Assembly: GCF_000186865.1 (NCBI RefSeq)
Contig: NW_008705564.1
Span: 508,413 to 572,412 of the forward strand
DNA length: 64,000 nt
DNA from: Aureococcus anophagefferens
Taxonomy: Eukaryota > Sar > Pelagophyceae > Pelagomonadales > Pelagomonadaceae
Direction: 5' to 3'
The notes beneath the pieces are model-generated. The model worked only from the letters and a program-made list of their open reading frames with translations. It searched no databases and had not been told where the DNA came from. The translations under genes were made by a program, and so were the position numbers. This document shows, piece after piece, positions 1 through 64,000 of this stretch (position 1 is the stretch's first letter; the number at the start of each line of letters is the position of its first letter).

Positions 1-332
1 GCGACGACCCGGGCGCCGCGCTCCTTGATCTCGTCGTCGTAGGGCTTCCCGTTCTCGCCATTCGATATCTCCGGCCACACGTCGTCGTCGTCGCCTTTCG
101 TGATCGTGTAGTCGTCGTCCTTCTTCTCGGATCCGAAGAAGACGCCGCTTCGTTCTTGGTGCATGTTCGCCTTATACAGGCCGCCGGTCCAGTCCAACGA
201 CATCGAATTGCCGGCAAATTCGATCGAATAGTCGAGCTGCGCCCAATTCGGGATGCCGCTGCTGATCGCGGCGAGCAGGCCCAGGAAGCACAGCCAGAGG
301 CCGGTGACGACGACGGGGATCCTCATTGCCAT
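1..332 (-). CDS. Hypothetical single-pass membrane protein, 3' part beyond the window
   Basis: The reading frame starts at the ATG at 332-330 and stays open to the window edge, so only the first 110 or so residues are visible. Residues 1-25 (MAMRIPVVVTGLWLCFLG and following) form a strongly hydrophobic signal peptide or signal anchor. After it comes a polar, acidic stretch with a run of Asp (KGDDDDVW). A second ATG at 326 is an alternative start. I recognise no domain. The gene is divergent from the YHYH gene, with about 210 bp between the starts, so the two may share a promoter region. Function unknown; the signal anchor suggests a secreted or membrane protein. Confidence 0.5.
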   Translation of the reverse strand, partial: MAMRIPVVVTGLWLCFLGLLAAISSGIPNWAQLDYSIEFAGNSMSLDWTGGLYKANMHQERSGVFFGSEKKDDDYTITKGDDDDVWPEISNGENGKPYDDEIKERGARVV

Positions 333-541
333 GGGCGGCGCGGAGTGGATGGCAGCCCTGTGCTTCTGGACGTTTCTGGGCGCGGGCCGGGGCTGCCCAC
401 ATTGATCGGGTACGAGGTTTACACAGTATACTAGAGTGCCGTTGTTGAAGTCGGGACGATGGAGGCCTTCTTCGGGACGATGGTGAAGATGCCCGAGCTC
501 TCGGCCATGAGCATCGAGCGTGATCAATAGGACGGCGACCC

Positions 542-1804
542 ATGGCGTGGAACAAAAGGAGGCGCTGCCTGCTCTACCTCCCGCTCCTCCGCTGCGCCGT
601 CGCCCCGAAGCCGGCGAGCCGCAACCAGTTCGCGGACAACGACAATCCCCACGCCATTCCCGGCACGGGCACGCTCGCGGTGACGACGGTCGCCGCCCTC
701 CCCGACCGCGCCTGGATGACGGGCCACCCGGAGGTCGGCCAGAAAATCTTCGGGCCCTTCGAGAGCGGCTTCGACGCCGACCACGAGTACACGCTCCGCA
801 AGTTCGGCTGCTCGCCGGCGAGCGACGGGCACATGCCCGGCGGGATCGACACGACTGTCGCGCAGGGCATGATCGAATTTCAGTGCGGCGTCGAGCTGCC
901 GCGCTACGCGGCGGACGGGAGCTACCTGAGCATGCTCGACCGCTGCGGCGGTCACTACACCATCTACCACTTCCACGAGGAGCTGGACTGCCTCTACGAC
1001 CCGGACGCCGCGGGCCACTCGCCGCAGGTCGCCGAGGTCGCGGCGGACGGCGCCTTCGGGGTCTTCGGCATCTGGGAGGACACGGGCGCCCTCGCGGTGC
1101 TGGACGCGTGCGGCGCCCACTTCGGGCCGACGCCGGAGTCGGGCGGGGCGGACGTGTACCACTACCACGTGCAGAAAGATCCGCCCTACGTCGTCGGCTG
1201 CTTCGGGCCGAGCGACGGCGGCGGGCTCGTCAGCTACGAGGAGTGCCTGTCCTACTACCCGGACCGCTGCGGAGACGACGTCCTGACGGTGACGTCCATG
1301 CTCGACGACGGCACCGGCGCACGCGTCGCGACGACGCTCGCCGTCGACCCCTGGTGCCCGTGCTACGTCGACGGCCGCAACGTCGTCGCCGACGGCGCGG
1401 CCTCGTCGACGGCGGCGCCGGTGCCCTGGGCCGACGACTTCGAGGCCGGCGGGCTCTACGTCGGCGCCGCCGCGCCGACGGCGGCCCCAACCCCGTCGGT
1501 CGACGACGGCGGCGTCGGCGGCGGCGCGTCGTCCTCCGACGCGTCGAGCTCCTCGTCGTCGTCGAGCGCGTCCTCCTCCTCCGACGCGTCGTCGTCCTCG
1601 TCGTCCGACGACGACGAGCTGGCGACGGCCGCGGGCTCGCCCGCCTTCGTCGCCGCGATCGCCGCCGCCGCCGTCCTCGGGGGCGCGTACGGCGGCCTCC
1701 GGCTCCTGCGGCGGCGGAAGGTCGGCGCCTGGAGCCCGCGGAGCCCGAACCTCGCCGAGACGCCGACCTTCTCGGCCCTCGAGAAGGGCGACGGTAAGAG
1801 CTAG
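542..1804 (+). CDS. YHYH-domain secreted/type I membrane protein
   Basis: 420 residues. An N-terminal signal peptide (about residues 1-25, basic then hydrophobic LLYLPLLRCAV) is followed by a YHYH domain. Its hallmark aromatic/His clusters are visible as HYTIYHFHEELDCLYD (about 140-155) and DVYHYHVQKDPPYVVGCFGP (about 205-224), with GIWEDTGA between them. A Ser/Asp-rich low-complexity stalk (about 325-365, encoded by TCG/TCC repeats) leads to one transmembrane helix (AFVAAIAAAAVLGGAYGG, about 377-394) and a basic cytoplasmic tail. YHYH proteins are common at algal and marine bacterial surfaces, with no established enzymatic role. The gene is convergent with the gene at 1846. The domain call is firm; the function is unknown. 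Confidence 0.8.
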   Translation: MAWNKRRRCLLYLPLLRCAVAPKPASRNQFADNDNPHAIPGTGTLAVTTVAALPDRAWMTGHPEVGQKIFGPFESGFDADHEYTLRKFGCSPASDGHMPGGIDTTVAQGMIEFQCGVELPRYAADGSYLSMLDRCGGHYTIYHFHEELDCLYDPDAAGHSPQVAEVAADGAFGVFGIWEDTGALAVLDACGAHFGPTPESGGADVYHYHVQKDPPYVVGCFGPSDGGGLVSYEECLSYYPDRCGDDVLTVTSMLDDGTGARVATTLAVDPWCPCYVDGRNVVADGAASSTAAPVPWADDFEAGGLYVGAAAPTAAPTPSVDDGGVGGGASSSDASSSSSSSSASSSSDASSSSSSDDDELATAAGSPAFVAAIAAAAVLGGAYGGLRLLRRRKVGAWSPRSPNLAETPTFSALEKGDGKS

Positions 1805-1845
1805 CGAGGTGCATGAACGGGACGCGACGATGAGAGTGAGCGAAA

Positions 1846-3792
1846 TTAAGAAACGGGACGCGGCGGGGGGCGGGGGCGCTGCGACTGCGGCGTCGACGGG
1901 ACCGCGGGCGTGAAGGCCGCGCCCGTCGCCTCGGGCGCCGGGTCGGCCTTGATGCACTGGACGTCCGTCGTCTTGAAGGCGTCCCACTCGTTGGTCACCG
2001 TCAGGGAGAAGAGGCTGCCCTCGAGGGACGACGTCGCCAGCGTCTGGATCACCTCCGTCGTCCGCCAGTGCGGCACGAACGTGAAGTCGCCCGAAAAGAC
2101 CTTCGCCCGGCCCGCCTCGCCCTGCTCCTCGAGGCGGAACGAGGCCTTGGTCGGGTCGTTCTGCTTGATGGAGTTGACGGTCGAGAAGCGCAGCACCGTG
2201 TTGTTCGCCTTGTCCACGCGGCACGTCGCGTCGAAGACGAGCGGGTGCAGGTAGACGCGCTCCGCCGAGTACGCGCGCCAGCCGCCCCAGGAGTTGCGGG
2301 CGCAGGCGGAGACGCCGCCCGTCTTCTCGCAGTCGTTGGAGTTCAGCCCGTAGACCGCCGCCTCCCAGACGACCTTGTCGCCGTCGGACCGGTCGATCTC
2401 GGACACGTAGAACTCCGCGTTGATGCTGCCCTCCGTGAGGTTCTGCAGCGACCCGGGCCAGAAGGTCGTCAACACGTTCGACGTCGGCAGCCGGTCCAGG
2501 TCCCCGTAGAAGGGCATGTTCCCGAAGGGGTAGGTGCTGTACGCGTAGTTCCACGTCTCGCGCATCGTCATCGCGGCCTCGTCGACCTCGTAGACGCGGA
2601 AGAAGGACGGGCTCGACTCGTCGTACTGGTTGTCGACCATGAAGATCTCGTTCTCCCCAAAGTACTCCGCGTTGTGCTGGCCGTAGAACGGCAGCTCGGA
2701 GCTGCCCGGCGTGTAGATCGTGCCGTCCAAGTTCTCGACGGTGAGCGTGCCCGACTCGCCGCCGGCGATCCAGTCGACGCCGCCCGTCGTGATGTTCACG
2801 CGGAGCACCGCCGACGTCAGGCGGCTCGACAGGTAGCCGCGCGTGTCGTGCTCGACGAGCTGCAGATGGTTGATGTCCTGCGTGATGTCGAAGAAGCCGA
2901 TGTCCTCGACGCGCTCGCCCGTCGCCGCGTCCATGGCGTTGATGGAGTTGCCCAGGCCGCCGCCCGCGGGGATCCAGTAGGACTTCTTGTCGAAGGACCA
3001 CTGGATGTCGTGGCAGTTGTGGCTCGTGCGCTTGCCGCCGGGGAGCATCTCGAAGTCGAGGTCCTTGTCCTGCCAGCGCAACGTATAGGAGCCGCCGTAC
3101 TCCGTCTGCTGGATGTTCCCGCCCAGCAGCATCGTGTCCGGGTCCTTGAACTTGAGCGCGCAGAACGTCGTGTTCATGTCGCCGCCCGCCAGCCCCGGGT
3201 AGGACTGGGCGTCGAAGGTCGGCAGCATGAGCTCGATGTCGCCGGAGGCGTAGTCCATCACGATCAGAAAGGAGCTAAAGTATTTCGACGCGTTGGAGCC
3301 CTGGTTGTTCGCGACGTTGAACGCGACGTAGCCGCCCGACGCGCCCGTGCCTCCGTCCTCGATGCCCTCCAGGTCCACGTAGACCGTCATGCGGCTCGGC
3401 AGGAACTTCATCTTCTCGCGGTCGTCGAGGTCGTCCCAGACGACGCCGATGTTGTCGAGCCACGTCCGCACGGAGTCGACCTCGAGCATCTCCTCCATCG
3501 TGATCGTCCGCGTCGTCCCGTTGCCCTTCCAGGCCGTGCCCACGGCGAGGCGCTCCGGCGCCCTCCCGCCGGCCGGCGCGCCGGAGAGCAGGTTCTCGCC
3601 GTCGCTGCCGATCACGGCCCCGAAGACCATGATCGCCGCGATGGTCGCCACCATGATGGAGCTCGGCTGCTCGTACCATCGGCGCTTCGTCGACACGACC
3701 TCGCGCTGCCGCGGCGCGTCCGTCGCCATGAGCCCGCGGATCGCCGGCTCCCGCGATCGGCCCCCGGGCGACAGCAAGCCCGCCGCCTCCAT
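1846..3792 (-). CDS. Arylsulfotransferase (ASST)-like beta-propeller, type II membrane protein
   Basis: 648 residues from the ATG at 3792; an in-frame ATG at 3729 would remove 21 residues. A cytoplasmic basic segment is followed by one transmembrane anchor (SIMVATIAAIMVFGAVIG, about 45-62) and a large extracytoplasmic domain. The domain carries NCHDIQWSFD (about 258-267), VEHDTRGY and GQHNAEYFGENEIFMVDNQYD-like blades. The His-Asp-Ile-Gln and His-Asn-Ala...Asp-Asn pattern is the one seen in the ASST / arylsulfotransferase propeller family. In bacteria such enzymes move sulfate between phenolic compounds; in algae the substrate is unknown. The tail is Pro/Arg-rich. No intron is needed. The family call rests on motif resemblance only. 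Confidence 0.55.
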   Translation of the reverse strand: MEAAGLLSPGGRSREPAIRGLMATDAPRQREVVSTKRRWYEQPSSIMVATIAAIMVFGAVIGSDGENLLSGAPAGGRAPERLAVGTAWKGNGTTRTITMEEMLEVDSVRTWLDNIGVVWDDLDDREKMKFLPSRMTVYVDLEGIEDGGTGASGGYVAFNVANNQGSNASKYFSSFLIVMDYASGDIELMLPTFDAQSYPGLAGGDMNTTFCALKFKDPDTMLLGGNIQQTEYGGSYTLRWQDKDLDFEMLPGGKRTSHNCHDIQWSFDKKSYWIPAGGGLGNSINAMDAATGERVEDIGFFDITQDINHLQLVEHDTRGYLSSRLTSAVLRVNITTGGVDWIAGGESGTLTVENLDGTIYTPGSSELPFYGQHNAEYFGENEIFMVDNQYDESSPSFFRVYEVDEAAMTMRETWNYAYSTYPFGNMPFYGDLDRLPTSNVLTTFWPGSLQNLTEGSINAEFYVSEIDRSDGDKVVWEAAVYGLNSNDCEKTGGVSACARNSWGGWRAYSAERVYLHPLVFDATCRVDKANNTVLRFSTVNSIKQNDPTKASFRLEEQGEAGRAKVFSGDFTFVPHWRTTEVIQTLATSSLEGSLFSLTVTNEWDAFKTTDVQCIKADPAPEATGAAFTPAVPSTPQSQRPRPPPRPVS

Positions 3793-3903
3793 GACGACCG
3801 GGCAGCCCGTCGAGACGAGGCTGGTGCGACGCGAAAATGTCCAATTGGATCGGCGGATTAGTGAATTTCACCGTGCGGAGGGCAAGAGCAGCCCCGAGGC
3901 GCA

Positions 3904-5259
3904 ATGGCCGCGCCCACATTGCCCGACCAGCACACGCGCGAGGATCCGCGCAGGGCTGGCAACGAGGCCTTCAAAAGAAAGGACTTTGGCGAGGCCGTGC
4001 GACTGTACACGGAAGCGCTCGAACGCGGCGACGACGCCGCGGCGTGCCTGACGAACCGGTCCAACGCCTACCACGCGCTCGGCGACTTCGAGGCGTCGCG
4101 CGCCGACGCGCGCGCCGCGCTCGCGCGGAGCCCGCGGCGCGCCAAGGCGCTCTTCCGGCTCGCCGTCGCGGAGCACAAGCTCGGCCGCCCCGTCGCCGCC
4201 GTCGCCGCCGTCGCCGCCGCCGCCGCCGCCGCCGCGACGGACGCCGAGTACGCGTTCTTCGCGAAAAAGGCCGTCGAGCTCGGCGCCTGGCGCGTGCCGC
4301 CGCCGCGCGACGTCGCCTTCGAGGCGCGCGAGACGCGCGTGCGCGTCGTCGACGCGGCGACGCGCGGGGACTTCCTCGGTTTCGCGGCGCGCGGCGAGCC
4401 GTTCGTCGCGAAAAACGCGGCGGCGACCGCGGGCTGGTCCTGGGGCGCGCTGCGCGTCGACGGCGTGTCCGGCGGCGTGCTCGCGACGGCGTCGGGCGTC
4501 GTCCCGGACTACGCGCGGCCCGGCGAGGCGCACGCGAGCGCCGTCGACGGCATGGCCGAGTTCTCCCTGTCGCTCGCCGACGTCGCCGCGCGCGTCGCGG
4601 GCGAAGGCCGCGAGCCCCTGCTCTGCGCCTACGAGAAGGTCTACGTCTACGGCAAGCGCTGGCCCCTGGAGGCGCCGGCGCTCGCGGGCCTCGCGCGCGC
4701 GTCGCGGCCGCCGTTCCTCGAGGACGGCGACGTCCGCGGCGGCGGCGGCGTCGCGTGGATCGGCGCGGCGGGGACGCTGACGCCGCTCCACTACGACCTC
4801 GCCGACGGCGTCCTCGCGCAGGTCCTGGGGTCGAAGCGCGTCTGGCTCTTCCCGCCCGAGGCCGCGGACGCGTGCTACCTCCGGTCGCCCCGGCGGCCGG
4901 GCGTCGACAACTGGGAAAGGCAGTCGCGGGCGTCGCTCCACGGCGCGGCGGCGGCCGCGGCGTGGCCGGACCTCGGCGACCGGCGCGTCGCGGACCTCGG
5001 CCCCGGGGACGCGCTGTTCCTGCCGTCGAACTGGCTCCACGAGGTCCACGCGCGGTCGCCGAGCGTCTCCCTCGGCTGGCGCGTCGCCGCGACGGACGGA
5101 GACGTCACGCACGAGCGCAACGCGGGCCAGAAGCTCGAGCGCCTCGCGGCCTCCGTCAAGAGCGGCCGCGTCTCCGTCGAGGAGAGCCTCGCCGAGGCCA
5201 TGCGGGACCCCCAGATGATGGAGCTCTTCATGCAACAGATGCCGTCCATCGTGCGATAA
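3904..5259 (+). CDS. TPR plus cupin-8/JmjC-type 2-oxoglutarate oxygenase
   Basis: 451 residues. Residues 15-125 are TPR repeats (AGNEAFKRKDFGEAVRLYTEAL, then NRSNAYHALGDFEASRADA). An Ala-rich linker from GCC repeats follows. The catalytic domain (about 150-410) has the iron-binding His-x-Asp in TPLHYDLADGVLAQVLGSKR (about 300), KRVWLFPPE, and the distal His in LPSNWLHEVHA (about 380). These fit Fe(II)/2-oxoglutarate hydroxylases of the JmjC/FIH class, which hydroxylate protein or tRNA substrates. The TPR part suggests a protein partner. The C-terminal helix (QMMELFMQQMP) may be another contact site. It is convergent with the next gene, and its 3' end has been duplicated into the spacer. Confidence 0.8.
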   Translation: MAAPTLPDQHTREDPRRAGNEAFKRKDFGEAVRLYTEALERGDDAAACLTNRSNAYHALGDFEASRADARAALARSPRRAKALFRLAVAEHKLGRPVAAVAAVAAAAAAAATDAEYAFFAKKAVELGAWRVPPPRDVAFEARETRVRVVDAATRGDFLGFAARGEPFVAKNAAATAGWSWGALRVDGVSGGVLATASGVVPDYARPGEAHASAVDGMAEFSLSLADVAARVAGEGREPLLCAYEKVYVYGKRWPLEAPALAGLARASRPPFLEDGDVRGGGGVAWIGAAGTLTPLHYDLADGVLAQVLGSKRVWLFPPEAADACYLRSPRRPGVDNWERQSRASLHGAAAAAAWPDLGDRRVADLGPGDALFLPSNWLHEVHARSPSVSLGWRVAATDGDVTHERNAGQKLERLAASVKSGRVSVEESLAEAMRDPQMMELFMQQMPSIVR

Positions 5260-5358
5260 GGGGTTTTTACGATGGCACTGCGGTATTACTATGACGACGG
5301 CGCCTCGGGCCGTCCATCGTGCGATGAGGGTCACAAGTTTTTACGACGGCGCCTCGGG
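5242..5358. repeat. Imperfect tandem duplication across two converging gene ends
   Basis: The block at 5242-5309 begins CCGTCCATCGTGCGAT, which is the last codons and stop of the JmjC gene. It recurs at 5310-5358 with an internal deletion. The motif ACGACGGCGCCTCGGG, which holds the last codons of the opposing gene, is likewise at 5294 and 5343. The spacer between the two genes is therefore a duplicated copy of their tails. Confidence 0.8.
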
Positions 5359-6183
5359 CTTCCAGCGCCAGGGGATCCAGTCGTCGAGGTCGCCCCACAT
5401 GTCCCGCGCGCCGGGGCTCCCGTCGGCGTTGGGCAGGAACTCGGCGTCCTTGCCGTACATGCGCAGCCGCGACCGGCAGACGCGGATCTCGTCGCCCGCG
5501 CGCTCGTCGGAGACGGCGCCTTCAAAGTACGCGGTTTCGACGGCGTCGGCGTCGCGCGCGGCCTCGACGAGTTTGCGCACGCTCTTGATGGGCCCCGCGG
5601 CCCAGAGCCGCGCGAACATGGCCTCGACCTCCTGCGGCGGGTAGTTGTCGAAGGCGTTGACCATCTGCCGCTTCACGAGCGCCCGGAGCTCCGGGTCCTC
5701 CATGTCGGCCGCCGTGAGCTCCGCGCCTGGAGCGCCCGCGACGTTGTCGAGCGCGCCGCCGCCGAGCGCGCCGCCGAAGGGCGCGGCGGGCGGCTTCTTC
5801 GCCGCGCCGAACTTGGGCCACGTCGACGGGTCGCTCGCGGGCCGGTCCGCCCGCGGCACCGCGCGCCGCGCCGCGTCGTCGCCGCTGACCTTGTCGCCGA
5901 CGTCGTCGCCGGAGAGCTCCGCCGCCAGCGCCTCCGCGCGCCGCCGGCGGTCGTCCATGATCTCCGCCTCCGTGCGCTCGGGCGGCGCCGGCGCGCCGCC
6001 GGGGGGCGCGCCGTCCTCGCGCAGCGCCGCGGCCCGCCGCAGCAGGTCCGCGATGGCGTCGTCGTCGCCGCCGGCGCCGCTGCGGAGGACGCGGTGTCTG
6101 TTGCTAGTACTCGAACGGATGATGCGGGCAGGCGCGAGCGCGTCGGCCAGCAGGAAGCCGAGAAGCGCGAGCCATGTCATCAT
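5341..6183 (-). CDS. Hypothetical protein with signal/plastid leader
   Basis: 280 residues from the ATG at 6183. Start choice: MMTWLALLGFLLADALAPARI is a signal peptide. The Ala-Pro after it resembles the start of a transit peptide, as in stramenopile plastid-targeted proteins. A low-complexity acidic/Ala/Gly linker (about 30-140) precedes a compact conserved-looking C-terminal domain (about 150-280). This contains ELRALVKRQMVNAFDNYPPQEVEAMF and IKSVRKLVEAA and ends WGDLDDWIPWRWKPEAPS. I do not recognise the family; the C-terminal half resembles small plastid proteins of unknown function. It is divergent from the carrier gene at 6290. Confidence 0.6.
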   Translation of the reverse strand: MMTWLALLGFLLADALAPARIIRSSTSNRHRVLRSGAGGDDDAIADLLRRAAALREDGAPPGGAPAPPERTEAEIMDDRRRRAEALAAELSGDDVGDKVSGDDAARRAVPRADRPASDPSTWPKFGAAKKPPAAPFGGALGGGALDNVAGAPGAELTAADMEDPELRALVKRQMVNAFDNYPPQEVEAMFARLWAAGPIKSVRKLVEAARDADAVETAYFEGAVSDERAGDEIRVCRSRLRMYGKDAEFLPNADGSPGARDMWGDLDDWIPWRWKPEAPS

Positions 6184-6289
6184 GGTCGCGTCGAGAAGGG
6201 CATGGTGAACGTCACCTTGCAGAAAGTACCTACTTGAGTGGTAGCAGCCCCGACTCACGAACGACATCGCCCGGGCATCCCGAAGGACG

Positions 6290-7780
6290 ATGACGACGGC
6301 CGTCGCCCTGCAGGTGGCGCTGTCGGGCTGCATGGTCCTCGCCGTGGTCGTGGCCGTCGCCGTGGACCGGCTGCACAACCCGCTGGCGCGGACGAAGGCC
6401 TACCAGGTGCGGCGCCAGCGCAACTGGCTCGCCATCGGCGTCGCCTACGTCTTCCTCTACATGGCGCGCTACTCCGTCGTCGTGATCAACACGGAGCGCG
6501 TGCGCGGCCTCCTGGGCGTGTCCAAGGGCGGCTACGGCATCGTCCTGCTCCTGGGCTTCTGGAGCTACGCGACGTTCCAGCTGGTGAACGGCCACGCGCT
6601 CGACGGCTGCGGCGGCAAGGCGGGCCTCCGCGTCGGCACCTTGGGCTGCGGCGCCTGCTGCGCGCTCGCGGGGCTGTCGCTCTTCGGCCTGCGGACGGCG
6701 GAGCACGTGCCGCCGGCGACGTCGCTCGTCGCGCTCGGCGTCTTCCACGCGGCGAACATGAGCTGCAACACGCTGGGCAGCCTGAGCGTCGTCAAGATTA
6801 ACTCGACGTGGTACACGAAGGTCGAGCGGGGCGTCTTCAGCGGGATTTTTGGGGTCATGATCTCCATCGGCTACTTCTTTGCGCTCGTCGTCGGCGGCTG
6901 GGTCTACCGCGCCGCGCCGTTCTACGTCGTCTTTCTGACGCCCGCGGGCTTGTTGGCGGGCGCCTTCGTCGCCGTGGGCCTCTTCGTGGAGGACGACCCG
7001 CCGGCGGCGCTCGCGGGGGCGTCGGCGGACGGCGTCGAGCTCGTGGCCGCGGCCGCGGGCGGCGACGAGCCGCCGCCGGTGGAGGCGAGCGGCACGTGCC
7101 AGTGTCTGGCGACGGGCGGCGCGGCCCGCTTCGACGTGGCCGCGTTCCGCGCGGGCGTCGCGGCCGTGTGCGCCGTGCCCCGCGTGCGCCTCGCGTCGCT
7201 CGGGCTCTTCGGCGTCGGCTGGGTCCGCGAGGGGTTCCTGTCCTGGTTCGCGGACTACCTCGCGGCGCGGAGCGGCGTCGCCAAGGGCGGCGAGGCCTAC
7301 ACGGTCGCGGCCTTCGCCATCTCGCTCATGGGCATGGTCGGCTCGCTGCTCGGGGGCTACGTGTCCGACAAATGCTTCCGGTCGAGGCGCGGGCCCGTGG
7401 CGCTGGCCTACTGCGCGGCCCAGGTCGCCATCCTCGGCGCCTTCGGGCCCGTGGCGTCCCTGGGCCTCCCCTTCGCCATCGCGGCCGTCGCGGCGCTGAG
7501 CGTCGTCCTCTTCGGCGCGCTGACGCTGCTCATGGGCGCGGCCGCGGGCGACTACGTCGCGCCGGAGCTCATGGCGACGGCGTCGGGCGTCATGAACGCG
7601 TCGCAGTACGCGGGCTCGGGGGCGGCGGCGCTGCTCGTCGGCGTCGTCGTCGACGCGCTCGGCTGGTCCGCCTTCGCGCCCGTGCTCATGGTCGGCGCGC
7701 TCACGTCGACGGCGGCCATGGTCCTCCTCTCGCGCCAGGACGCCCTCAAGGCGCGGCGCGGCGAGGGCGACGTCGTCTAG
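6290..7780 (+). CDS. MFS carrier, organophosphate:phosphate antiporter type (GlpT/SLC37-like)
   Basis: 496 residues with about 12 predicted membrane helices. The first half has NWLAIGVAYVFLYMARYSVV, GYGIVLLLGFWSYATFQLVNG and the loop NSTWYTKVERGVFSGIFG, which matches the family's N-x-W-(F/Y)...ERG...GI.G signature. It then has GGWVYRAAPFYVVFLTPA. A cytosolic loop (about 240-280, Glu/Ala-rich) separates the halves, and the second half contains GWVREGFLSWFADYL and SLLGGYVSDKCFRSRRGP. Members exchange sugar phosphates or glycerol-3-phosphate for Pi. Here the substrate and membrane (plasma, ER or plastid) are unknown. The length is normal for the family. A stem-loop sits 12 bp after the stop. Confidence 0.75.
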   Translation: MTTAVALQVALSGCMVLAVVVAVAVDRLHNPLARTKAYQVRRQRNWLAIGVAYVFLYMARYSVVVINTERVRGLLGVSKGGYGIVLLLGFWSYATFQLVNGHALDGCGGKAGLRVGTLGCGACCALAGLSLFGLRTAEHVPPATSLVALGVFHAANMSCNTLGSLSVVKINSTWYTKVERGVFSGIFGVMISIGYFFALVVGGWVYRAAPFYVVFLTPAGLLAGAFVAVGLFVEDDPPAALAGASADGVELVAAAAGGDEPPPVEASGTCQCLATGGAARFDVAAFRAGVAAVCAVPRVRLASLGLFGVGWVREGFLSWFADYLAARSGVAKGGEAYTVAAFAISLMGMVGSLLGGYVSDKCFRSRRGPVALAYCAAQVAILGAFGPVASLGLPFAIAAVAALSVVLFGALTLLMGAAAGDYVAPELMATASGVMNASQYAGSGAAALLVGVVVDALGWSAFAPVLMVGALTSTAAMVLLSRQDALKARRGEGDVV

Positions 7781-7792
7781 GGGGGGCGCCCC

Positions 7793-7816
7793 GTGTCCCG
7801 TGTCGCCACGGGACAC
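7793..7816 (+). other. Perfect stem-loop in the 3' UTR of the carrier gene
   Basis: GTGTCCCGTG, loop TCGC, CACGGGACAC: a 10-bp perfect stem with a 4-nt loop, beginning 12 nt after the stop codon. It could mark transcript end formation or RNA stability. There is no other evidence. Confidence 0.5.
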
Positions 7817-7942
7817 AAGCGTAAACTTTTTGTGACATTTCTTCACCTTCTATCTTGAAGAAGTCAACAACCCAAGTAGTCGACGTCGCAAAAAACTGCC
7901 CCGCTCTCTCGAGGCAGCCATCCGCCTCGTCGGCCGCTGAAC

Positions 7943-9178
7943 ATGGTCGCCTACGATGCGCCCGAGTGGAAGAAGCTGCGCTTCGCCATCATGTGTCCGC
8001 TCCTGTCGTGCTGGACCATGGTGACGCTGCGCGACGTGGGCCTCTTCCTCGAGTACCCGGCGAACACGCCGAGCTGCGGGTCGCTCCCCGGGAGCGACGC
8101 CTTCGCCGGGAGCGAGGACCTCCACTTCTGGCGCGACGGCCAGGTCGTCGTCACCGCCGGCGACCTCGGCCACGTGTTCAAATCGGGCGGCGTCGCGGCG
8201 GCCGAGGCGGGGCGACTGTACGTCGCGGACCTCGCGGCGGCCGCGCCGCGCGCGACGGCGCTGGAGATCACGAACTTCCCGGAGGGGCTGCGCTTCCAGC
8301 CCCACGGCCTCTTCATCTCGAAGCAGCGCATCTACGTGACGTCCCACCCCGGCGGCGGCGCGGGCTCGCGCGTCGAGATCTTCGAGGGCGTCGAGAGGCG
8401 CGGGATGCTGGCGGGCGCGCGGTGGGTCCGGTCCGTGACGCACCCGCTCCTCGCCTGCCACGGCTGCCCCAACGACGTCGTCGAGGGCGTGGACGAGAAC
8501 GAGATCTACGTGACGCGGTGGCTGCCCGAGTTCGCGCCGATCCCCGCGACGGGCCGCCTGAACCCGGCGACGTGGGAGGAGACGTTCGCGGGCTACGCCC
8601 TCTTCTTTGCGAACATGTTCAAGCTGCCGACGACGCGGGTCTACCGCTGCACCTTCGGCGACGGCGCGACGGCGTGCGCCGCCGTCGGCAAGCGGCACGT
8701 CGGCGCGAACGGCATGGCCGCGTCCGAGGATCGCCAGACCATTTACGTCGCGGACCCGCTGGCCTTCGGGGTGTATGTCTACGCGCGGCGCGCCGACGGC
8801 ACGCTGCGCCACGCGGACACCATCGGCGTGCCCCACGCCGTGGACAACCCCATGGTGCTGCCGAACGGGGATTTAGCCATGGGCACGCTGCCCATCCTCA
8901 AGGCCGTGGCGGCCAAGGAGAAGACGGCCGACTTCGTGGCCGTGCCGGGCACGTTGTTGGTCGCGAGCCGGGGCAAGCCGCCGGCCAACGACACGCTCAA
9001 GCGCGCCTACGGCGTCCGCGACACGGGCGACCCGCGCTGGACCTTCACGGACGTCGTCGTCACCGACGGCACCCAGGGCCTCTCCCAGGTCTCCTCCGGC
9101 GCCCTCTACGGCGCCACGGCCCTCCTCGGCAGCCCCTACACCCGCGGGGCGCTCCTCTGCGACGCCGCGGCCCACTAG
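7943..9178 (+). CDS. Paraoxonase/arylesterase-like calcium beta-propeller lactonase
   Basis: 411 residues. A membrane-anchoring N-terminus (LRFAIMCPLLSCWTMVTL, about 12-29) precedes a six-bladed propeller of the PON/SGL type. Calcium-site motifs appear in the expected order: GSEDL (Glu-Asp, about 56), PHGLFIS (about 120), CPNDVVEGVDENEIYVT (Asn-Asp, about 175), GANGMAAS (Asn, about 255) and VDNPMVLPNGDL (Asp-Asn, about 300). All residues equivalent to the PON1 catalytic calcium ligands seem present. PON enzymes hydrolyse lactones and aryl esters; the native substrate here is unknown. The uncleaved hydrophobic N-terminus fits a membrane- or lipid-associated protein. Same strand as the next gene. 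Confidence 0.75.
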   Translation: MVAYDAPEWKKLRFAIMCPLLSCWTMVTLRDVGLFLEYPANTPSCGSLPGSDAFAGSEDLHFWRDGQVVVTAGDLGHVFKSGGVAAAEAGRLYVADLAAAAPRATALEITNFPEGLRFQPHGLFISKQRIYVTSHPGGGAGSRVEIFEGVERRGMLAGARWVRSVTHPLLACHGCPNDVVEGVDENEIYVTRWLPEFAPIPATGRLNPATWEETFAGYALFFANMFKLPTTRVYRCTFGDGATACAAVGKRHVGANGMAASEDRQTIYVADPLAFGVYVYARRADGTLRHADTIGVPHAVDNPMVLPNGDLAMGTLPILKAVAAKEKTADFVAVPGTLLVASRGKPPANDTLKRAYGVRDTGDPRWTFTDVVVTDGTQGLSQVSSGALYGATALLGSPYTRGALLCDAAAH

Positions 9179-9258
9179 TATGGGCGTTATTATTGGCGGG
9201 CAACATGTATTCAACTCAAAGGATGCAGCTATGATGAAGCTTGGTGCCAGCGCATCCG

Positions 9259-9338
9259 AGTCTGGGAGCACCCATTGGCCTCGATTCACTGCTGGTCCAC
9301 AGTCTGGGCGCAGTCATTGGCCTCGATTCACTGCTGGT
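9259..9338. repeat. Two-copy 42-bp tandem repeat in the M3 peptidase leader
   Basis: AGTCTGGGAGCACCCATTGG at 9259 and AGTCTGGGCGCAGTCATTGG at 9301 are each followed by CCTCGATTCACTGCTGGT. The second copy ends at the presumed start codon (9339), so the repeat forms the 5' UTR/promoter of the peptidase gene. The reading frame is open through it, but the composition is lower in GC than the CDS. Confidence 0.75.
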
Positions 9339-11309
9339 ATGATGCGTAATCTCTTCCTCCTGCCCGCGGCCGTGGCGTTCAAGCGCGGCGCGCGCGTGCT
9401 GCCGCGCGTGCGCGGCGGCGCGCTGTCCTCGACCGCGACGGCGCAGCACTTCATCGACGACGTGAACGCGCAGTACGAGGCGCTCCACACGGACTTCGAG
9501 GCCCAGTTCTGGGGCACGAAGATGGCGCTGTCCACGGACCACGAGCCGCTCAGCGGCCCGAAGCGCGCGTACAGCGTCGCCGAGCTCACGAAGACGAAGC
9601 AGGCCATGGAGGCGTTCCTCGGCGACGAGGCGAAGCTCGAGACCGCGCGGGCGCTGCTCGCGGCGACGGACGACGCCGAGGAGAAAAAGACCTTGGAACT
9701 GATGACGCGGGCCTTCGGGTGCTACATCATGGAGTCGGAGGAGGCGAAGGCGCTGCGCGCGTCGGCGACGGAGACGGAGGGCGCGCTGGAGTCCGCGCGC
9801 AACTCCATGACGCTCGGCGCGACCTTCGACGGCGCCTTCGAGGAGCTCTCGTCCGTCGCCCTGCGGAGCCGCATGCGCGTCGACGGCGACGAGACCGCGC
9901 GCAAGGCCTGCTACGACGGCCTGCGGTCCATCGGGAGCTTCGTCGTCGAGCACGGCTTCGTCGAGTTGGTGAAAAAAAGGAACGCCATGGCGAAGGCGCT
10001 GGGCTACGTCGACTACTACGACTACAAGGTCACGCAGGCCGAGGGCTTCGGCAAGGCCCAGCTCTTCGGCATGCTCGACGAGCTCGAGAGGGCCTCGCGC
10101 CCGATCATGGAGGCCGCGCGGGAGACGCTCGCGGCGGACAAGGGCGCGGACGCGCTCGAGCCCTGGAATCGCGGGTTCGCCATGGCCGGCGACATCACGC
10201 GGAAACTGGACCCCTACTTCCCCTTCGAGAAGGCCGTCGAGGTCTGGGGCCGGTCCTTCGCGGCCATGAAAATTACGTACAAAGGCGCGAGCATGGACCT
10301 GGACCTGCTCGATCGCAAGGGCAAGTACAGCAACGGCTTCTGCCACTGGCCCCAGCCGGCCTGGCGGCGGTCCGACGGGTCCTGGCAGCCGGCCGTGACC
10401 CACTTCACGTCCCTGGCGGATCCCTCCGCGGTGGGCTCGGGCATGACGGGGCTCGTCACTTTGATGCACGAGGCGGGCCACGCGGCCCACTTCGCGAACA
10501 CGGACGTGCGGTCCCCCCTGTTCAGCCAGGAAAGGGCCCCCACGTCCGTGCCCTACGCGGAGCTCCAGTCCATGTTCCTCGACAGCCTGGTCGGCGACGC
10601 GGCGTGGCGCGGTACCTACGCGAAGTCGCGCGGCGGCGACGTCGTGCCCTGGGCGCTCCTCGAGGAGGACCTGACGGCGACGCACCCCTACAAGGTGCTG
10701 GCGCTGCGGAGCATGCTCTCCGTGCCCTACTTCGAGAAGGCGCTCTATGAGATGGCCGACGAGGACCTCACGGCCGCGAGCGTCGCCGCGCTGGCCGACG
10801 CCGTCGAGGAGGACATCGAGGGCGGCCTCGGGCCCCGGCCCCTGCTCTCCGTGCCCCACCTGCTGAGCGACGAGGCGTCGTGCTACTACCACGGCTACGT
10901 GTTGGCCGAGATGGCCGTCCACCAGACGCGCGCCTTCGTCGAGAAGCGCGACGGGTTCCTCGTCGACAACCCGAAGATCGGCCCGACGCTGACGGACGCG
11001 TTCTGGAGGCCCGGCAACACGGAGCCCTTCCTCGACCTCGTGGAGCAGTGCACGGGCGCGCCGCTGTCCGGCGACGCGTGGGTCGCGGCGCTCGGCGTGC
11101 CCCTCGACGAGCTCCTCGCGTCCGAGAAGGCGGCCTACGACGCCGCCGTCGCCGCCGCGTCCGCCGCGTCGACGGACGTGGACCTGGACATGCGCGTGCG
11201 CATCGTCGACGGCGACGCGGTCCTCGCGGACACGGCCGGCTCGAGCTTCCTCGAGGCCTGCGCCGCGTTCGAGAGCTACGTCACGGAGAAGTACCCGGCG
11301 CCGAAATAA
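9339..11309 (+). CDS. M3 family zinc metallopeptidase (oligopeptidase/oligoendopeptidase type)
   Basis: 656 residues from the ATG at 9339. This start is chosen because MMRNLFLLPAAVAFKRGARVLPRVRGG looks like an organelle presequence and the repeat leader lies upstream. The catalytic zinc motif is visible as HEAGH in VTLMHEAGHAAHFAN (about residue 380). The region around PYAELQSMFLDSLVG (about 407) and the C-terminal YYHGYVLAEMAVHQTRAF segment are typical of the M3 helical channel fold. Such enzymes degrade peptides, for example cleaved targeting peptides, in mitochondria, plastids or cytosol. The length fits the family. No missing residue is evident. Confidence 0.85.
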   Translation: MMRNLFLLPAAVAFKRGARVLPRVRGGALSSTATAQHFIDDVNAQYEALHTDFEAQFWGTKMALSTDHEPLSGPKRAYSVAELTKTKQAMEAFLGDEAKLETARALLAATDDAEEKKTLELMTRAFGCYIMESEEAKALRASATETEGALESARNSMTLGATFDGAFEELSSVALRSRMRVDGDETARKACYDGLRSIGSFVVEHGFVELVKKRNAMAKALGYVDYYDYKVTQAEGFGKAQLFGMLDELERASRPIMEAARETLAADKGADALEPWNRGFAMAGDITRKLDPYFPFEKAVEVWGRSFAAMKITYKGASMDLDLLDRKGKYSNGFCHWPQPAWRRSDGSWQPAVTHFTSLADPSAVGSGMTGLVTLMHEAGHAAHFANTDVRSPLFSQERAPTSVPYAELQSMFLDSLVGDAAWRGTYAKSRGGDVVPWALLEEDLTATHPYKVLALRSMLSVPYFEKALYEMADEDLTAASVAALADAVEEDIEGGLGPRPLLSVPHLLSDEASCYYHGYVLAEMAVHQTRAFVEKRDGFLVDNPKIGPTLTDAFWRPGNTEPFLDLVEQCTGAPLSGDAWVAALGVPLDELLASEKAAYDAAVAAASAASTDVDLDMRVRIVDGDAVLADTAGSSFLEACAAFESYVTEKYPAPK

Positions 11310-11649
11310 ATAGACGCCCACTAGCCACAGCGCTGCATCCGGGGAGGACCTGAGGGCGGGAGGACCGGAGCGGACACCTGAACGGCTCCAGGCCCAGGCA
11401 TATTTTTTGCTTAGCCGCGGCGCAGGGAAGAACCGAAGGGGGAGAGAACAGCGAAGGGGGGCGTAGGGAAGCGTCACGGGAGGACACGACTAGGGCGGAG
11501 GCGTACGCGAGCACGGCGACGAAGAGGGCACGACGACGTAGGGCGGCTACTGCTCATATTTTTTGCCACTGGCACAAGCGAGGCCCTTGAGCCTCAAGTT
11601 GAGGGCGGGTCGGCGCTGCCGTGTTTCACGGCGTCTGCCCGCACCAACA
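11310..11649. other. Intergenic region upstream of the low-GC gene
   Basis: 340 bp without a convincing gene. Apart from GC-rich filler it contains the 12-mer CATATTTTTTGC twice in direct orientation (11399-11410 and 11555-11566). The second copy is about 85 bp before the next ATG. This could be a promoter element; nothing else is seen. Confidence 0.4.
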
Positions 11650-12492
11650 ATGAGCGACGCCGAATCGGCCGGGCCCGAGGACCACATTGAGTATTTGCGA
11701 TCTCTCGCTCAGGTGCTTATCGAGCGATCTCAGACTCAGGAAGAGACTCCGGAAGAAAACTGGGAGCGGAAACTCAAGGACGCCGACCTACTGGTCAAGC
11801 GGCGATCGTTCGTGACGCCAGGCGCGAATACAACTCTGCCGATTCTCATATGTCAGACCAAGGGCAATGCGTGGGACGAAAACATTTGGGAGGTCAGATC
11901 TCTTTGGGTCGTGGATCAGAACGGGATGCGCGTACCCGCGACCGATCTGTATCAATATCTGCGGCAGCACGTGTGTGAGATCTGCACACGTTGCGATTTG
12001 ATTATTAATCATTACGGTGAGAATGACCTCTGGATTGTGTATGAATCTGACACGTGGGAAAAAACGCTACAGAAATGGACTCAGTGGCGTATGCCGTGGC
12101 CGCTGCAGCGCCTGTTCGACAACTTCAAATTTGATCATGCATTGAAACTCATCGAGTCTCATCGGCAGCGCAAGCTCGAAGCGCAGCTAGTTCTGAAAGC
12201 GTATGAGCGTCACACGCATGCAGATGGACCGTTCGCGCTCATCAAGGAATTCATTGGAACAACGATTCTGTCCCGCGATGACGTTCGCACTGTTATGAAT
12301 GATCTCGTAGCAGCGTATCACGATGAGGATCACGATCACATCTGGAACGCAGAGGTGAATGAGACCTCGGGCGGCTTCTGGGACAAATTTTATGGCGTGC
12401 GCTGGAAGGTTTACCGGAAGGGCGAGGACCCCAAGTTCAGCGACGAGAGCTCGGACGACGAAGCTTCAGTTACTGAATCAGTAGGCTACTAG
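11650..12492 (+). CDS. Orphan protein in a lower-GC gene
   Basis: 280 residues from the ATG at 11650 (MSDAESAGPEDHIEYL). The frame is open further upstream to 11563, but that stretch is Arg-rich and non-coding in look. The protein is hydrophilic, with many Trp, His and charged residues (WERKLKDADLLVKRRSFV, CEICTRCDLIINHYGENDLWIVYESD, GGFWDKFYGVRWKVYRKGED) and an acidic Ser-rich tail. There is no signal peptide or membrane helix. I recognise no family. The codon use differs sharply from its neighbours, with many A/T-ending codons. That suggests a recently acquired, viral-type or weakly expressed gene. It ends 23 bp from the convergent PPR gene. Confidence 0.6.
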   Translation: MSDAESAGPEDHIEYLRSLAQVLIERSQTQEETPEENWERKLKDADLLVKRRSFVTPGANTTLPILICQTKGNAWDENIWEVRSLWVVDQNGMRVPATDLYQYLRQHVCEICTRCDLIINHYGENDLWIVYESDTWEKTLQKWTQWRMPWPLQRLFDNFKFDHALKLIESHRQRKLEAQLVLKAYERHTHADGPFALIKEFIGTTILSRDDVRTVMNDLVAAYHDEDHDHIWNAEVNETSGGFWDKFYGVRWKVYRKGEDPKFSDESSDDEASVTESVGY

Positions 12493-12515
12493 GGGCCCAC
12501 GCAATAAGCAAAGCC

Positions 12516-14900
12516 TTAGCGCCGGCCGGCCCGCAGCAGGTTGCGCTTCTGGGGCACGTCGCGCTGGCCCCGCCGCGATCGGCGGAAGGTCGACCCCTCC
12601 TGGCGCCAGAGGACCGGGTCCGGCGGCAGCTCGGGCGGCTGGTCCACGCGCCGCTGGCGGCAGAGCCGGCGGAAGTTGCGCAGGAACCGCTCCGGCGGCC
12701 CGCGCCGCTTCCGCGCGGGCGCGAAGTCGACGAGGTCGAAGGCCTCGCGGAGCACCGAAGGAACGACCGGAACCGCGTCCGACGCGCCGACCCCGCGCGC
12801 GCCGCGCGCCGCGTGGGCCGCCGCCAGCTCCACGGCCAGACCGTAGGCGCCGTCGAGATCGCCTTTTCGAGAAAACGCGTCGAGCGCCGACCCCAGGAGC
12901 TCGACGTCCCCGCGCGCCGCCGGCGACGCGTTGTCCAGCGCTTCCCGGCACGCGCCGAGGTCGCCGCGCGCCGCGAGCATGGCCATGACGACCCGCTCGG
13001 ACCGCGCGTCGGGGAAGCGGTCGCCGTAGGCCTCGCCGAGCGCCGCGGCGACGCGCCGCGCGCGCGCGCGGCGCTCGCCGCGCGTGAAAATCGACAGGTA
13101 CGCGTTGAGCGCCGCCGCGTCCGGCTCCGCGTCCATGGCGGCGAAGGTTTTTTCAGCGTCGGCGATGATGCGCTCGCGCCGCGCGTGGAGCTCGGGCGCC
13201 GTGACCTTGACGCTCAGGTCCTCGAGGTCCATCTCGCGCAATCGCGTCACGAGGCCCCGGTCGCGCGCCGCCGCGGGCGTCGGCGGCTTCGGCGCGAAGG
13301 CCACGGCGGTCTCGGGAGAGGACGACGCCGCCATCGCGGGCGGCATCACCGCCGCCTCGGCCGCCGTCGCGTCGCCGGGCCCCTCGAGCAGCGCGAACAG
13401 GTCCGCCTCCGTGAGCTCGTCTTCGGGCGCGAGGAGCGCGTCGAGGTCCGCCTCGGCGCCGCCCAGGCTCGCCGCGAGGAGCTCCTTGTCGTCGTCGGAG
13501 AGGTCCTCGTCCGCGAGGCCCGCGAGGAACGCGTCGAGGTCCTCCCGCGAGAGCTCCTCGTCGTCGTCGTCGTCGACGCTCGCCGCGCGCAGCGCCGCGA
13601 GCGTCGCGTCGTCGACGTCGCCCTCCAGCGCCGCCAGCGTCGCCTCGACGCCCGCGCGGTCGTCCTCCTCCTCATCCTCCTCGGCGACGGTGACCACGGC
13701 CCCGGCGGGCTCGTCGCGCTTCCGGTGAAAGCCCGCGCCCAGATCGTCGGCCGCGGCGAACGCCGCGGGGTCCGCCTCCTGGACGCTCGTCGCCTCTTCA
13801 TCCGAAATGCCCAGGCCGCGCCAGGGGTCGACGTGGGGCGCCCGCGCCTTGACGCCCCGCTTCGTGCCCACGGTCATCGCGTTCGCCAACGCCCCAAAGT
13901 ACGCCGCGTACGCCGATGCGCCCCGGGAGAAGCCGTGCGCGTCGCGCATCTCGTCGAAGTAGCACCCCGCCGCCGCCGCGTCGCCGACGCGGCCGCAGGC
14001 GCCGATGAGGTGCACGTAGAGCGCCGGCGTCGGCGCGACGCGGTCGCCCTCCATCGCGTCCAACACGTCGTCCGTCGCGAGGCGGTACGCGCGGTGCCAC
14101 TGGGGGGCCGTGGCAACGGCCTTCATGAGCGCCGCGTAGGTCGCGCCCGTGCGCGGCACGCCGTTCCGCCGCATGTCGTCGACGACGTTGAGCGCGCGCT
14201 CGGGGAGCTGCTGGTGCGCGCAACAGTGCAGAACGGCGTCGAAGGCCTCCGCGGGGGGAGACGGGTCGTAGTAGCCCGCGGCGACGGCGGCGTCGAAGGA
14301 CGCCCAGGCCGCGGCGCTGCGCTTCTCCAGGGAGTAGCCCCGCACGACGGCCGTCAGCGCGTTCGCCGCGTCGTCGCTCGCGGCCTCGAACGCGCCGGGG
14401 TGCGCCGCGGCCATGGCGTCGACGATCGCGACGGCGTCGTCGGCCTCGCGGGCCCGCGCGGCGACGAGCGCGAGCGCCGCCCAGGCGCCGGGTGTTTGTG
14501 TGTCGGTGTTTGCGGACCGCCAGAGCCGCCGCGCGGCCGCGTAGGCGTCGCGGCGGTCCGCGGCCGCGTCGTGCGACGGCGCGGACGGCGGCCTCGCGAG
14601 GACGTCCAGCTTCTCCTGGAGCGACGCGGGCCCGCGCGGCGCTTCGGCGACGTCGTGGTCGTCGTCGACGTCGAAGAGCGCCTCGAGCCGCGCCAGGGCC
14701 GCCGCCGGGTCCTCCTGCTCGTCGGGCGGCGGGAGCGCCTCGCGGCGCCGCGGCCGGGGGTTCTGCGGCGGCGGCGCGGACTTCGCTTTTTTCTTGTTGA
14801 GCCGCAGCTTCGGCAGGTGCGCGCGCGCGCCCGTGCGCCGGCCGAAGTTGCGCGCATTGCGGCGCAGCGCTGCGGCGCCCGCGAGAGACAGGGAGAGCAT
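12516..14900 (-). CDS. Organellar PPR-like protein
   Basis: 794 residues from the ATG at 14900 (MLSLSLAGAAALRRNARNFGRR, an amphipathic basic presequence). Helical-hairpin repeats of PPR type are seen at about 150-330: GAWAALALVAARAREADDAVAIVDAM, AFDAVLHCCAHQQLPERALNVVDDM, TYAALMKAVATAPQWHRAYRLA and YVHLIGACGRVGDAAAAGCYFDEM. Further hairpins lie near the C-terminus. A long acidic, Ala/Asp-rich insert (about 370-540) separates the two blocks. The basic tail has PPERFLRNFRRLCRQRR. PPR proteins bind organelle RNA; the tail would suit a ribosome or RNA contact. The role is inferred from fold only. A 97-bp tandem duplication sits in its promoter. Confidence 0.6.
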   Translation of the reverse strand: MLSLSLAGAAALRRNARNFGRRTGARAHLPKLRLNKKKAKSAPPPQNPRPRRREALPPPDEQEDPAAALARLEALFDVDDDHDVAEAPRGPASLQEKLDVLARPPSAPSHDAAADRRDAYAAARRLWRSANTDTQTPGAWAALALVAARAREADDAVAIVDAMAAAHPGAFEAASDDAANALTAVVRGYSLEKRSAAAWASFDAAVAAGYYDPSPPAEAFDAVLHCCAHQQLPERALNVVDDMRRNGVPRTGATYAALMKAVATAPQWHRAYRLATDDVLDAMEGDRVAPTPALYVHLIGACGRVGDAAAAGCYFDEMRDAHGFSRGASAYAAYFGALANAMTVGTKRGVKARAPHVDPWRGLGISDEEATSVQEADPAAFAAADDLGAGFHRKRDEPAGAVVTVAEEDEEEDDRAGVEATLAALEGDVDDATLAALRAASVDDDDDEELSREDLDAFLAGLADEDLSDDDKELLAASLGGAEADLDALLAPEDELTEADLFALLEGPGDATAAEAAVMPPAMAASSSPETAVAFAPKPPTPAAARDRGLVTRLREMDLEDLSVKVTAPELHARRERIIADAEKTFAAMDAEPDAAALNAYLSIFTRGERRARARRVAAALGEAYGDRFPDARSERVVMAMLAARGDLGACREALDNASPAARGDVELLGSALDAFSRKGDLDGAYGLAVELAAAHAARGARGVGASDAVPVVPSVLREAFDLVDFAPARKRRGPPERFLRNFRRLCRQRRVDQPPELPPDPVLWRQEGSTFRRSRRGQRDVPQKRNLLRAGRR

Positions 14901-14924
14901 CGTCGCTGCCTCGCTGCTCGACGG

Positions 14925-15118
14925 CTTCAAGCACCGCGTCAAGTTACGTGCTCGTAGCCCGTCGCGCGGCCCATGGCGGCGACGCGGGCCCAGAAGAGGC
15001 TTGCGGCGTGGTCGTAGACGACTTCAAGCACCGCGTCAAGTTACGTGCTCGTAGCCCGTCGCGCGGCCCATGGCGGCGACGCGGGCCCAGAAGAGGGCCG
15101 CGGCGTGGTCGTAGAGCC
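14925..15118. repeat. 97-bp tandem duplication of the sulfotransferase 3' end
   Basis: The unit at 15022-15118, which holds the last 27 codons and stop of the sulfotransferase gene, is repeated almost perfectly at 14925-15021. Both copies share CTTCAAGCACCGCGTCAAGT and the following 55 or so bases. The extra copy fills the space between that stop and the PPR start at 14900. Confidence 0.9.
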
Positions 15119-16768
15119 GCGCGTCGAGCTCGTTGCCCTCGGCGACGCGCGTGCCGCGGCCCGGGCACGCGTCGGCGCGCGCGCCGGCGCGGCTGTTGTA
15201 GACCGGCGCCTTCGAGCTGCCGCGGCAGTCCCGGTGGAAGGGCGCCGTGAGGTCGTAGGTGAAGTAGAAGAGGCAGAGCGACGTGTGGAGGTGCTCCGTG
15301 AGGCCCACGAAGTCGAGGGCGTCGACCGCGGCCGCCGCGGCCGCGGCGACGCCGGCCTCCGTTCCCGAGGCGTCGCAGGTCGGCGCCGCGGCGTCCATGG
15401 GCACGGTCTGCGTCCACTCGCCGTCGGCGCGGCCGCGGCCGAGGACCATGAAGGTCTGGAAGTTGCGGAACTGGCGGCAGTCGACGGTCTCCGCGGGCCG
15501 GGACGGGACCGCGCAGTCCGGCGGTTTCGGTCCGCCCCCGCAGCACGCGCCCAGGAAGTCGTCGAGCGTCGCGAAGCGCTTCGAGATGCGCTTCTTCAGG
15601 TCGCGGTGGTGGAAGAAGTGGCTCTCCGCGCGGCAGGTCGGCCGCCGGAGCAGCAGCAGCGTCGACGTCGCGAGGCGCCCGCCCGGACGCCACGTCGCGT
15701 CGCGCTCCGCGGAGACGAAGGTCGCCGCGGCGACGCGGTCGTCGACGCGCGGGCGGCCCCGCTTCTCCGCCGTGCCCTCGAGCCACGCGTAGGCGACGCC
15801 GTCGACGACCGGCGCGCCGCCGCGGGCCGCGACGCCGTGCTTCGCGGAACCGCCGGGCGGCGCGTGCCGCGCCTCGCCGAAGACCTCGGCCATACCTGGG
15901 CGGGCGTGCGTCGGAAAGGTCAGAAATGCATCGACGCCGAGGAACGACGCGCGGAGAAGGACGTGCCGCCGCACTTGGCGACGTGCACGAAAAACGCGAG
16001 GCAGCCCCGGCCGACGCCCGGGCCCTTTTCGGACGGGCAGTGCGCGGCGACCTCCCGTTGTTTGGCGAGCTGGCGCTGGTGGGGGATGCTGCGCTTCTCG
16101 TCCGCCGCCGACGACCCCCGCGGCCCGGCGAGCCGCCGCCGCGGCTCGTCGCGGCGTTCGTCGTCGCCGCGCTCGTCGCGGTACCGCGCCGCGTCCGCGT
16201 CGACCATCGACGGGTCCAGGAAGCGCAGGAGCTCGTACGATTCCTTTCGCTGCGCCCCGTAGCGCCTCGACGTCTCCCACCAGCCGCGCGGCGCCGACGC
16301 CTTGGCGCCGTGCCAGCGTTCTCGGGCGCCGCCCGATCGGTGCTTGCCCGTCGCCGGCTTCGCCTTCGGCAGCGGCGCGTGCTTCGGGGCTCGCACTTTA
16401 GGCTGCGACCGCGCGTCGCGGGCCTGCTCGTGCTCCGCCGGATTCGCGCTCGCGCTTTCGGCGGTCGTCTCCCACCAGCCCGCCTTCGGCTCCCTTGGCG
16501 TCTTGCCGCCGCGCCGCGCCTCCAGCGCCGCCAGCCGCGCCTCGTGCGCCGGCACCGACGACCGCGGCAGGCCGCCGGGCGTCGGCGGCAGCCGCTCGGG
16601 CTTGCTGCGCCCGCGGCTCTCCGGCAGCGCGTGCTGCTGGCCCCGGCCCCCGGCGCCCAGGCGGCGATGGGTGGCGTTTACGGCGAGGTAGCCGAGGCTG
16701 TCGCAGAACGACAGCGGTTTTGCGGCGGCGAGTGCTACTATTAAGCACAGCCGAAGGGCTGCCGTCAT
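15036..16768 (-). CDS. Carbohydrate-type sulfotransferase, two exons
   Basis: Exons 15949-16768 and 15036-15895 join across a 53-bp GT-AG intron (15896-15948) to give 559 residues in phase. A signal peptide (MTAALRLCLIVALAAAKPLS) precedes a basic, Trp-containing low-complexity stem with two AGWWETT/RGWWETS motifs. The PAPS 5'-phosphosulfate loop is AFFVHVAKCGGTSFSA, spanning the intron. The 3'-phosphate motif is LLLLRRPTCRAESHFFHHRD. The layout fits Golgi-type glycan sulfotransferases, which transfer sulfate from PAPS to polysaccharides or glycoproteins. There are several Cys pairs (ACCGGGPKPPDC). The stop lies inside a tandem repeat, so the C-terminus may be variable. Divergent from CPOX with 134 bp between starts. 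Confidence 0.75.
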
Positions 16769-16902
16769 CTTCGAGATGATAGCATTTCACGATGGACCAT
16801 CGTGTACTGCTAGGCTATCCTAGTTAGGACACGATGCGGTGTCTCGATCGTGGTTGCTGTAGCACATCGACGAGATCGGCTCCGTCTTCGCCACCCCCGA
16901 CG

Positions 16903-17979
16903 ATGTACAAGCTCGCACTGCTCGCCGCCAGCGCCAGCGCGCTGTCGCGCCCGGCCACGAAGCTCTCGGCGACGGCGACGGCGCCCGCGCCGACGTGGGA
17001 CGACCACGTCGCCATCGACGCGCCGCCGGAGACGCTGTGCAAGGGCCTCGACGGCAACGATAGCATGCGACGGAAGTTCGAGGTCATGCTGCGCGCGGCC
17101 CAGAACAAGATCACGTCGGCCGTCGAGGAGCTCGACGGCGAGGGCACGTTCAAGCAGGACGTCTGGGAGCGGGAGAACGGCGGCGGCGGCATCTCGCGCG
17201 TCATGAGCGGCGGCAAGGTCTTCGAGAAGGCCGGCGTGTCCCTGAGCGTCGTCTACGGGTCCATGCCCCAGGAGGCGCTCGCGAGCGCTACCGAGCGCGG
17301 CGTGGACCGCGCGGCGGGCATGAAGCCCGGCGAGCGCGTGCCGTTCTTCGCGTGCGGCCTGAGCAGCGTCATGCACCCGCGGAACCCGATGGCGCCGACG
17401 ATGCACTTCAACTACCGCTACTTCGAGACCGACGGCGGCGTCTGGTGGTTCGGCGGCGGCACGGACATCACGCCGGCCTACCTCTTCGAGGAGGACATGA
17501 AGCACTTCCACGGCACGTACAAGGAGATCTGCGACAAGCACGACCCCGAGTACTACGCCAAGTTCAAGAAGTGGGCCGACGAGTACTTCGTCATCAAGCA
17601 CCGCGGCGAGACGCGGGGCCTCGGCGGCATCTTCTTCGACGACCAGAACAACAAGGACCCGGACACGCATTTCGCGTTCTCCGAGGAGTGCGTCAACGCG
17701 GTGACGGAGGCGTACCTGCCCGTCGTCGCCAAGCGCAAGGACTCGCCCTTCACGGAGAAGGAGAAGGAGTGGCAGCTCATGCGCCGGGGCCGCTACGTCG
17801 AGTTCAACCTCGTCTACGACCGCGGCACGGTCTTCGGGCTCAAGACGGGCGGCCGCATCGAGTCCATCCTCATGTCGCTGCCGGAGACGGCGCGCTGGGA
17901 GTACGACTTCAAGGTCGAGCCGGACTCCAAGGAGGCGGAGATCATGGACTGCTTCAAGAACCCCCGCGAGTGGGTCTAG
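16903..17979 (+). CDS. CPOX: Coproporphyrinogen III oxidase (oxygen-dependent), probably plastid
   Basis: 358 residues from the ATG at 16903. It catalyses oxidative decarboxylation of coproporphyrinogen III to protoporphyrinogen IX in haem and chlorophyll synthesis. Family hallmarks: [20 protein letters not shown] (about 98-117), [74 protein letters not shown] and [15 protein letters not shown]. All look intact. The first 30 or so residues ([22 protein letters not shown]) are a short leader; a plastid location is likely for an alga. No intron. The gene is close to full length for HemF-type enzymes. Confidence 0.95.
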
Positions 17980-18104
17980 GGCGCGCGACCGCGCTCGCCG
18001 TTCGCCGCCTATCGCCCCCCCGAGGGTCGTCCTAACTCTCACCACTCAATACTCGACGAGCGCTGGACATGACGCTACAACATCGGGCGTGCCCTCACAG
18101 CTTT

Positions 18105-19160
18105 CTAAGCGACCTCGGGCGCGCTCTTGCGCCGCGCGCGGGGGACGGTCCGGTCGGGGATGGACATCCAGGCGGCGCCGCCCTTGGGCCGCTTCGTCGC
18201 GTCGGCGATTTTGGAGAAGCTCGCCGTCGGCCGCGGCGGCGCGGCCAGGCCCGTCCGAGTGGAGTGGGTTGGCTTTGGGTGATAGGGCCCCGCGCGCGAG
18301 ACGCCGCCCGGCGCGCGCGTCGGCATGGCGCTCCGCTTCCCCGAGGCGGAGCGGAAGTCGCCATGTAGGAATTTCGACTTGTCGCCGGCCCGCGCCGCGC
18401 TCCGCACGTCCCGCGGGTCCTCGTAGGGCCCCGCGGAGGCCACGAACCAGTCGCCGCCGGACGACGCGCGGGTCGACGCCGAGCTCCGCGACCGCGACGA
18501 CGCGCGGCTCGAGCCGCTCGACGACACGGTGACGGCCGTCGCCGAGCTGCGCTGCTTCGCGCTCCGCGCGCCGACGCGCACGACGCCCGTGGACCGCGAC
18601 GTGTTCGTCGCCGTCGAGTCGAAGCTGCACAAATCCGCGTCGCCCGCGGCGGCCGCGCGGACGTCGCAGCGTCGCTGCCCTGCCTTGGCGGCCGCCGCCG
18701 CGAGCTTGAGCTTGGCGATCTCGAAGTCGCGCCGGGCCTCGCGCTGCCGCTGCTCGCGCCGCTCCCGCTCCTTCCGTTCTCTCTCGTCGACGCGGAGCCG
18801 CGTCGCCGCGTCGTCGTAGCCGAGGAGCGCCGCGTGCCTCGCGAGGCGCTCCGTGAGGCCGACGGCCTTCTTTTCGTTGCGCACGAGCGTGTCGTAGGGC
18901 CAGTGGAGCGTGTTGTTATCCGTCGCCGCCGTCGCCGCGGAACGCACGCTCGGTTTCGATGCGACGGTGCCGAGCTCCTGTCTGGAGGTGACCGTGCTCA
19001 GCTCCCATTCCGATTCATCGTCGGAAGACGACGAATCCGACAGCTCGCCGCTGACGACGAGCGACATCGGCGTGCGCGGCGCGGCGGCGCGGCGGCGCGG
19101 CGGCGCGGCAGTGCGGCAGCCCGAGCACCGACTCGAGACCGAGCGTTTACCTCCTAGCAT
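18105..19160 (-). CDS. Hypothetical Ser/Arg-rich protein with a charged helix
   Basis: 351 residues from the ATG at 19160; an internal ATG at about 19067 (MSLVVSGELSD) is an alternative. An acidic Ser patch (SDSSSSDDESEWE, about 41-53) is followed by a strongly charged helix rich in Arg/Glu (about 120-160). A basic Ser-rich tail holds short blocks such as GGDWFVASAGPYEDPRD and KSKFLHGDFRSASGKR. The Pro-Tyr-Glu-Asp-Pro and Lys-Phe-x-x-Gly-Asp-Phe blocks recall cilium-associated microtubule proteins, but this is weak. No signal peptide or membrane helix. Divergent from the ABCG gene, with an AT-rich spacer at 19161-19297. Confidence 0.5.
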   Translation of the reverse strand: MLGGKRSVSSRCSGCRTAAPPRRRAAAPRTPMSLVVSGELSDSSSSDDESEWELSTVTSRQELGTVASKPSVRSAATAATDNNTLHWPYDTLVRNEKKAVGLTERLARHAALLGYDDAATRLRVDERERKERERREQRQREARRDFEIAKLKLAAAAAKAGQRRCDVRAAAAGDADLCSFDSTATNTSRSTGVVRVGARSAKQRSSATAVTVSSSGSSRASSRSRSSASTRASSGGDWFVASAGPYEDPRDVRSAARAGDKSKFLHGDFRSASGKRSAMPTRAPGGVSRAGPYHPKPTHSTRTGLAAPPRPTASFSKIADATKRPKGGAAWMSIPDRTVPRARRKSAPEVA

Positions 19161-19297
19161 CAATTTTCGTCGGTCGATGAGTTTGTTAACTTTTCAAGTT
19201 GCATTCCACAAATCGATATTGAATCGCAGTTCGGGCAGCCCTTGTCGCATGACATTGTGACAACAAGAAAGCACCCCACCTTTGGGCTGCCTTCGGC

Positions 19298-22200
19298 ATG
19301 CACGAGGTGGAAGCGATCGCGAGCATGCACGAAGCGACGGCTTCGTCGTCGGAAGCGATCGCGAGCATGCACGACGCGATGGCGTCGTCGTCGCTGGAGT
19401 ACGAGCGCATCACGTTCGTGCTGCGGCCGCGGCGCGGGCCGCGGAGGGTCATCCTCGACGCCGTCTCCGGCCGCGCCGCCGCGGCGCAGACGACGGCCTT
19501 GATGGGCCCCAGCGGGAGCGGGAAGACGACGCTGATCCACGCGCTCGCCGGCACGCTGCGGTCGCGGGTGCCCGCGGAGCTGTCCGGCGCCGTCCGCGTC
19601 GACGGCGAGCCCGCGGGCGCGCGGCGGCGCTGCGCCGTCGTCGGCCAGGAGGACGCGCTCTTCCCGCTCTTCACGGTGCGGGAGACCCTGACGCTCTGCG
19701 CCGCGCTCACGCGCCGCGGCGAGGACCCGGACCGCGTCGCCGAGGCGACGCTGCGGCGCCTCGGGCTCGCCAAGGTCGCGGAGACGCGCGTCGGCGACCC
19801 CTCGGAGCCGCTGCTCCGCGGCGTCTCCGGCGGCGAGCGGCGCCGGCTGTCCATCGGCTGCGAGTTGATCGCGTCGCGCGGCGGCGTCGTGCTCCTGGAC
19901 GAGCCGACGTCCTCGCTCGACGCGTACCAGGCCCTCTCCGTCGCGCGGTCCCTGAGCGGCCTCGCGCGGGAGTCGCGCGTCGCCGTGCTCCTGAGCGTGC
20001 ACCAGCCCCGCGCGGAGATCTGCCTGCTCCTCGACGAGCTCCAGCTCCTGAGCCGCGGCCGCGTCGTCTACTCGGGGCCCTTCGCGGCCGCGGAGCCGTG
20101 GTTCGCGGCGCTCGGCCACGCGGTGCCGCCGCGCTTCAACGCCATGGACTTCCTGCTCGACGTGCTGGCCGTCGACGACGGCGGCGAGGGGAGCCGCGCG
20201 CGCGCCGACGCCTGCCAACGAGCCTGGGCGGCGCGCGGCGGCGCGGACGCGCCGCGGCGCGCGGCGCGGCCGCCGCCGTCGAAGCGGGCCCCGCGGCCGC
20301 GCGCGCGCTGGCTCGTCCAGGTGCGCTGGCTCGCGCATCGCACGCTCGTCGGCTTCTCGCGGCAGACCGTCGTCGTCGTCGCCGTGACGTCGACGCACCT
20401 GCTCCCGGCGCTGATCCTCGTCGCGATGCGGTCCGACGAGCGCGACGGCGGCGGCGGCCTCGGCGCGGTGCGGAGGAACGTCGACAAGCTCGGCACCTTC
20501 TCCTACATGGGCATGCTGTTGACCTACTTTGGGCTCATGCAGGTCGCGCTCTTCTTCGCCAAGGAGAAGCCCGTCGTCCGGTCGGAGCTCGGCCGCTACG
20601 ACCTGGGCGCGTTCGTCGTCGCGAAATTTTTAGGGGAAATTCCAATCACTTTTTGGTGCCCCTGCGTGTTCCTCGCGACGCTCTACTGGGCCCAGGGCAC
20701 GCGCGACGTCGGACGCTTCTGCGCGGAGCTCGCGGTCGTCGCGAGCTTGAACTGGGCCGTCGGGGCCGTGGGCTTCGTCTTCGCGTGTTCGGACATCCAC
20801 GAGGCCGACATGCGGCAGATCACGCTGCAGTTTGCGACCTTTTTCACGTTGGTGTCGGGAGTCTATTGTTGTCTGACCTCGATGCCGGCCTGGACGCGGG
20901 AACTCGCGGCGCTGTCGCCGACGAAGTGGGCCATCGAGGCGCTCGTCACGCTCGAGTTCCCGCGGCCGGACCAGCGCTACGTCCTCGACACCGCGGGCTA
21001 CGAGCGGCTCCCGGCGGCGCGGGCCGTCGGCATCCTACTGCTCATGGCGGCCGCGGGCCAGGCGCTCGCGCTGCGGGTGCTCGCGGCGAACGTCCAAAGC
21101 CGGGTGCCGCTCCGGCCGGCTCCCGCGCGGCGCGGCGGCGATCGCGGCGACGAAGCGAACGACCTCGAGGCGCCGCTCCTGGGCCGCGCGCCCCCGTCGC
21201 CCGGCGGCGGCGCCGTGAGCCGCTACCGCGGCGGCGCGACCGTCGCCTTCGAGGGGCTCACGCTCTCCATCGCCGCGGCCGGCGGGCGGCGGCGCGTCGT
21301 CGACCGCGCGACGGCGACGGTGCCCCGGGGCGCGCTCGTCGCGCTCATGGGGCCCAGCGGCTCCGGGAAATCGAGCCTGCTGAACGCGCTCGCGGGCTGG
21401 TGCCCGCGGGTCCCGACGCGCGGCTCAGCGGGGCCGTCTCCGTCGACGGCGCGCGCGTCGACACGCGCGCCGCGCGGGCCGCCTTCGCGGCGCTGCGGGC
21501 CTACGTGCGCCAGGACTGCTTTTTGTTCCCTTATTTGACGGTGCGCGAGACGCTCCACCTCTCGGCGTCGCTCGCGCTGCGGGGCGCCGTCTCGGAGCGC
21601 GGGGCGAGGAAGGCGACGTCGCGCGTGCTCCGGGAGCTCAACCTGACGTCCGTCGGCGCGTCGCTCGTCGGCGACGGCACCCGCGTCCGCGGCGTCTCGG
21701 GCGGCGAGCGGAAGCGCGTCGCCGTCGGGAAGTACCTCTTCCAGCGGGACCTCAAGGTCCTGCTCGTCGACGAGCCGACGACGGGCCTCGACGCCGCGCA
21801 GGCGCTCGTCGTCGTCGCGACGCTGCGGACGCTCGCGTCCGAGGGCGGCTGCGCGGTCTACGCGACGCTGCACCAGCCGCGGAGCTCCATCTTCGCGCTC
21901 CTCGACGGGCTGCACCTCCTCGCGGAGGGCCGCGTCGTCTACGCGGGGCCCGCGGGTCGCGCCGTCGACTACTTCGGGACGCACCTCGGCGCGACGTGCG
22001 GCGAGCGCGACTCGCCGACGGACTTCTTCCTCGACGCGCTGACGCTCGACGGCTCGAGCGACGCCGCGACGCGCGCGGGCGAGGCGCGGCTCGCGGGCTA
22101 CGCCGAAACCTGGGCGCGCCGCGCGCCGCGCGTCGCGGCCCCGGCCGGCGGCGCCGCGCCGCCGAGCCCACGGCGCGCGGCCGACGACGGCGACGCGCGC

Positions 22201-23124
22201 GCGCGCTTCGCCACGCAGTGCGGGCTCCTCGTCGTCCGCGCGACGAGGTCCGAATTCCGCGACCCGCGCTTCTTTTTCGTGGACGTGACGTTCACGCTCG
22301 TCGCCGCGGGCTACGCCTGCATGGTCTGGAGCGCCATGGAGCGCGACCAGCGGGGCCTCCGGAACGTGACGGGGCTGCTCTACTTTTGCCTCGCGACGCA
22401 GACGGCCAAGGCCTGCTCCATCGGGTGCCAGGTCGCGACGGCCACGGAGGCGCTCGTCGAGCAGGAGCGCGGCATGTACGCGACGGCGGCGCTCGCGGCG
22501 ACGCGGCTGCTCGTCGGCAACGCCAAGGTTTGTATTCAACCGACCCTGCTCCTCGTCGTGGCCTACGTCGGCACGGGCGCGGGCCGCGACCCGGCGGCCT
22601 TCGGCCGGATCCTCGCGTTCTATTTGGGCGCGGTGTCCGCGTGCTACGCCTTCGGCCTCGCGACGCTCTGCATCCCCGGCGTCGAGAACCAGGCCCGGGA
22701 CTTCTGGACGAACCAGTCGCTCTTCTTCTGCATCCTCCCGGCTGGGTATTTCATCAACATTCATACCATTCCACGTTCCATGAAGTGGCTCGCGCTCGTC
22801 TCCCCCCAGCGCTGGGCGCTGAACGGCATGCTCACCGTCCAGCTCACGGGGGTGGAATTTTCCTGCGACCGGCCCGTCCTCGCCGGCGCCTGCTGCCCGA
22901 CGGGCGACTTGTATCTGGACTTTTTGGACTACGCGGGCTACGGCGAGCGCCGCTGCGCCGCGTACCTCGCGGCGGTCTTGGCCGTCATGACGACCCTCTC
23001 GTACCTCGGCCTGCGGCGCGCGCCCGAGTACGCGGACCTCAAGGCGACCGCGGTCCACGACGACGGCGAGACCGCCGCGGAGCCGCCGGCGCCGGACCCG
23101 CGCGACTCAAGCGAGCGACGTTAG
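19298..23124 (+). CDS. Full-size ABCG-type transporter (NBD-TMD-NBD-TMD)
   Basis: About 1,265 residues. First nucleotide-binding domain: Walker A GPSGSGKT (about residue 69), signature VSGGERRRLS, Walker B VVLLDEPTSSLD. It is followed by a six-helix membrane domain (about 350-620; TSTHLLPALILVAM, MGMLLTYFGLMQVALFF). Second NBD: GPSGSGKSS, VSGGERKRVAVGKYLF, VLLVDEPTTGLD, then a second membrane domain (GLLYFCLATQTAKACSIG, QSLFFCILPAGYFINIHT). Reversed-order PDR/ABCG pumps export lipids or xenobiotics. The frame changes between the second Walker A and the next strand, near 21400-21428. This needs either a 29-bp GT-AG intron or a 1-base indel. The first 30 residues contain a repeated SMHEA/EAIASMHD motif. 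Confidence 0.8.
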
Positions 23125-23140
23125 AGGAAAGACGAGGCGA

Positions 23141-24721
23141 CTAGTTCTTTTTGTGGACGGAGTGGACGACCATGTTGGCGACGCCGCAGGCGTTGACGCC
23201 GCGGACGAGGCGGTAGTAGCCGCCCTCGCCCCACTCGGTGTCCCAGGAGTTCTTGATGAGCCAGTAGGGCACGTCGAAGGTCTCGCCCGTGGGCATGCCG
23301 TTGGCGTCCGTGACGTCCCGCACCTCCGTGCCGTAGCCCACGAGCAAGACGGCGTGGTCGAGGGCCGTCGGGTCGCAGGGGAAGTGGTGGTCCACGCCGC
23401 CCGCCTCGCACATCTGCTCCGTGCAGCCGACGACGCCGTGGACGTAGAACTCCATGCCGTTGGCGTTGAAGGCCAGGGACAGGGGCCCGTTCTTCACGAG
23501 GGCGACGTGCATGAGGTCCTCGTACTCCGCGCCCATGGCGACGAACTGGTAGCCCTCGATGGCCGCGACGTCGCCGGCCGCGAGGTGGCCGTTGAGGAGC
23601 TCCTTGTCGCAGGTCGGCGTGCCCGTGAAGATCTCGGTCCCGCCGCACATGTTGTCCATGCAGATGCCCTTGTAGGGGTAGTCGTCCATGGGCACCAAAC
23701 CGCCGAAGTGGGACACGTACTCCATCGCGGCGAAGGGCCAGCCGCCGTCGCAGCCGTAGTTGTACGTGTTGCACGACACGAGCTGCTGCGTGCTCAGGGA
23801 AATCAAATCGTCCCCCGCCAAAAACATGGTGCCCTCGATGTCGCCGGCCGACGAGAAGGACCAGCAGGAGCCGCAGTACTTCTGGTTCTTGACGGCCGTG
23901 ACCGCGCCGAGCGCGCGCCAGTCGAAGTCGTCCGGCAGGTTGCCCATGTCGTAGTCCCCGAAATGCGGGAAGCGGTCGCAGGCCGCGCAGTCCGACGCCG
24001 AGACCCAGGCGACCTCGCCCTGCGTGGCGTTGAAGTAGGCCGGGTCGCCCGAGCCGTTCACGAAGCCGTGCTGCCACTGCCACGTCGGCATGCCGCCCGA
24101 GTAGTTGTAGAGATGCTTGTCGCCGGGCTGCGTGCCGTTGATGAGGTCGAAGGGGCGGTCCGTGCCGTTCTGCAGCGCGCCGGACCCGCCGGCGCTCCAG
24201 AGCTCGACGACGTCGGCCGCCGTCTTCGACTCGACGTCGTCGACGAGGCGCGCGTGCGCCGCGGACCGCCGCGCGAGCGACCGCTTGAGGGACGCGTAGT
24301 CGCTGAACTCCGTCTGCATCTTCACGGACTGGCGCTCCTCGTCCGTGCGGTCGCAGAAGGACGTGATGCCGAAGACCGCGGCCGGGTTCGCCGCGTTCAG
24401 CGTGTCGATCGTCGCCAGGTTCCGCCGGAAGATGGCGAAGCGCCGCGCGTCCTCGGCGTCGTCGAAGTCGCGCCGCTCGCGCCGCTTGAACTGCTCGTAG
24501 AGGTCGCGCACCTTCGCCGCCTCCATGTCCCCGTAGACGACCTTGGTCGACGCGATGACGGACGCCTCGAGCTCGAGGTCGCGGCCCAGCGACAGGTAGT
24601 GGCGCCCGACGTTGGCCGCGACGACGAGCACGGCGGCGAGGCCCACGGTGGCCTTGACGATGCGGCGCTTTCGTCGCACGGCCGGCGCCTCCCCGCCGGG
24701 GATGGGCTCGTAGACAGCCAT
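23141..24721 (-). CDS. Papain-family (C1A) cysteine protease with type II membrane anchor
   Basis: 526 residues. A basic cytosolic tail and one membrane anchor ([19 protein letters not shown], about 21-39) precede a propeptide of I29 type (about 70-150; [29 protein letters not shown]). The catalytic domain starts near [18 protein letters not shown]. The active-site Cys lies in [20 protein letters not shown], the His in [12 protein letters not shown] and the Asn in [22 protein letters not shown]. All catalytic residues are present, so an active cathepsin-like endopeptidase is expected, with a lysosomal/vacuolar or secretory route. A 40-residue insertion lies between prodomain and mature domain. 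Its stop is 16 bp from the end of the ABCG gene. Confidence 0.92.
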
Positions 24722-25021
24722 GCTGCCCCGCGTATTGGGTGACTCTCCAAGATTAAGCCGATATCGCAGAGCAATAGTTTACCTCTATACTAGGATGAGG
24801 GTGATGTAATCGAATTGAGACAAACTCTTCTTTCAGCCGACCGGCAGCCCCGGCATCAACCGGTCGGAACGCTCCGGTGGGGTCCTCCTCGTCCGCCGAG
24901 GCGCGCCCCGGTAGCCGGTGTGCTCGATCGGGACGATCCGCGAGCCGGGACTTGTGCCGGCAGCCCGATCGTAGATCTCTTGCCGTCGGACGCGAACTGG
25001 GACTTGAGCTCGTAGGGGGGC
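24722..25021. other. Divergent intergenic region
   Basis: 300 bp between the cathepsin start and the next plus-strand start. The first 110 bp are AT-richer (runs such as TTTACCTCTATACTAGG), as expected for a shared promoter. No repeat, RNA gene or ORF of interest seen. Confidence 0.35.
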
Positions 25022-25663
25022 ATGATCCAGCTCGCCCAGAGCGCGAAGCGGGCCTACGCGGCCCTCGGGGGGGACCTGCCCGAGGAGCGGCCCCAGGCGT
25101 CCTTCGAGGAGAGCATCCTGGGCTTCTCCCTGGCCCCGGAGCGGCCGTCGTCGGACGGGGGCGACGGGGGCTCGACGTCCGGCGAGGGCGAGTCCGACGA
25201 CGAGGACGAGGAGGTCGAGATCGAGGTGCTCGCGGAGGCGCGGCGGGGCGCCATCCGGCGGTCCCAGTCCAGCGACCTCGCGCGCGCGCTGGATTCCTTG
25301 GACGCGACGTCGTGGCTCCCGCCCGGCGCGCCGCCCGAGCCGCTCGCCGCGGCCCCGGCGCCACCGCCCGCCCCGGCGGCGCACGCGCCGCGGCCCCGGC
25401 GGCCGTCGGGCGACTCCGCGCCCCGGAAGCGGCGGCGGACGCCGACGAACACGACGCTGCGCCGGTCGTCCTTCGACCGGGCCGCGCCGCGCACGCGCGA
25501 CCGCCGCCGGGGCGACGCGCGGCGCCGCGCGCGCATGCTCGCCGACTTCGCCTCCGCCGACCGCACGCCCACCGCGCCGGCGACGACCGCCGAGGCGCCC
25601 GACGCGGACGCCGCCGGCGACGCCGGCGCGGACGCGCCGCCGCCGGCCCTCGCCGCCAACTGA
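25022..25663 (+). CDS. Hypothetical acidic/basic low-complexity protein
   Basis: 213 residues. The start is fixed by an in-frame stop just upstream. The first 40 residues look folded (IQLAQSAKRAYAALGGDLPEERPQASFEESILGFSLAPERP). They are followed by an acidic stretch (GEGESDDEDEEVEIEVL), a Pro/Ala linker and a basic nuclear-localisation-like cluster (APRKRRRTP, RDRRRGDARRRARM). I recognise no domain. The composition suggests a nuclear protein. The antisense frame is also open but consists of Ala/Arg only. Moderate confidence that it is a gene at all. Confidence 0.45.
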   Translation: MIQLAQSAKRAYAALGGDLPEERPQASFEESILGFSLAPERPSSDGGDGGSTSGEGESDDEDEEVEIEVLAEARRGAIRRSQSSDLARALDSLDATSWLPPGAPPEPLAAAPAPPPAPAAHAPRPRRPSGDSAPRKRRRTPTNTTLRRSSFDRAAPRTRDRRRGDARRRARMLADFASADRTPTAPATTAEAPDADAAGDAGADAPPPALAAN

Positions 25664-25862
25664 GCGGCCCTGTATACTCACCCCCTGTGTTTTTTCTTTG
25701 TGTGCTTGGTTGTTTCGGGTTTTGCTTGGAAGCCCGCGGCGCGGCGTACGGAGGCGTCGCCCGCGAACCGGGCGCGAAGCGTCGTCGCGCCGACTCGCCG
25801 TGCCGGCGGCCGATGCGCGCCGCGGCAAGTTAAGCTCGCCGTGACAATCGTGACACCTCGAG

Positions 25863-27311
25863 ATGGTCTCGCGGTTCCTCGAGCGCAAGGACGAGTGGGT
25901 CGCCCTCTGCGAGAAGCTCCTCCACGACGGCAAGCCGGAGCCGTCGCCCATCGACCTCCGCGCCTTGGCGCAGCACACGAGCGACCGGCGGCGGAGCTCG
26001 GACATCTTCGACGTCGTCGAGAAGTGCCTCGAGCCGACGCCCAACGCGAAGCTCCTCGCCAAGGCCATCGCCACGGTCCGCTACCTCGTGATCAACGGCG
26101 CGGAGCACGTCGTCGACCGCGCGTGGCGATTGAAGGACGCCGTCGGGGCCTTGGAGAAGTACAACTCCGCGACGTGCGGCAAGTACGGCTTCCAGCGCGG
26201 CGGCCGCGACGAGGGCGGCGACGTGCGGCGGCGGGCCGCGGAGCTCGCGAGCGTGCTCGGCGACGTCGACCGCATCCGGAGCTTGCGAGCCGAAGCGGCG
26301 ACGCACGCGCACCGCGACGGCCCGGACCTCCGCCACGGCCAGGGCGGCGCCCAGATCGTCATCGGCGCGGGCCACTCCCTGGCCGAGATCCCGGGCTACG
26401 TCGCCGGCGACGACGCCGTCGCGCTGGCCGCGCAGGCCGCGGCGCCGTCCGCGCGCCACGGCTTCGGCGCCGGCGACGCGCCGCCGCCGGCGGCGCCGGC
26501 CGGCCTCGTCGACCTCCTCGACTTCGACGCCGCGCCCGTGGAGGCCCCGCAGGCCATGCCCGACGGCGGCCTGCTCCCGACCGACGAGCAGCAGGCCGTC
26601 CAGCGCCAGCTCGCGCAGCAGCGGGGCGAGCTCGAGCAGTTGAAGCAGCAACTCGCGATGCAGCAGACCATCGCGGCCCAGCAGCAGCAGCTCTTCCAGT
26701 TGCAGCAGCGCCAGGGCGGCGGCGGCGCATTGGGCGGCGGGGGCGCGATGGGCGCGCCGGGCGGCGCGATGAACGGCGCGATGGGCGCGCCGGGCGGCGC
26801 CATGGGCGCGTTCCCGCCGGCGCGGCAACAGTTCCCGCCGGCGCAGCCGCAGTTCCCGCCGGCGCAGCAGCCGCAGTTCGCGCAGCAGCAGCAGCGGCAA
26901 CCGTTCCCGCCGCAGCCGGGCTTCGCGCCGCCGCAGCAGCAGCAGCAGCGGCCGCCGCAAATGCAGCAACCGGGTTTCATGCCTCAGCAGATGCCGCAGC
27001 CGGGCATGCAGCAGATGCCGCAGCCGGGCATGCAGCAGATGCCGCAGCAGCAGATGCCGCAGCCGGGCATGCAGCAGATGCAGCAGCAGCGAATGCCGCA
27101 GCCGGGCATGCAGCAGATGCAGCAGCCGGGCATGCCGCAGCCGGGCATGCCGCAGATGCCGCAGCCGGGCATGCCGCAGATGCCGCAGCCGGGCATGCCG
27201 CAGCCGGGCATGCCGCAGATGCCGCAGCCGGGTTTTCCGCAGCAGATGCAGCAGCACCCGCCGCCGCAGCAGCAGCAGTATCCGCCGCCGCAGCAGCAGT
27301 TCCCCTTCTAA
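25863..27311 (+). CDS. ENTH/VHS-type endocytic adaptor with Gln-Pro-Met-rich tail
   Basis: 482 residues. Residues 1-140 form an all-helical ENTH/ANTH-like module (IDLRALAQHTSDRRRSSDIFDVVEKCL, then LLAKAIATVRYLVINGAEHVVDRAWRLKDAVGALEKYN). This has the Leu-x-Tyr-Leu-x-x-Asn/Gly-x-Glu pattern of epsin/AP180 phosphoinositide-binding domains. A linker with LVDLLDFDAAP (about 218-228), a possible clathrin/adaptor motif, leads to a Gln-rich coiled segment (about 240-285). About 150 residues of FPPAQ and MPQPGM/MQQ repeats follow. The tail is a likely interaction or phase-separating region. Role inferred: cargo or membrane adaptor in vesicle formation. Confidence 0.7.
   Translation: MVSRFLERKDEWVALCEKLLHDGKPEPSPIDLRALAQHTSDRRRSSDIFDVVEKCLEPTPNAKLLAKAIATVRYLVINGAEHVVDRAWRLKDAVGALEKYNSATCGKYGFQRGGRDEGGDVRRRAAELASVLGDVDRIRSLRAEAATHAHRDGPDLRHGQGGAQIVIGAGHSLAEIPGYVAGDDAVALAAQAAAPSARHGFGAGDAPPPAAPAGLVDLLDFDAAPVEAPQAMPDGGLLPTDEQQAVQRQLAQQRGELEQLKQQLAMQQTIAAQQQQLFQLQQRQGGGGALGGGGAMGAPGGAMNGAMGAPGGAMGAFPPARQQFPPAQPQFPPAQQPQFAQQQQRQPFPPQPGFAPPQQQQQRPPQMQQPGFMPQQMPQPGMQQMPQPGMQQMPQQQMPQPGMQQMQQQRMPQPGMQQMQQPGMPQPGMPQMPQPGMPQMPQPGMPQPGMPQMPQPGFPQQMQQHPPPQQQQYPPPQQQFPF
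26980..27250 (+). repeat. Coding minisatellite, CAGCCGGGCATG units
   Basis: Tandem units built from ATGCCGCAGCCGGGCATGCAG encode MPQPGMQQ-type repeats in the adaptor tail. The number and phase of ATGCAG versus ATGCCG units vary, typical of replication slippage. Confidence 0.8.
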
Positions 27312-27326
27312 GGTTTTGTGACACCC

Positions 27327-30300
27327 TTAGATCTTCCGCGCAAAGGTCGAGTTGCGGACCTTGTGGCGCCGCTGGCCGAGGCGCAGGGCGACGGCGTCCA
27401 CGGAGGACCGGGACGCCTGGAGCGCGGACTTCTGGCGCTCCGCGCGCTCCGCGGGCCCCGCCATGTCGCGGTCCGGCCCCGAGGCCTCGAGGTCCGTGAG
27501 CTCGATGTCGGCCTTGGCCCGCCGGTTCGACATGGGGTTCGACACCATCGCCGGCGCGTCCTCGAGCACCCTCTCCCTCGCGGCGAAGTCCGCGCGCGTC
27601 TCGCCCTCCAGCAGGCGCGTCGCCAGCGCCAGGCCCGCGTTGAAGAGCATCCGCAATAAGATGGCCGCGGCGACGACGGCGGCGAAGACGGCCAGCAGCC
27701 GCAGCTCCGGGGAGCCGTCGCCCTCGCCGACGAGCAGAGGCACGTAGCCGACCGCCGTCGCGACGCAGGCCCAGAAGAAGAGCACGCACTCCTCGAAGAG
27801 CGCCTGCTGGACCTCGGAAGGCAGGACGATGAAGAAGGACGCGAGGTAGATGGGCACGCGGAAGGGCAGCGACCTGGGCGGCAAAAGGGTAAGCGCGGAC
27901 CCCAGGAGCGCGGAGAAGATGGCCGCGGTCGCCTCCGGCGACGCCGTCACGCCCTCGCCGAGGCCCCCGGCCTCCAACGCGTCGGCGAGGCCCGCGACGA
28001 GGCCCAGGGCCGTCCGCGCGATTCCCAACTTCAAAGGCTCCTATCTCGTCCGTTTTCCACTCGTTTTGGCTGATATCATGACGAGCGATCATCTCTCGAA
28101 GAGTCCTCGAAGCATCGATGGTGGGACGAACGCGCGCGGAACATTCGCGTCGAAGCGACGTCGAATCACCCGGCGTCGGCCCCGGTGGCGACGGCCGCCA
28201 CGACGCGTCTTCGAGAATTCCGTCCAGATCCGCGGCCTTCTTCGTCGCCGGCGCCGCCGTGCCGAGGCAGTGGGCCCCGACCTGCGTCCCGCCGAGCTCG
28301 TCGCCGTGCCAGAGCGCGAGGTAGAACGTCGAGATCGTCGGGAGGGGCGTCGCGAACGGGTATTCCCGGAGGGACCTGTGTGGAAATCAACCACTGGTTT
28401 GGGGGGTCCCCACCAAACTCTCTATCTCGGTCATATCGAAGTCGATTTGGCTGATTTTTGGACGAATCGATTGCTCTCATCGAGTCCTCGAAGCACAGCG
28501 AAAGAGTCTGGTCCAAATTGTTCGATTACGCGCACATTGAAGTCGGGTTGAAGATTTGATTTCCACACAGGAAGCGACGTCGGATCGTGGAACTTCTCGT
28601 AGTGCTCCTTCAGCAGCCCCGGCAAGAGGACGTCGAACGCCATGATGTAGAGCGTCTCGATCACGCCGTAGATGAGGAGAAACCTAAGTCGTGTTCAGAC
28701 TGCCCTGAACAAGCCACAACATCACAACACTGGAATCAATGTAGCACGTGTACAGGAGCTCCAAAAGCCAGAGCCGCGACGCACGGACGCCGAGCGAACT
28801 CCCGAAGGAGAGGAGGTAGAGCGCCGAGGCCGCGACGCTCGCGACGACGCAGAGCCACGCCGCGACGTACGACCAGAGCGCCGGCGTCGACTTCCGCGCC
28901 TCGTCGTCGTCGACGTTGCCGCGCACCGCGTGCTCGTAGATGAGCCGCTCGACGGTCGAGAAGTGGGACACGCGCTCGAGCTCGTAGAGCCGCGCGGCCC
29001 GCAAAGCTACCGTCTCCGGCCTGGTCTTCGCCTGCAGCTTGCGCAGCTCCGCGTCGTAGTCCGCGGCGATGGCCAGCTGCTCTCGGCAGAGCTCGGCGAC
29101 GTTGGCCTTGAACCGCTCCTCGTCGACGTCCCAGCGCCACCGCTCCTTGGTGGCCGCGCGCAGCCGCGCGAGCCCACGGACTTTGGACGCGTCCCGGGCC
29201 TCCGAGGCGCGCTCCAGCGCCTCGCTGAGCTCCGCGACGCGCCGCGTGACCGCGTCGGCGACCTGCGTGGAAATCAACCACTGGTTTGGGGGGTCCCCAC
29301 CAAACTTCAGAACTCTCTAGCTCGGTCAAATCGAAGTCGATTCGGCTGATTTTTGGACGAATCGATTGCTCTCGTTCAGTTCTCGAAGCACGGTTAAAGA
29401 TTCTGGTCCAAACCGTTCAATTACGGGCACATTGAAGTCGGGTTGAAGATTTGATTTCCACACAGTCGGCGACTTTTGGCCCAATCCTGTCCGCCTCGTC
29501 GTCGAGGTTGAGTTCGAGTTGAGCCTTGGACGCGCCTTGGATCACGCGCGCGAGCGAGCTCCGCCGCCTCCGCAGCCGACCTTCCGCCGAGCCCGCGCCG
29601 ACCTTCTGGCCCGAATCAAAGAGCGCCGCGTGGGGCGTCTTCACTCGTCGCGCGAGCGTTGCGGAGTCGAAGCCACCAGATAAATCCAGTCGCAGCGTTC
29701 TGCCCTTCGGCGTCGTCGCGTTGCCCTTCTTAGCGCTGCGAAGCCGATATGGAAGCGGCGCGACGAGGTACTGGTCGAAGAGCCACTGGAACACGGAAAC
29801 CATGGGCAGCATGAGGGCCAACGCGCACGCGAGGCACAATATGCCTTCGGCGGATGCCAGCGCGTCCGGTCCCGGCTCCCGATACTCGCAGGACCTGTGC
29901 GGTTCAAATCTTCAATCTGACTTGAATTTGCGCGTATTCGACGCAGCGCCGGACCCGGAGCAGGCGTCGAAGGAGCAGGCGCGCCGCGTCCCGAGGCCGC
30001 CGTTTGCGAATTTCAAGCAGCCGCTCTCGCTTCGCTCGTCCTCGCAGCCCGGGTCCGGATAAGCGAGAGAGTCGCCCAACGCGACGCCCGCGGCGAAAAA
30101 GAGGAGCTCGGCGCCTACCAAGACGTCGGTGACGATTTTTCGTCGTTTCCCGGTCAAAATCTCTCGAAAGTTGTCACGGCCGCAGGACGCTGCTCTGCGC
30201 CGAGCTTGAAAATGCGCGCGCGCCGCGTCACGACCTCGCCCCGGACGAACACGATGTTCAGCAGCGTGTGGTTCTTCTTGAGCACCCTCCAGAGCGTGCT

Positions 30301-33300
30301 GAATCTGTGGTGCCGCTCGAAGAGGCTCGAGTGCTTCATACCCTGCGACGCCGAGGGGCGGTCGCGCGCCGCGTCGGGCTCTTGGACGCGGGGGGGGACT
30401 CGGACGTACGAGAGCTGGTCCACGTCGAGGCCTGCGACCTGCGCGCGCGGCGTCCCGGCGGCGGCGCGCGCGCGTCCGCGCCGGGCGCCACCGTGATTGT
30501 AGGCTCGTCCTTCTTCGCGTAGCGGTCCACGACGTCGGACAAGAACGCCGCGAACACACAAGCCGCGGCGAGGAGGCCGAGTGCGTAGATCACGACGCGC
30601 GCGCGTTGGACGTCGATTGGCGCGGCTAACGTTTCCACGTACCTAGTGCGGTGCGAGTGTGACCGTGGGGATCTGGCGGGTAACGCCGAAGAGGTACGCG
30701 ACCAAGGAAGCGACAGCGTCAATGGACACAGAGACGTCGGCGCCGGCGCCGAGGGCGAATTCGCAGGCACAGACTCCTTCGTAGCTCTCCTGGCAGACCG
30801 CACCGTCGGCCGTGCAGGTGCCACGCGTGCCCGGGCAAGTTAGAATCACGGTTTCCTCCGTGCCGCCGCAATTCGCGAAAAGCACATCCCCAGTAATCGC
30901 GCACGTTCTGTTCAGCGTCCCTTCAAAACCGCAGGGACAGGTCGCGTTCCACGTCTCCGGAGCTTCGACGGACGCGTTCAACGAGATATCGACGGAGACC
31001 GTCCTCGCCGCGGATGAGCCTCTCGGTGCCGTCGACGGCGCGGGCGTCGCCATCTCGTCGACGTCCCAGACGGCGACGTAGGCCGCGTCCGTGGCGTTGT
31101 CGTCGCCCGGCGCGTCGATCTGGGCCAGCGCGACGTCGACGTCGGAGGCCGAGCCAGTCGCGGACGCGCCCGCGGACCCGACCGCCACGGTCGCGGACGT
31201 CGACGTCGCGTTCGCGGAGACGCGGCGACTGCCGACCCGGACGCGCCGCGATGAGACTGTCGACGAATACTCGCCGGGGACGGCGCCCACAAGCTGCGCG
31301 CGCGCGACGCTTTCCGTCGCCGTGACGATGGTGGACCGCGACGCGCTGGCGAGCCGGCGCCGGTTTGCGTCTCCGCCGCCGCCGCTGATCGTGCCGCCGC
31401 CGCCGCTGATGGACCCGCCGGACCCGCCGCCTCTGGACCACGTCGGCTCGCTCGTCGGCGCCGGGTTGGACGGCTGCTTCGGGGGAACAAAGGGCGCGGG
31501 CGTCGGCTGCAGTGGTGATAGTGTCGTTGCGGGCCTCGTCGGCTGCGGTGAGCGGAGGCTCGGCTCCGGCGAGCGGAGGCTCGGCTCCGGCGAGCGGAGG
31601 CTCGGCGCAGGTGTTGGTCGAAACGGTAGCGCGGCGGGTGTGGGAGCGGGCTTCGTCGTCGGCGGTGCCGTTGGCGACGCCGCGGTCGGCGCGGGCTTCG
31701 CAGTCGTCCGAGTCGGCGCGCGGGACGTCGGCGCCCTCGTCGGCGCGGCCGTCGGCTCGCCGACGTCCCCCGTGAAGAGCGGCGACTCGAGGAGGCTCGA
31801 GAGCGCCTCGACGACGGACGCGGCGGCGGCATCCGTCACGCCGACGGCCACAGACGCGTCAGCCAGCTGCCTTGTCGCGTCGAGCGCCGTCTCCGCCGCG
31901 TCGGCGTCCAGCGCCGCGAGGTCGATGGCGCGGACGGCTGCAGCGGCCTGCTCGACGAGCGGCGGGTCGCTGTCTATCTTTGCGGCGACGCCCGCGACCG
32001 CGTCCACGAGAAGCCGCGAGAGCTCGCCAGAGCTCTTGCGCGCCGCGGCGACTACTGTCTGGCAGGTCGCCTCCGCATTAGAGAAGGCCGCGGCAACGTC
32101 GAGCTGCTCCGCCGCCGCGTCGTAGGCCTCGTCGGCGGACGCCGTCGCGACGTCGACGGTCGTCGACGCGAGGGCCTCGCCGCCGAGCGCGTCGATTGCT
32201 GTCACTTCGATCGCCGCGTCGTCGCCCGCGGGGAGGACGACGTCGACGAGGGACGTCATTAGGGTCGCGACGCGCAGCACAGTCGTTGTTTCGTCGGCCG
32301 TCACGTGGGAAAAGCCGTACCGTAACGGCGGATCGCCCGAGACCCAGCCAAAGGCTCGTACCGCAAATTTCGTCATCAGAGCAACTCCGGCGGTGGGCTC
32401 GACGGAGACGTCGCCGGAAGTCGGCGTCTCTGCGGCAAAGAAGCTGACACTCGCGGAGCCCGGCGCGCGCCCCTCGAGCGTCGCGGAGAGCGTCAGCACG
32501 TACGACGAGCCGCCGACGAGGACGCCCGCGGGTAGCACCAGCGCGTGGTCGCGCTCGACTGCAAAATCGGACACCACGACGTCTGTCCGCGCGGCGCCGT
32601 CGAGGGAGGCGCCGCCAACGAGCGCTCCCGCCGTTAGCCTCCACGTCGAGTTGAGGCCCCCGGGGGCCAAAGCGCCGCTGTTGATGGACCCGTACAACAC
32701 GACTCGAGTTCCGACGGAGACTCGAGTTCCGACCGACGACGCGTCGATGGCCACGCTTGGCGGATCGTTCGCGATGACAAATATCGTCGCTTCGGCGCGC
32801 GACGAGCGGCCATCGGGCGCGCTGGCCGTCACGGCGAAGTCGTAGGCTGTTCCGGGCGAAAGAGCACCCGCCGGCACCACGATAGACTCCGCGTCGTCCA
32901 GAACAAAGTCGCCGCACGTCCAGTTGAAGACGAGCCCCGCGGCGGCGCCCGTGACACCCTCGACGTCCTCGTCGCGCGACGACGACGCAGACAAGCGCAA
33001 ATCCTCGGCCGCTGAGGCGGACCGCGCCGCGCCGCCGTCGATTGTTGCAACGACTTTCGCGCGAGGGACGGTGAGCTTCACGACCTCTGACGCGTTCACG
33101 TCGAAGATGTCCGTGGCCGTGACGGTGAGCACGTACGTTCCCACGTCGAGGGAAAAAGCGGGCAACTTGAAGGACCGTGGGTCCGACGACGACGAGTGAA
33201 CCTCCAAGGGCCCGTCGGCGCCCGCGAGCATCCAGGCCAAGCCCACGGCGCGGTCCGTCCCATTCCTCCCGCCGCGGTCCGTGCCGTTGCGCCCCCCACA

Positions 33301-36300
33301 GGCCGACGCCATCGCGGACACGGTGACGGCGAGCGCGTCCTTGCGGAAGAGCTCGACGTTTTTCCCCCCGGCGACGGACAAAATCGGCGGCGCGTCCCCG
33401 CGCAGGGCGACGCAATGCGGGGCAGACGATGACGCGCCGAGGAAGTTCGTCAGATGCAACGTGGCGCAGAAGCTCGTCACACCTACCAAGCATCTCCGTG
33501 ACGATTTTCAATTGTTTTCACCCAAAATCTCTCGCGGCCACAGGACGCTGCCGGACGCCTCTGTCCGCCGCCGCCGCGAGCTGGTCCGCCGCGAATTCGA
33601 GGGCGTCGCCCTCCGCCTCGAAACCGCCGCCGTCGTCCCACGTCACGTTCCACGCGATCGACGCCCAGGCGCGGCCGCCGGAGCCCGTCGAAGAGTCCGA
33701 GTGGAGGACGAGGGCCTCGCATGCGGAGGCGGTGGACGGGCCCGTCACGACGGCGCCCGGTGGAGCCGCGGCCGCGGGCGCCGCGACCTTTACGGAGCCC
33801 GCGCTGTAAGCGTAGCAGTCGCAGCGCTCGCCGGGCACGCAGCCCGCCCGGACGGCGCCCGCCGCCGCAGAAACAACCCCACCGGGCGCGAGAGCCGCGC
33901 CGCTGACCTACCACGTATGTTTGTAACGACTTTTCATCGTGTTCCCAAGGACGCTGCGCGGCTGACCTCCGCGCGGAGCGACGCATCGCTCGTCCAAACG
34001 CAGATCGCGTCTTTTTCACCGTCAAATACCAAAAGATCGGTACAGGGAACGCTGTCGCCGATGACGGCGCCGCCGCGGTCCGTACTCGCCTACCAAGCAT
34101 GACGTTGACGATTTCTCATTGTTTTCCCCAAATCTCTCGAAAATCGTCACGGCCACAGGACGCTGGTACTCGCATTCCAAAAGACCTGGATCTCCGCGCC
34201 CGTCGGCAGAAACGCGGCCGAGGAGACGAAGGGCCGCGGCGCCGACAGCGCCGATTTGGGAACCTTGTCGCAGGGTGTCGCGGTCGGCGCTCCCGTCGGC
34301 TCTATCCCTTGCGTCGGCGGCGACGTCGCGGTCGGCGCTCCCGTCGGCTCGGCCCTGTGCGTCGGAGGCGTCGTCGGCGAAGACGTCGGCGACGACGTCG
34401 GCGCGGGCGACTGCGACGCCGAGGGTTCCGCCGTCTTCCTCGGTAGGGACGGCGACGGCGAGGGTTCCGCGGTCGCCGCGCCCGGACAGGCGCACCGATT
34501 CGAGCCGCAATCCGGGCAGATGCGCTGGTCCGGGCAGTACTGGGCGGGGTCCGTGAGCGTCGGATCGCAGTAGATCGTGGACGTCGGCGACGACGACGGC
34601 GACGGCGAGGGTTCCGCGGTCGCCGCCGGCAGGGACGGCGCGGCGGTCGGCGTCGAGGTCGTCGGCGCGCAGCAGTGCAATATCATCCAGTCGCGTCCGC
34701 CCTGCGGCCAGTCGTCGAGGTCCTCGCCGCATGCCCAGCCGAGCTCGTCGCCGCACGTTCTGCCTGCATCCCAACTGGGGACCTGCAGATCCGCGTCGAA
34801 GCTCGCGCCGGCGCCGCAGAGGCAGGAGCCGAACGCCGTCGGCGCGGGGCTCGTTGTCGGCGCGGGGCTCATCGTCGGCGCGGTCGTCGGCGCGGGCCCG
34901 GCGCAGCCGTTCTCGTGCCAGGCCACCAAGTGGTCGCCCTGGGACGCCGTGAGCGCGTCAACGTCGCCGTCGCCGTCGACGTCGATCGCGAAGACCTCGA
35001 AGATGGTGTCCGAGTGGTCCGTGATGATGTGCTCAGTGAAGTCCTGGCTCCCGTCGTTCTCGAACCACGCGGCCGTGTCGTCGTTCTCCGACGCCGACAA
35101 CACGTCGATCTCCCCGTCGCCGTCGACGTCGATGGCGTAGACGGAGCGGGCGCCGTCCGCGAGCGTCGTGATGATGCGCTCCGTGAAGGCCTGGAACCCG
35201 TCGTTCTCGTACCAGGCGACGGTGTCGTCGTCCTGGGAGGCCGAGAGCACGTCCGCGTCGCCGTCGCCGTCGAGATCGAGAGCGTAGACGGCGTTGGCCC
35301 CCGCGAGCGGCGAGATGACGTGCAAAGAGAACAACACGGCATCTCCGTGCATGTTCTCGTACCAGGCGACCGTCTCATCCTCCCAGGACCCGGCCAGCAC
35401 GTCCGCGTCGCCGTCGCCGTCGACGTCGAGCGCGAAGACGCACCGGGCCCCCATCGCGAGCGTCGTGATGACGTGCTTGGTGAAGGACCTGTGGATCCGG
35501 AGTGATGGAGGAACAAAGTTGCGACGACTCCGGTAGCAGACTCGGCCCCGTCGTTCTCGTACCAGGCGACGGTGTCGTCGCCGCGGGACGCCGACAACGC
35601 GTCGACGTCGCCGTCGCCGTCCAGATCGATCGCGTGCACGTCCCAGGCCTCGTCCGCGGTGTTCGCGATGACGAGCTCCCTGAAGTTCTGGGACCCGTCG
35701 TTCATGTACCAGGCGATCTTGTCGTCCGCGTAGGACGCCGAGAGCACGTCGACGTCGCCGTCGCCGTCCACGTCGACGGCGAAGACCCGGGCCACCCAGT
35801 CCGCGAGCGTCGTGACGACGTGCTGCGTGAAGGATTCCGACCCATCGTTCTCGTGCCACGCGACCGTGTCGTCGGTCTTGGACGCCGACAGCACCTGCGT
35901 GGGCGCGTAGGTCATAGGTTCGTAGGCTCCGGACGAGGCTACGTAGGCGCGTAAGGCGCCTACGTAGCCCGTCAAAAGCGGTGCCTACGTAGGCGCCAGA
36001 GGCGTAGGCGCCTACGTAGGCACCTACGTAGGCGCCAGAGGCTCGAGCCGAGGCTACGTAGCCTCGTAGGCGCCTACGTAGGCACCGACGGAGCGACACT
36101 GGACGACACGTCGACGTCGCCGTCGCCGTCGACGTCGATGGCGAAGACCGAGTAGGCCGCGTAGCACGCGTCCGTGACGACGCGCTCCGCGAAGGAGACG
36201 CTCGCGCAGGCCGCGGGGCACGTCGCCATCGCGCCGCAGGCCGTCGCCGCGCAGGCCGTGGCCAGGAACGTCGTGTCGTCGACGGGCACGCCGCACCAGC

Positions 36301-39300
36301 CTACGGAACGCGTCGATTTTTCCCGGTCAAGACTCTAAAAAAACGCTGGCACGAGCCGAGGTCCCGGTCGAAGGCGCCGGCCGACGCGAACATGTGGCTC
36401 ATGTCCGTCACGGCCGACACGTCCCAGCCGCCGAGGTCCCGGTCGAAGTGCTCGCAGCCGCGGAACATGGACTTCATGGTCACCGCCGCGGACACGTCCC
36501 AATACCCCACGTCCTCGTCGAACGTGGCCGCCTCCGCGTAGGTGTGGCCGCAGTCGTCCGCCGACGCGCAGAAGAGCTCGGAAAAGTCCGTCACCATGCT
36601 CGTGTCCCACGAGCCGATGTCGCCGTACGTCGCCGTGGCGGTCTCCGGGCCCCACGCCCAGGCGGCCACGGCCACGCGGATGGTGGTGTCGTCGAGCGGG
36701 TCGGGGACGGCGCAGGCCGTGTCGCTCGGCACCTGGCAGATATCGCCGCTGGAGTTGATGTTGCTGTGGCAGCACTTGTCGGGCCCGCCCGGCCGCTCGT
36801 CGCAGGCTTGGCCGCCGCATTCGCCGCAGCCCCCCCAGCAGCACAGGTTCGTGTAGTCGCCGTAGACGGACAGGATGCCGCAGGCGCACATGGCGTCGCC
36901 GGCGCCGGCGGCGCAGGGGTTGCAGTCCTCGTAGAAGCACGTCTCCTCGTCGAGGTCGCCGCAGTCCCGCGGACCGACGACGCACATGTCCATCAGGTCG
37001 TCGTCGCAGATCGTGTTGGTCATGCGGCGGCAGTCGTAGTAGAGCGACGCCGGCGTCGGCGCGAGCGTGGAGAACAAGGAGGTGGGATGAGGCGTCGGCG
37101 CGTCGCTGAGGACGCACGCCGGCGCGTCCGAGCTACAGAGGCCGTCGCCGTCGTTCGGCGGGCGGCACTGGCCCGAGTTCGGGACGCAGAGAACGGCGTC
37201 GTACTCCGTCGCGCCGTTGGCGTAGCTCGTGCAGTCGCAGAGTTCGCCGTTGGACGGCGGCGGCGGCGGCGTCAGCGTCGGCGCGGCCGTCGGCGTCCCC
37301 GTCAGCTCGAAGATGTGCTGGATCGACGCCGCGTCGAGGGCGCTCGAGTAGACGTAGAGGTCGTCGACGGCGCCGTCGAAATAGACCCCCCAGTTGGAGA
37401 GGCCGCCGACCTGGAGCTCGAACTCGTCGCCCGTGTTCAGCTCCGCCGCGCCCGTAGAGGCCTGCTGGCCGTCGAAGTAGAGGAACCAAAAGGCCCCGTC
37501 GTAGGCGACGCAGTAGTGGTGCCAGGCGCCGTCGTCGGACCCGGCGAGCGCGACGTCGCCGGCGTCGGCGGCGCCGTTGAAATAGACGTCGACGGAGCCC
37601 GGGGACGACGTCTTCAGCGCAAACACCTGGTTGTCGGAGGCGGACCAGAGGGTCCCGTACCAGAAGAGGGCGGCGCCGTTCCAGGCGTCGATCGTCGCCC
37701 AGAGGCACACGGTCCGGTGCGCGATGCCGAGGAGCCCCCACGTCAGCGCCGTGGGGAACGCGGCGGCGCTTTCGCTCCCGTCGAAGGACAGCGCGCCGCT
37801 CCCGTCGGGGCCCGTCGTCGCCGTCGCGCCAAAAACGGTGCCGTTGAGGCTGCTGTCAGTGTCCTCGGCGGCCGTGCCGTCGTCGAAGGAGTAGTACCCG
37901 ACGAGCGTCGACTGGGACACGCGCGTCGGCGGCGGCGTCAGCGTCGGCGATGCCGTCGGCAACCCCGTCAGCTCGAAGATGTGCTGGATCGACGCCGCGT
38001 CGAGCGCGCTCGAGTAGACGTAGAGGTCGTCGACGGCGCCGTCGAAGTAGGCCGCGTCGGAGCCCGCGCCTCCGACCATGAAATTCTGCCCGTCGCCCGT
38101 GTGCAGGTAGGCCACGGACGAATCGAAAAATTCGCCGTCGAAGTAGAGCTTCAGCCAGCCGTCGTCGTAGGTGACGCAGTAGTGGTGCCAGGCGCCGTCG
38201 TCCGACCCCCAGAGAACCACGTTGCTGCTCTGGAAGCTCAGCTTGAATTCGCCCGGCTCGTGCGACGTTTGGAAGGCGAAGTACGTGGTGTCGTCCCAGT
38301 GGTCGGCGGCCCCGTAGGAGAAGAGGGCGGCGCCGTTCCAGGCGTCGACCGTCGCCCAGAGGCAAAACGTCCGCGAGCTGGCGAGGAGGACGTCCGCCGT
38401 CACCGCCGCCGGGAACGTTGCGATGTCGTCGACGCCGTCGAACGCGAGCGCGCGGCTCCCGCCGGGGCCCGCCGTCGCCGTCGCGCCGGTGATCGTCCCG
38501 TCGAGGGCGAGGCCGCCGGTGACGTCGTCGGCGGCCGTGCCGTCGTCGAAGGAGTAGTACGCGACGAGCGTCGCCTCGGACACGCGCGTCGGCCGCGGCG
38601 TCGGCGTCGGCGCGGGCGACAGCGTCGGCGCGAGCGTCGTCTCGTAGAGGCTCGAGACGGCGGCGGCGTCGAGGGCGCCCGCGTAGATCCAGACGTCGTC
38701 GAGGGACCCGGAGAAGTAGAGATGCTCGTTGTACCAGACTCCGAGCTTGAACGTCGCGGAGGCCGCGTCCGTGTCCAGCGCCAGCGTCGCCGTCTGCGCC
38801 TGGGACCCGTCGTAATAGAGCGTCCAGGCCGCGCCGTCGTAGGCGAGGCAGTAGTGGTGCCAGGCGCCGTCGTCGGAGCCGGCGAGCGCCACGTCCGCGT
38901 CGAACGCCTCGCCGTAGTACTGGACCCGCAGAACGACGTCGCCGTAGGTGCGCAGGCTAAACTCCCGGCCGTCGGCGGGCGCGCCGTACGAGAAGAGACC
39001 GCCGCCGTCGAAGGCGCCGATCTTCGCCCAGAGGCACACGGTCCGCGCGGCGCCGGCGCCGAGCGTCGCCGTCACGGCCGCGGGCAGCTCCACGTAGTCA
39101 TCGACGCCGTCGAAGGCCAGGGCGCCGCCGCCGTCGAAGCCAACGGTCGCCGTCGCGCCGTGGATCGTGCCGGTCATGCCGTTGCCCGAGTCGTCGGACG
39201 CGTCGCCGCCGTCGAAGGCGTAGCGCGCGACGAGCGTCGGCGCGGTCGGGGACGGGAAGTCGAGGAACACGGGATCCGACGTGGACCCGTACTCGCCGTC

Positions 39301-41226
39301 CGTCAGCGTCTCCGCCGCGTCGAGGCTCACGGCGTCCGCCGCGAGCACCGCGCCGTCGAGGCAGAGCTTATAGGTGATGTCCGCGCCCGCCGACGCGCCG
39401 TCGCTAAAGATCGACGTCGAGTAGCAGTCCAGCCCGGCGAAGGCGCCGCTTGAGTCGGGCAGCGCCTCCGACGTCTCCGAGAGCCCCCAGAGCTCGCCGT
39501 CGATGAAGACGCCGAGGGGCACGTCCGTCGCCACGGCCGAGCTGTCGACCCGGGCGACGAACCAGCCCGAGGTGTGGCTCGTGGACCACTCGTCCCTCGC
39601 CGCCCAGCCACAGGACGCGGCCGTCGGCGCGGCCGTGGCGTCGCCGACGGACTCGTGCCACCACGCCTTTCCGTCGGCGCTTGACGCGGAGACGACGTCC
39701 GCGTCGCCGTCGCCGTCGAGGTCCGCGGCGACGACGACGCACGTGTCGTCGTAGAGCGTCCCCGTGGGTATGGGGAAGGTCCCGCCGTCGCAATTCGTCT
39801 CGACGCCGGCGATCGTGTCGACCGTCGCGGGATCGTCGTCGCCGTCGACGACGAGGCCGACGATCTGGCAGGGCCACGACGCGGCCCAATCCGTGGCGCG
39901 GCCGCCGGCCGTCGTCGCCGCCGGGTCCTCCGGGCCCCCGGCGCCAAAGTTGAAATACCGCACGACCGACGTCTCGTAGATCGACGACACCTCGTAGTAC
40001 ACGCCGCCGCCGAGCCCCTCGTCGCATTGCGACGAGCCGCTATAGGACGCCTGCCGCACGCGGGAGATATACTCCGCCGACGTGTCCAAGGCGTCGCTCG
40101 CCGAGTTGTCGCCGCCGGAGCCGTCGCCGTAGCTGAGGACCGCGCCGTCCCTCCCGAGCAACGACGTCTCGTCGAGGCAGATGTCGCCCCACGTGCCCGT
40201 GACCTGCTCCACGAGGCCGCGGGCGTAGGACGTGGACTTGACGGCGTGCTGCGCGAACTGCAGGGTGCCGGCGGCGTCCTCGCCTTGGTTCTCGAACCAG
40301 GTCACCGCGTCGTCGAAGTAGGACGCGACCAAGACGTCCACGTCCCCGTCGCCGTCCACGTCGACGCCCTGGACGGACCGCGGGCCGTCCGTCGCCGACG
40401 AGATGTCGCGGAGGTTGGCTTCGTTCCCGCCCTCATGCAGGTCGATGTTCTCGTACCAATACACGCGGCCGTCGTCGCCCGTCACCAGCAGGTCGAGGTT
40501 GCCGTCGCCGTCGACGTCGACGTTGCCGAAGATGGCGTTGGGAGCCATGCCGTCCTCGGTGCCCAAGACGCGGCTGAAGGACGCCTCGTTGCCCGCGCCG
40601 TCGTTCTTGAGGTACGCGACGGCGTTCAGAGCCCCGTAGGCCGCGAACGCGTCCACGTCGCCGTCGCCGTTGACGTCCGCGTGGACGAGGGCCACGACGC
40701 CGCCGGCGTCATTGTCGACGACGCCTTCGACGAAGTCGTCGCCGAGGCGCCGGTACGACGAGAGCAGGTTCTCTTCGGGCCGCCCCGCGAAGAAGTCGGG
40801 GTCACCGTCGCCGTTGAAGTTCAAGACGTCGAGGCAGCCCGCGCCGCTGTTGCCGCTCGTCTGCCAGCGGAGGATCAGGGGCGCGGTCATGTCACCGTCG
40901 AACTGCCAGATCTGGACGGACGTGCCCGCGGCGAGGAGGACGTCGGCGGCGCCGTCGCCGTCGAGGTCCGCGAGCGCGAGGGCCGCGACGGCCGCGACGC
41001 TCCCGTCCGCGCCCGAGTCCGTCGCGACGAAGCCCTCGGCCGTGTTGTAGACGACGGTGAAGCGGTCCGCGCTCGCCGTGACGACGTCGAGCGTCCCGTC
41101 GCCGTCCATGTCCGCGACGCCCAGGACGCGGCCCTGGACGCCGGCGCCGAGCTCCGTGTCGGAGAAGCCGGCGCGCGCCAGCGCCCAGGTCGCGGCGACC
41201 CGCAGCGCGAGGCCGCCGCCGCCCAT
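27327..41226 (-). CDS. Giant FG-GAP/LamG/BspA/REJ multi-pass surface protein (polycystin-1-like), 15 exons
   Basis: Exons (minus strand): 36357-41226, 36110-36300, 35542-35894, 34174-35488, 33967-34089, 33559-33907, 30698-33482, 30492-30642, 30201-30438, 29955-30114, 29474-29894, 28754-29262, 28579-28683, 28193-28375, 27327-27873. All phases join and total 12,300 nt (4,099 residues). Order: signal peptide (1-22), FG-GAP/VCBS repeats (ADMDGDGTLDVV type), three LamG-like domains (about 664-862, 885-1088, 1108-1311), Cys-rich stretch, BspA/DUF285 (about 1490-1630; WDVSAVTDMSHMF), seven more FG-GAP repeats (DVDGDGDVDVLSAS), Pro/Thr linker. Next come a REJ/PKD-like region (about 2400-3000), a Cys-rich GPS-like segment, then about nine membrane helices and a cytosolic tail. 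Probably an adhesion or mechanosensory receptor. The first intron junction after BspA restores the motif DLGWC. Confidence 0.7.
27874..28192 (-). mobile_element. Last intron of the giant gene: rearranged family A introner
   Basis: The 3' splice site lies in ACCCTTTTGCCGCCCAG (27890-27874), 16/17 identical to the family A right end. The donor GTCGCCACC and the following exon start GTCGCTGCC form a 7/9 duplicate, and exon phases agree. Inside, 28024-28175 is a diverged family A body in the opposite orientation (CGATTCCCAACTTCAAAGGC on the plus strand), plus about 130 bp of GC-rich sequence that is itself open in frame. An alternative acceptor (TAG at 28041) would keep that GC-rich part as exon. 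Confidence 0.5.
28376..28578 (-). mobile_element. Introner family B, intron 13 of the giant gene
   Basis: 203-bp GT-AG intron. The element has inverted ends CTGTGTGGAAATCAA and TTGATTTCCACACAG. The target duplicate is diverged (GTCGCTTCC at the donor, GTCCCTCCG at the exon start, 6/9). Splicing at the first base of the duplicate joins HDPT to SLREYPF in phase. The central part (CTGATTTTTGGACGAATCGA) is shared with family A. Confidence 0.85.
28684..28753 (-). other. 70-bp AT-rich intron 12 of the giant gene
   Basis: GTACACGTGC...CACGACTTAG on the minus strand. The composition drops from about 70% to about 48% GC across it. The junction joins LLELL to FLLIYGVIETLYIM, a continuous membrane helix. 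No clear element family. Confidence 0.6.
29263..29473 (-). mobile_element. Introner family B, intron 11 of the giant gene
   Basis: 211-bp GT-AG intron with a perfect 9-bp direct repeat GTCGCCGAC: the first copy starts the intron, the second starts the next exon. Element ends are CTGTGTGGAAATCAA and TTGATTTCCACGCAG. The junction joins RIGPK to VADAVTRRVAEL. It is about 85% identical by eye to the copy at 28376-28578. Confidence 0.92.
29895..29954 (-). mobile_element. 60-bp intron 10, short family B derivative
   Basis: GT-AG intron ending GATTGAAGATTTGAACCGCACAG, close to the terminal part of family B read in the other direction. It is likely an internally deleted copy. Donor GTCCGGCG and exon start GTCCTGCG match 6/8. 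Joins DACSG to SCEYREPG. Confidence 0.6.
30115..30200 (-). mobile_element. Introner family C, intron 9 of the giant gene
   Basis: 86-bp GC-AG intron: target duplicate GCGCAGAG / GCGCCGAG (7/8), then CAGCGTCCTGCGG...TCTTGGTAG. It contains the internal inverted pair TGACAACTTTCG / CGAAAAATCGTCA. Joins FKL to GAELLFFAAG, a membrane helix. Confidence 0.85.
30439..30491 (-). other. 53-bp GT-AG intron 8 of the giant gene
   Basis: GTGGCGCCCGG...CGCGCGCAG; required by a frame change and phase-consistent (DEPTIT joined to VAGLDVDQLSYV). Unlike the other introns it is GC-rich. Confidence 0.55.
30643..30697 (-). other. 55-bp GT-AG intron 7 of the giant gene
   Basis: GTACCTCTTC...CCGCACTAG; joins AVASLVA to YVETLAAPIDVQRARVVIYALG just before the first C-terminal membrane helix. 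Without it the frame stops at 30643. Confidence 0.6.
33483..33558 (-). mobile_element. Introner family C, intron 6 of the giant gene
   Basis: 76-bp GC-AG intron, GCGTCCGG then CAGCGTCCTGTGGCC...GATGCTTGGTAG. The following exon begins GTGTGACG, so the duplicate is eroded here. The phase fits only with the GC donor (AADR-G joined to VTSFCATLHL); the nearby GT would create a stop. Confidence 0.8.
33908..33966 (-). mobile_element. Introner family C, intron 5 of the giant gene
   Basis: 59-bp GT-AG intron: GTCAGCCGCG at the donor and GTCAGCGGCG at the exon start (9/10), then CAGCGTCCTTGGG...TACGTGGTAG. Joins SLRAE to VSGAALAPGG. Confidence 0.85.
34090..34173 (-). mobile_element. Introner family C, intron 4 of the giant gene
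   Basis: 84-bp GC-AG intron with a perfect 8-bp target duplicate GCGAGTAC. The element runs CAGCGTCCTGTGGCCGTGAC to TCATGCTTGGTAG, with the inverted pair TGACGATTT / AAATCGTCA. Joins IQVFWN to ASTDRGGAVIGD. Confidence 0.92.
35489..35541 (-). other. 53-bp GT-AG intron 3 of the giant gene, possible miniature element
   Basis: GTCTGCTACCGGAGTCG...CACTCCGGATCCACAG with a 7-bp inverted repeat CCGGAGT/ACTCCGG. Donor GTCTGCTACC resembles the exon start GTCCTTCACC. It restores the FG-GAP repeat unit YENDGAESFTKHVITTL. Confidence 0.65.
35895..36109 (-). repeat. Intron 2 of the giant gene, made of palindromic TACGTA minisatellite units
   Basis: 215-bp GT-AG intron filled with at least eight copies of CGCCTACGTAGGCG or variants, each a self-complementary 14-mer, spaced 12-30 bp. 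Donor GTGTCGTCC and exon start GTGCTGTCG are similar. Splicing restores the repeat motif VDGDGDVD-VLSASKTDDTVAW. Confidence 0.75.
36301..36356 (-). mobile_element. Introner family C, intron 1 of the giant gene
   Basis: 56-bp GC-AG intron: GCTCGTGC at the donor, GCTGGTGC at the exon start (7/8), then CAGCGTTTTTTTAGAG...CGTTCCGTAG. It is the most deleted family C copy. Joins DRDLG to WCGVPVDDTT. Confidence 0.82.
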
Positions 41227-41500
41227 CAGCCGTTCCCGCCGCTCAGCGTGCTCCGGGACAAGGTCCGCCGCTACCGCGCGCTCGGGAAATCCAGGGACTT
41301 CTCGATTCAGATGCTGCCCAACAGCAGGGAGTCCTCTCAAGCTATTTGTACACTGCAAGTAAGTGGTTACTGAACAATCGCTTTTTGCCGCGGCCATCAT
41401 GTTATGAGCGCTGCTAGTCTCGCGCCGCAACACCAATCTCGCCGCCGCAACGCCATCGGCTGCAGCTAGTTCGCGCGGCGCGACCGCCTGCGACGCCGCC
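41227..41500. other. Divergent intergenic region, giant gene / GGCT-like gene
   Basis: 274 bp. The middle (41330-41420) is AT-richer and likely promoter. The frame of the giant gene is open upstream to 41502, but the encoded residues look non-coding, so the start with a signal peptide at 41226 was chosen. Nothing else seen. Confidence 0.4.
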
Positions 41501-41962
41501 ATGAAGCTCCGCCAGAACGTCTTCGTCTACGGCACTTTAAAACGCGGCTTCTACAACTACGACGCCGTGCTCGCGCGGCAGCCCGACGCGGCCTTCGTCG
41601 CCGAGGGCGTGACGACGGAGCGCTTCCCGCTCTTCGTCGACCATTACAAGATCCCGTACCTCGTGCACCGCGCGGGCGAGGGCCGCCGCGTCTCCGGAGA
41701 GCTCTTCGCCGTCGGCCCCGAGGGCCTGGCCGCGCTCGACGCGTTGGAGGGCGTCGACGAGGGCCGCTACGCGCGGCGCGAGGTCGATGTTGATGTCGGC
41801 GAATCGTCGAAACGCGCCTGGCTCTACTCCATCAACGACGCGCCGCTCGCGGGCAGAGAGCTTTTACCGGCCTACACGGCGGCGATCCACGCGGCCTACA
41901 CGCCGCCGGGCGGCGGCCGGGACCCGGCGCTCTTCCGGCCCTGGGGCGGCTACGAGCCTTAA
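41501..41962 (+). CDS. Gamma-glutamylcyclotransferase-like (AIG2/GGCT fold) protein
   Basis: 153 residues. The diagnostic substrate-loop motif VYGTLKRGFYN is at residues 8-18. The fold continues through PYLVHRAGEGRRVSGELFAVGPEGLAALDALEGVDEGRYARREVDV, where the Glu of ALDALEGVDEG is in the position of the catalytic acid. GGCT/GGACT proteins release 5-oxoproline from gamma-glutamyl amines or peptides. Length and motif match the gamma-glutamylaminecyclotransferase/AIG2 group best. Substrate inferred only. It ends 15 bp from the convergent HARS gene. Confidence 0.85.
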   Translation: MKLRQNVFVYGTLKRGFYNYDAVLARQPDAAFVAEGVTTERFPLFVDHYKIPYLVHRAGEGRRVSGELFAVGPEGLAALDALEGVDEGRYARREVDVDVGESSKRAWLYSINDAPLAGRELLPAYTAAIHAAYTPPGGGRDPALFRPWGGYEP

Positions 41963-41977
41963 TGACAGCCGACGGTC

Positions 41978-44124
41978 CTAGAGCGCGAGCGCGGCGAACT
42001 TGGCCGTCGCCTTGAGCGTGACGCCGTTGCCGCCGTCCGCGAGCACGGCGCCAGCCGGCGGCTTCGCGGGCGCCGGCGACGCCGAAGACGACGAGCGGCC
42101 CACGGGCACCCAGGCGGCGCCCTTGGCCCGGGCCTCGGCCTCGAGGACGGCGACGAGATCCCCGAGGTGGTCGACGGCGACGTCGACCTGGACGCCGTCC
42201 GCGGGATCCGAGGCGGGGTCCTTGACGAGCATGTCCTTGACCCGGACCTTGCCCACGTCCCACTCGTCCGGCGCGACGAAGGCGACGAGGCGCGCGCCGG
42301 CCCGGTTCGCGAGGTCGAAGGCCTTGCGCGCCTTGCAGGCCTGCAGCGCCGCGTCGACCGTGAGCCCCGCGGACCGCAATTTCGCCGCGACGGCCGCCGC
42401 GGGGCCCTGCATGGCCGCGGAGAAGGGCGCGACGACGACGTCCACGGACGGCCCGAGCTTCGGGAGCAGCCCGTTCTCCTTGAGCAGCTCGACGATGACG
42501 CAGTCGCCGAAGCCGAAGCCCGCGCACGGGATGTCGCACTTTTCTCCCCCGTAGAGCTCGAGCAGCTTGTCGTAGCGGCCGCCGCCACAAATAGCCCGGA
42601 GCTCGCCCTTGCGGTCGAAGGCCTCGAAGACGACGCCCGTGTAGTAGGCCAACCCCCGGACGACGGACGAGTCGAACTGGAGGTAGTCGCCGACGCCGTA
42701 CGAGTCCGCGAGCTCGAAGAGCTGCGCGATCTCCGCGATGGCCGGGTCCGTCATGGGCAGCCCGACGGTCGTGGCCAAATCCGCGACGGACTTGGCCTCG
42801 AGGCAGGCGAGGATGACGTCCGCCGTCGCGGGCGGCAGCGCGAGCGGGTCGTCGCCGGACGTATCGGTTAACATCTCCTTGACCGCGCACGCGCCGATCT
42901 TGTCGAGCTTGTCGATGACGACGCAGACGCGCGCGAACTTGTCGCCGGGCACGCCGGCCTTGGTGATGGCCACGTCCAGGACCTTGCGCGAGTTCACGCG
43001 GACGCCGACCATCTCCGACGTCACGCCCAGCCGCGAGAAGAACCGCGCGACGGCCGCGAGCAGCTCGGCCTCGGCCGTGACGCCGCGCTCGCCCACGATG
43101 TCCATGTTCCACTGGTAGTGCTCGCGCTTGCGGCCGCGCTGCGTCGTCTCGAAGCGCCAGCACTGCGGGATGGAGAACCACTTGAGCGGGAGCGTCGCGC
43201 GGACCTCGCCCGTCGCCTGGGCAGGACAAGGGTGATTCAACGTCGCTTCAACGTGAGTGTTCCGCGCGCGCGCGTTCCGGAAAAAACATCCACGCTTCGA
43301 GACCGTTCCAAGAGATGATCGCTCGTCCAAAAATCAGCCGAAACGAGTGGAAAACGGCCGAGAAAGGAGCCTTTGAAGTTGGGAATTTCGCTCTCTTGTC
43401 CTGCCCCGCCCGTCGCGAGGTTCGTGAGGTTGAGCACCATGCGCGCGAGGGACGGCGTCATCTCGGGCCGCAGGGTCACGCGGGCGCCCTCCTTGTCGAC
43501 GAAGTTGTACATCTGCGACGAGATCTCCTCGCCGGCCTTGCGCTCGTAGAGCTCGACGTGCTCGAGCACGGGCGCGTCGTACTCCTTGAACCCAAACTCC
43601 AGCGCCGTCTCGCGCATGGCGCCGAAGAGCCAGTTCCGCACGCGCATGTCCCCGGGCTCGAAGTCGCGCGTGCCCGACGGCGGGTCGAGCCAGAAGGGCC
43701 GGCTCGCGGACTCCTCCGCGGCCGCCGCCGCCTCCTTCGCCTTCGCGTCCAGGGCCTTCTTGAGCTTGTCCTTCTTGAGGGGGATGGGCTCGGCGAGCGT
43801 CTTGTTGAGCTCGCCGAGGCGCGACAGGACGCCCTCGAGCACGGCGTCCTTGCCCTTCTTCTCCGCGGCCTTGGCGGCCTTGAGCTGCTCGCGCTCCTCG
43901 GCGCTGGGCTCGCCCTTGGGGTTCGCGACGGTCAGCGACGCCCACGCGGCGACCTCGTCGGCCTCCAGCGGGATCTCCGGGCCGCCGCGGCCCATGGGTG
44001 CGGTACGTGCGGCGCGGCGCTGCGAGTTGCGGACGACGACGACGCGAGCGGCAGCGAGGCGTTCGTAAGGCGCTAGCTCAGCTCTTATCAGCGAAGGCAA
44101 GATCGTCTGCAACGAGTGCAACAT
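41978..44124 (-). CDS. HARS: Histidyl-tRNA synthetase, two exons split by an introner
   Basis: Exons 43417-44124 and 41978-43216 join in phase 0 to give 648 residues. Class II motif 1 region: [21 protein letters not shown] and [19 protein letters not shown]. Motif 2: [16 protein letters not shown]...[34 protein letters not shown]. His-specific blocks: [36 protein letters not shown], with motif 3 [13 protein letters not shown], and an anticodon-binding domain (about 540-630). The N-terminus carries a helical linker (about 60-120) like the WHEP region. The start at 44124 gives an organelle-like leader; the ATG at 43995 would give a cytosolic form, so dual targeting is possible. The upstream gene ends only 24 bp before the first ATG. 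Confidence 0.93.
43217..43416 (-). mobile_element. Introner family A in HARS
   Basis: 200-bp intron: an 8-10 bp direct repeat GCGACGGGCG flanks a 190-192 bp element with perfect inverted ends GGGCAGGACAAG / CTTGTCCTGCCC. The 3' splice AG is the last two bases of the element, and the donor is GC, the first two bases of the target. It restores [19 protein letters not shown], the normal HisRS motif 2 lead-in. Confidence 0.95.
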
Positions 44125-44148
44125 GCCGTGCGGCGCGATCGCAAGTTG

Positions 44149-45048
44149 TTACGCCACGGCCGGCGGCATGAGCACGACGTTCTCGGCGCGGCAGGCGATC
44201 GTCCGGCCGTCGACGTCGCCGCCCTCGAGGCGGATACCGTAGCGCTCGCCGCCCCGCTTGGGCAGGGCCACGACCGCGCCGAGGCACCCGTTGAGGTCCG
44301 CGGCCTTGACGAGCCCCGCGACGCGGACGCGCGCGCCGACGGCGAGGGCGGGCTCGGCGGCGACGAGGTTCGCCTGTTCGAGGCTCGCGAGGGGCACGGG
44401 CGCCGGCGGCTCGCCGCCGTCCTCGACGGGGGGTAAGCCGCGGACCATGAAATCCGGCGGCGGCTTCGTCGGCCCCTCCCTGTGCTTCTGGAGCCCGAGG
44501 CGGCTCAGCAGCTCGTCGACGTCGTTTCCGCGCGTGTTGTCGTACTGGCCGACGAGCGCGTCGATGTTGCCGTTGATCGAGCTGACCACGTCGTCGAGCG
44601 GCCGCTCCGCGACGGGGGCGGGCGCGGGCGCGGGCGCGGCCGCGGTCTCCTCCTCGTCGGGCATGGACTCGAGGACGGCGTCGAAGCCCTTGGAAATCTG
44701 CTGCAGCCGCTCCGCGACCGGCGCGGCCGCGGCCGCGGGCGCGGCCGCGGGCGCGGCCGCTGGCGCGGTCTCCTCGTCGTCGTCGTCGGGCATGGACTCG
44801 AGGACGGCGTCGACGCCCTTGGCAATCTGCTGCAGCCCGGCCTCGACGTTCGCCTCCGTGGCGCCCTCGGCTTTGATCTTCTCTTGCATCTCTTCCAGGC
44901 CTTTGAGGACTTTTTGGAGCACCGGATCCTCGGGCATCTTTTTCATGTCGTGGTGCGACTTCCTCTCCGCGATGCCGGCGATGCGCTCCTCGGCGGGCAG
45001 CCGCACGTTCACGGGCGGCCCGCCGGCGGGCGCCTTGTCGATGCCCAT
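44149..45048 (-). CDS. Hypothetical protein with duplicated helical motif and SH3-like C-terminus
   Basis: 299 residues. A charged N-terminal helix (MKKMPEDPVLQKVLKGLEEMQEKIKAEG, about 35-62) is followed by two near-identical units, LQQIAKGVDAVLESMPDDD and LQQISKGFDAVLESMPDEE (about 72 and 114), joined by Ala/Pro linkers. The C-terminal 60 residues (ALAVGARVRVAGLVKAADLNG, then CLGAVVALPKRGGERYGIRL) read as a small beta-barrel of the SH3/KOW kind often found next to MYND or ankyrin modules. No signal peptide. Function unknown. Divergent from the RAD51C-like gene, 82 bp apart. Confidence 0.55.
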   Translation of the reverse strand: MGIDKAPAGGPPVNVRLPAEERIAGIAERKSHHDMKKMPEDPVLQKVLKGLEEMQEKIKAEGATEANVEAGLQQIAKGVDAVLESMPDDDDEETAPAAAPAAAPAAAAAPVAERLQQISKGFDAVLESMPDEEETAAAPAPAPAPVAERPLDDVVSSINGNIDALVGQYDNTRGNDVDELLSRLGLQKHREGPTKPPPDFMVRGLPPVEDGGEPPAPVPLASLEQANLVAAEPALAVGARVRVAGLVKAADLNGCLGAVVALPKRGGERYGIRLEGGDVDGRTIACRAENVVLMPPAVA

Positions 45049-45130
45049 CGTCGCGTTCTTGAATTGGTATTGAATCGAAGGTGCCGCTCGACTCCAGAGT
45101 AGGCATGGCCCTGCCTAAAGGCCCACACTA

Positions 45131-46219
45131 ATGGACGACGACGCCTCCGACAGCAGCGACGGCGACGAGCCGGCGCGCATCCCGTTCGTGGCCTGCGCGC
45201 TGAGCCCGAAGGACGAGGTGCTGCTGGGCCGCGGCGGCTACCGCGACGCGAGCGATTTGGAGGGCGTGAGCTTCCTCGAGCTCGCCGCGGATTTGAAAAT
45301 CTCCGACGACGAGGCGGACCGGTTGCTCGCGGAGGTGCTGCGCGAGGCGGCGCCGCCGACGCCCTACACCATGGCGGAGCTCGCCGCGCGCGAGGCGACC
45401 TTCGTGCCCGCGGTGACGTTCTGCCGCGCGCTCGACGACGCGCTGGGCGGCGGCGCGGTGCCCCGGCGGGTGCTCGAGCTCGTCGGCGGGCCGGGCACGG
45501 GCAAGACGCAGCTCTGCTTCCAGCTCGCCGTCGACGCGGCCATCCCCGCGGCATTCCACGGCTTGGGCTCCGGCTGCGCGTTCGTCGACTGCGACGGAAG
45601 CTTCGCGCCGTCGCGCGTCGCGCGGCTCGCGGGCGAGATGGTCAAGCACGTCAAGCGCCTCGCGCGGCGCAAGCGGCCCCGGGAGGGCGACGGGGACGAT
45701 GAAAACGACGCCGCCGCGCGGCGCGCCGCGGACGCGCTCACCGTCGACGGCGTGCTCGAAAATATAGCGGTGTTCCGCGCGCTGGACCACGGCGACCTCT
45801 TCCACGCCGTCATCCGCGCCGAGGCGCTCGTCGCGTCGGGCGCCTGCAAGTTGTTGATCATCGACAGCGTCGCGGCGCACCTCCGGGCCGCGGACGTGCA
45901 CGTCGGCGTCCGGAGCCGCCTCGTCGCTAGGCTCCACCTGGAGCTCGCGAACGTCGCGATGAAGTACGACGTCGCCGTCGTCGTCACGAACCAGCTCACG
46001 ACGAAGCTCGACGCCGGCGAGAACGTCCTCGCGCCCGCGCTCGGCGACGCGTGGGCGAACGCGGCCGCGCAGAAGCTCCTGCTCAAGGAGCCCGCGGGCG
46101 ATGGCATGCCGCGCACGGCGACGCTCCTCGAGAGCGTCTTCGGGCCCGAGGTCACCGTGCCCTTCGCCGTCGAGGCGCGGGGCGTGCGCGACTACAAGCC
46201 GCCCGCCGCCGCGGGGTAA
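45131..46219 (+). CDS. RAD51C: RAD51 paralogue, RAD51C-like
   Basis: 362 residues. After an N-terminal helix-hairpin-like region (about 25-80) comes the RecA core. It has VTFCRALDDALGGGAVPRRVLELVG, Walker A GGPGTGKTQLCFQLAVDAAIP (about 119-127 for the loop), FVDCDGSFAPSRV in place of the usual TEGSF, Walker B KLLIIDSVAAHLR and VVVTNQLTTKL (about 275). The lead-in TFC-ALDD-LGGG and the sequence after Walker A match RAD51C more closely than RAD51, DMC1 or XRCC3. It would act in homologous recombination and interstrand crosslink repair. An insertion of basic and acidic residues (RRKRPREGDGDDEND) lies after strand 2. Single exon. Confidence 0.85.
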   Translation: MDDDASDSSDGDEPARIPFVACALSPKDEVLLGRGGYRDASDLEGVSFLELAADLKISDDEADRLLAEVLREAAPPTPYTMAELAAREATFVPAVTFCRALDDALGGGAVPRRVLELVGGPGTGKTQLCFQLAVDAAIPAAFHGLGSGCAFVDCDGSFAPSRVARLAGEMVKHVKRLARRKRPREGDGDDENDAAARRAADALTVDGVLENIAVFRALDHGDLFHAVIRAEALVASGACKLLIIDSVAAHLRAADVHVGVRSRLVARLHLELANVAMKYDVAVVVTNQLTTKLDAGENVLAPALGDAWANAAAQKLLLKEPAGDGMPRTATLLESVFGPEVTVPFAVEARGVRDYKPPAAAG

Positions 46220-46283
46220 CACCAAGTCGTTGACGTCAATGTGAAGCCATTAATATTCGAACGGGCTGCCCTTGGAGGTCGCG

Positions 46284-47312
46284 ATGTCTTTCGGGCACGC
46301 CCCGACGGTGCCGCGGCAGCCGCGGCCGCGGACACATTCCCAGTTCGCCGTACCAAAGCAAACGAAGCCGCACGGCAACCCAAAAAAGAAAAAGCACGCG
46401 GACGACGGAGACAACGCGCACTTCTTCGCAGCCCATCACAAAACAGAGGCGGCGTCGCCGGAGAAGCAGGACCAGGCGACGAGCTCGCCGGAGAAGAATC
46501 AAACGACGAGCTCGCCGGAGAAGCCGAGCTCGCCGGAGCCGCCGGCCTCGGAGAAGCCGTCGAGCGCGCCGGACCGCGGCGCCGCGCCGCCGGACGCGCC
46601 GCCGCCGCCGCCGCCGCTCGCGCGCGCGGAGCGCGCCAAGGCGGAGCTCGCCGCCGCGCGGGCCGAGAGCGTGGCCGCGGAGCTCGCGGGCGCGCACGCC
46701 GCGCGGCTCTCGCTCGAGGCCGCGCTCGCGGACGCGCGGCTCGCGCTCAGCGACGCCGAGGCCGACGCCGAGGCCGCGCGGGACCGCGCGGCGGCGGCGG
46801 CGGAGACGGCGGCCGCGGCCGTCGCGGAGCGGGACGCGTCGCGCGTCGAGGTCTTCTCCGCGCGCGCGACGATCCGGTCCCTGACGCTCGAGCGCGACGC
46901 CGCGCGCGCGAAACTCCTCGACGGCAAGGAGAACGACGACGCCGCGCCGGCGAGCGACAAGGCGCAGGCCGCGGCGCGCATCGGCGACCTCTTCAAGCGG
47001 CAGGCCGAGGAGCTGGCGTCCGCGCGCGGCGACAACGACGCGCTCCGATCCGCGGCGCGGATCGCGGACGCGCGCGCGGCCGCGGCGACGTCGGCCGCGG
47101 CGCTCGCCGTCGAGCGCGCCGAGGCGGCGCTCCGGGACGGCACGCGCCGCGAGCGGGTGCGCCACGAGCTCCTGGGCGAGCGGGACCTCTACGCAAAGAA
47201 GCTCGAGATGGAGCTCACGGCGGCCAAGGTCGCCTACGCGCAGCTCGCGACGGACTACGACGTCCACCTCGGCTCCGTCATCCGGAGCGCGAAGACCGCG
47301 CGCGAGCGATAA
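46284..47312 (+). CDS. Hypothetical coiled-coil protein
   Basis: 342 residues from the first ATG at 46284 (MSFGHAPTVPRQPRPRTHSQFAVPKQ). A basic N-terminus is followed by a disordered Ser-Pro-Glu-Lys-rich section with repeated SSPEKxx units (about 55-90) and a Pro run. A long Ala/Glu/Arg coiled coil (about 115-335) follows. I recognise no specific family. The composition fits a cytoskeletal or centrosomal-type scaffold, which is a guess. Its last codons and stop are the first unit of a 22-bp tandem repeat. Confidence 0.55.
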   Translation: MSFGHAPTVPRQPRPRTHSQFAVPKQTKPHGNPKKKKHADDGDNAHFFAAHHKTEAASPEKQDQATSSPEKNQTTSSPEKPSSPEPPASEKPSSAPDRGAAPPDAPPPPPPLARAERAKAELAAARAESVAAELAGAHAARLSLEAALADARLALSDAEADAEAARDRAAAAAETAAAAVAERDASRVEVFSARATIRSLTLERDAARAKLLDGKENDDAAPASDKAQAAARIGDLFKRQAEELASARGDNDALRSAARIADARAAAATSAAALAVERAEAALRDGTRRERVRHELLGERDLYAKKLEMELTAAKVAYAQLATDYDVHLGSVIRSAKTARER

Positions 47313-47393
47313 CGGCCCGGGCAGCTCGCGATAACGACCCGGGCAGCCCGCGATAACGGCCCGGGCAGCTCGCGATAACGACCCGACCGCCCT
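47306..47393. repeat. Four-unit 22-bp tandem repeat containing a stop codon
   Basis: GCGATAACGGCCCGGGCAGCTC-type units begin at 47306, 47328, 47350 and 47372, alternating GGCCC/GACCC. The first unit is the end of the coiled-coil CDS (CGA TAA). The array fills the whole spacer up to the stop of the opposing EF-hand gene at 47392. Confidence 0.9.
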
Positions 47394-49191
47394 AGGAGAG
47401 GCGCACGGGCGCCGCGCTGAGGATCTTGTTGGCGATCTTCTTGCCCTCCTTCGCCTTCATGTGCTCGGCGAGCTGCTCGCCGGCGGACGTCGACTTGAGG
47501 ATCTCGTACATGCCGTCGTCGTCCTGGATGAGCTCCTGGAAGATGTCGACGTACGTGTCCGCGTCGACGCGCGAGTGGCGGTCCTTGCCCACGTTCTCGA
47601 ACATGACGATCAAATCCTCCTCGTCGAGGCCGTGGAGGTCCGCCATGGCCGACGCCAGGTCCTCGACGACGATGGTCCCGTCGTAGGCCGGCGAGTAGAG
47701 CGAGAACATGTTCTTGATCTCGCCGACCTGCGACTGGTCGAACTTGACGACCTGGTGGCCGATCTTGTTCCGCCGCTGGCCGACGTCCTCCCAGTCCGAC
47801 GCGTCCCAGGAGAGCATCTCCTTGATGACGGTCTTGCCGTACTTGTGGTACATGAGGGAGATGAGCTCGCGCCACGTCACGCGGCCGTCGCCGTCCGCGT
47901 CCATCTTCATGAACAGGTCCGTCTGGAAGGGCCTGGGCAGCAAAAGGGTGATTCAACGTCGCTTCAACGTGAGTGTTCCGCGCGCGCGCGTTCCGGAAAA
48001 AGCATCCACGCTTCGAGACCGTTCCGAGAGGCGATCGCTCGTCCAAAAATCAGCCGAAACGAGTGGACAACGGCCGAGAAAGGAGCCTTTGAAGTTGGGA
48101 ATTTCGCTCTCTTTTGCTGCCCTGGGAAGGGCCCGAACTTGGACCCGCCGCCGTACTCGCCCTTGGACGTCTTGTCGTTGGCCGTCATGAACTCCTCCAA
48201 CGGAATATCCCCCGAGCCGTCGACGTCGATGCTGTCGAAGACGTCGCGGAGCATCTTGAGCTCCTTCTTGAGCTCGCGGATGAGCCCCGGGTGCTGCGTC
48301 AGCGTCGACTTGCGCCGCGCGACCTGGCCCGAGTCGACGCGCCGCCGCGGCGACGCCTCCGGCGACGAGTCGCCACCGTCCTTGGCCTCGCTCCGCGACA
48401 CCTGGAGCTTGCCCGCGAGCGAGAATTTCGCCAAAACGCGCTGCATCGCGAGGTCGTTGCGGCAGAAGAGGGCCCACTCGTGGGACGTGATGGTCCGATC
48501 CTTGACGACGGCGTCGATGACGTCGAAGGTCTTGTGGCAGATCGTCTCCACGGTCTCGATGTCGAGCTGGCGGCCGCCCGTCGCCGCGGACATGCCCCGC
48601 ATGGCCGACGCGATCATGATGACGACCTGGGCAGCAAAAGAGTGATTCAACGTCGCTTCAACGTGAGTGTTCCGCGCGCGCGCGTTCCGGAAACCGCATC
48701 CACGCTTCGAGGCCGTTCCGAAAGATGAACGCTCGTCCAAAAATCAGCCGAAACGAGTGGAAAACGGCCGAGAAAGGAGCCTTTGTGAAGTTGGGAATTT
48801 CGCTCTCTTGTGCTGCCCTGATGACGACCTCCTGGAGACTGAGCTCGCCGGAGCAGTCCTCGTCGTAGAGCTCGAAGAGCGCCCGCATCTTCGACGCGGC
48901 GAAGGCGCTCGAGTTGATGAGCGCGACGGCGAAGACCTCGTTGACGTCCGCGAAGCGCCGGTCCGGCGGGCCCTTGGCGAAGAGCTCGAAGAGCTTGCGC
49001 TGGTTCGCGCCCCGGAGCATGACGAAGATCTTGTTGAAGCGCTTCTGGTCCACGCCGGGGTTGCACTCCATCTTCACCCAGCACTCGTGCATGCGCCGCA
49101 CGTCCTCCATCTGCAGCTTCGTGATGGGCTTCGCGTGGGCCAGGATCTCGTCGCCGAGGCTGTCGCGGATCGTGCCCATGTGGGCGCCCAT
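47392..49191 (-). CDS. EF-hand calcium-binding protein with two family A introners
   Basis: Exons 48829-49191, 48133-48626 and 47392-47932 join in phase to give 465 residues from the ATG at 49191. EF-hand loops visible: LYDEDCSGELSLQE (about 115-128, split by an intron), DSIDVDGSGDIPLEEF (about 255-270) and MKMDADGDGRVTWREL (about 295-310), plus a weaker C-terminal pair around DSRVDADTYVDIF. Between them lie helical stretches (LIRELKKELKMLRDVF) and a basic linker. No kinase or membrane domain is seen, so it is a calcium sensor of unknown partner. Divergent from NDK, with about 220 bp between the starts. Confidence 0.85.
47933..48132 (-). mobile_element. Introner family A, second intron of the EF-hand gene
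   Basis: 200 bp, GC-AG. Target duplicate GCCCTTCC; element CAGGGCAGCAAAAGAGAG...CACCCTTTTGCTGCCCAG, 192 bp. Removal joins SKFG to PFQTDLFMKMDADGDG and restores an EF-hand. Confidence 0.95.
48627..48828 (-). mobile_element. Introner family A, first intron of the EF-hand gene
   Basis: 202 bp, GT-AG. Target duplicate GTCGTCAT (12 bp shared counting the flanks); element ends CAGGGCAGCACAAGAG and TTTTGCTGCCCAG. Removal joins SGELSLQE to VVIMIASAMRGM. It carries a 2-bp insertion relative to the other copies. Confidence 0.95.
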
Positions 49192-49409
49192 GGCGGCGCG
49201 GGAACGCCGCCTCCAAAGCACGCCGAGGCCGCCGCGGCCCGCGGCGCGACCGCGACGAGGATGGCTGCCGCGCAGCCCGATCGGTTTCTAGCTCGTGGAT
49301 TGGCGGCATCGTTGCAGGGCATCGTCGGCTTAGAAGGCGCTCTCGCCTGAGGCCCGTGCCGTCCTGAGCTTCGATCCCAAAACATCGCCTAATCGCATCT
49401 CGCACCACC

Positions 49410-49874
49410 ATGGCCGAGTTCAAGACCCTCGAGCGCACCTACATCATGATCAAGCCCGACGGCGTGCAGCGGGGCCTCATCGGCGACATCACGAAGCGCT
49501 TCGAGCAGAAGGGCTTCAAGCTCTGCGCCGCCAAGCTCTACCAGCCGTCCCGCGAGCACATGGAGAAGCACTACGCGGACCTCTCGTCCAAGGGCTTCTT
49601 CAAGGGCATGATCGACTACATGATGACGGGCCCCGTCTTCTGCATGGTCTGGGCCGGCGAGGGCGCCGTCGTCACGGGCCGCAAGATGCTCGGCGCGACG
49701 ATGCCGTCGCAGTCCGAGCCCGGCACGATCCGCGGCGACTACTGCATCCAGGTCGGCCGCAACATCTGCCACGGCTCCGACTCCGTCGAGAACGCGGAGA
49801 AGGAGATCGCGCTCTGGTTCCCCGAGGGCGTCTGCACCTGGACCTCCCACTCCCAGCCCTGGATCTACGAGTAG
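49410..49874 (+). CDS. NDK: Nucleoside diphosphate kinase
   Basis: 154 residues, the standard length. It transfers the gamma phosphate between NTPs and NDPs through a phospho-histidine. Visible: [20 protein letters not shown] (5-24), the Kpn-loop region ([20 protein letters not shown]), [22 protein letters not shown], and the active site [22 protein letters not shown], whose His is at about 119. All catalytic residues are present. No targeting leader, so probably cytosolic. Strong C-ending codon use suggests high expression. Confidence 0.97.
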
Positions 49875-50017
49875 ACCCGCGCGCGCGCCGGCGGGTCCCC
49901 CTCGCCCAAGACGTAAGACACACACCAGCCCTCCGCCGCGCGTGCGCACTACACGGGGCCCCTTCGGCCGGCGGCCGCACTGCTGCACGCAGCCGCACAC
50001 ACAACACAGAGCCCCGC

Positions 50018-50794
50018 TTACTGGACGCGCTGCCGCGCGGCGCCCGCGCGCTCCGCGCGCGCGCTCCGCGCCGCGGCGACGCCGCCGCCGGCGCCCGGGA
50101 CCAGGGGCATGGGCGGGATGGTCGCCTTGGGCGTCGGCGCGAGCGGCGGGCCGCCCAAGTTCGCCTGCTGGACCGCGTGCGCGAGCGCGGCGACCTCCGT
50201 GTCGATGGAGCAGCGCGCGGCGCTGGCCTCGTTCTCGAGGTGGCGCACGCGGCCCACGGCGTCCGCGAGGCTCTTCACCTTCGCCTCGAGGTCGCCGCGG
50301 GCGAGCGCCGCCGCGCGCGCCTCGGCGCGCATGACGTGGAGCACCTTCCCCGACTCGCTGCTTTGCTCCTCGGCGCTCCGGCAGCGCGCCCGCGCCGCGT
50401 CGAGGTCGCCCCGGAGCCGCTCGACGTCGCTCCGCAGCCGCTCCCGCTCGCTCCGGAGGTCGCCCGCCTCGCGGTCCCGCTCCGCCGCCTCGGATTTGAG
50501 CGCGGCGACTTTCGCCTCCGCGGCCTCCTTGGCCGTCTTCTCGCGCAGCATCTGGTCGCCGATGGCGCGCGCCGCCGCCTCAGCGTCGGCGGCGACGGAC
50601 GCCAGGCGCGACTCGGCGCTCGACGCCCGCGCCCGCTCGCGCTCCAGGGCCGCGCTGAGCTGCAGGTTCAGCTGGCGCAGGGCGTCGAGCTCCGCGAGCT
50701 TGCCCTTGTACATCTCCATGGTCTCCGCGTCCCCCGCCGCCTCGCTCATGAGCTGGTTCAGCTGGTCCAGCAGCATGGCGCGGTCCGCGTCCAT
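50018..50794 (-). CDS. Coiled-coil protein, hypothetical
   Basis: 258 residues, almost entirely heptad-rich (LLDQLNQLMSEAAGDAETMEMYKGKLAELDALRQLNLQL, continuing to about residue 200 with EAAERDREAGDLRSERERL). A Pro/Gly/Ala tail follows. No signal peptide. Myosin-tail or SMC-like composition, but no diagnostic motif; function unknown. Convergent with NDK and divergent from the K+ channel gene. Confidence 0.6.
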   Translation of the reverse strand: MDADRAMLLDQLNQLMSEAAGDAETMEMYKGKLAELDALRQLNLQLSAALERERARASSAESRLASVAADAEAAARAIGDQMLREKTAKEAAEAKVAALKSEAAERDREAGDLRSERERLRSDVERLRGDLDAARARCRSAEEQSSESGKVLHVMRAEARAAALARGDLEAKVKSLADAVGRVRHLENEASAARCSIDTEVAALAHAVQQANLGGPPLAPTPKATIPPMPLVPGAGGGVAAARSARAERAGAARQRVQ

Positions 50795-50931
50795 CGTGGG
50801 CGGGCAAGCACCAACAAACTGTCGTCGAGGTAAAGGTGCCGCGTCCTTTCAGGATATCAACGAATGCTGCCCGGGGGCTGCTGGGGGGTGCCGAACGCCG
50901 CCCCGGTTGCGGCCGCGGCGCCGCGGTCGCG

Positions 50932-53174
50932 ATGATGTCGGCGACGACGTCGTTCCGCGTGCCGCGCGACAACGACGGGAACCCGGATTTCACCGAGCGG
51001 GAGACGCGCGACGACCGGTCGCGGGAGGTCGTCGGGCGGCCCACGCTCGGCGACCGATCCAACGAGATCAACAAGCCCCAGAATTTGGCCGACCTCAAGA
51101 ACGAGTTCCAGGAGCGGCCGAGCTACGCGCGCAACCTCTTGACGTCGTTCCTCGTCCTCTACGCGCTCACGGAGTCGCTCGCGGTGACGCTGCGGCGCTT
51201 GGAGCGCCCGAAGGAGAACCGGAGGAACCGAAAGGCGCGCGACTACAACAGATTCCTCAGCGACATCCAGAACACGCTCCTGCGCTACTCCTTCGGCTTC
51301 TACCTGGACGAGTGCGAGGGGTACACCTGCGACGAGTGCGCGGCGAGCCGCGAGACGCCCGACGGCCGGCCGCGCCTCGACGCGTCGCGGGAGTGGGGCG
51401 TCTACCTCAAGCTCAAGGACGAATGGACCGTCCCTTGCCCGCGGGACGCGGGCCTGGACGGCAACGCGACGCGATCGCTCGCGGAGATGGAGGCCGCGTG
51501 GCTCGGCGGCGAGCTCTCGACGCACTGCCGCCTCGTCTGCCCGCTCGCGCTGCCGAAATTCGAGGCCGTCGACGCGTGCCAGGTCCACATGAACACCTTC
51601 GACCAGGCCTGCCTCAACAACACGGCGCCCTGCGAGAACTGCGACCGACTCCGGGGCGACGTCGAGGGCCTCTCGAACGCCATGTTCCCGCGCGATGATC
51701 CCCGGAGGGCGTGGGACAACGCGTTCGTGTACTGGTTCTACCTCCGCTCGGCGGACGACCTGATCCGGGAGGTCACGCACAACTGGCGCCGCGAGAAGTC
51801 CATCTACTTCGCGTTCTCCATCGTCTCGTCCGTGGGCTACGGCGACTTCTCGGTGACGACGCGGGAGGCCAAGTGGATCATCACGATCGTGACCATCCCC
51901 TACATCGCCATCTTCGCCTTTGCTTTGTCGCAGCTCGCCCAGGTCTTCATCTCGCTCCTGACGCAGGCGCTGCTGACCCACGCGCACGCGAACTACGAGA
52001 AGGCCGCGTCGAAGCTCGATCGCCGGCGGTGGAACGCGGTCATCGACCGCATGCTCGAGCGCGACGACGACGGCTGCCTCACGGAGAACCAGTTCGTCGA
52101 GGCGGCGACGGTGTGCGCATTCGGGTTGCCCGAGGGGGAGATGCGGCGGCTCTACCGCCAGCTCGACAGCGACATGAGCGGCCTGCTGGACCGCGACGAG
52201 CTCAGCACGATGATGGACGTGATCTCGAACATCAACAAGGCCAAGGTCGTGAAGATGCGCGCCTACTGGCACCTGCTGGCGCTCCTGTTCCTGCTCGTGC
52301 TGGTCATCGGCGTGGGCATGTTCGCCTACGCCTACGCCATGGGCTGGACCTACGCGGACGCCAGGGCAGCAAAAGAGAGCGAAATTCCCAACTTCAAAGG
52401 CTCCTATCTCGGCCATTTTCCACTCGTTTCGGCTGATTTTTGGACGAGCGATCATCTCTCGGAACGATCTCGAAGCGTGGGTGCTTTTTCCGGAACGCGC
52501 GCGCGCGGAACACTCACGTTGAAGCGACGTTGAATCACCCTTGTGCTGCCCAGGCGGACGCGCTCTACTTCATCGTCGTGACGCTGACGACGGTCGGCTT
52601 CGGCGACTTCGTGCCGAAGACGCACTTCCCGCCCATCATCCTCTGGCTGGCGCACAGCGTCATCGGGCTGGGCATCGTGACGTCCTTCATCTCGGCGATG
52701 CAGGACCTCGGCATCAACCAGCGACGGCTGGCGAAGCTGTCGAACGAGCTCCTCAAGCTCCACGTCGTCGCGCGGCCCCACGCGGAGCACGACGGCATCC
52801 GCCGGCAGCTCTGGAACGATCTCAAGGGCGGCTACGAGAAGGTCGGGCACCTCGTGTCCAAGGACCTGGAGCAGGCGAAGCAGATCACGCCCGTCTTCAA
52901 ATCGTCGGCCGCGTGGGGCGACGTCCGCCGCGCGAGCCTCGAGCCGGCGACCAAGGTCGCGCCGGCCCTCGTCACCGTCGCCGCGGCGTCGCGCGCCGCG
53001 GCCTACGAGGCCAAGGACGACGACGGCGCCGACGCGGCCGTCGGCGGCGGCCCGGGCCGGCCCGACGGCGACGACGGCCTCCTCTACGACGCGCGCTCGC
53101 GGACCTGGGTCGACCCGGACGCCGCCTTCCACGTGCGCAAGCGGGGCGCGCCGCGGCGCCGGCGGCGATCGTAA
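50932..53174 (+). CDS. Two-pore potassium channel with EF-hands between the pores
   Basis: Exons 50932-52353 and 52554-53174 join in phase 0 to give 680 residues. TM1 (NLLTSFLVLYALTESLAV, about 65-82) is followed by a large Cys-rich extracytoplasmic loop (about 110-245), pore 1 filter SSVGYGDFS (about 305) and TM2. Next comes a cytosolic EF-hand pair (DRMLERDDDGCLTENQFVEAA, then YRQLDSDMSGLLDRDELS, about 375-425), TM3 (LLALLFLLVLVIGVGMFAYAYAM), pore 2 filter LTTVGFGDFVP (about 487) and TM4. A long cytosolic tail follows. Both filters are TxGYG/TxGFG type, so K+ selectivity is expected. Plant TPKs carry EF-hands at the C-terminus; here they sit between the pores. The introner lies between TM3 and pore 2. 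Confidence 0.88.
52354..52553 (+). mobile_element. Introner family A in the two-pore K+ channel gene
   Basis: 200 bp, GC-AG. Perfect 8-bp target duplicate GCGGACGC at 52354 and 52554; element CAGGGCAGCAAAAGAGAG...CCTTGTGCTGCCCAG, 192 bp. Removal joins AMGWTY to ADALYFIVVTLTTVGFGD. Same orientation to transcription as the other family A copies, although this gene is on the opposite strand. Confidence 0.95.
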
Positions 53175-53303
53175 TGTGTCGTGGGGTGCGTACGACGCCC
53201 GGCGTCGTCGGACTCGTGTGGCAACTACGTACGGCGGCGATCGTCGTGGTTCGTCGGGCGCAGGTAGGACGCCCGGAGTCGTCGGGCTTGCGTGGCACCT
53301 CCG
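53160..53303. repeat. Diverged 72-bp tandem duplication of the K+ channel gene 3' end
   Basis: CGGCGGCGATCGT (last codons and start of the stop codon) at 53160 recurs at 53232. Each copy is followed by an ACGCCCGG(C/A)GTCGTCGG block (53193 and 53267). The copies are about 75% alike by eye and fill the space between two convergent genes. Confidence 0.7.
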
Positions 53304-54266
53304 TTAGTTCCCGAGCGCGCCCGCGGCGACGGCCTTCTCGCGGTCCGTCGCGGGCGCGCCGGGCTCGCGCGGCGCGACGGCGCCCGCGTCGACCTCCTCG
53401 TATTTGCGGCCCATCTCGAGCTTCGTCGGGTCCTGGCTCGTGCCCGGGAGGAGCTGCTGGCAGAGCGCGTAGGACGCGGCGACCGCGCGGCGCGACGGCC
53501 GCGCCTCGAGGCGCGAAAAGGCCGGCTCGAGGCTCTCGGGCGCGTCGTAGCCCTTGAGCGTGAGCATCTCGAAGGTCTTGCCGCGGACGTCGTCGCTCTC
53601 GAGGCTCGCGACGAGCACGGCGGCGAGATCCTCGCGGTTCGTCCGCCCCACGGCGACGTCGCCCTGCGCGAACACGGGCCGCCCGCGCGGCCAGTCGTCG
53701 TTGAGGCCCACGGGCCGCACGACGGCGAAGTCCGACGTCGCGCGGCGCAGGAGCGCCTCCGCGCGCGCCTTCTTGCCGAGGATGCCCGCGGGGTTGAGGC
53801 GCACGATGGGGATGTCGAAGGCCTGCGGCAGGCGCTTCTGCTTCCGCGCGGACCAGGCCGGGCGCGTGACGCCCGCGGACGAGAGCATGACGACGCGGCC
53901 GACCTCCCCGGCGATGGCCGGCAGGGCGATCTCGTCGATGAGCTGGGCCGTCTCGCCGCCGAAGCGCGTCTTCCGCGGCGTCGCCGCGAGGCCGGTGGCG
54001 GCCCAGACGCACGCGTCCGCGCCCGCGACGGCGGCCGCGACGCTCGACGCGTCCTCGAAGTCGGCGACGACGACCTCGACGCCGGCCGGCAGCACGTCCG
54101 CGGCCTTCGTCTCGTTGCGCACGACGCACCGCACGCCGAGGTTCCGGCGCAGGAGCTCCTCGACGACGCCGACGCCCGTGCGGCCCGTGGCGCCCGTGAC
54201 CGCGACGAGCTTGCTCGGCTTGAAGGCCCGGGCGACCGCCGCGCAGAGGAGGAGTTTGAGCATCAT
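53304..54266 (-). CDS. NAD(P)-binding atypical SDR (NmrA/SDR-a5-like), probably plastid
   Basis: 320 residues from the ATG at 54266 ([20 protein letters not shown], a signal-like leader ending in Ala-Phe, the stramenopile plastid cleavage signature ASA-F type). The Rossmann motif GATGRTG is at about 27-33. It is followed by [34 protein letters not shown], the VVMLSSAGV strand, [12 protein letters not shown], and [15 protein letters not shown]. These match plant HCF173/Tic62-like and NmrA-type proteins, which use NAD(P)H or act as redox sensors or chaperones in plastids. There is no Tyr-x-x-x-Lys catalytic pair, as usual for the group. The upstream region holds a TGCTGCTTGTGT-type microsatellite. 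Confidence 0.72.
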
Positions 54267-54270
54267 TGGT

Positions 54271-54356
54271 GATGCTTGTGTTGGCTGCTGTGGCGGCGGT
54301 GTGCTGCTTGTGTGCTGTGGCGGTGGTGTGCTGCTTGTGTTGGCTGCTTGTGCGGC
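54271..54356. repeat. Microsatellite-like TGTGCTGCTTGTG repeats in a divergent promoter
   Basis: Imperfect repeats of GTGGCGGTGGTGTGCTGCTTG with GTTGGCTGCT occur at least three times between the SDR and calnexin starts. Non-coding. Confidence 0.6.
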
Positions 54357-54529
54357 GCGGACGACGGCGGCGGCGTGCGAGCTGCGCTGGCAGCGCGAGG
54401 CGTCGAGCGCTGGATGTTGCCGGGACATGCCGATCATGCCGGGCGCGAATCGCTGAGCGCCAACTCTGCCACTCCGCGTGTCCGTCCATCGGTCCGCGAA
54501 TCGTCGCGTGCACCACCACCACCACGACG

Positions 54530-55981
54530 ATGCGCTGCGTGTCGGCCCTCCTCCCGGCTGCGGCCCTCGGTGCCAGCTTCACGGCGACCTTCGACGGCGG
54601 CCTGGCGCCCTTCGTCCAGTCGTCGAACGAGCGCTACGCGGGCCAGGCGGTCGACGCGTCCGACGGCGGCCTGCTGCTCAAGGTGGCGAACCGCATGTAC
54701 GGCGTCGCGGCGCCGGTGGACTTCCAGAGCGACGGCACGCTCGTCGTCCAGTACGAGGTCACGCTCACGGACGGGCTGTCCTGCGGCGGCGCGTACATCA
54801 AGCTCCTCGAGGATCCCGTCGACGTCGCCGCGTTCGACGACCAGAGCGGCTACGTCGTCATGTTCGGGCCGGACAAGTGCGGCGGCACGGACAAGGTCCA
54901 CGTGATCCTGCGCCAGGAGAACCCCGTGTCCGGCGACGTCCTCGAGCACCACCTCAAGGACCCGCCCAAGGCCAAGACCGACAAGGCCGCGCACCTCTAC
55001 AGCCTCGCGATCCGCGCCGACGACACCTTCGTCGTCCACATCGACGGCGAGATCGCCGCCGAGGGGTCCCTCATGGACTCCCTCGAGCCGCCGCTGACGC
55101 CCGAGCGCGAGGTCGACGACGAGAACGACCTCAAGCCCGAGGATTGGGTCGACGCGGCGAAGATCGACGACGAGAAGGCGAAGAAGCCCTTCGACTGGGA
55201 CGAGGACGAGCCGCGCAAGGTCGAGGACGAGTCCGCGGAGATGCCCGACGGCTGGCTCGAGGGCGAGCCGACGAGCGTGCCCGATCCGGACGCGAAGATG
55301 CCCGACGACTGGGACGTCGAGGAGGACGGCTCCTGGGAGGCGCCCGAGGTCGACAACCCCAAGTGCGGGGCGGCCCCGGGCTGCGGCCCCTGGAACCCGC
55401 CCCTCATCGACAACCCGAACTACAAGGGCAAGTGGGTCCGCCCGAAGATCGACAACCCGGCGTACAAGGGCAAGTGGTTCCCGAAGAAGATCCCCAACCC
55501 CGTCTACTTCGAGCCGTCGGACCCGGCGAAGAAGCTCAAGAAGGTCGGCGCCCTCGCCGTCGAGGTCTGGACGACGAACAAGGGCATCACCTACGACAAC
55601 TTCTACCTCGGCGCGTCCGTCGACGAGGCCAAGGCCGCCGCCGAGCCCTTCTACGAGAAGAAGGCCGCGGAGCAGGCCGCCGCCGAGGCCAAGGCCGCCG
55701 CCAAGGCCGCGAAGAAGGCCGAGAAGCAGAAGGGCATGAAGGGCGCGCTCAAGAAGGCCGAGGTCTTCGCGACGCAGACCATCGACACGGCCAAGGACCA
55801 GCCGCTCGCCGCCGCGGGCACGCTCCTCGCGACGCTCGTGTCCCTCTCCATGCTCTGCGGCAAGAAGAAGAAGAAGAGCCCGAAGAAGAGCGACGACGAC
55901 GACGACGACGACGACGAGGAAGAGGAGGAAGAGGAGGACGAGGACGACAAGAAGAGCAAGAAGACGCCCAAGGCGGACTAG
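54530..55981 (+). CDS. CNX: Calnexin-type ER lectin chaperone
   Basis: 483 residues. Signal peptide [18 protein letters not shown]-terminal lectin domain with [20 protein letters not shown] (about 95-115). The P-domain has motif-1 repeats [30 protein letters not shown] and [13 protein letters not shown], and motif-2 repeats [32 protein letters not shown]-terminal strand and helix follow ([19 protein letters not shown]), then one membrane helix ([19 protein letters not shown], about 423-441). The cytosolic tail alternates Lys, Asp and Glu runs. It retains monoglucosylated glycoproteins in the ER. Acidic GAC repeats encode the tail. The palindrome at 56032 lies 51 bp after the stop. Confidence 0.93.
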
Positions 55982-56031
55982 GTCCCGCGCGGCCGCGCGC
56001 GCGCGGCCTCCTAATCCCTGTTGAAAATCGC

Positions 56032-56059
56032 TAACATATCCCGCCGGCGGGATATGTTA
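56032..56059. other. Perfect 28-bp palindrome, left copy
   Basis: TAACATATCCCGCC followed directly by its reverse complement. It is identical to the copy at 58407-58434. The flank TCCCTGTTGAA lies 9 bp before it, and TCGC immediately before. Confidence 0.97.
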
Positions 56060-56400
56060 AATGTGCCAGAAGACTCGCCAGAACCCGTCCAGAGAAAACA
56101 TGTCGCTCATATTCGTGCCATTAGAGACATTCCAATTTAGCGGCCGATTGAATCTTAAGGCAAAAGTAACCATTGCTTCCATATCTGGCGCGTGGTCCTC
56201 GAACTCGCGGCAGAACGACGCGAAGACGCGCGTCCGGGTCCATCGATGGTGGAACAGGCAGGCAGCGTGAAATCGGAGACGCCGTCGCCGTCGACGTCGA
56301 CGCCGATGACGCCGCCGTCCATGCCGCCGACGCGCGACCCCACGAGGCATCGTCGCGTCTCGAGAAACCTACCGAAGCAGCCCATATCACGTCATATCGC
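56057..56400 (-). pseudogene. Broken FG-GAP/BspA (DUF285) gene remnant
   Basis: On the minus strand, GGVIGVDVDGDGVSDFTLPAC (an FG-GAP-like calcium loop; about 56330-56270) runs in one frame. DUF285 motif sequence (MVTFALRFNRPLNWNV, then SNGTNMSDMF) follows in another, ending at a stop at 56057. No start or full domain is present, and the upstream edge looks like a family C 3' splice site (TTCGGTAG before GTTTCTCG at about 56372). This is a fragment of a gene resembling the giant surface gene at 27-41 kb, either degraded or with unrecognised introns. Confidence 0.6.
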
Positions 56401-56478
56401 GTCGTGTCATATTTCACTTCAACAATAATTATTACCTCACACCCCATGAAGCTAGGCTCGGACTCTGACTTCGAACCC

Positions 56479-56723
56479 GTGGTTGATAGCAAAGTTCCAG
56501 TGAAGTGTTTTGGAGCACAAAATGTAAGTGTTTAGGGGGGAGAGGCAAGTGTTGGCAAGTGTTTCAACGGCCAAAAAAAGGCGAAAATTACCACCAAATG
56601 TGCAAAAAAAACACAGAAGTCGAACCAGCAACTGTTCCGTCGCGCTGACAGAAGTGTCTACGAGTGCTTCGTGAGCTTGAGTTAGTGTTTGTAACACTTA
56701 CAAACAGCTTTGCTATCAACCAC
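56479..56723. mobile_element. MITE-like AT-rich element with 16-bp perfect terminal inverted repeats
   Basis: GTGGTTGATAGCAAAG at 56479-56494 and its exact reverse complement at 56708-56723 enclose about 213 bp of AT-rich sequence with repeated AAGTGTTT motifs. No ORF of note. No clear target duplicate. It could be a non-autonomous DNA transposon or a hairpin-forming RNA. Confidence 0.6.
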
Positions 56724-57018
56724 GCTCGAACCTTCCCGGAGCTTCACTTACCAATCGTTGGCCGGAACGCAACATTAACTTATTGAACCTAGTAGTTTAC
56801 TTTCGAAAAGTGGTTGGACGTCGTCGATGATGGTCGCACGATCTCTGATGCTGGGTTTGGCATGTTCCAGGCCAGGGGGAGAGAAACTGAGCACACTTTG
56901 CAGTGGGAATTCGGGGTCGGGCATCCCAGAATTTCAGCCCGCTCGTCTCGGGAACACGCAGAAGCTGAGATCATTTTTCCCTCTCTCTCCCGCGCGCGCG
57001 AGGCGGTCCCCGCGGCGA

Positions 57019-57121
57019 GGTTCTGGGTGCTCGAAGGTAGTACACTTTTCAGACCGCGCGCTCGTCGCCCTGATTCCGGCCGGCAGCCGCGAGAGTGTAC
57101 TACCTTCGGGCGCCCCGAACC
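57019..57121. other. Imperfect inverted repeat with a 15-bp perfect core
   Basis: CGAAGGTAGTACACT (57032-57046) and its exact complement (57094-57108) are separated by a 47-bp GC-rich loop. The arms extend outward about 13 more bp with 3 mismatches. It could be a fold-back element or an RNA hairpin. Confidence 0.7.
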
Positions 57122-57225
57122 CCGGACGCAGCCCCGCGCCGCCGGCCAACCACATCGTCTCGAGCAAAAGACGACGTTTCAGCCGAGCGATACATTTCAC
57201 TGCAACTTGGTCCGTTGATTGGTAA

Positions 57226-57292
57226 GTGAGCTTGCCGAGAATCGAGCCACTGCCGCCTTCCCGGAGCTTGCCGAGAATCGAGCCACTGACGC
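57226..57292. repeat. Two-copy direct repeat upstream of the Cys-rich gene
   Basis: GAGCTTGCCGAGAATCGAGC followed by CACTG occurs twice, about 36 bp apart (from about 57228 and 57265). Just before the secreted protein start at 57316; non-coding. Confidence 0.75.
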
Positions 57293-57315
57293 CTGCTGCC
57301 GCCACCCAAAACATC

Positions 57316-58210
57316 ATGATGAAATGCACGCTCTTCATCGCCGTCGTCCTCTCATCCTTCACGTCAGCCGGCGCCGCCGCCGCGAAAGCTTCGCTCCGAG
57401 CGTCGCGCACGCTTGAAGAAGACTGCAATAGTCAGCGCCTTTGAAGCGAGCCTTTGAAGCTGAGCCCGAAATACCTTGCTCGCTGCTAGGTACGGACTCG
57501 ACGACGTGGTATTGGAAGAAATCGAAGCAGACGTGTGCGTGGCTCGCGAAGAAGACGAAGAAGTGCGAGAAGGCTGGCGGCGACGTACATTGCCCTCAGA
57601 CGTGCGGGACGTGCAGCGATGATGCCGACGGTGACGACGCCTCCGGCTGCGCCGCCGATTCCACGACTTGGTACTGGAAGAAGTCGAACAAGGATTGCGA
57701 TTGGGTGTCCAAGAAAAACAAGTGCACAAAAATCGACGGCGCGGCCGAGAACTGCCCGTCGGCGTGCTGTACCGATGCCGAGAAGGAGGCCGAAGACGAG
57801 GCCGAGGACGAGGCCGAGGACGAGGCCGAGGACGAGGCCGAGGACAGGCCGAGGACCGAAGACGAGGCCGAGGACGAGGCCGAGGACGAGGCCGAGGACG
57901 AGTGCCGAGGACGGTGGACGAGGCCGAGGCCGAAGACGAGGCGGAGGCCGAGGACGAGGCCGAGGACGAGGCCGAGGACGAGGCCGAGGACGAGGCCGAG
58001 GACGAGGCCGAGGACGAGGCCGAGGACCGTGACGAGGCCGAAGACGAGGCCGAGGACGAGGTCGAGGACGAGGCCGAGGACGGTGACGAGGCGGAGGACG
58101 AGGCCGAGGCCGAAGACGAGGCGGAGGCCGAGGACGAGGCCGAGGACGAGGCCGAAGACGAGGCAGAGGACGAGGCCGAGGACGAGGCCGAAGACGAGGC
58201 GGAAGACTAG
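57316..58210 (+). CDS. Secreted Cys-rich protein with acidic Glu-Ala-Glu-Asp repeat tail, frame-slipped
   Basis: Exon 1 57316-57430 (signal peptide MMKCTLFIAVVLSSFTSAGA) joins in phase over a 59-bp GT-AG intron (57431-57489) to exon 2 at 57490. Two copies of a Cys-rich module follow: DSTTWYWKKSKQTCAWLAKK...CEKAGGDVHCPQTCGTC and DSTTWYWKKSNKDCDWVSKK...CPSACC. This module is frequent in secreted stramenopile proteins of unknown role. The tail is a 12-bp repeat (GAGGCCGAGGAC; Glu-Ala-Glu-Asp) from about 57785 to 58206. At about 57901 an extra T shifts the frame, so the acidic reading continues in the next frame and ends at 58210. Without correction the tail is Arg/Pro and ends at 58379. Allelic slippage or a broken gene. 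Confidence 0.6.
57785..58206 (+). repeat. 12-bp coding minisatellite GAGGCCGAGGAC
   Basis: About 33 degenerate units, with GAAGAC, GCGGAG and CGTGAC variants and two unit-phase breaks (about 57847 and 57901). Confidence 0.95.
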
Positions 58211-58406
58211 GGAGTATGTCCGCCCTCGCCACCCCCACGACCAACCTCCGCCGCGACGGCTAGGGGGCGGCCTCCGGCCGCCGCCTGGCTCGGTTCACCG
58301 AGGTACCCCGCGAACCCCCCTGGATAATTCTGAAGGGCAAGCGGCTGTGTTGAGGTCCCTGTTGAAGTGCAAGGTTTGAGGTTGAAGTCCAAGTTGAAGC
58401 GGCCTT

Positions 58407-58434
58407 TAACATATCCCGCCGGCGGGATATGTTA
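58407..58434. other. Perfect 28-bp palindrome, right copy
   Basis: Identical to 56032-56059. TCGC follows it directly, and TCCCTGTTGAA lies 45 bp before it. It is 18 bp from the stop of the minus-strand SDR gene. Confidence 0.97.
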
Positions 58435-58452
58435 TCGCCGCGGCGCGTCTAC

Positions 58453-59373
58453 TTAGAACGCGACGTGCGCGCGCCCCTCGACGATGCCGCCGTTCCACGC
58501 GGGGGGGGCGCCGGGGGGCAGCTCCTGGAGCGCGACCCACGCGGGCGAGTCCGCGCCCTCGAGCGGCGACACGGCGACGACGCACTTGATCAGGTAGAGC
58601 GGCATCATGCCCCACTCCGCCGGCGGCTTCATGTCCGTGCGCACGATGCCGGGGAACACGGACGCGCAGCGGAGGCCGGCGTGGTCGCGCGCGACGACGC
58701 GGGCGAGGTGCGCGACGGCGCACTTCGAGACGGCGTAGGCGCTGGGGTTGAAGCCCCGCGCTTCGCTCTCGCCCGCCGCGTCGGCGGCCAGGAAATCCTC
58801 GACGAGCGCGTCGAGCCGCGCGACGGTCAGGTCCGCCGCGAGGAAGCGGCCCTTGATCTCGTCCGAGACCATGCCGTTGACCATGCTGCTGCTGAGCTGC
58901 GCGACCTTGGACGCGAGCACGACGATGCGGCCGCTCGCCGACTTCTCGAGGAACGGCACCATGGCGAGGCACAGCGCCTTGTTGCCGACGTAGTTCGTGT
59001 CCATGACCTTGCGCGCCGCCATCCCGGACGCGGCCATGTTGTTGATGCCTCCGTTGAGCACGAGGCTGTCCAGCTTCCCGCCGAGGTCCGACGCGACGTA
59101 CGCGCCGAGCGCGTCGACGGACGCCGCGTCCGAGACGTCGACGGCTTGCACGACGATCTTCGCCCTGTCCGCCGTGCCGAGCCGCTCCTCGAGCTCCGCC
59201 TTGGCCGCCTCGCCGGCCTTCACCGATCGCGCGCCCAGTACGATGGTCGAGGCGGCGTCGAGCTTCGAGAAGCACTGCTCGACGCAGGCCTTGCCGATGC
59301 CGCGGTTGCCGCCGGTGATGACGACGTTCACGCCCGACGTGACGGCGTAGGCTTTCGTCGCGGCGCCGCCCAT
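58453..59373 (-). CDS. Short-chain dehydrogenase/reductase (carbonyl reductase-like)
   Basis: 306 residues from the ATG at 59373 (MGGAATKAYAVTSGVNVVIT). The frame is open further upstream, but the added residues look non-coding. NAD(P) motif TGGNRGIG (about 20-27), the acidic/Arg region LGARSVKAGE, DVSDAASVDAL, the LVLNGGINN equivalent of NNAG (here Asn-Gly-Gly), VVLASKVAQLSS with the catalytic Ser, and YAVSKCAVAHLARVVA with the Tyr-x-x-x-Lys pair. Pattern and length match carbonyl reductase/retinol-dehydrogenase-like classical SDRs. Substrate unknown. Divergent from the membrane protein gene at 59548. Confidence 0.85.
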   Translation of the reverse strand: MGGAATKAYAVTSGVNVVITGGNRGIGKACVEQCFSKLDAASTIVLGARSVKAGEAAKAELEERLGTADRAKIVVQAVDVSDAASVDALGAYVASDLGGKLDSLVLNGGINNMAASGMAARKVMDTNYVGNKALCLAMVPFLEKSASGRIVVLASKVAQLSSSMVNGMVSDEIKGRFLAADLTVARLDALVEDFLAADAAGESEARGFNPSAYAVSKCAVAHLARVVARDHAGLRCASVFPGIVRTDMKPPAEWGMMPLYLIKCVVAVSPLEGADSPAWVALQELPPGAPPAWNGGIVEGRAHVAF

Positions 59374-59547
59374 GCTGCTTGCAACGATGCTGCGCGCGTG
59401 GCGTGTGACGCTTTCAGAGTTCAGCGGTATCCGAATCGGTGTGAGGCCGGAGCTGCATAGATGCTGCATGCTGCCGGCAGCCTCATCGACTTGAGTTTTA
59501 TTGAATGCACCTCAGCGCCTCCGCATGGTGAGTAAGAGTTGGCAGCC

Positions 59548-62500
59548 ATGAGCGAGGAGGTAACGCCGTACGTTGGGCCGTCTGATGACGACGTGTCGTA
59601 CGTGGATCCATCGGCGGCGGTGGCGCCGTACACCGAACCGGAGGCACCGACCGATGCGACCTACGACGGCGCGGCGCAAGACGCGGCGCAGGACGCGGCC
59701 TATGCGACGGGCGACGCGGCCTATGCGACGGACGACGCGGCCTACGCGGCCGACGGCGCGGCGCAGGCGACGGACGACGCGACCTACACGACGGACGGCG
59801 CCGCGGAGCCCTCGGAGGCGGCGCCGGCCGCGGGGCAGCCCGAGCGGCCCGCGCCGGCCGCGACGTCGGAGCGGACGAGCGCTTTGAAGGCGAAACTCAA
59901 AGACCACATGAAGAACTCGACGATCATGGCGACGGCCGGCGCGGCGACCTTCGCGCGATCGGGGGGAACCGCGCGCGCTCGTAGGTCCAGGCGTTGCTGC
60001 ACCCGCCGAAGCGGCACGCGCCGTCGCCGAGCGAGCCGCTCGCGCCCGTCGACGCGGACCTCTGGGTCATCGACGAGGCGGGCGTCCACACGAGCGAGTC
60101 GAGCCTGCCCGCGCGGATCCTGAACGCGTGCCCCAAGTGGAAGTTCCGGCGCCAGGACATCGTCCTCGAGGACCTCGAGGGCATGCCGCCCCACGCCGCG
60201 TGCCTCGTGCTCCGCAAGCTCGCGGAGGAGGCGCTGCGGTCCGAGGTCATCGCGCAGAGCGCGGGCCGCGAGTGCGCCGCGACGCTCCGGGGCCGGCTGA
60301 GCGCCGAGGCCCGGTCCGCGAGCTTCCGCGACCTCGACGAGACCTACGTCAAGCCGGACCGGGCCGCCGCGGACGCGAAGCGGCGCGCGCGGCTCTTCGA
60401 GGGCGGCCGCAACAGCGCCTTCGGGTCCACGGAGTCGCTCGAGCGCCTCGGCGTCGGCGTCAAGCTCTTCTTCGAGGCGCTGCGCGTGTCCTCGGCGGTG
60501 CTGCTGGTCATGGGCGTCTGCTACGTGCCCGTCATGGTCCTCAACGGCGCGGGCAACGGCGGCTACGCGCTGTCGTCGTCGGCGATCGCGGCCGCGGCGG
60601 ATTTCGGGATGATCCGCCTCTCGCTCGCGAACCAGGGCCTGGACCCCGACGCGTTCCTCCAGGGCGGCTGCGCGTGCCCGGAGAGCGGGCCCTACGCGGC
60701 GCTCATCGACCAGGGCGTCGACATCAAGTGCGAGGCCGGCGGCCACGACTGCCGCTGCAACGAGCGGAGGGGGCTGACGTCGTCGACGATCTGCAAGGAC
60801 TGGCGCGACCTCGACGTCTACGGCCAGGACATGAAAGACAAGACGATGACGACGTGGATCTCGTGCTTCTGCTTCCTCGCCGCGTGCGCCGTCGTCGCGG
60901 GCGCGATCGCGTTCGCGCTGCGCCTCAACCGGTTGGTGTCCGCGCACCGCAAGGCCAACGCGGAGCCGAGCGACTACACGGTCATGGTCCGGGGCCTGCC
61001 CGAGGACGCGACCATCGCGGAGATCCGGGACCACTTCTCCGCGCTCTACGACTTGTCGAAGCCCATGGACGCGCGCGCGCCGACGGCGGGCGTCGACGAG
61101 CGCGGCGTCGCGCTCGCCGTCGCCGGCGCCGGCTTCGTGCTCGTCGGCGTCGCCGCGGTGTTCGCGGCGCCGGCGGAGCCCGCCGCCGTCGCGGCGCCCG
61201 TCCTGGCGGCCGCGGCCGGCTTCGCGTACGCGAGGAAGAAGCGCGTCGGCCGGCCGACGCGGCGGCCGTCGCCGACGCAGGCCTGGCAGGCCGAGCGCCT
61301 CGCCGTGCTCCGCCAGCGCAAGGGCCGCGCGAAGGCGTCGCCCTACCGGGTCGCGCCCGACGCGACACCGCCGCCGATCACCGTCGAGGCGCTCGACGCG
61401 GAGTCGGACGTGCTCTGCGCGGACTTCCCGTCGGCCGTGCTGCCCGTGAGCGACGTGTCCCACGTCGCGGGCAACGAGCAGTTTTTGGGGTCCTGGGTCG
61501 CCGACGTCCAGCTGTCGCACCCCTTCGGCGCGCTCATCCGCGGCGCGCGCGCGAAGATCAAGACCGTCAACAAAGAGGCGGCGCTCCGCGCGCGGGTCCA
61601 AAAACTGAAGGCCAAGGGCGGGTCCCTCGCCAAGGTCGGCGCGGCGATGAAGAAGTTCGACGTGTTGGTCGCCAAGCAGGCCCAGTACTTCGACAAGCTC
61701 GTCGCGAAACACGACCCCCGGACGACCATGGCCCGGTGCGGCGTCGCGTTCGTGACCTTCGAGCACGAGGAGTCGGCGTTCCGCTGCCTCGACGACTACC
61801 GCGCCTCCAAAAAATTCTGGACGCGCTCCTTCCAGCCCGCGGCGCTCCGGTTCCGCGGCGCGAAGGCGCTCCGCGTCGGCAAGGCGCCCGCGCCGTCGAA
61901 CATCATCTGGGAGAACCTCGAGCACTCCGCGGCGGAGACCTTCGTGCGGCGGCGCGTCTCGGACGTGCTGACGATCCTCATCCTCATCCTGAGCGCCGCG
62001 GCGTGCAACTTCGCGAGCCGGAGGTCCGCGCGCGCCGCGCGCGCGACGCCCGACAAGCTCAAGTGCGACAACCTGCCCGCGGCGTTCACGGGCAGCTACC
62101 AGAACCTGACGAACGAGCTCGTCCACTTCGGCGACGGCGCCTGCCCCGCAGGCTACGAGCACTTCGAGTACGCGGGCCTGGACTACGCGGACCTGCCGGT
62201 CCTCGCCATGGGCCTCGGCCTGCCGCCGATGAACCGGACGGACGCGGGCCTCGAGGTCGACGAGACGCTCGCGGCGGACCTCCAGTGCGACCACGACGGC
62301 GGCCGCTTCTCGAAGTCGTGCACCGTGTCCGCGCGGTCCGAGATCTACGGCCTGCTCCGCGTCGACGCGGGCGACGGGAACGCCTACGCGTCGACGGACC
62401 TGAGCGACCGCTGCGTCGAGGACAGATGCCGCGTCTGCGACGGCGCCTGCGCGCCCAAGGACACGGATGACGACCCGTCGCTCAAGTGCTACTCGCTCGC

Positions 62501-64000
62501 GTGCTACGGGCGGCCCGACCAGGACGTGACGTCGGGCTGGCTGACGACGCAGGCGTGCTTCGAGTACCACCCGGCGCTGCTGACGGCCTGCTACTGCTCC
62601 TACAACCTGGGCCTGAAGAAGACCTGGTACATCCTGACGGGCCGCAAGGACATGGGCGGCTTCGACGTCTGCGAGGACGCGGTCAAGGCCTCCTTCGTCG
62701 CGTTACTCGCGCAGCTCGTCGTCGCCGTCTTGGTCATCGTCGTCAACGAGGCGACGCGCGTCGCCATCTACGCGCTCGTCGACGTCGAGCACCACGTGTC
62801 CCACACGAAGCGGCTCTCGTCGCTGGTGTTGAAGCTCACGAGCTCCATGTTCGTGAACACGGCGCTCATCGCGCTCGCCGTGAACGCGTACCTCGACCCC
62901 GACGACGCGCGGAAAGAGGTCCGGGAGACGTCCGAGGGCTCGAAGCTCTTCAGCGGCAACCACGCGAACATGGGCAAGAAGTGGTACGGGTCCGTGGGCG
63001 CCGCGCTCGGCGTGACGATGATCATGAACGTCTTCGTGCCCCAGATCTCCTTCGTGCAGAAGGTCGTCGTCGCGGAGCTGAAGCGCGTCCTGTTGAGGAG
63101 CGGCGCGACGACGCAGCAGGCGCTCGACGCGCTCTACCGGCCGCCGCGCTGGGAGGTCGAGCGGTCCTACGCCATCGTGCTGAACACGATGCTCGTGTCC
63201 CTCTTCTACGCCGCGGGCATGCCCCTGCTCATCCCCATGGCGGCCGTCGCGCTGTTCCTCTCCTACGGCGTGAATCGCGCGTTGCTCCTCAAATGCGTCG
63301 ACCAGCCGCCGAACTTCGACGAGACCCTGGGCATCAAGTTCGCCAAGTATTTCCTCGCCATGGCGCTCGTCCACGTCGCCATGGCGGCCTACATCCTGTC
63401 GGAGGAGGAGCTCCTCCACAGCGGCAGCTTCGCGTCGGGCGAGAAGATCGCGCAGCACGGGAGCCGGCCGGACTGGCAGATCTTCGCGATCCGCCGCATG
63501 TCGCGGCACAACGTCGTGCTCTTCGTCATTTTATTCGCCGTCTTCTTCGGGCTCGCGCTCGTCTACGCGGTCGTCGGCCGGCCCGCGGTGCTCCTCTTCT
63601 ACGACGCGTGCGCGCTCTGCAACGTCGAGGTCCGCCGGGCCTCGCTGGACCACGTCTACCGCCACACGGGCTTCACGGCGCCCTGGCGGTCCGTCGTCTT
63701 CCACCCGAAGCTGCGCAAGGGCGCGAAGAAGGAGGTCGTGCTCGCGAACTTTAGTACGATCTACCGCCGGTGGCGCGCCGCGGGCGCCACTCCCAACGGC
63801 GCGCGGCACCGCAAGGGCGACGTCCAGCGCTCCTGGGAGGTCATGGCCGAGACGCACCTCGTCGACTACAACATCGTCAACAACCCGGAGTACGCCGACA
63901 TTTTGGCCGTGCTCGACGAGAACGGCTACAAGGCCGTCGACGCCGAGGAGCGGCTCACGCGGCCCGACCGCGGCACGTCGCCGACGAAGGCGTCGAGCCG
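59548..64000 (+). CDS. OSCA/TMEM63 (CSC1)-like membrane protein, 3' end beyond the window
   Basis: The start at 59548 (MSEEVTPYVGPSDDDVSYV) opens a disordered tail with DAAYATG/DAAYATD repeats. The frame must shift near 59953-59984: a 32-bp GC-AG segment would join AATF to VQALLHPPKRHAP. After that the frame is open to the window end (about 1,340 residues). The first helices (VSSAVLLVMGVCYVPVMVL, then TTWISCFCFLAACAVVAGAIAFAL) frame a Cys-rich loop. An RRM-like cytosolic domain (YTVMVRGLPEDATIAEIRDHF ... VAFVTFEHEESAFRCL) ends with APAPSNIIWENLEHSAAETFVRRR, the CSC1/OSCA hallmark. At least six more helices follow. Probable mechanosensitive cation channel or scramblase relative. Confidence 0.6.

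Follow-up and report, generated by a model that had tools for sequence, protein, structure and literature searches.

Inverted-repeat elements within three genes of Aureococcus anophagefferens belong to a dispersed family of probable introners with bodies in both orientations

The stretch of Aureococcus anophagefferens DNA analysed here, termed the window (64,000 nucleotides; contig NW_008705564.1, forward-strand positions 508,413 to 572,412), carries four copies of one element, family A, distributed over three genes: HARS, an EF-hand gene and a K+ channel gene. The element is 192-194 bp long and of the terminal inverted repeat (TIR) type. All four copies proposed in the initial annotation were located by sequence at the following positions, each with a target-site duplication (TSD).

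43217..43416 (-), family A intron of HARS, 200 bp, GC donor, CAG acceptor, class I; element 43217-43408, TSD GCGACGGG at 43409-43416 (sense 5' copy) and 43209-43216
47933..48132 (-), first of the two listed family A introns of the EF-hand gene, 200 bp, GC donor, CAG acceptor, class I; element 47933-48124, TSD GCCCTTCC at 48125-48132 and 47925-47932
48627..48828 (-), family A intron of the EF-hand gene, 202 bp, GT donor, CAG acceptor, class I; element 48627-48820 (194 bp), TSD GTCGTCAT at 48821-48828 and 48619-48626
52354..52553 (+), family A intron of the K+ channel gene, within the second pore, 200 bp, GC donor, CAG acceptor, class I; element 52362-52553, TSD GCGGACGC at 52354-52361 and 52554-52561

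The 8-bp duplicates flank all four elements on either side, and the proposed intron sizes of 200, 200, 202 and 200 bp were reproduced as TSD plus element. Two parts of the earlier description require correction. The window copies, described as nearly identical, in fact display pairwise identities of 93-96%, and their inverted ends constitute a genuine TIR but not a perfect inverted repeat, since CAG is read at both sense ends and the penultimate base thus spoils the symmetry. The HARS copy is an exception, displaying CGG at its sense 5' end where the other window copies read CAG, and the TIR variant GGGCAGGA replaces GGGCAGCA at both of its termini.

Removal of TSD plus element rejoined a conserved protein in HARS, regained one in the EF-hand gene and joined the pore sequence of the K+ channel, in agreement with the proposal that the elements make introns in three genes. 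The reading frames of HARS and the K+ channel are intact only with the elements removed. The HARS protein is 100% identical to an A. anophagefferens record across two thirds of its length, and in three A. anophagefferens HARS gene models the following exon begins precisely at the CAG of the element. Insertion is predicted from the sequence to add 0 bp to the transcripts of the three window genes.

Family A, whose TIR core is GGGCAGCA/TGCTGCCC, is dispersed throughout the genome, as a search for further copies revealed. The pattern GGGCAGCA-N165..190-TGCTGCCC identified 558 exact element cores in the 49-Mb genome against 11 for a control pattern, and CAGGGCAGCA-N165..180-TGCTGCCCAG occurred 464 times against 0 for its control; these counts are therefore not attributable to chance. 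Individual reading of 112 copies, each with its own TSD or flanks, revealed AG at exactly one terminus in 112/112, a property also displayed by all 50 copies retrieved irrespective of their ends. The duplicates match at 8/8 positions in 73/92 copies and at 7/8 in 9/92, and begin with GC or GT in 86/92 (left duplicate) and 91/92 (right duplicate), compared with a background of 0.20. GC constitutes the majority of donors in this 92-copy set. Predominance of GC donors is unusual, and such donors seem to lead public gene models astray in this bloom-forming alga. Median nearest-neighbour divergence between copies is 2.1%, which, together with the well-matched TSDs, makes the proposed recent gain reasonable. 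Exact body words were absent from IMG/VR (words of 24 and 23 bases) and from GTDB genomes (24-base word), weak evidence against other hosts, as these exact searches may pass over near relatives of the window's genome.

Frame continuity was assessed, with upstream and downstream coding frames called separately, in the 90 of 112 copies that had sufficient flank. Following removal, the frame was continuous in 84/90 copies, compared with 2/87 for random 200-bp removals, while two of the 90 (L011 and L019) were left without a decision. The coding strand coincided with the spliceable strand in 90/90 joined sequences. None of the 90 copies tested lies in non-coding DNA, though blind insertion predicts that some would; the coding-only distribution may result from selection, the genome being compact, and targeted insertion is a possible alternative.

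Set beside the TSDs, TIRs, positions, restored frames, orientation counts and copy number read directly from the DNA, the most probable reading (about 94%) is that the copies are introners, short non-autonomous DNA transposons turned into spliceosomal introns at their landing sites. It is supported by the conserved protein joins, the genome-wide dispersal and the excess of continuous frames over controls, while splicing of the introners from transcripts is predicted from protein continuity. Insertion, presumably driven by a transposase, would duplicate 8 bp at the target site. The donor (GC or GT start) would come from the upstream duplicate and the acceptor from the downstream TIR, where it is composed of CAC, a pyrimidine-rich run and a terminal CAG; the A of the CAC is possibly the branch point. 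Excision of the element with one duplicate would give back the original codons, and unspliceable copies would disappear, selection probably acting as the filter. As the acceptor signal lies within an inverted repeat, either end would be usable as acceptor and the body could therefore lie in both orientations. A hairpin acting as a splicing aid was considered and set aside, since the K+ channel intron, folded together with flanks of 10 bases, did just modestly better than shuffles (z -1.77; 11/200 shuffles equally good).

An RNA route, in which spliced introner RNA returns to genes via reverse splicing and reverse transcription, would be compatible with the sense-strand placement of the tested copies within coding DNA; it is very improbable, as the site-private 8-bp TSDs and the TIRs indicate DNA insertion and reverse splicing would bring along the donor's own first 8 bases. 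That the copies are unspliced insertions in decaying genes, as the prevalence of GC donors might suggest, is less credible still, given HARS and K+ channel frames that are intact only after removal, the 84/90 copies in frame and full-length public proteins that run continuously across the insertion sites.

The 8-bp TSD of the present element and its ends starting CAGGG broadly fit DNA transposons of both the hAT and P types; its 3' end, however, is CAG where a perfect repeat would give CTG. The transposase with the same terminal repeats that the initial annotation suggested looking for was not found by profile searches (PF05699, PF14372, PF18758, PF10551 and PF21787). The hAT transposase profiles PF05699 and PF14372 (dimerisation or RNase-H domain) had no matches in the genome, nor in the control genomes, and the KDZ profile PF18758 was likewise silent in both, while the MULE profile PF10551 had none in the genome but matched in three control genomes. 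One interrupted match to the P-type profile PF21787 was identified (C25:178372-178818, at locus L111). The family TIR is absent from the examined part of this locus, outside which the upstream side falls, and the match showed no link to the family ends in that part.

The single orientation relative to transcription noted initially holds for the four window copies but not for the family, in which 20/112 copies have the body reversed (class II). The termini of class II copies still read CA...AG in sense, with a few 5' variants (CG, AA or GC), and exact pattern search identified no symmetric ends of the form CA...TG or CT...AG. A second family, B, has TIRs unlike those of family A, shares with it a 17-bp core present in 2,110 copies, and likewise occurs in both orientations. 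The window contains two family B elements and one sequence related to family A:

29263..29465 (-), family B element, 203 bp, TIR CTGYGTGGAAATCA, sense TSD GTCGCCGA, body reversed relative to transcription; 17-bp-core region matching family A with at most one mismatch
28376..28570 (-, a weak strand call, with a stop persisting in the joined frame), older family B element, 195 bp, TIR CTGYGTGGAAATCA, TSD matching at 6/8 positions
28016..28171 (+, the strand of the body and not of a gene), degenerate sequence related to the family A body, ends not intact, E 1.6e-39

Three origins of the two classes were weighed. In the first, slightly more probable than not, class I and class II ends descend from two ancient sources that each differ by one base from a perfect-TIR parent, now extinct, and bodies have since been mixed between dispersed copies by gene conversion or template switching. 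Variable sites look mosaic in several copies, linkage declines with distance (permutation p 0.025) and a single supported part of the tree contains 12/20 class II copies, all consistent with this origin; the four-gamete measure, in contrast, displays no distance effect (p 0.54), and the perfect-TIR parent is absent in the exact pattern search. Repeated recruitment of either end as acceptor, a CA...TG source acquiring AG several times independently, is possible though rather unlikely. One change leads from CA...TG to either class, a single class II clade is rejected (p-AU 0.0046), at least five label changes are forced on the tree, and the near-identical copies L097 (class I) and L032 (class II) differ at three alignment columns, two of which are end bases. 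This origin nevertheless requires CA...TG sources, of which the exact pattern revealed none, and recombination inflates tree-based change counts. Inversion of the body in place, through recombination between both TIRs, would preserve the outer CA...AG while the body flips, as observed; it is improbable and disfavoured by the inner TIR, where an inverted common class I copy predicts AGAG on the left and GGTG is present at either side in 17/20 class II copies.

Huff, Zilberman and Roy (2016, Nature 538:533) reportedly described introner elements of A. anophagefferens, and the present copies are thus of an already known kind. They resemble published introners of this alga, as far as the accessible portions of the reports describe them, in intron size (~200-210 bp; PMC9481584), direct repeats and constant-length TIRs (PMC7789003) and mRNA length unchanged on insertion, as in earlier introner families (PMC9860276); they differ in that most donors are GC. 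According to parts of PMC9860276, the family 4 introner of Aureococcus sp., from the same genus, also has an 8-bp TSD (Fig. 2F legend) but carries both splice sites and lengthens the transcript by 12 bp, whereas the donor of the present element would come from the TSD. The introner of another organism, Symbiodinium microadriaticum, has TIRs in common with it (Fig. 2B legend) and a TSD of 4 bp rather than 8 bp. Reversed introners were foreseen in that source, as the portion of its methods consulted allows opposite-orientation insertion. Neither use in both orientations nor the CA...AG rule appears in the accessible portion of the introner literature, nor does the shared core, and Huff et al. 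2016 may report them; two-way use of one element body may be undescribed.

Tentatively, and with less than even confidence, the family may be viewed as an orientation-free intron maker, in which ends and body are separable modules and the shared core, because it is kept in both orientations, would act at the DNA level. The 3' splice site would then form at whichever end is downstream. In either body orientation the terminal bases would be set by the direction in which the gene is transcribed, reading CA...AG in sense with few variants at the 5' end, and splicing and transposase would shape the ends while bodies are exchanged. Introners are a documented means of rapid and numerous intron gain in eukaryotes. 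With hundreds of copies bearing readable TSDs, the rules of intron creation become countable, namely which targets survive, which end is chosen as acceptor and what a donor minimally needs. TIR transposons may be suited to intron making because an inverted repeat with an acceptor holds that acceptor twice.

Four copies of the 192-194 bp family A introner were read in the window where the initial annotation had placed them, and the intron lengths of 200, 200, 202 and 200 bp and the 8-bp target duplicates (TSDs) that it gave were likewise borne out. The copies had been described as nearly identical; their likeness is high, with pairwise identities of 93-96%, and that wording was a little strong.

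43217-43416, (-) strand, HARS introner, TSD GCGACGGG, intron 200 bp
47933-48132, (-) strand, EF-hand gene introner, TSD GCCCTTCC, intron 200 bp
48627-48828, (-) strand, EF-hand gene introner, TSD GTCGTCAT, intron 202 bp
52354-52553, (+) strand, K+ channel introner, TSD GCGGACGC, intron 200 bp

The sense layout of these copies is TSD8-CA-GGGCAGCA...TGCTGCCC-AG-TSD8, from which the HARS copy departs with a 5' end of CG and GGGCAGGA at both ends. PMC9860276, PMC9481584 and PMC7789003 already describe introners bearing TSDs and TIRs in A. anophagefferens and its genus; the introner finding itself is soundly a re-discovery. No account of orientation-free use, of the CA...AG rule or of the common core was found in the literature searched, the key 2016 paper lying outside its reach.

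The 49.05-Mb, 86-contig assembly containing the window was searched with exact patterns, which miss diverged copies, and GGGCAGCA-N165..190-TGCTGCCC matched 558 places, versus 11 for the control pattern. With CAG...CAG ends and N165..180 spacing there were 464 matches (control 0), and exact patterns of the same spacing ending in CAG...CTG, a perfect inverted repeat, or in CTG...CAG gave none genome-wide. The window and 110 fetched loci yielded 112 distinct copies, extraction requiring near-intact TIR cores. Loci L031-L080 are the first 50 places of the N165..190 pattern, taken irrespective of outer ends; the remaining loci were chosen by similarity or by CAG ends. AG is present at exactly one end in 112/112 copies, and in 50/50 of the end-unselected set. 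TSDs and donors were counted in 92 copies, of which 81 begin in the sense direction with CA, eight with CG, two with AA, one with GC and none with CT. The two TSD copies agree at 8/8 positions in 73, at 7/8 in nine and at 6/8 or fewer in ten. The left TSD copy starts with GC in 51, GT in 35 and another dinucleotide in six, the right with GC in 54, GT in 37 and GA in one; set against background rates of 0.149 for GC and 0.050 for GT, these counts show that GT is favoured over GC only mildly.

Coding context was assessed for the 90 of 112 copies flanked on each side by 270 bp or more, strand and frame being called by a codon model for which five genes of the window served as the training set. 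The coding strand is the spliceable strand in 90/90 joined sequences (89/90 from the upstream flank alone, 90/90 from the downstream). Separately called upstream and downstream frames are continuous in 84/90 copies, versus 2/87 random 200-bp removals, and the joined frame lacks a stop in 85/90. Among the six frame exceptions, L016, L056 and L075 fit once shifted by 1-2 nt, L085 has its TSD in place (8/8), and no fit was found for L011 and L019. By the same model, a rough one, about 67% of the window's 150-bp steps have a coding look. Blind insertion without selection, in a genome assumed to be 90% coding, would give 90/90 with a probability near 8e-5. Copies landing in non-coding DNA may also be lost, or the element may insert at preferred targets.

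In the protein database searches for HARS and the K+ channel, scoring was confined to the candidates with the most words in common, and for HARS the best 120 of 5,429 were listed. After element removal the K+ channel joins as ...GWTYADALYFIVVTLTTVGFGD..., running through the second pore, and aligns with solved K+ channels across the junction, which is uninterrupted in the database proteins P0009 (97% identical) and P0010 (50%). The HARS junction is continuous in P0042, P0043, P0048 and P0050, and P0002 and P0003, 74 and 73% identical to P0001, read through both EF-hand gene sites; P0001, listed at 100% identity, differs by eye from the spliced protein at one residue. Left unspliced, the HARS and EF-hand frames meet stops. 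At the sequence level, element removal is seen to restore the proteins, and the matched records may be transcript-derived or gene models.

Copies with the body oriented as in the window (class I) number 92, and those with it reversed relative to transcription (class II) 20; the end-unselected 50 comprise 37 and 13, and 23 of 100 listed CAG...CAG N165..180 matches were reversed by eye. In a tree built from the element bodies minus their TIRs, where most inner branches are weak and the bootstrap had not settled, the class label needs eight changes, at least five of them forced by well-supported branches. A single class II clade was rejected (log-likelihood 64.6 lower, p-AU 0.0046); the label is nonetheless clustered (0/500 shuffles as low). 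Only three alignment columns separate the class I copy L097 from the class II copy L032, two being the penultimate bases of both ends. Several family A copies have a mosaic look. Linkage declines with distance (p 0.025), the four-gamete measure has no distance effect (p 0.54), and all four combinations occur in 317/496 site pairs. Copies likely exchange sequence by conversion or template switching, which weakens tree counts of class switches. Reversed reading puts the inner left TIR just upstream of the acceptor, where GGTG becomes CACC, with an A, and AGAG becomes CTCT, without one. GGTG stands on both sides in 17/20 class II versus 5/92 class I copies, a contrast inflated by relatedness among copies. 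The TIR may hold the branch-point A, which would fit the lower number of class II copies.

The core extends beyond family A. Its 17-mer GGCTGATTTTTGGACGA occurs 2,110 times in the genome (control 0), and in the 345 kb examined, allowing one mismatch, 105 matches to the core belong to family A and 29 fall outside it. Prominent among the 29 is a second TIR family, family B (CTGTGTGGAAATCA), whose exact pair TGTGGAAATCA...TGATTTCCACA was matched at 223 places (control 0). Two introners of this family, with other TIRs and the family A core region, lie in the window.

28376-28570, family B introner
29263-29465, family B introner

Fourteen of the 29, hand-picked for clear ends and then strand-tested, have the GY start and CAG end on the better-coding strand in 14/14, the calls for L055 (short flank) and window 28376 (stop present) being weak. 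In the 11 hand-picked elements with family B-type ends, body orientations split 4 and 7. Some TIR variants alter both ends jointly, and the four copies with GGGCAGGA at both ends occupy four separate places on the family A tree. Matched variants were seen in L012, L053, L076 and the window HARS copy (GTGTGG/CCACAC, GTGCCG/CGGCAC, GAATTC, GGGCAGGA), with the core unchanged.

The window also holds a worn family A-like body (28016-28171) with TIR-like CTGGGCGGCAAAAGGGT ~140 bp off at 27875, and the span 27875-28171 looks as if rearranged. A 97-bp tandem duplication, 96% identical, lies at 14920-15113 and modules repeat with a period of ~147 bp at 34892-36194. Short-period arrays at 26889-27306 and 57722-58265 (12-bp period in the second) suggest repetitive coding sequence.

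No transposase was linked to the elements; a transposase gene with the same terminal repeats was among the checks that the initial annotation proposed. The single P-type transposase-like match, L111:1501-1947 (G000:C25:178372-178818), has in-frame TAG stops, and the examined part of L111 showed no family ends. A worn family A-like body ~350 bp downstream (E 3.7e-19) is weak evidence of a link to introners, because old bodies are frequent.

Three HARS models in public records, P0044, P0045 and P0047, restart exactly at the CAG acceptor of the introner at 43217-43416 and miss the coding sequence upstream of it. P0047, named Aureococcus anophagefferens, is 100% identical across 66% of the HARS query (best 120 of 5,429); P0044 and P0045, which carry this name too, skip different stretches. 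The window is taken to come from A. anophagefferens or from a very near relative. VLNLTNL is absent from P0044, which fits the picking of a GT donor that lies upstream of the real GC donor by 21 nt. Public gene models may be truncated by GC-donor introners.
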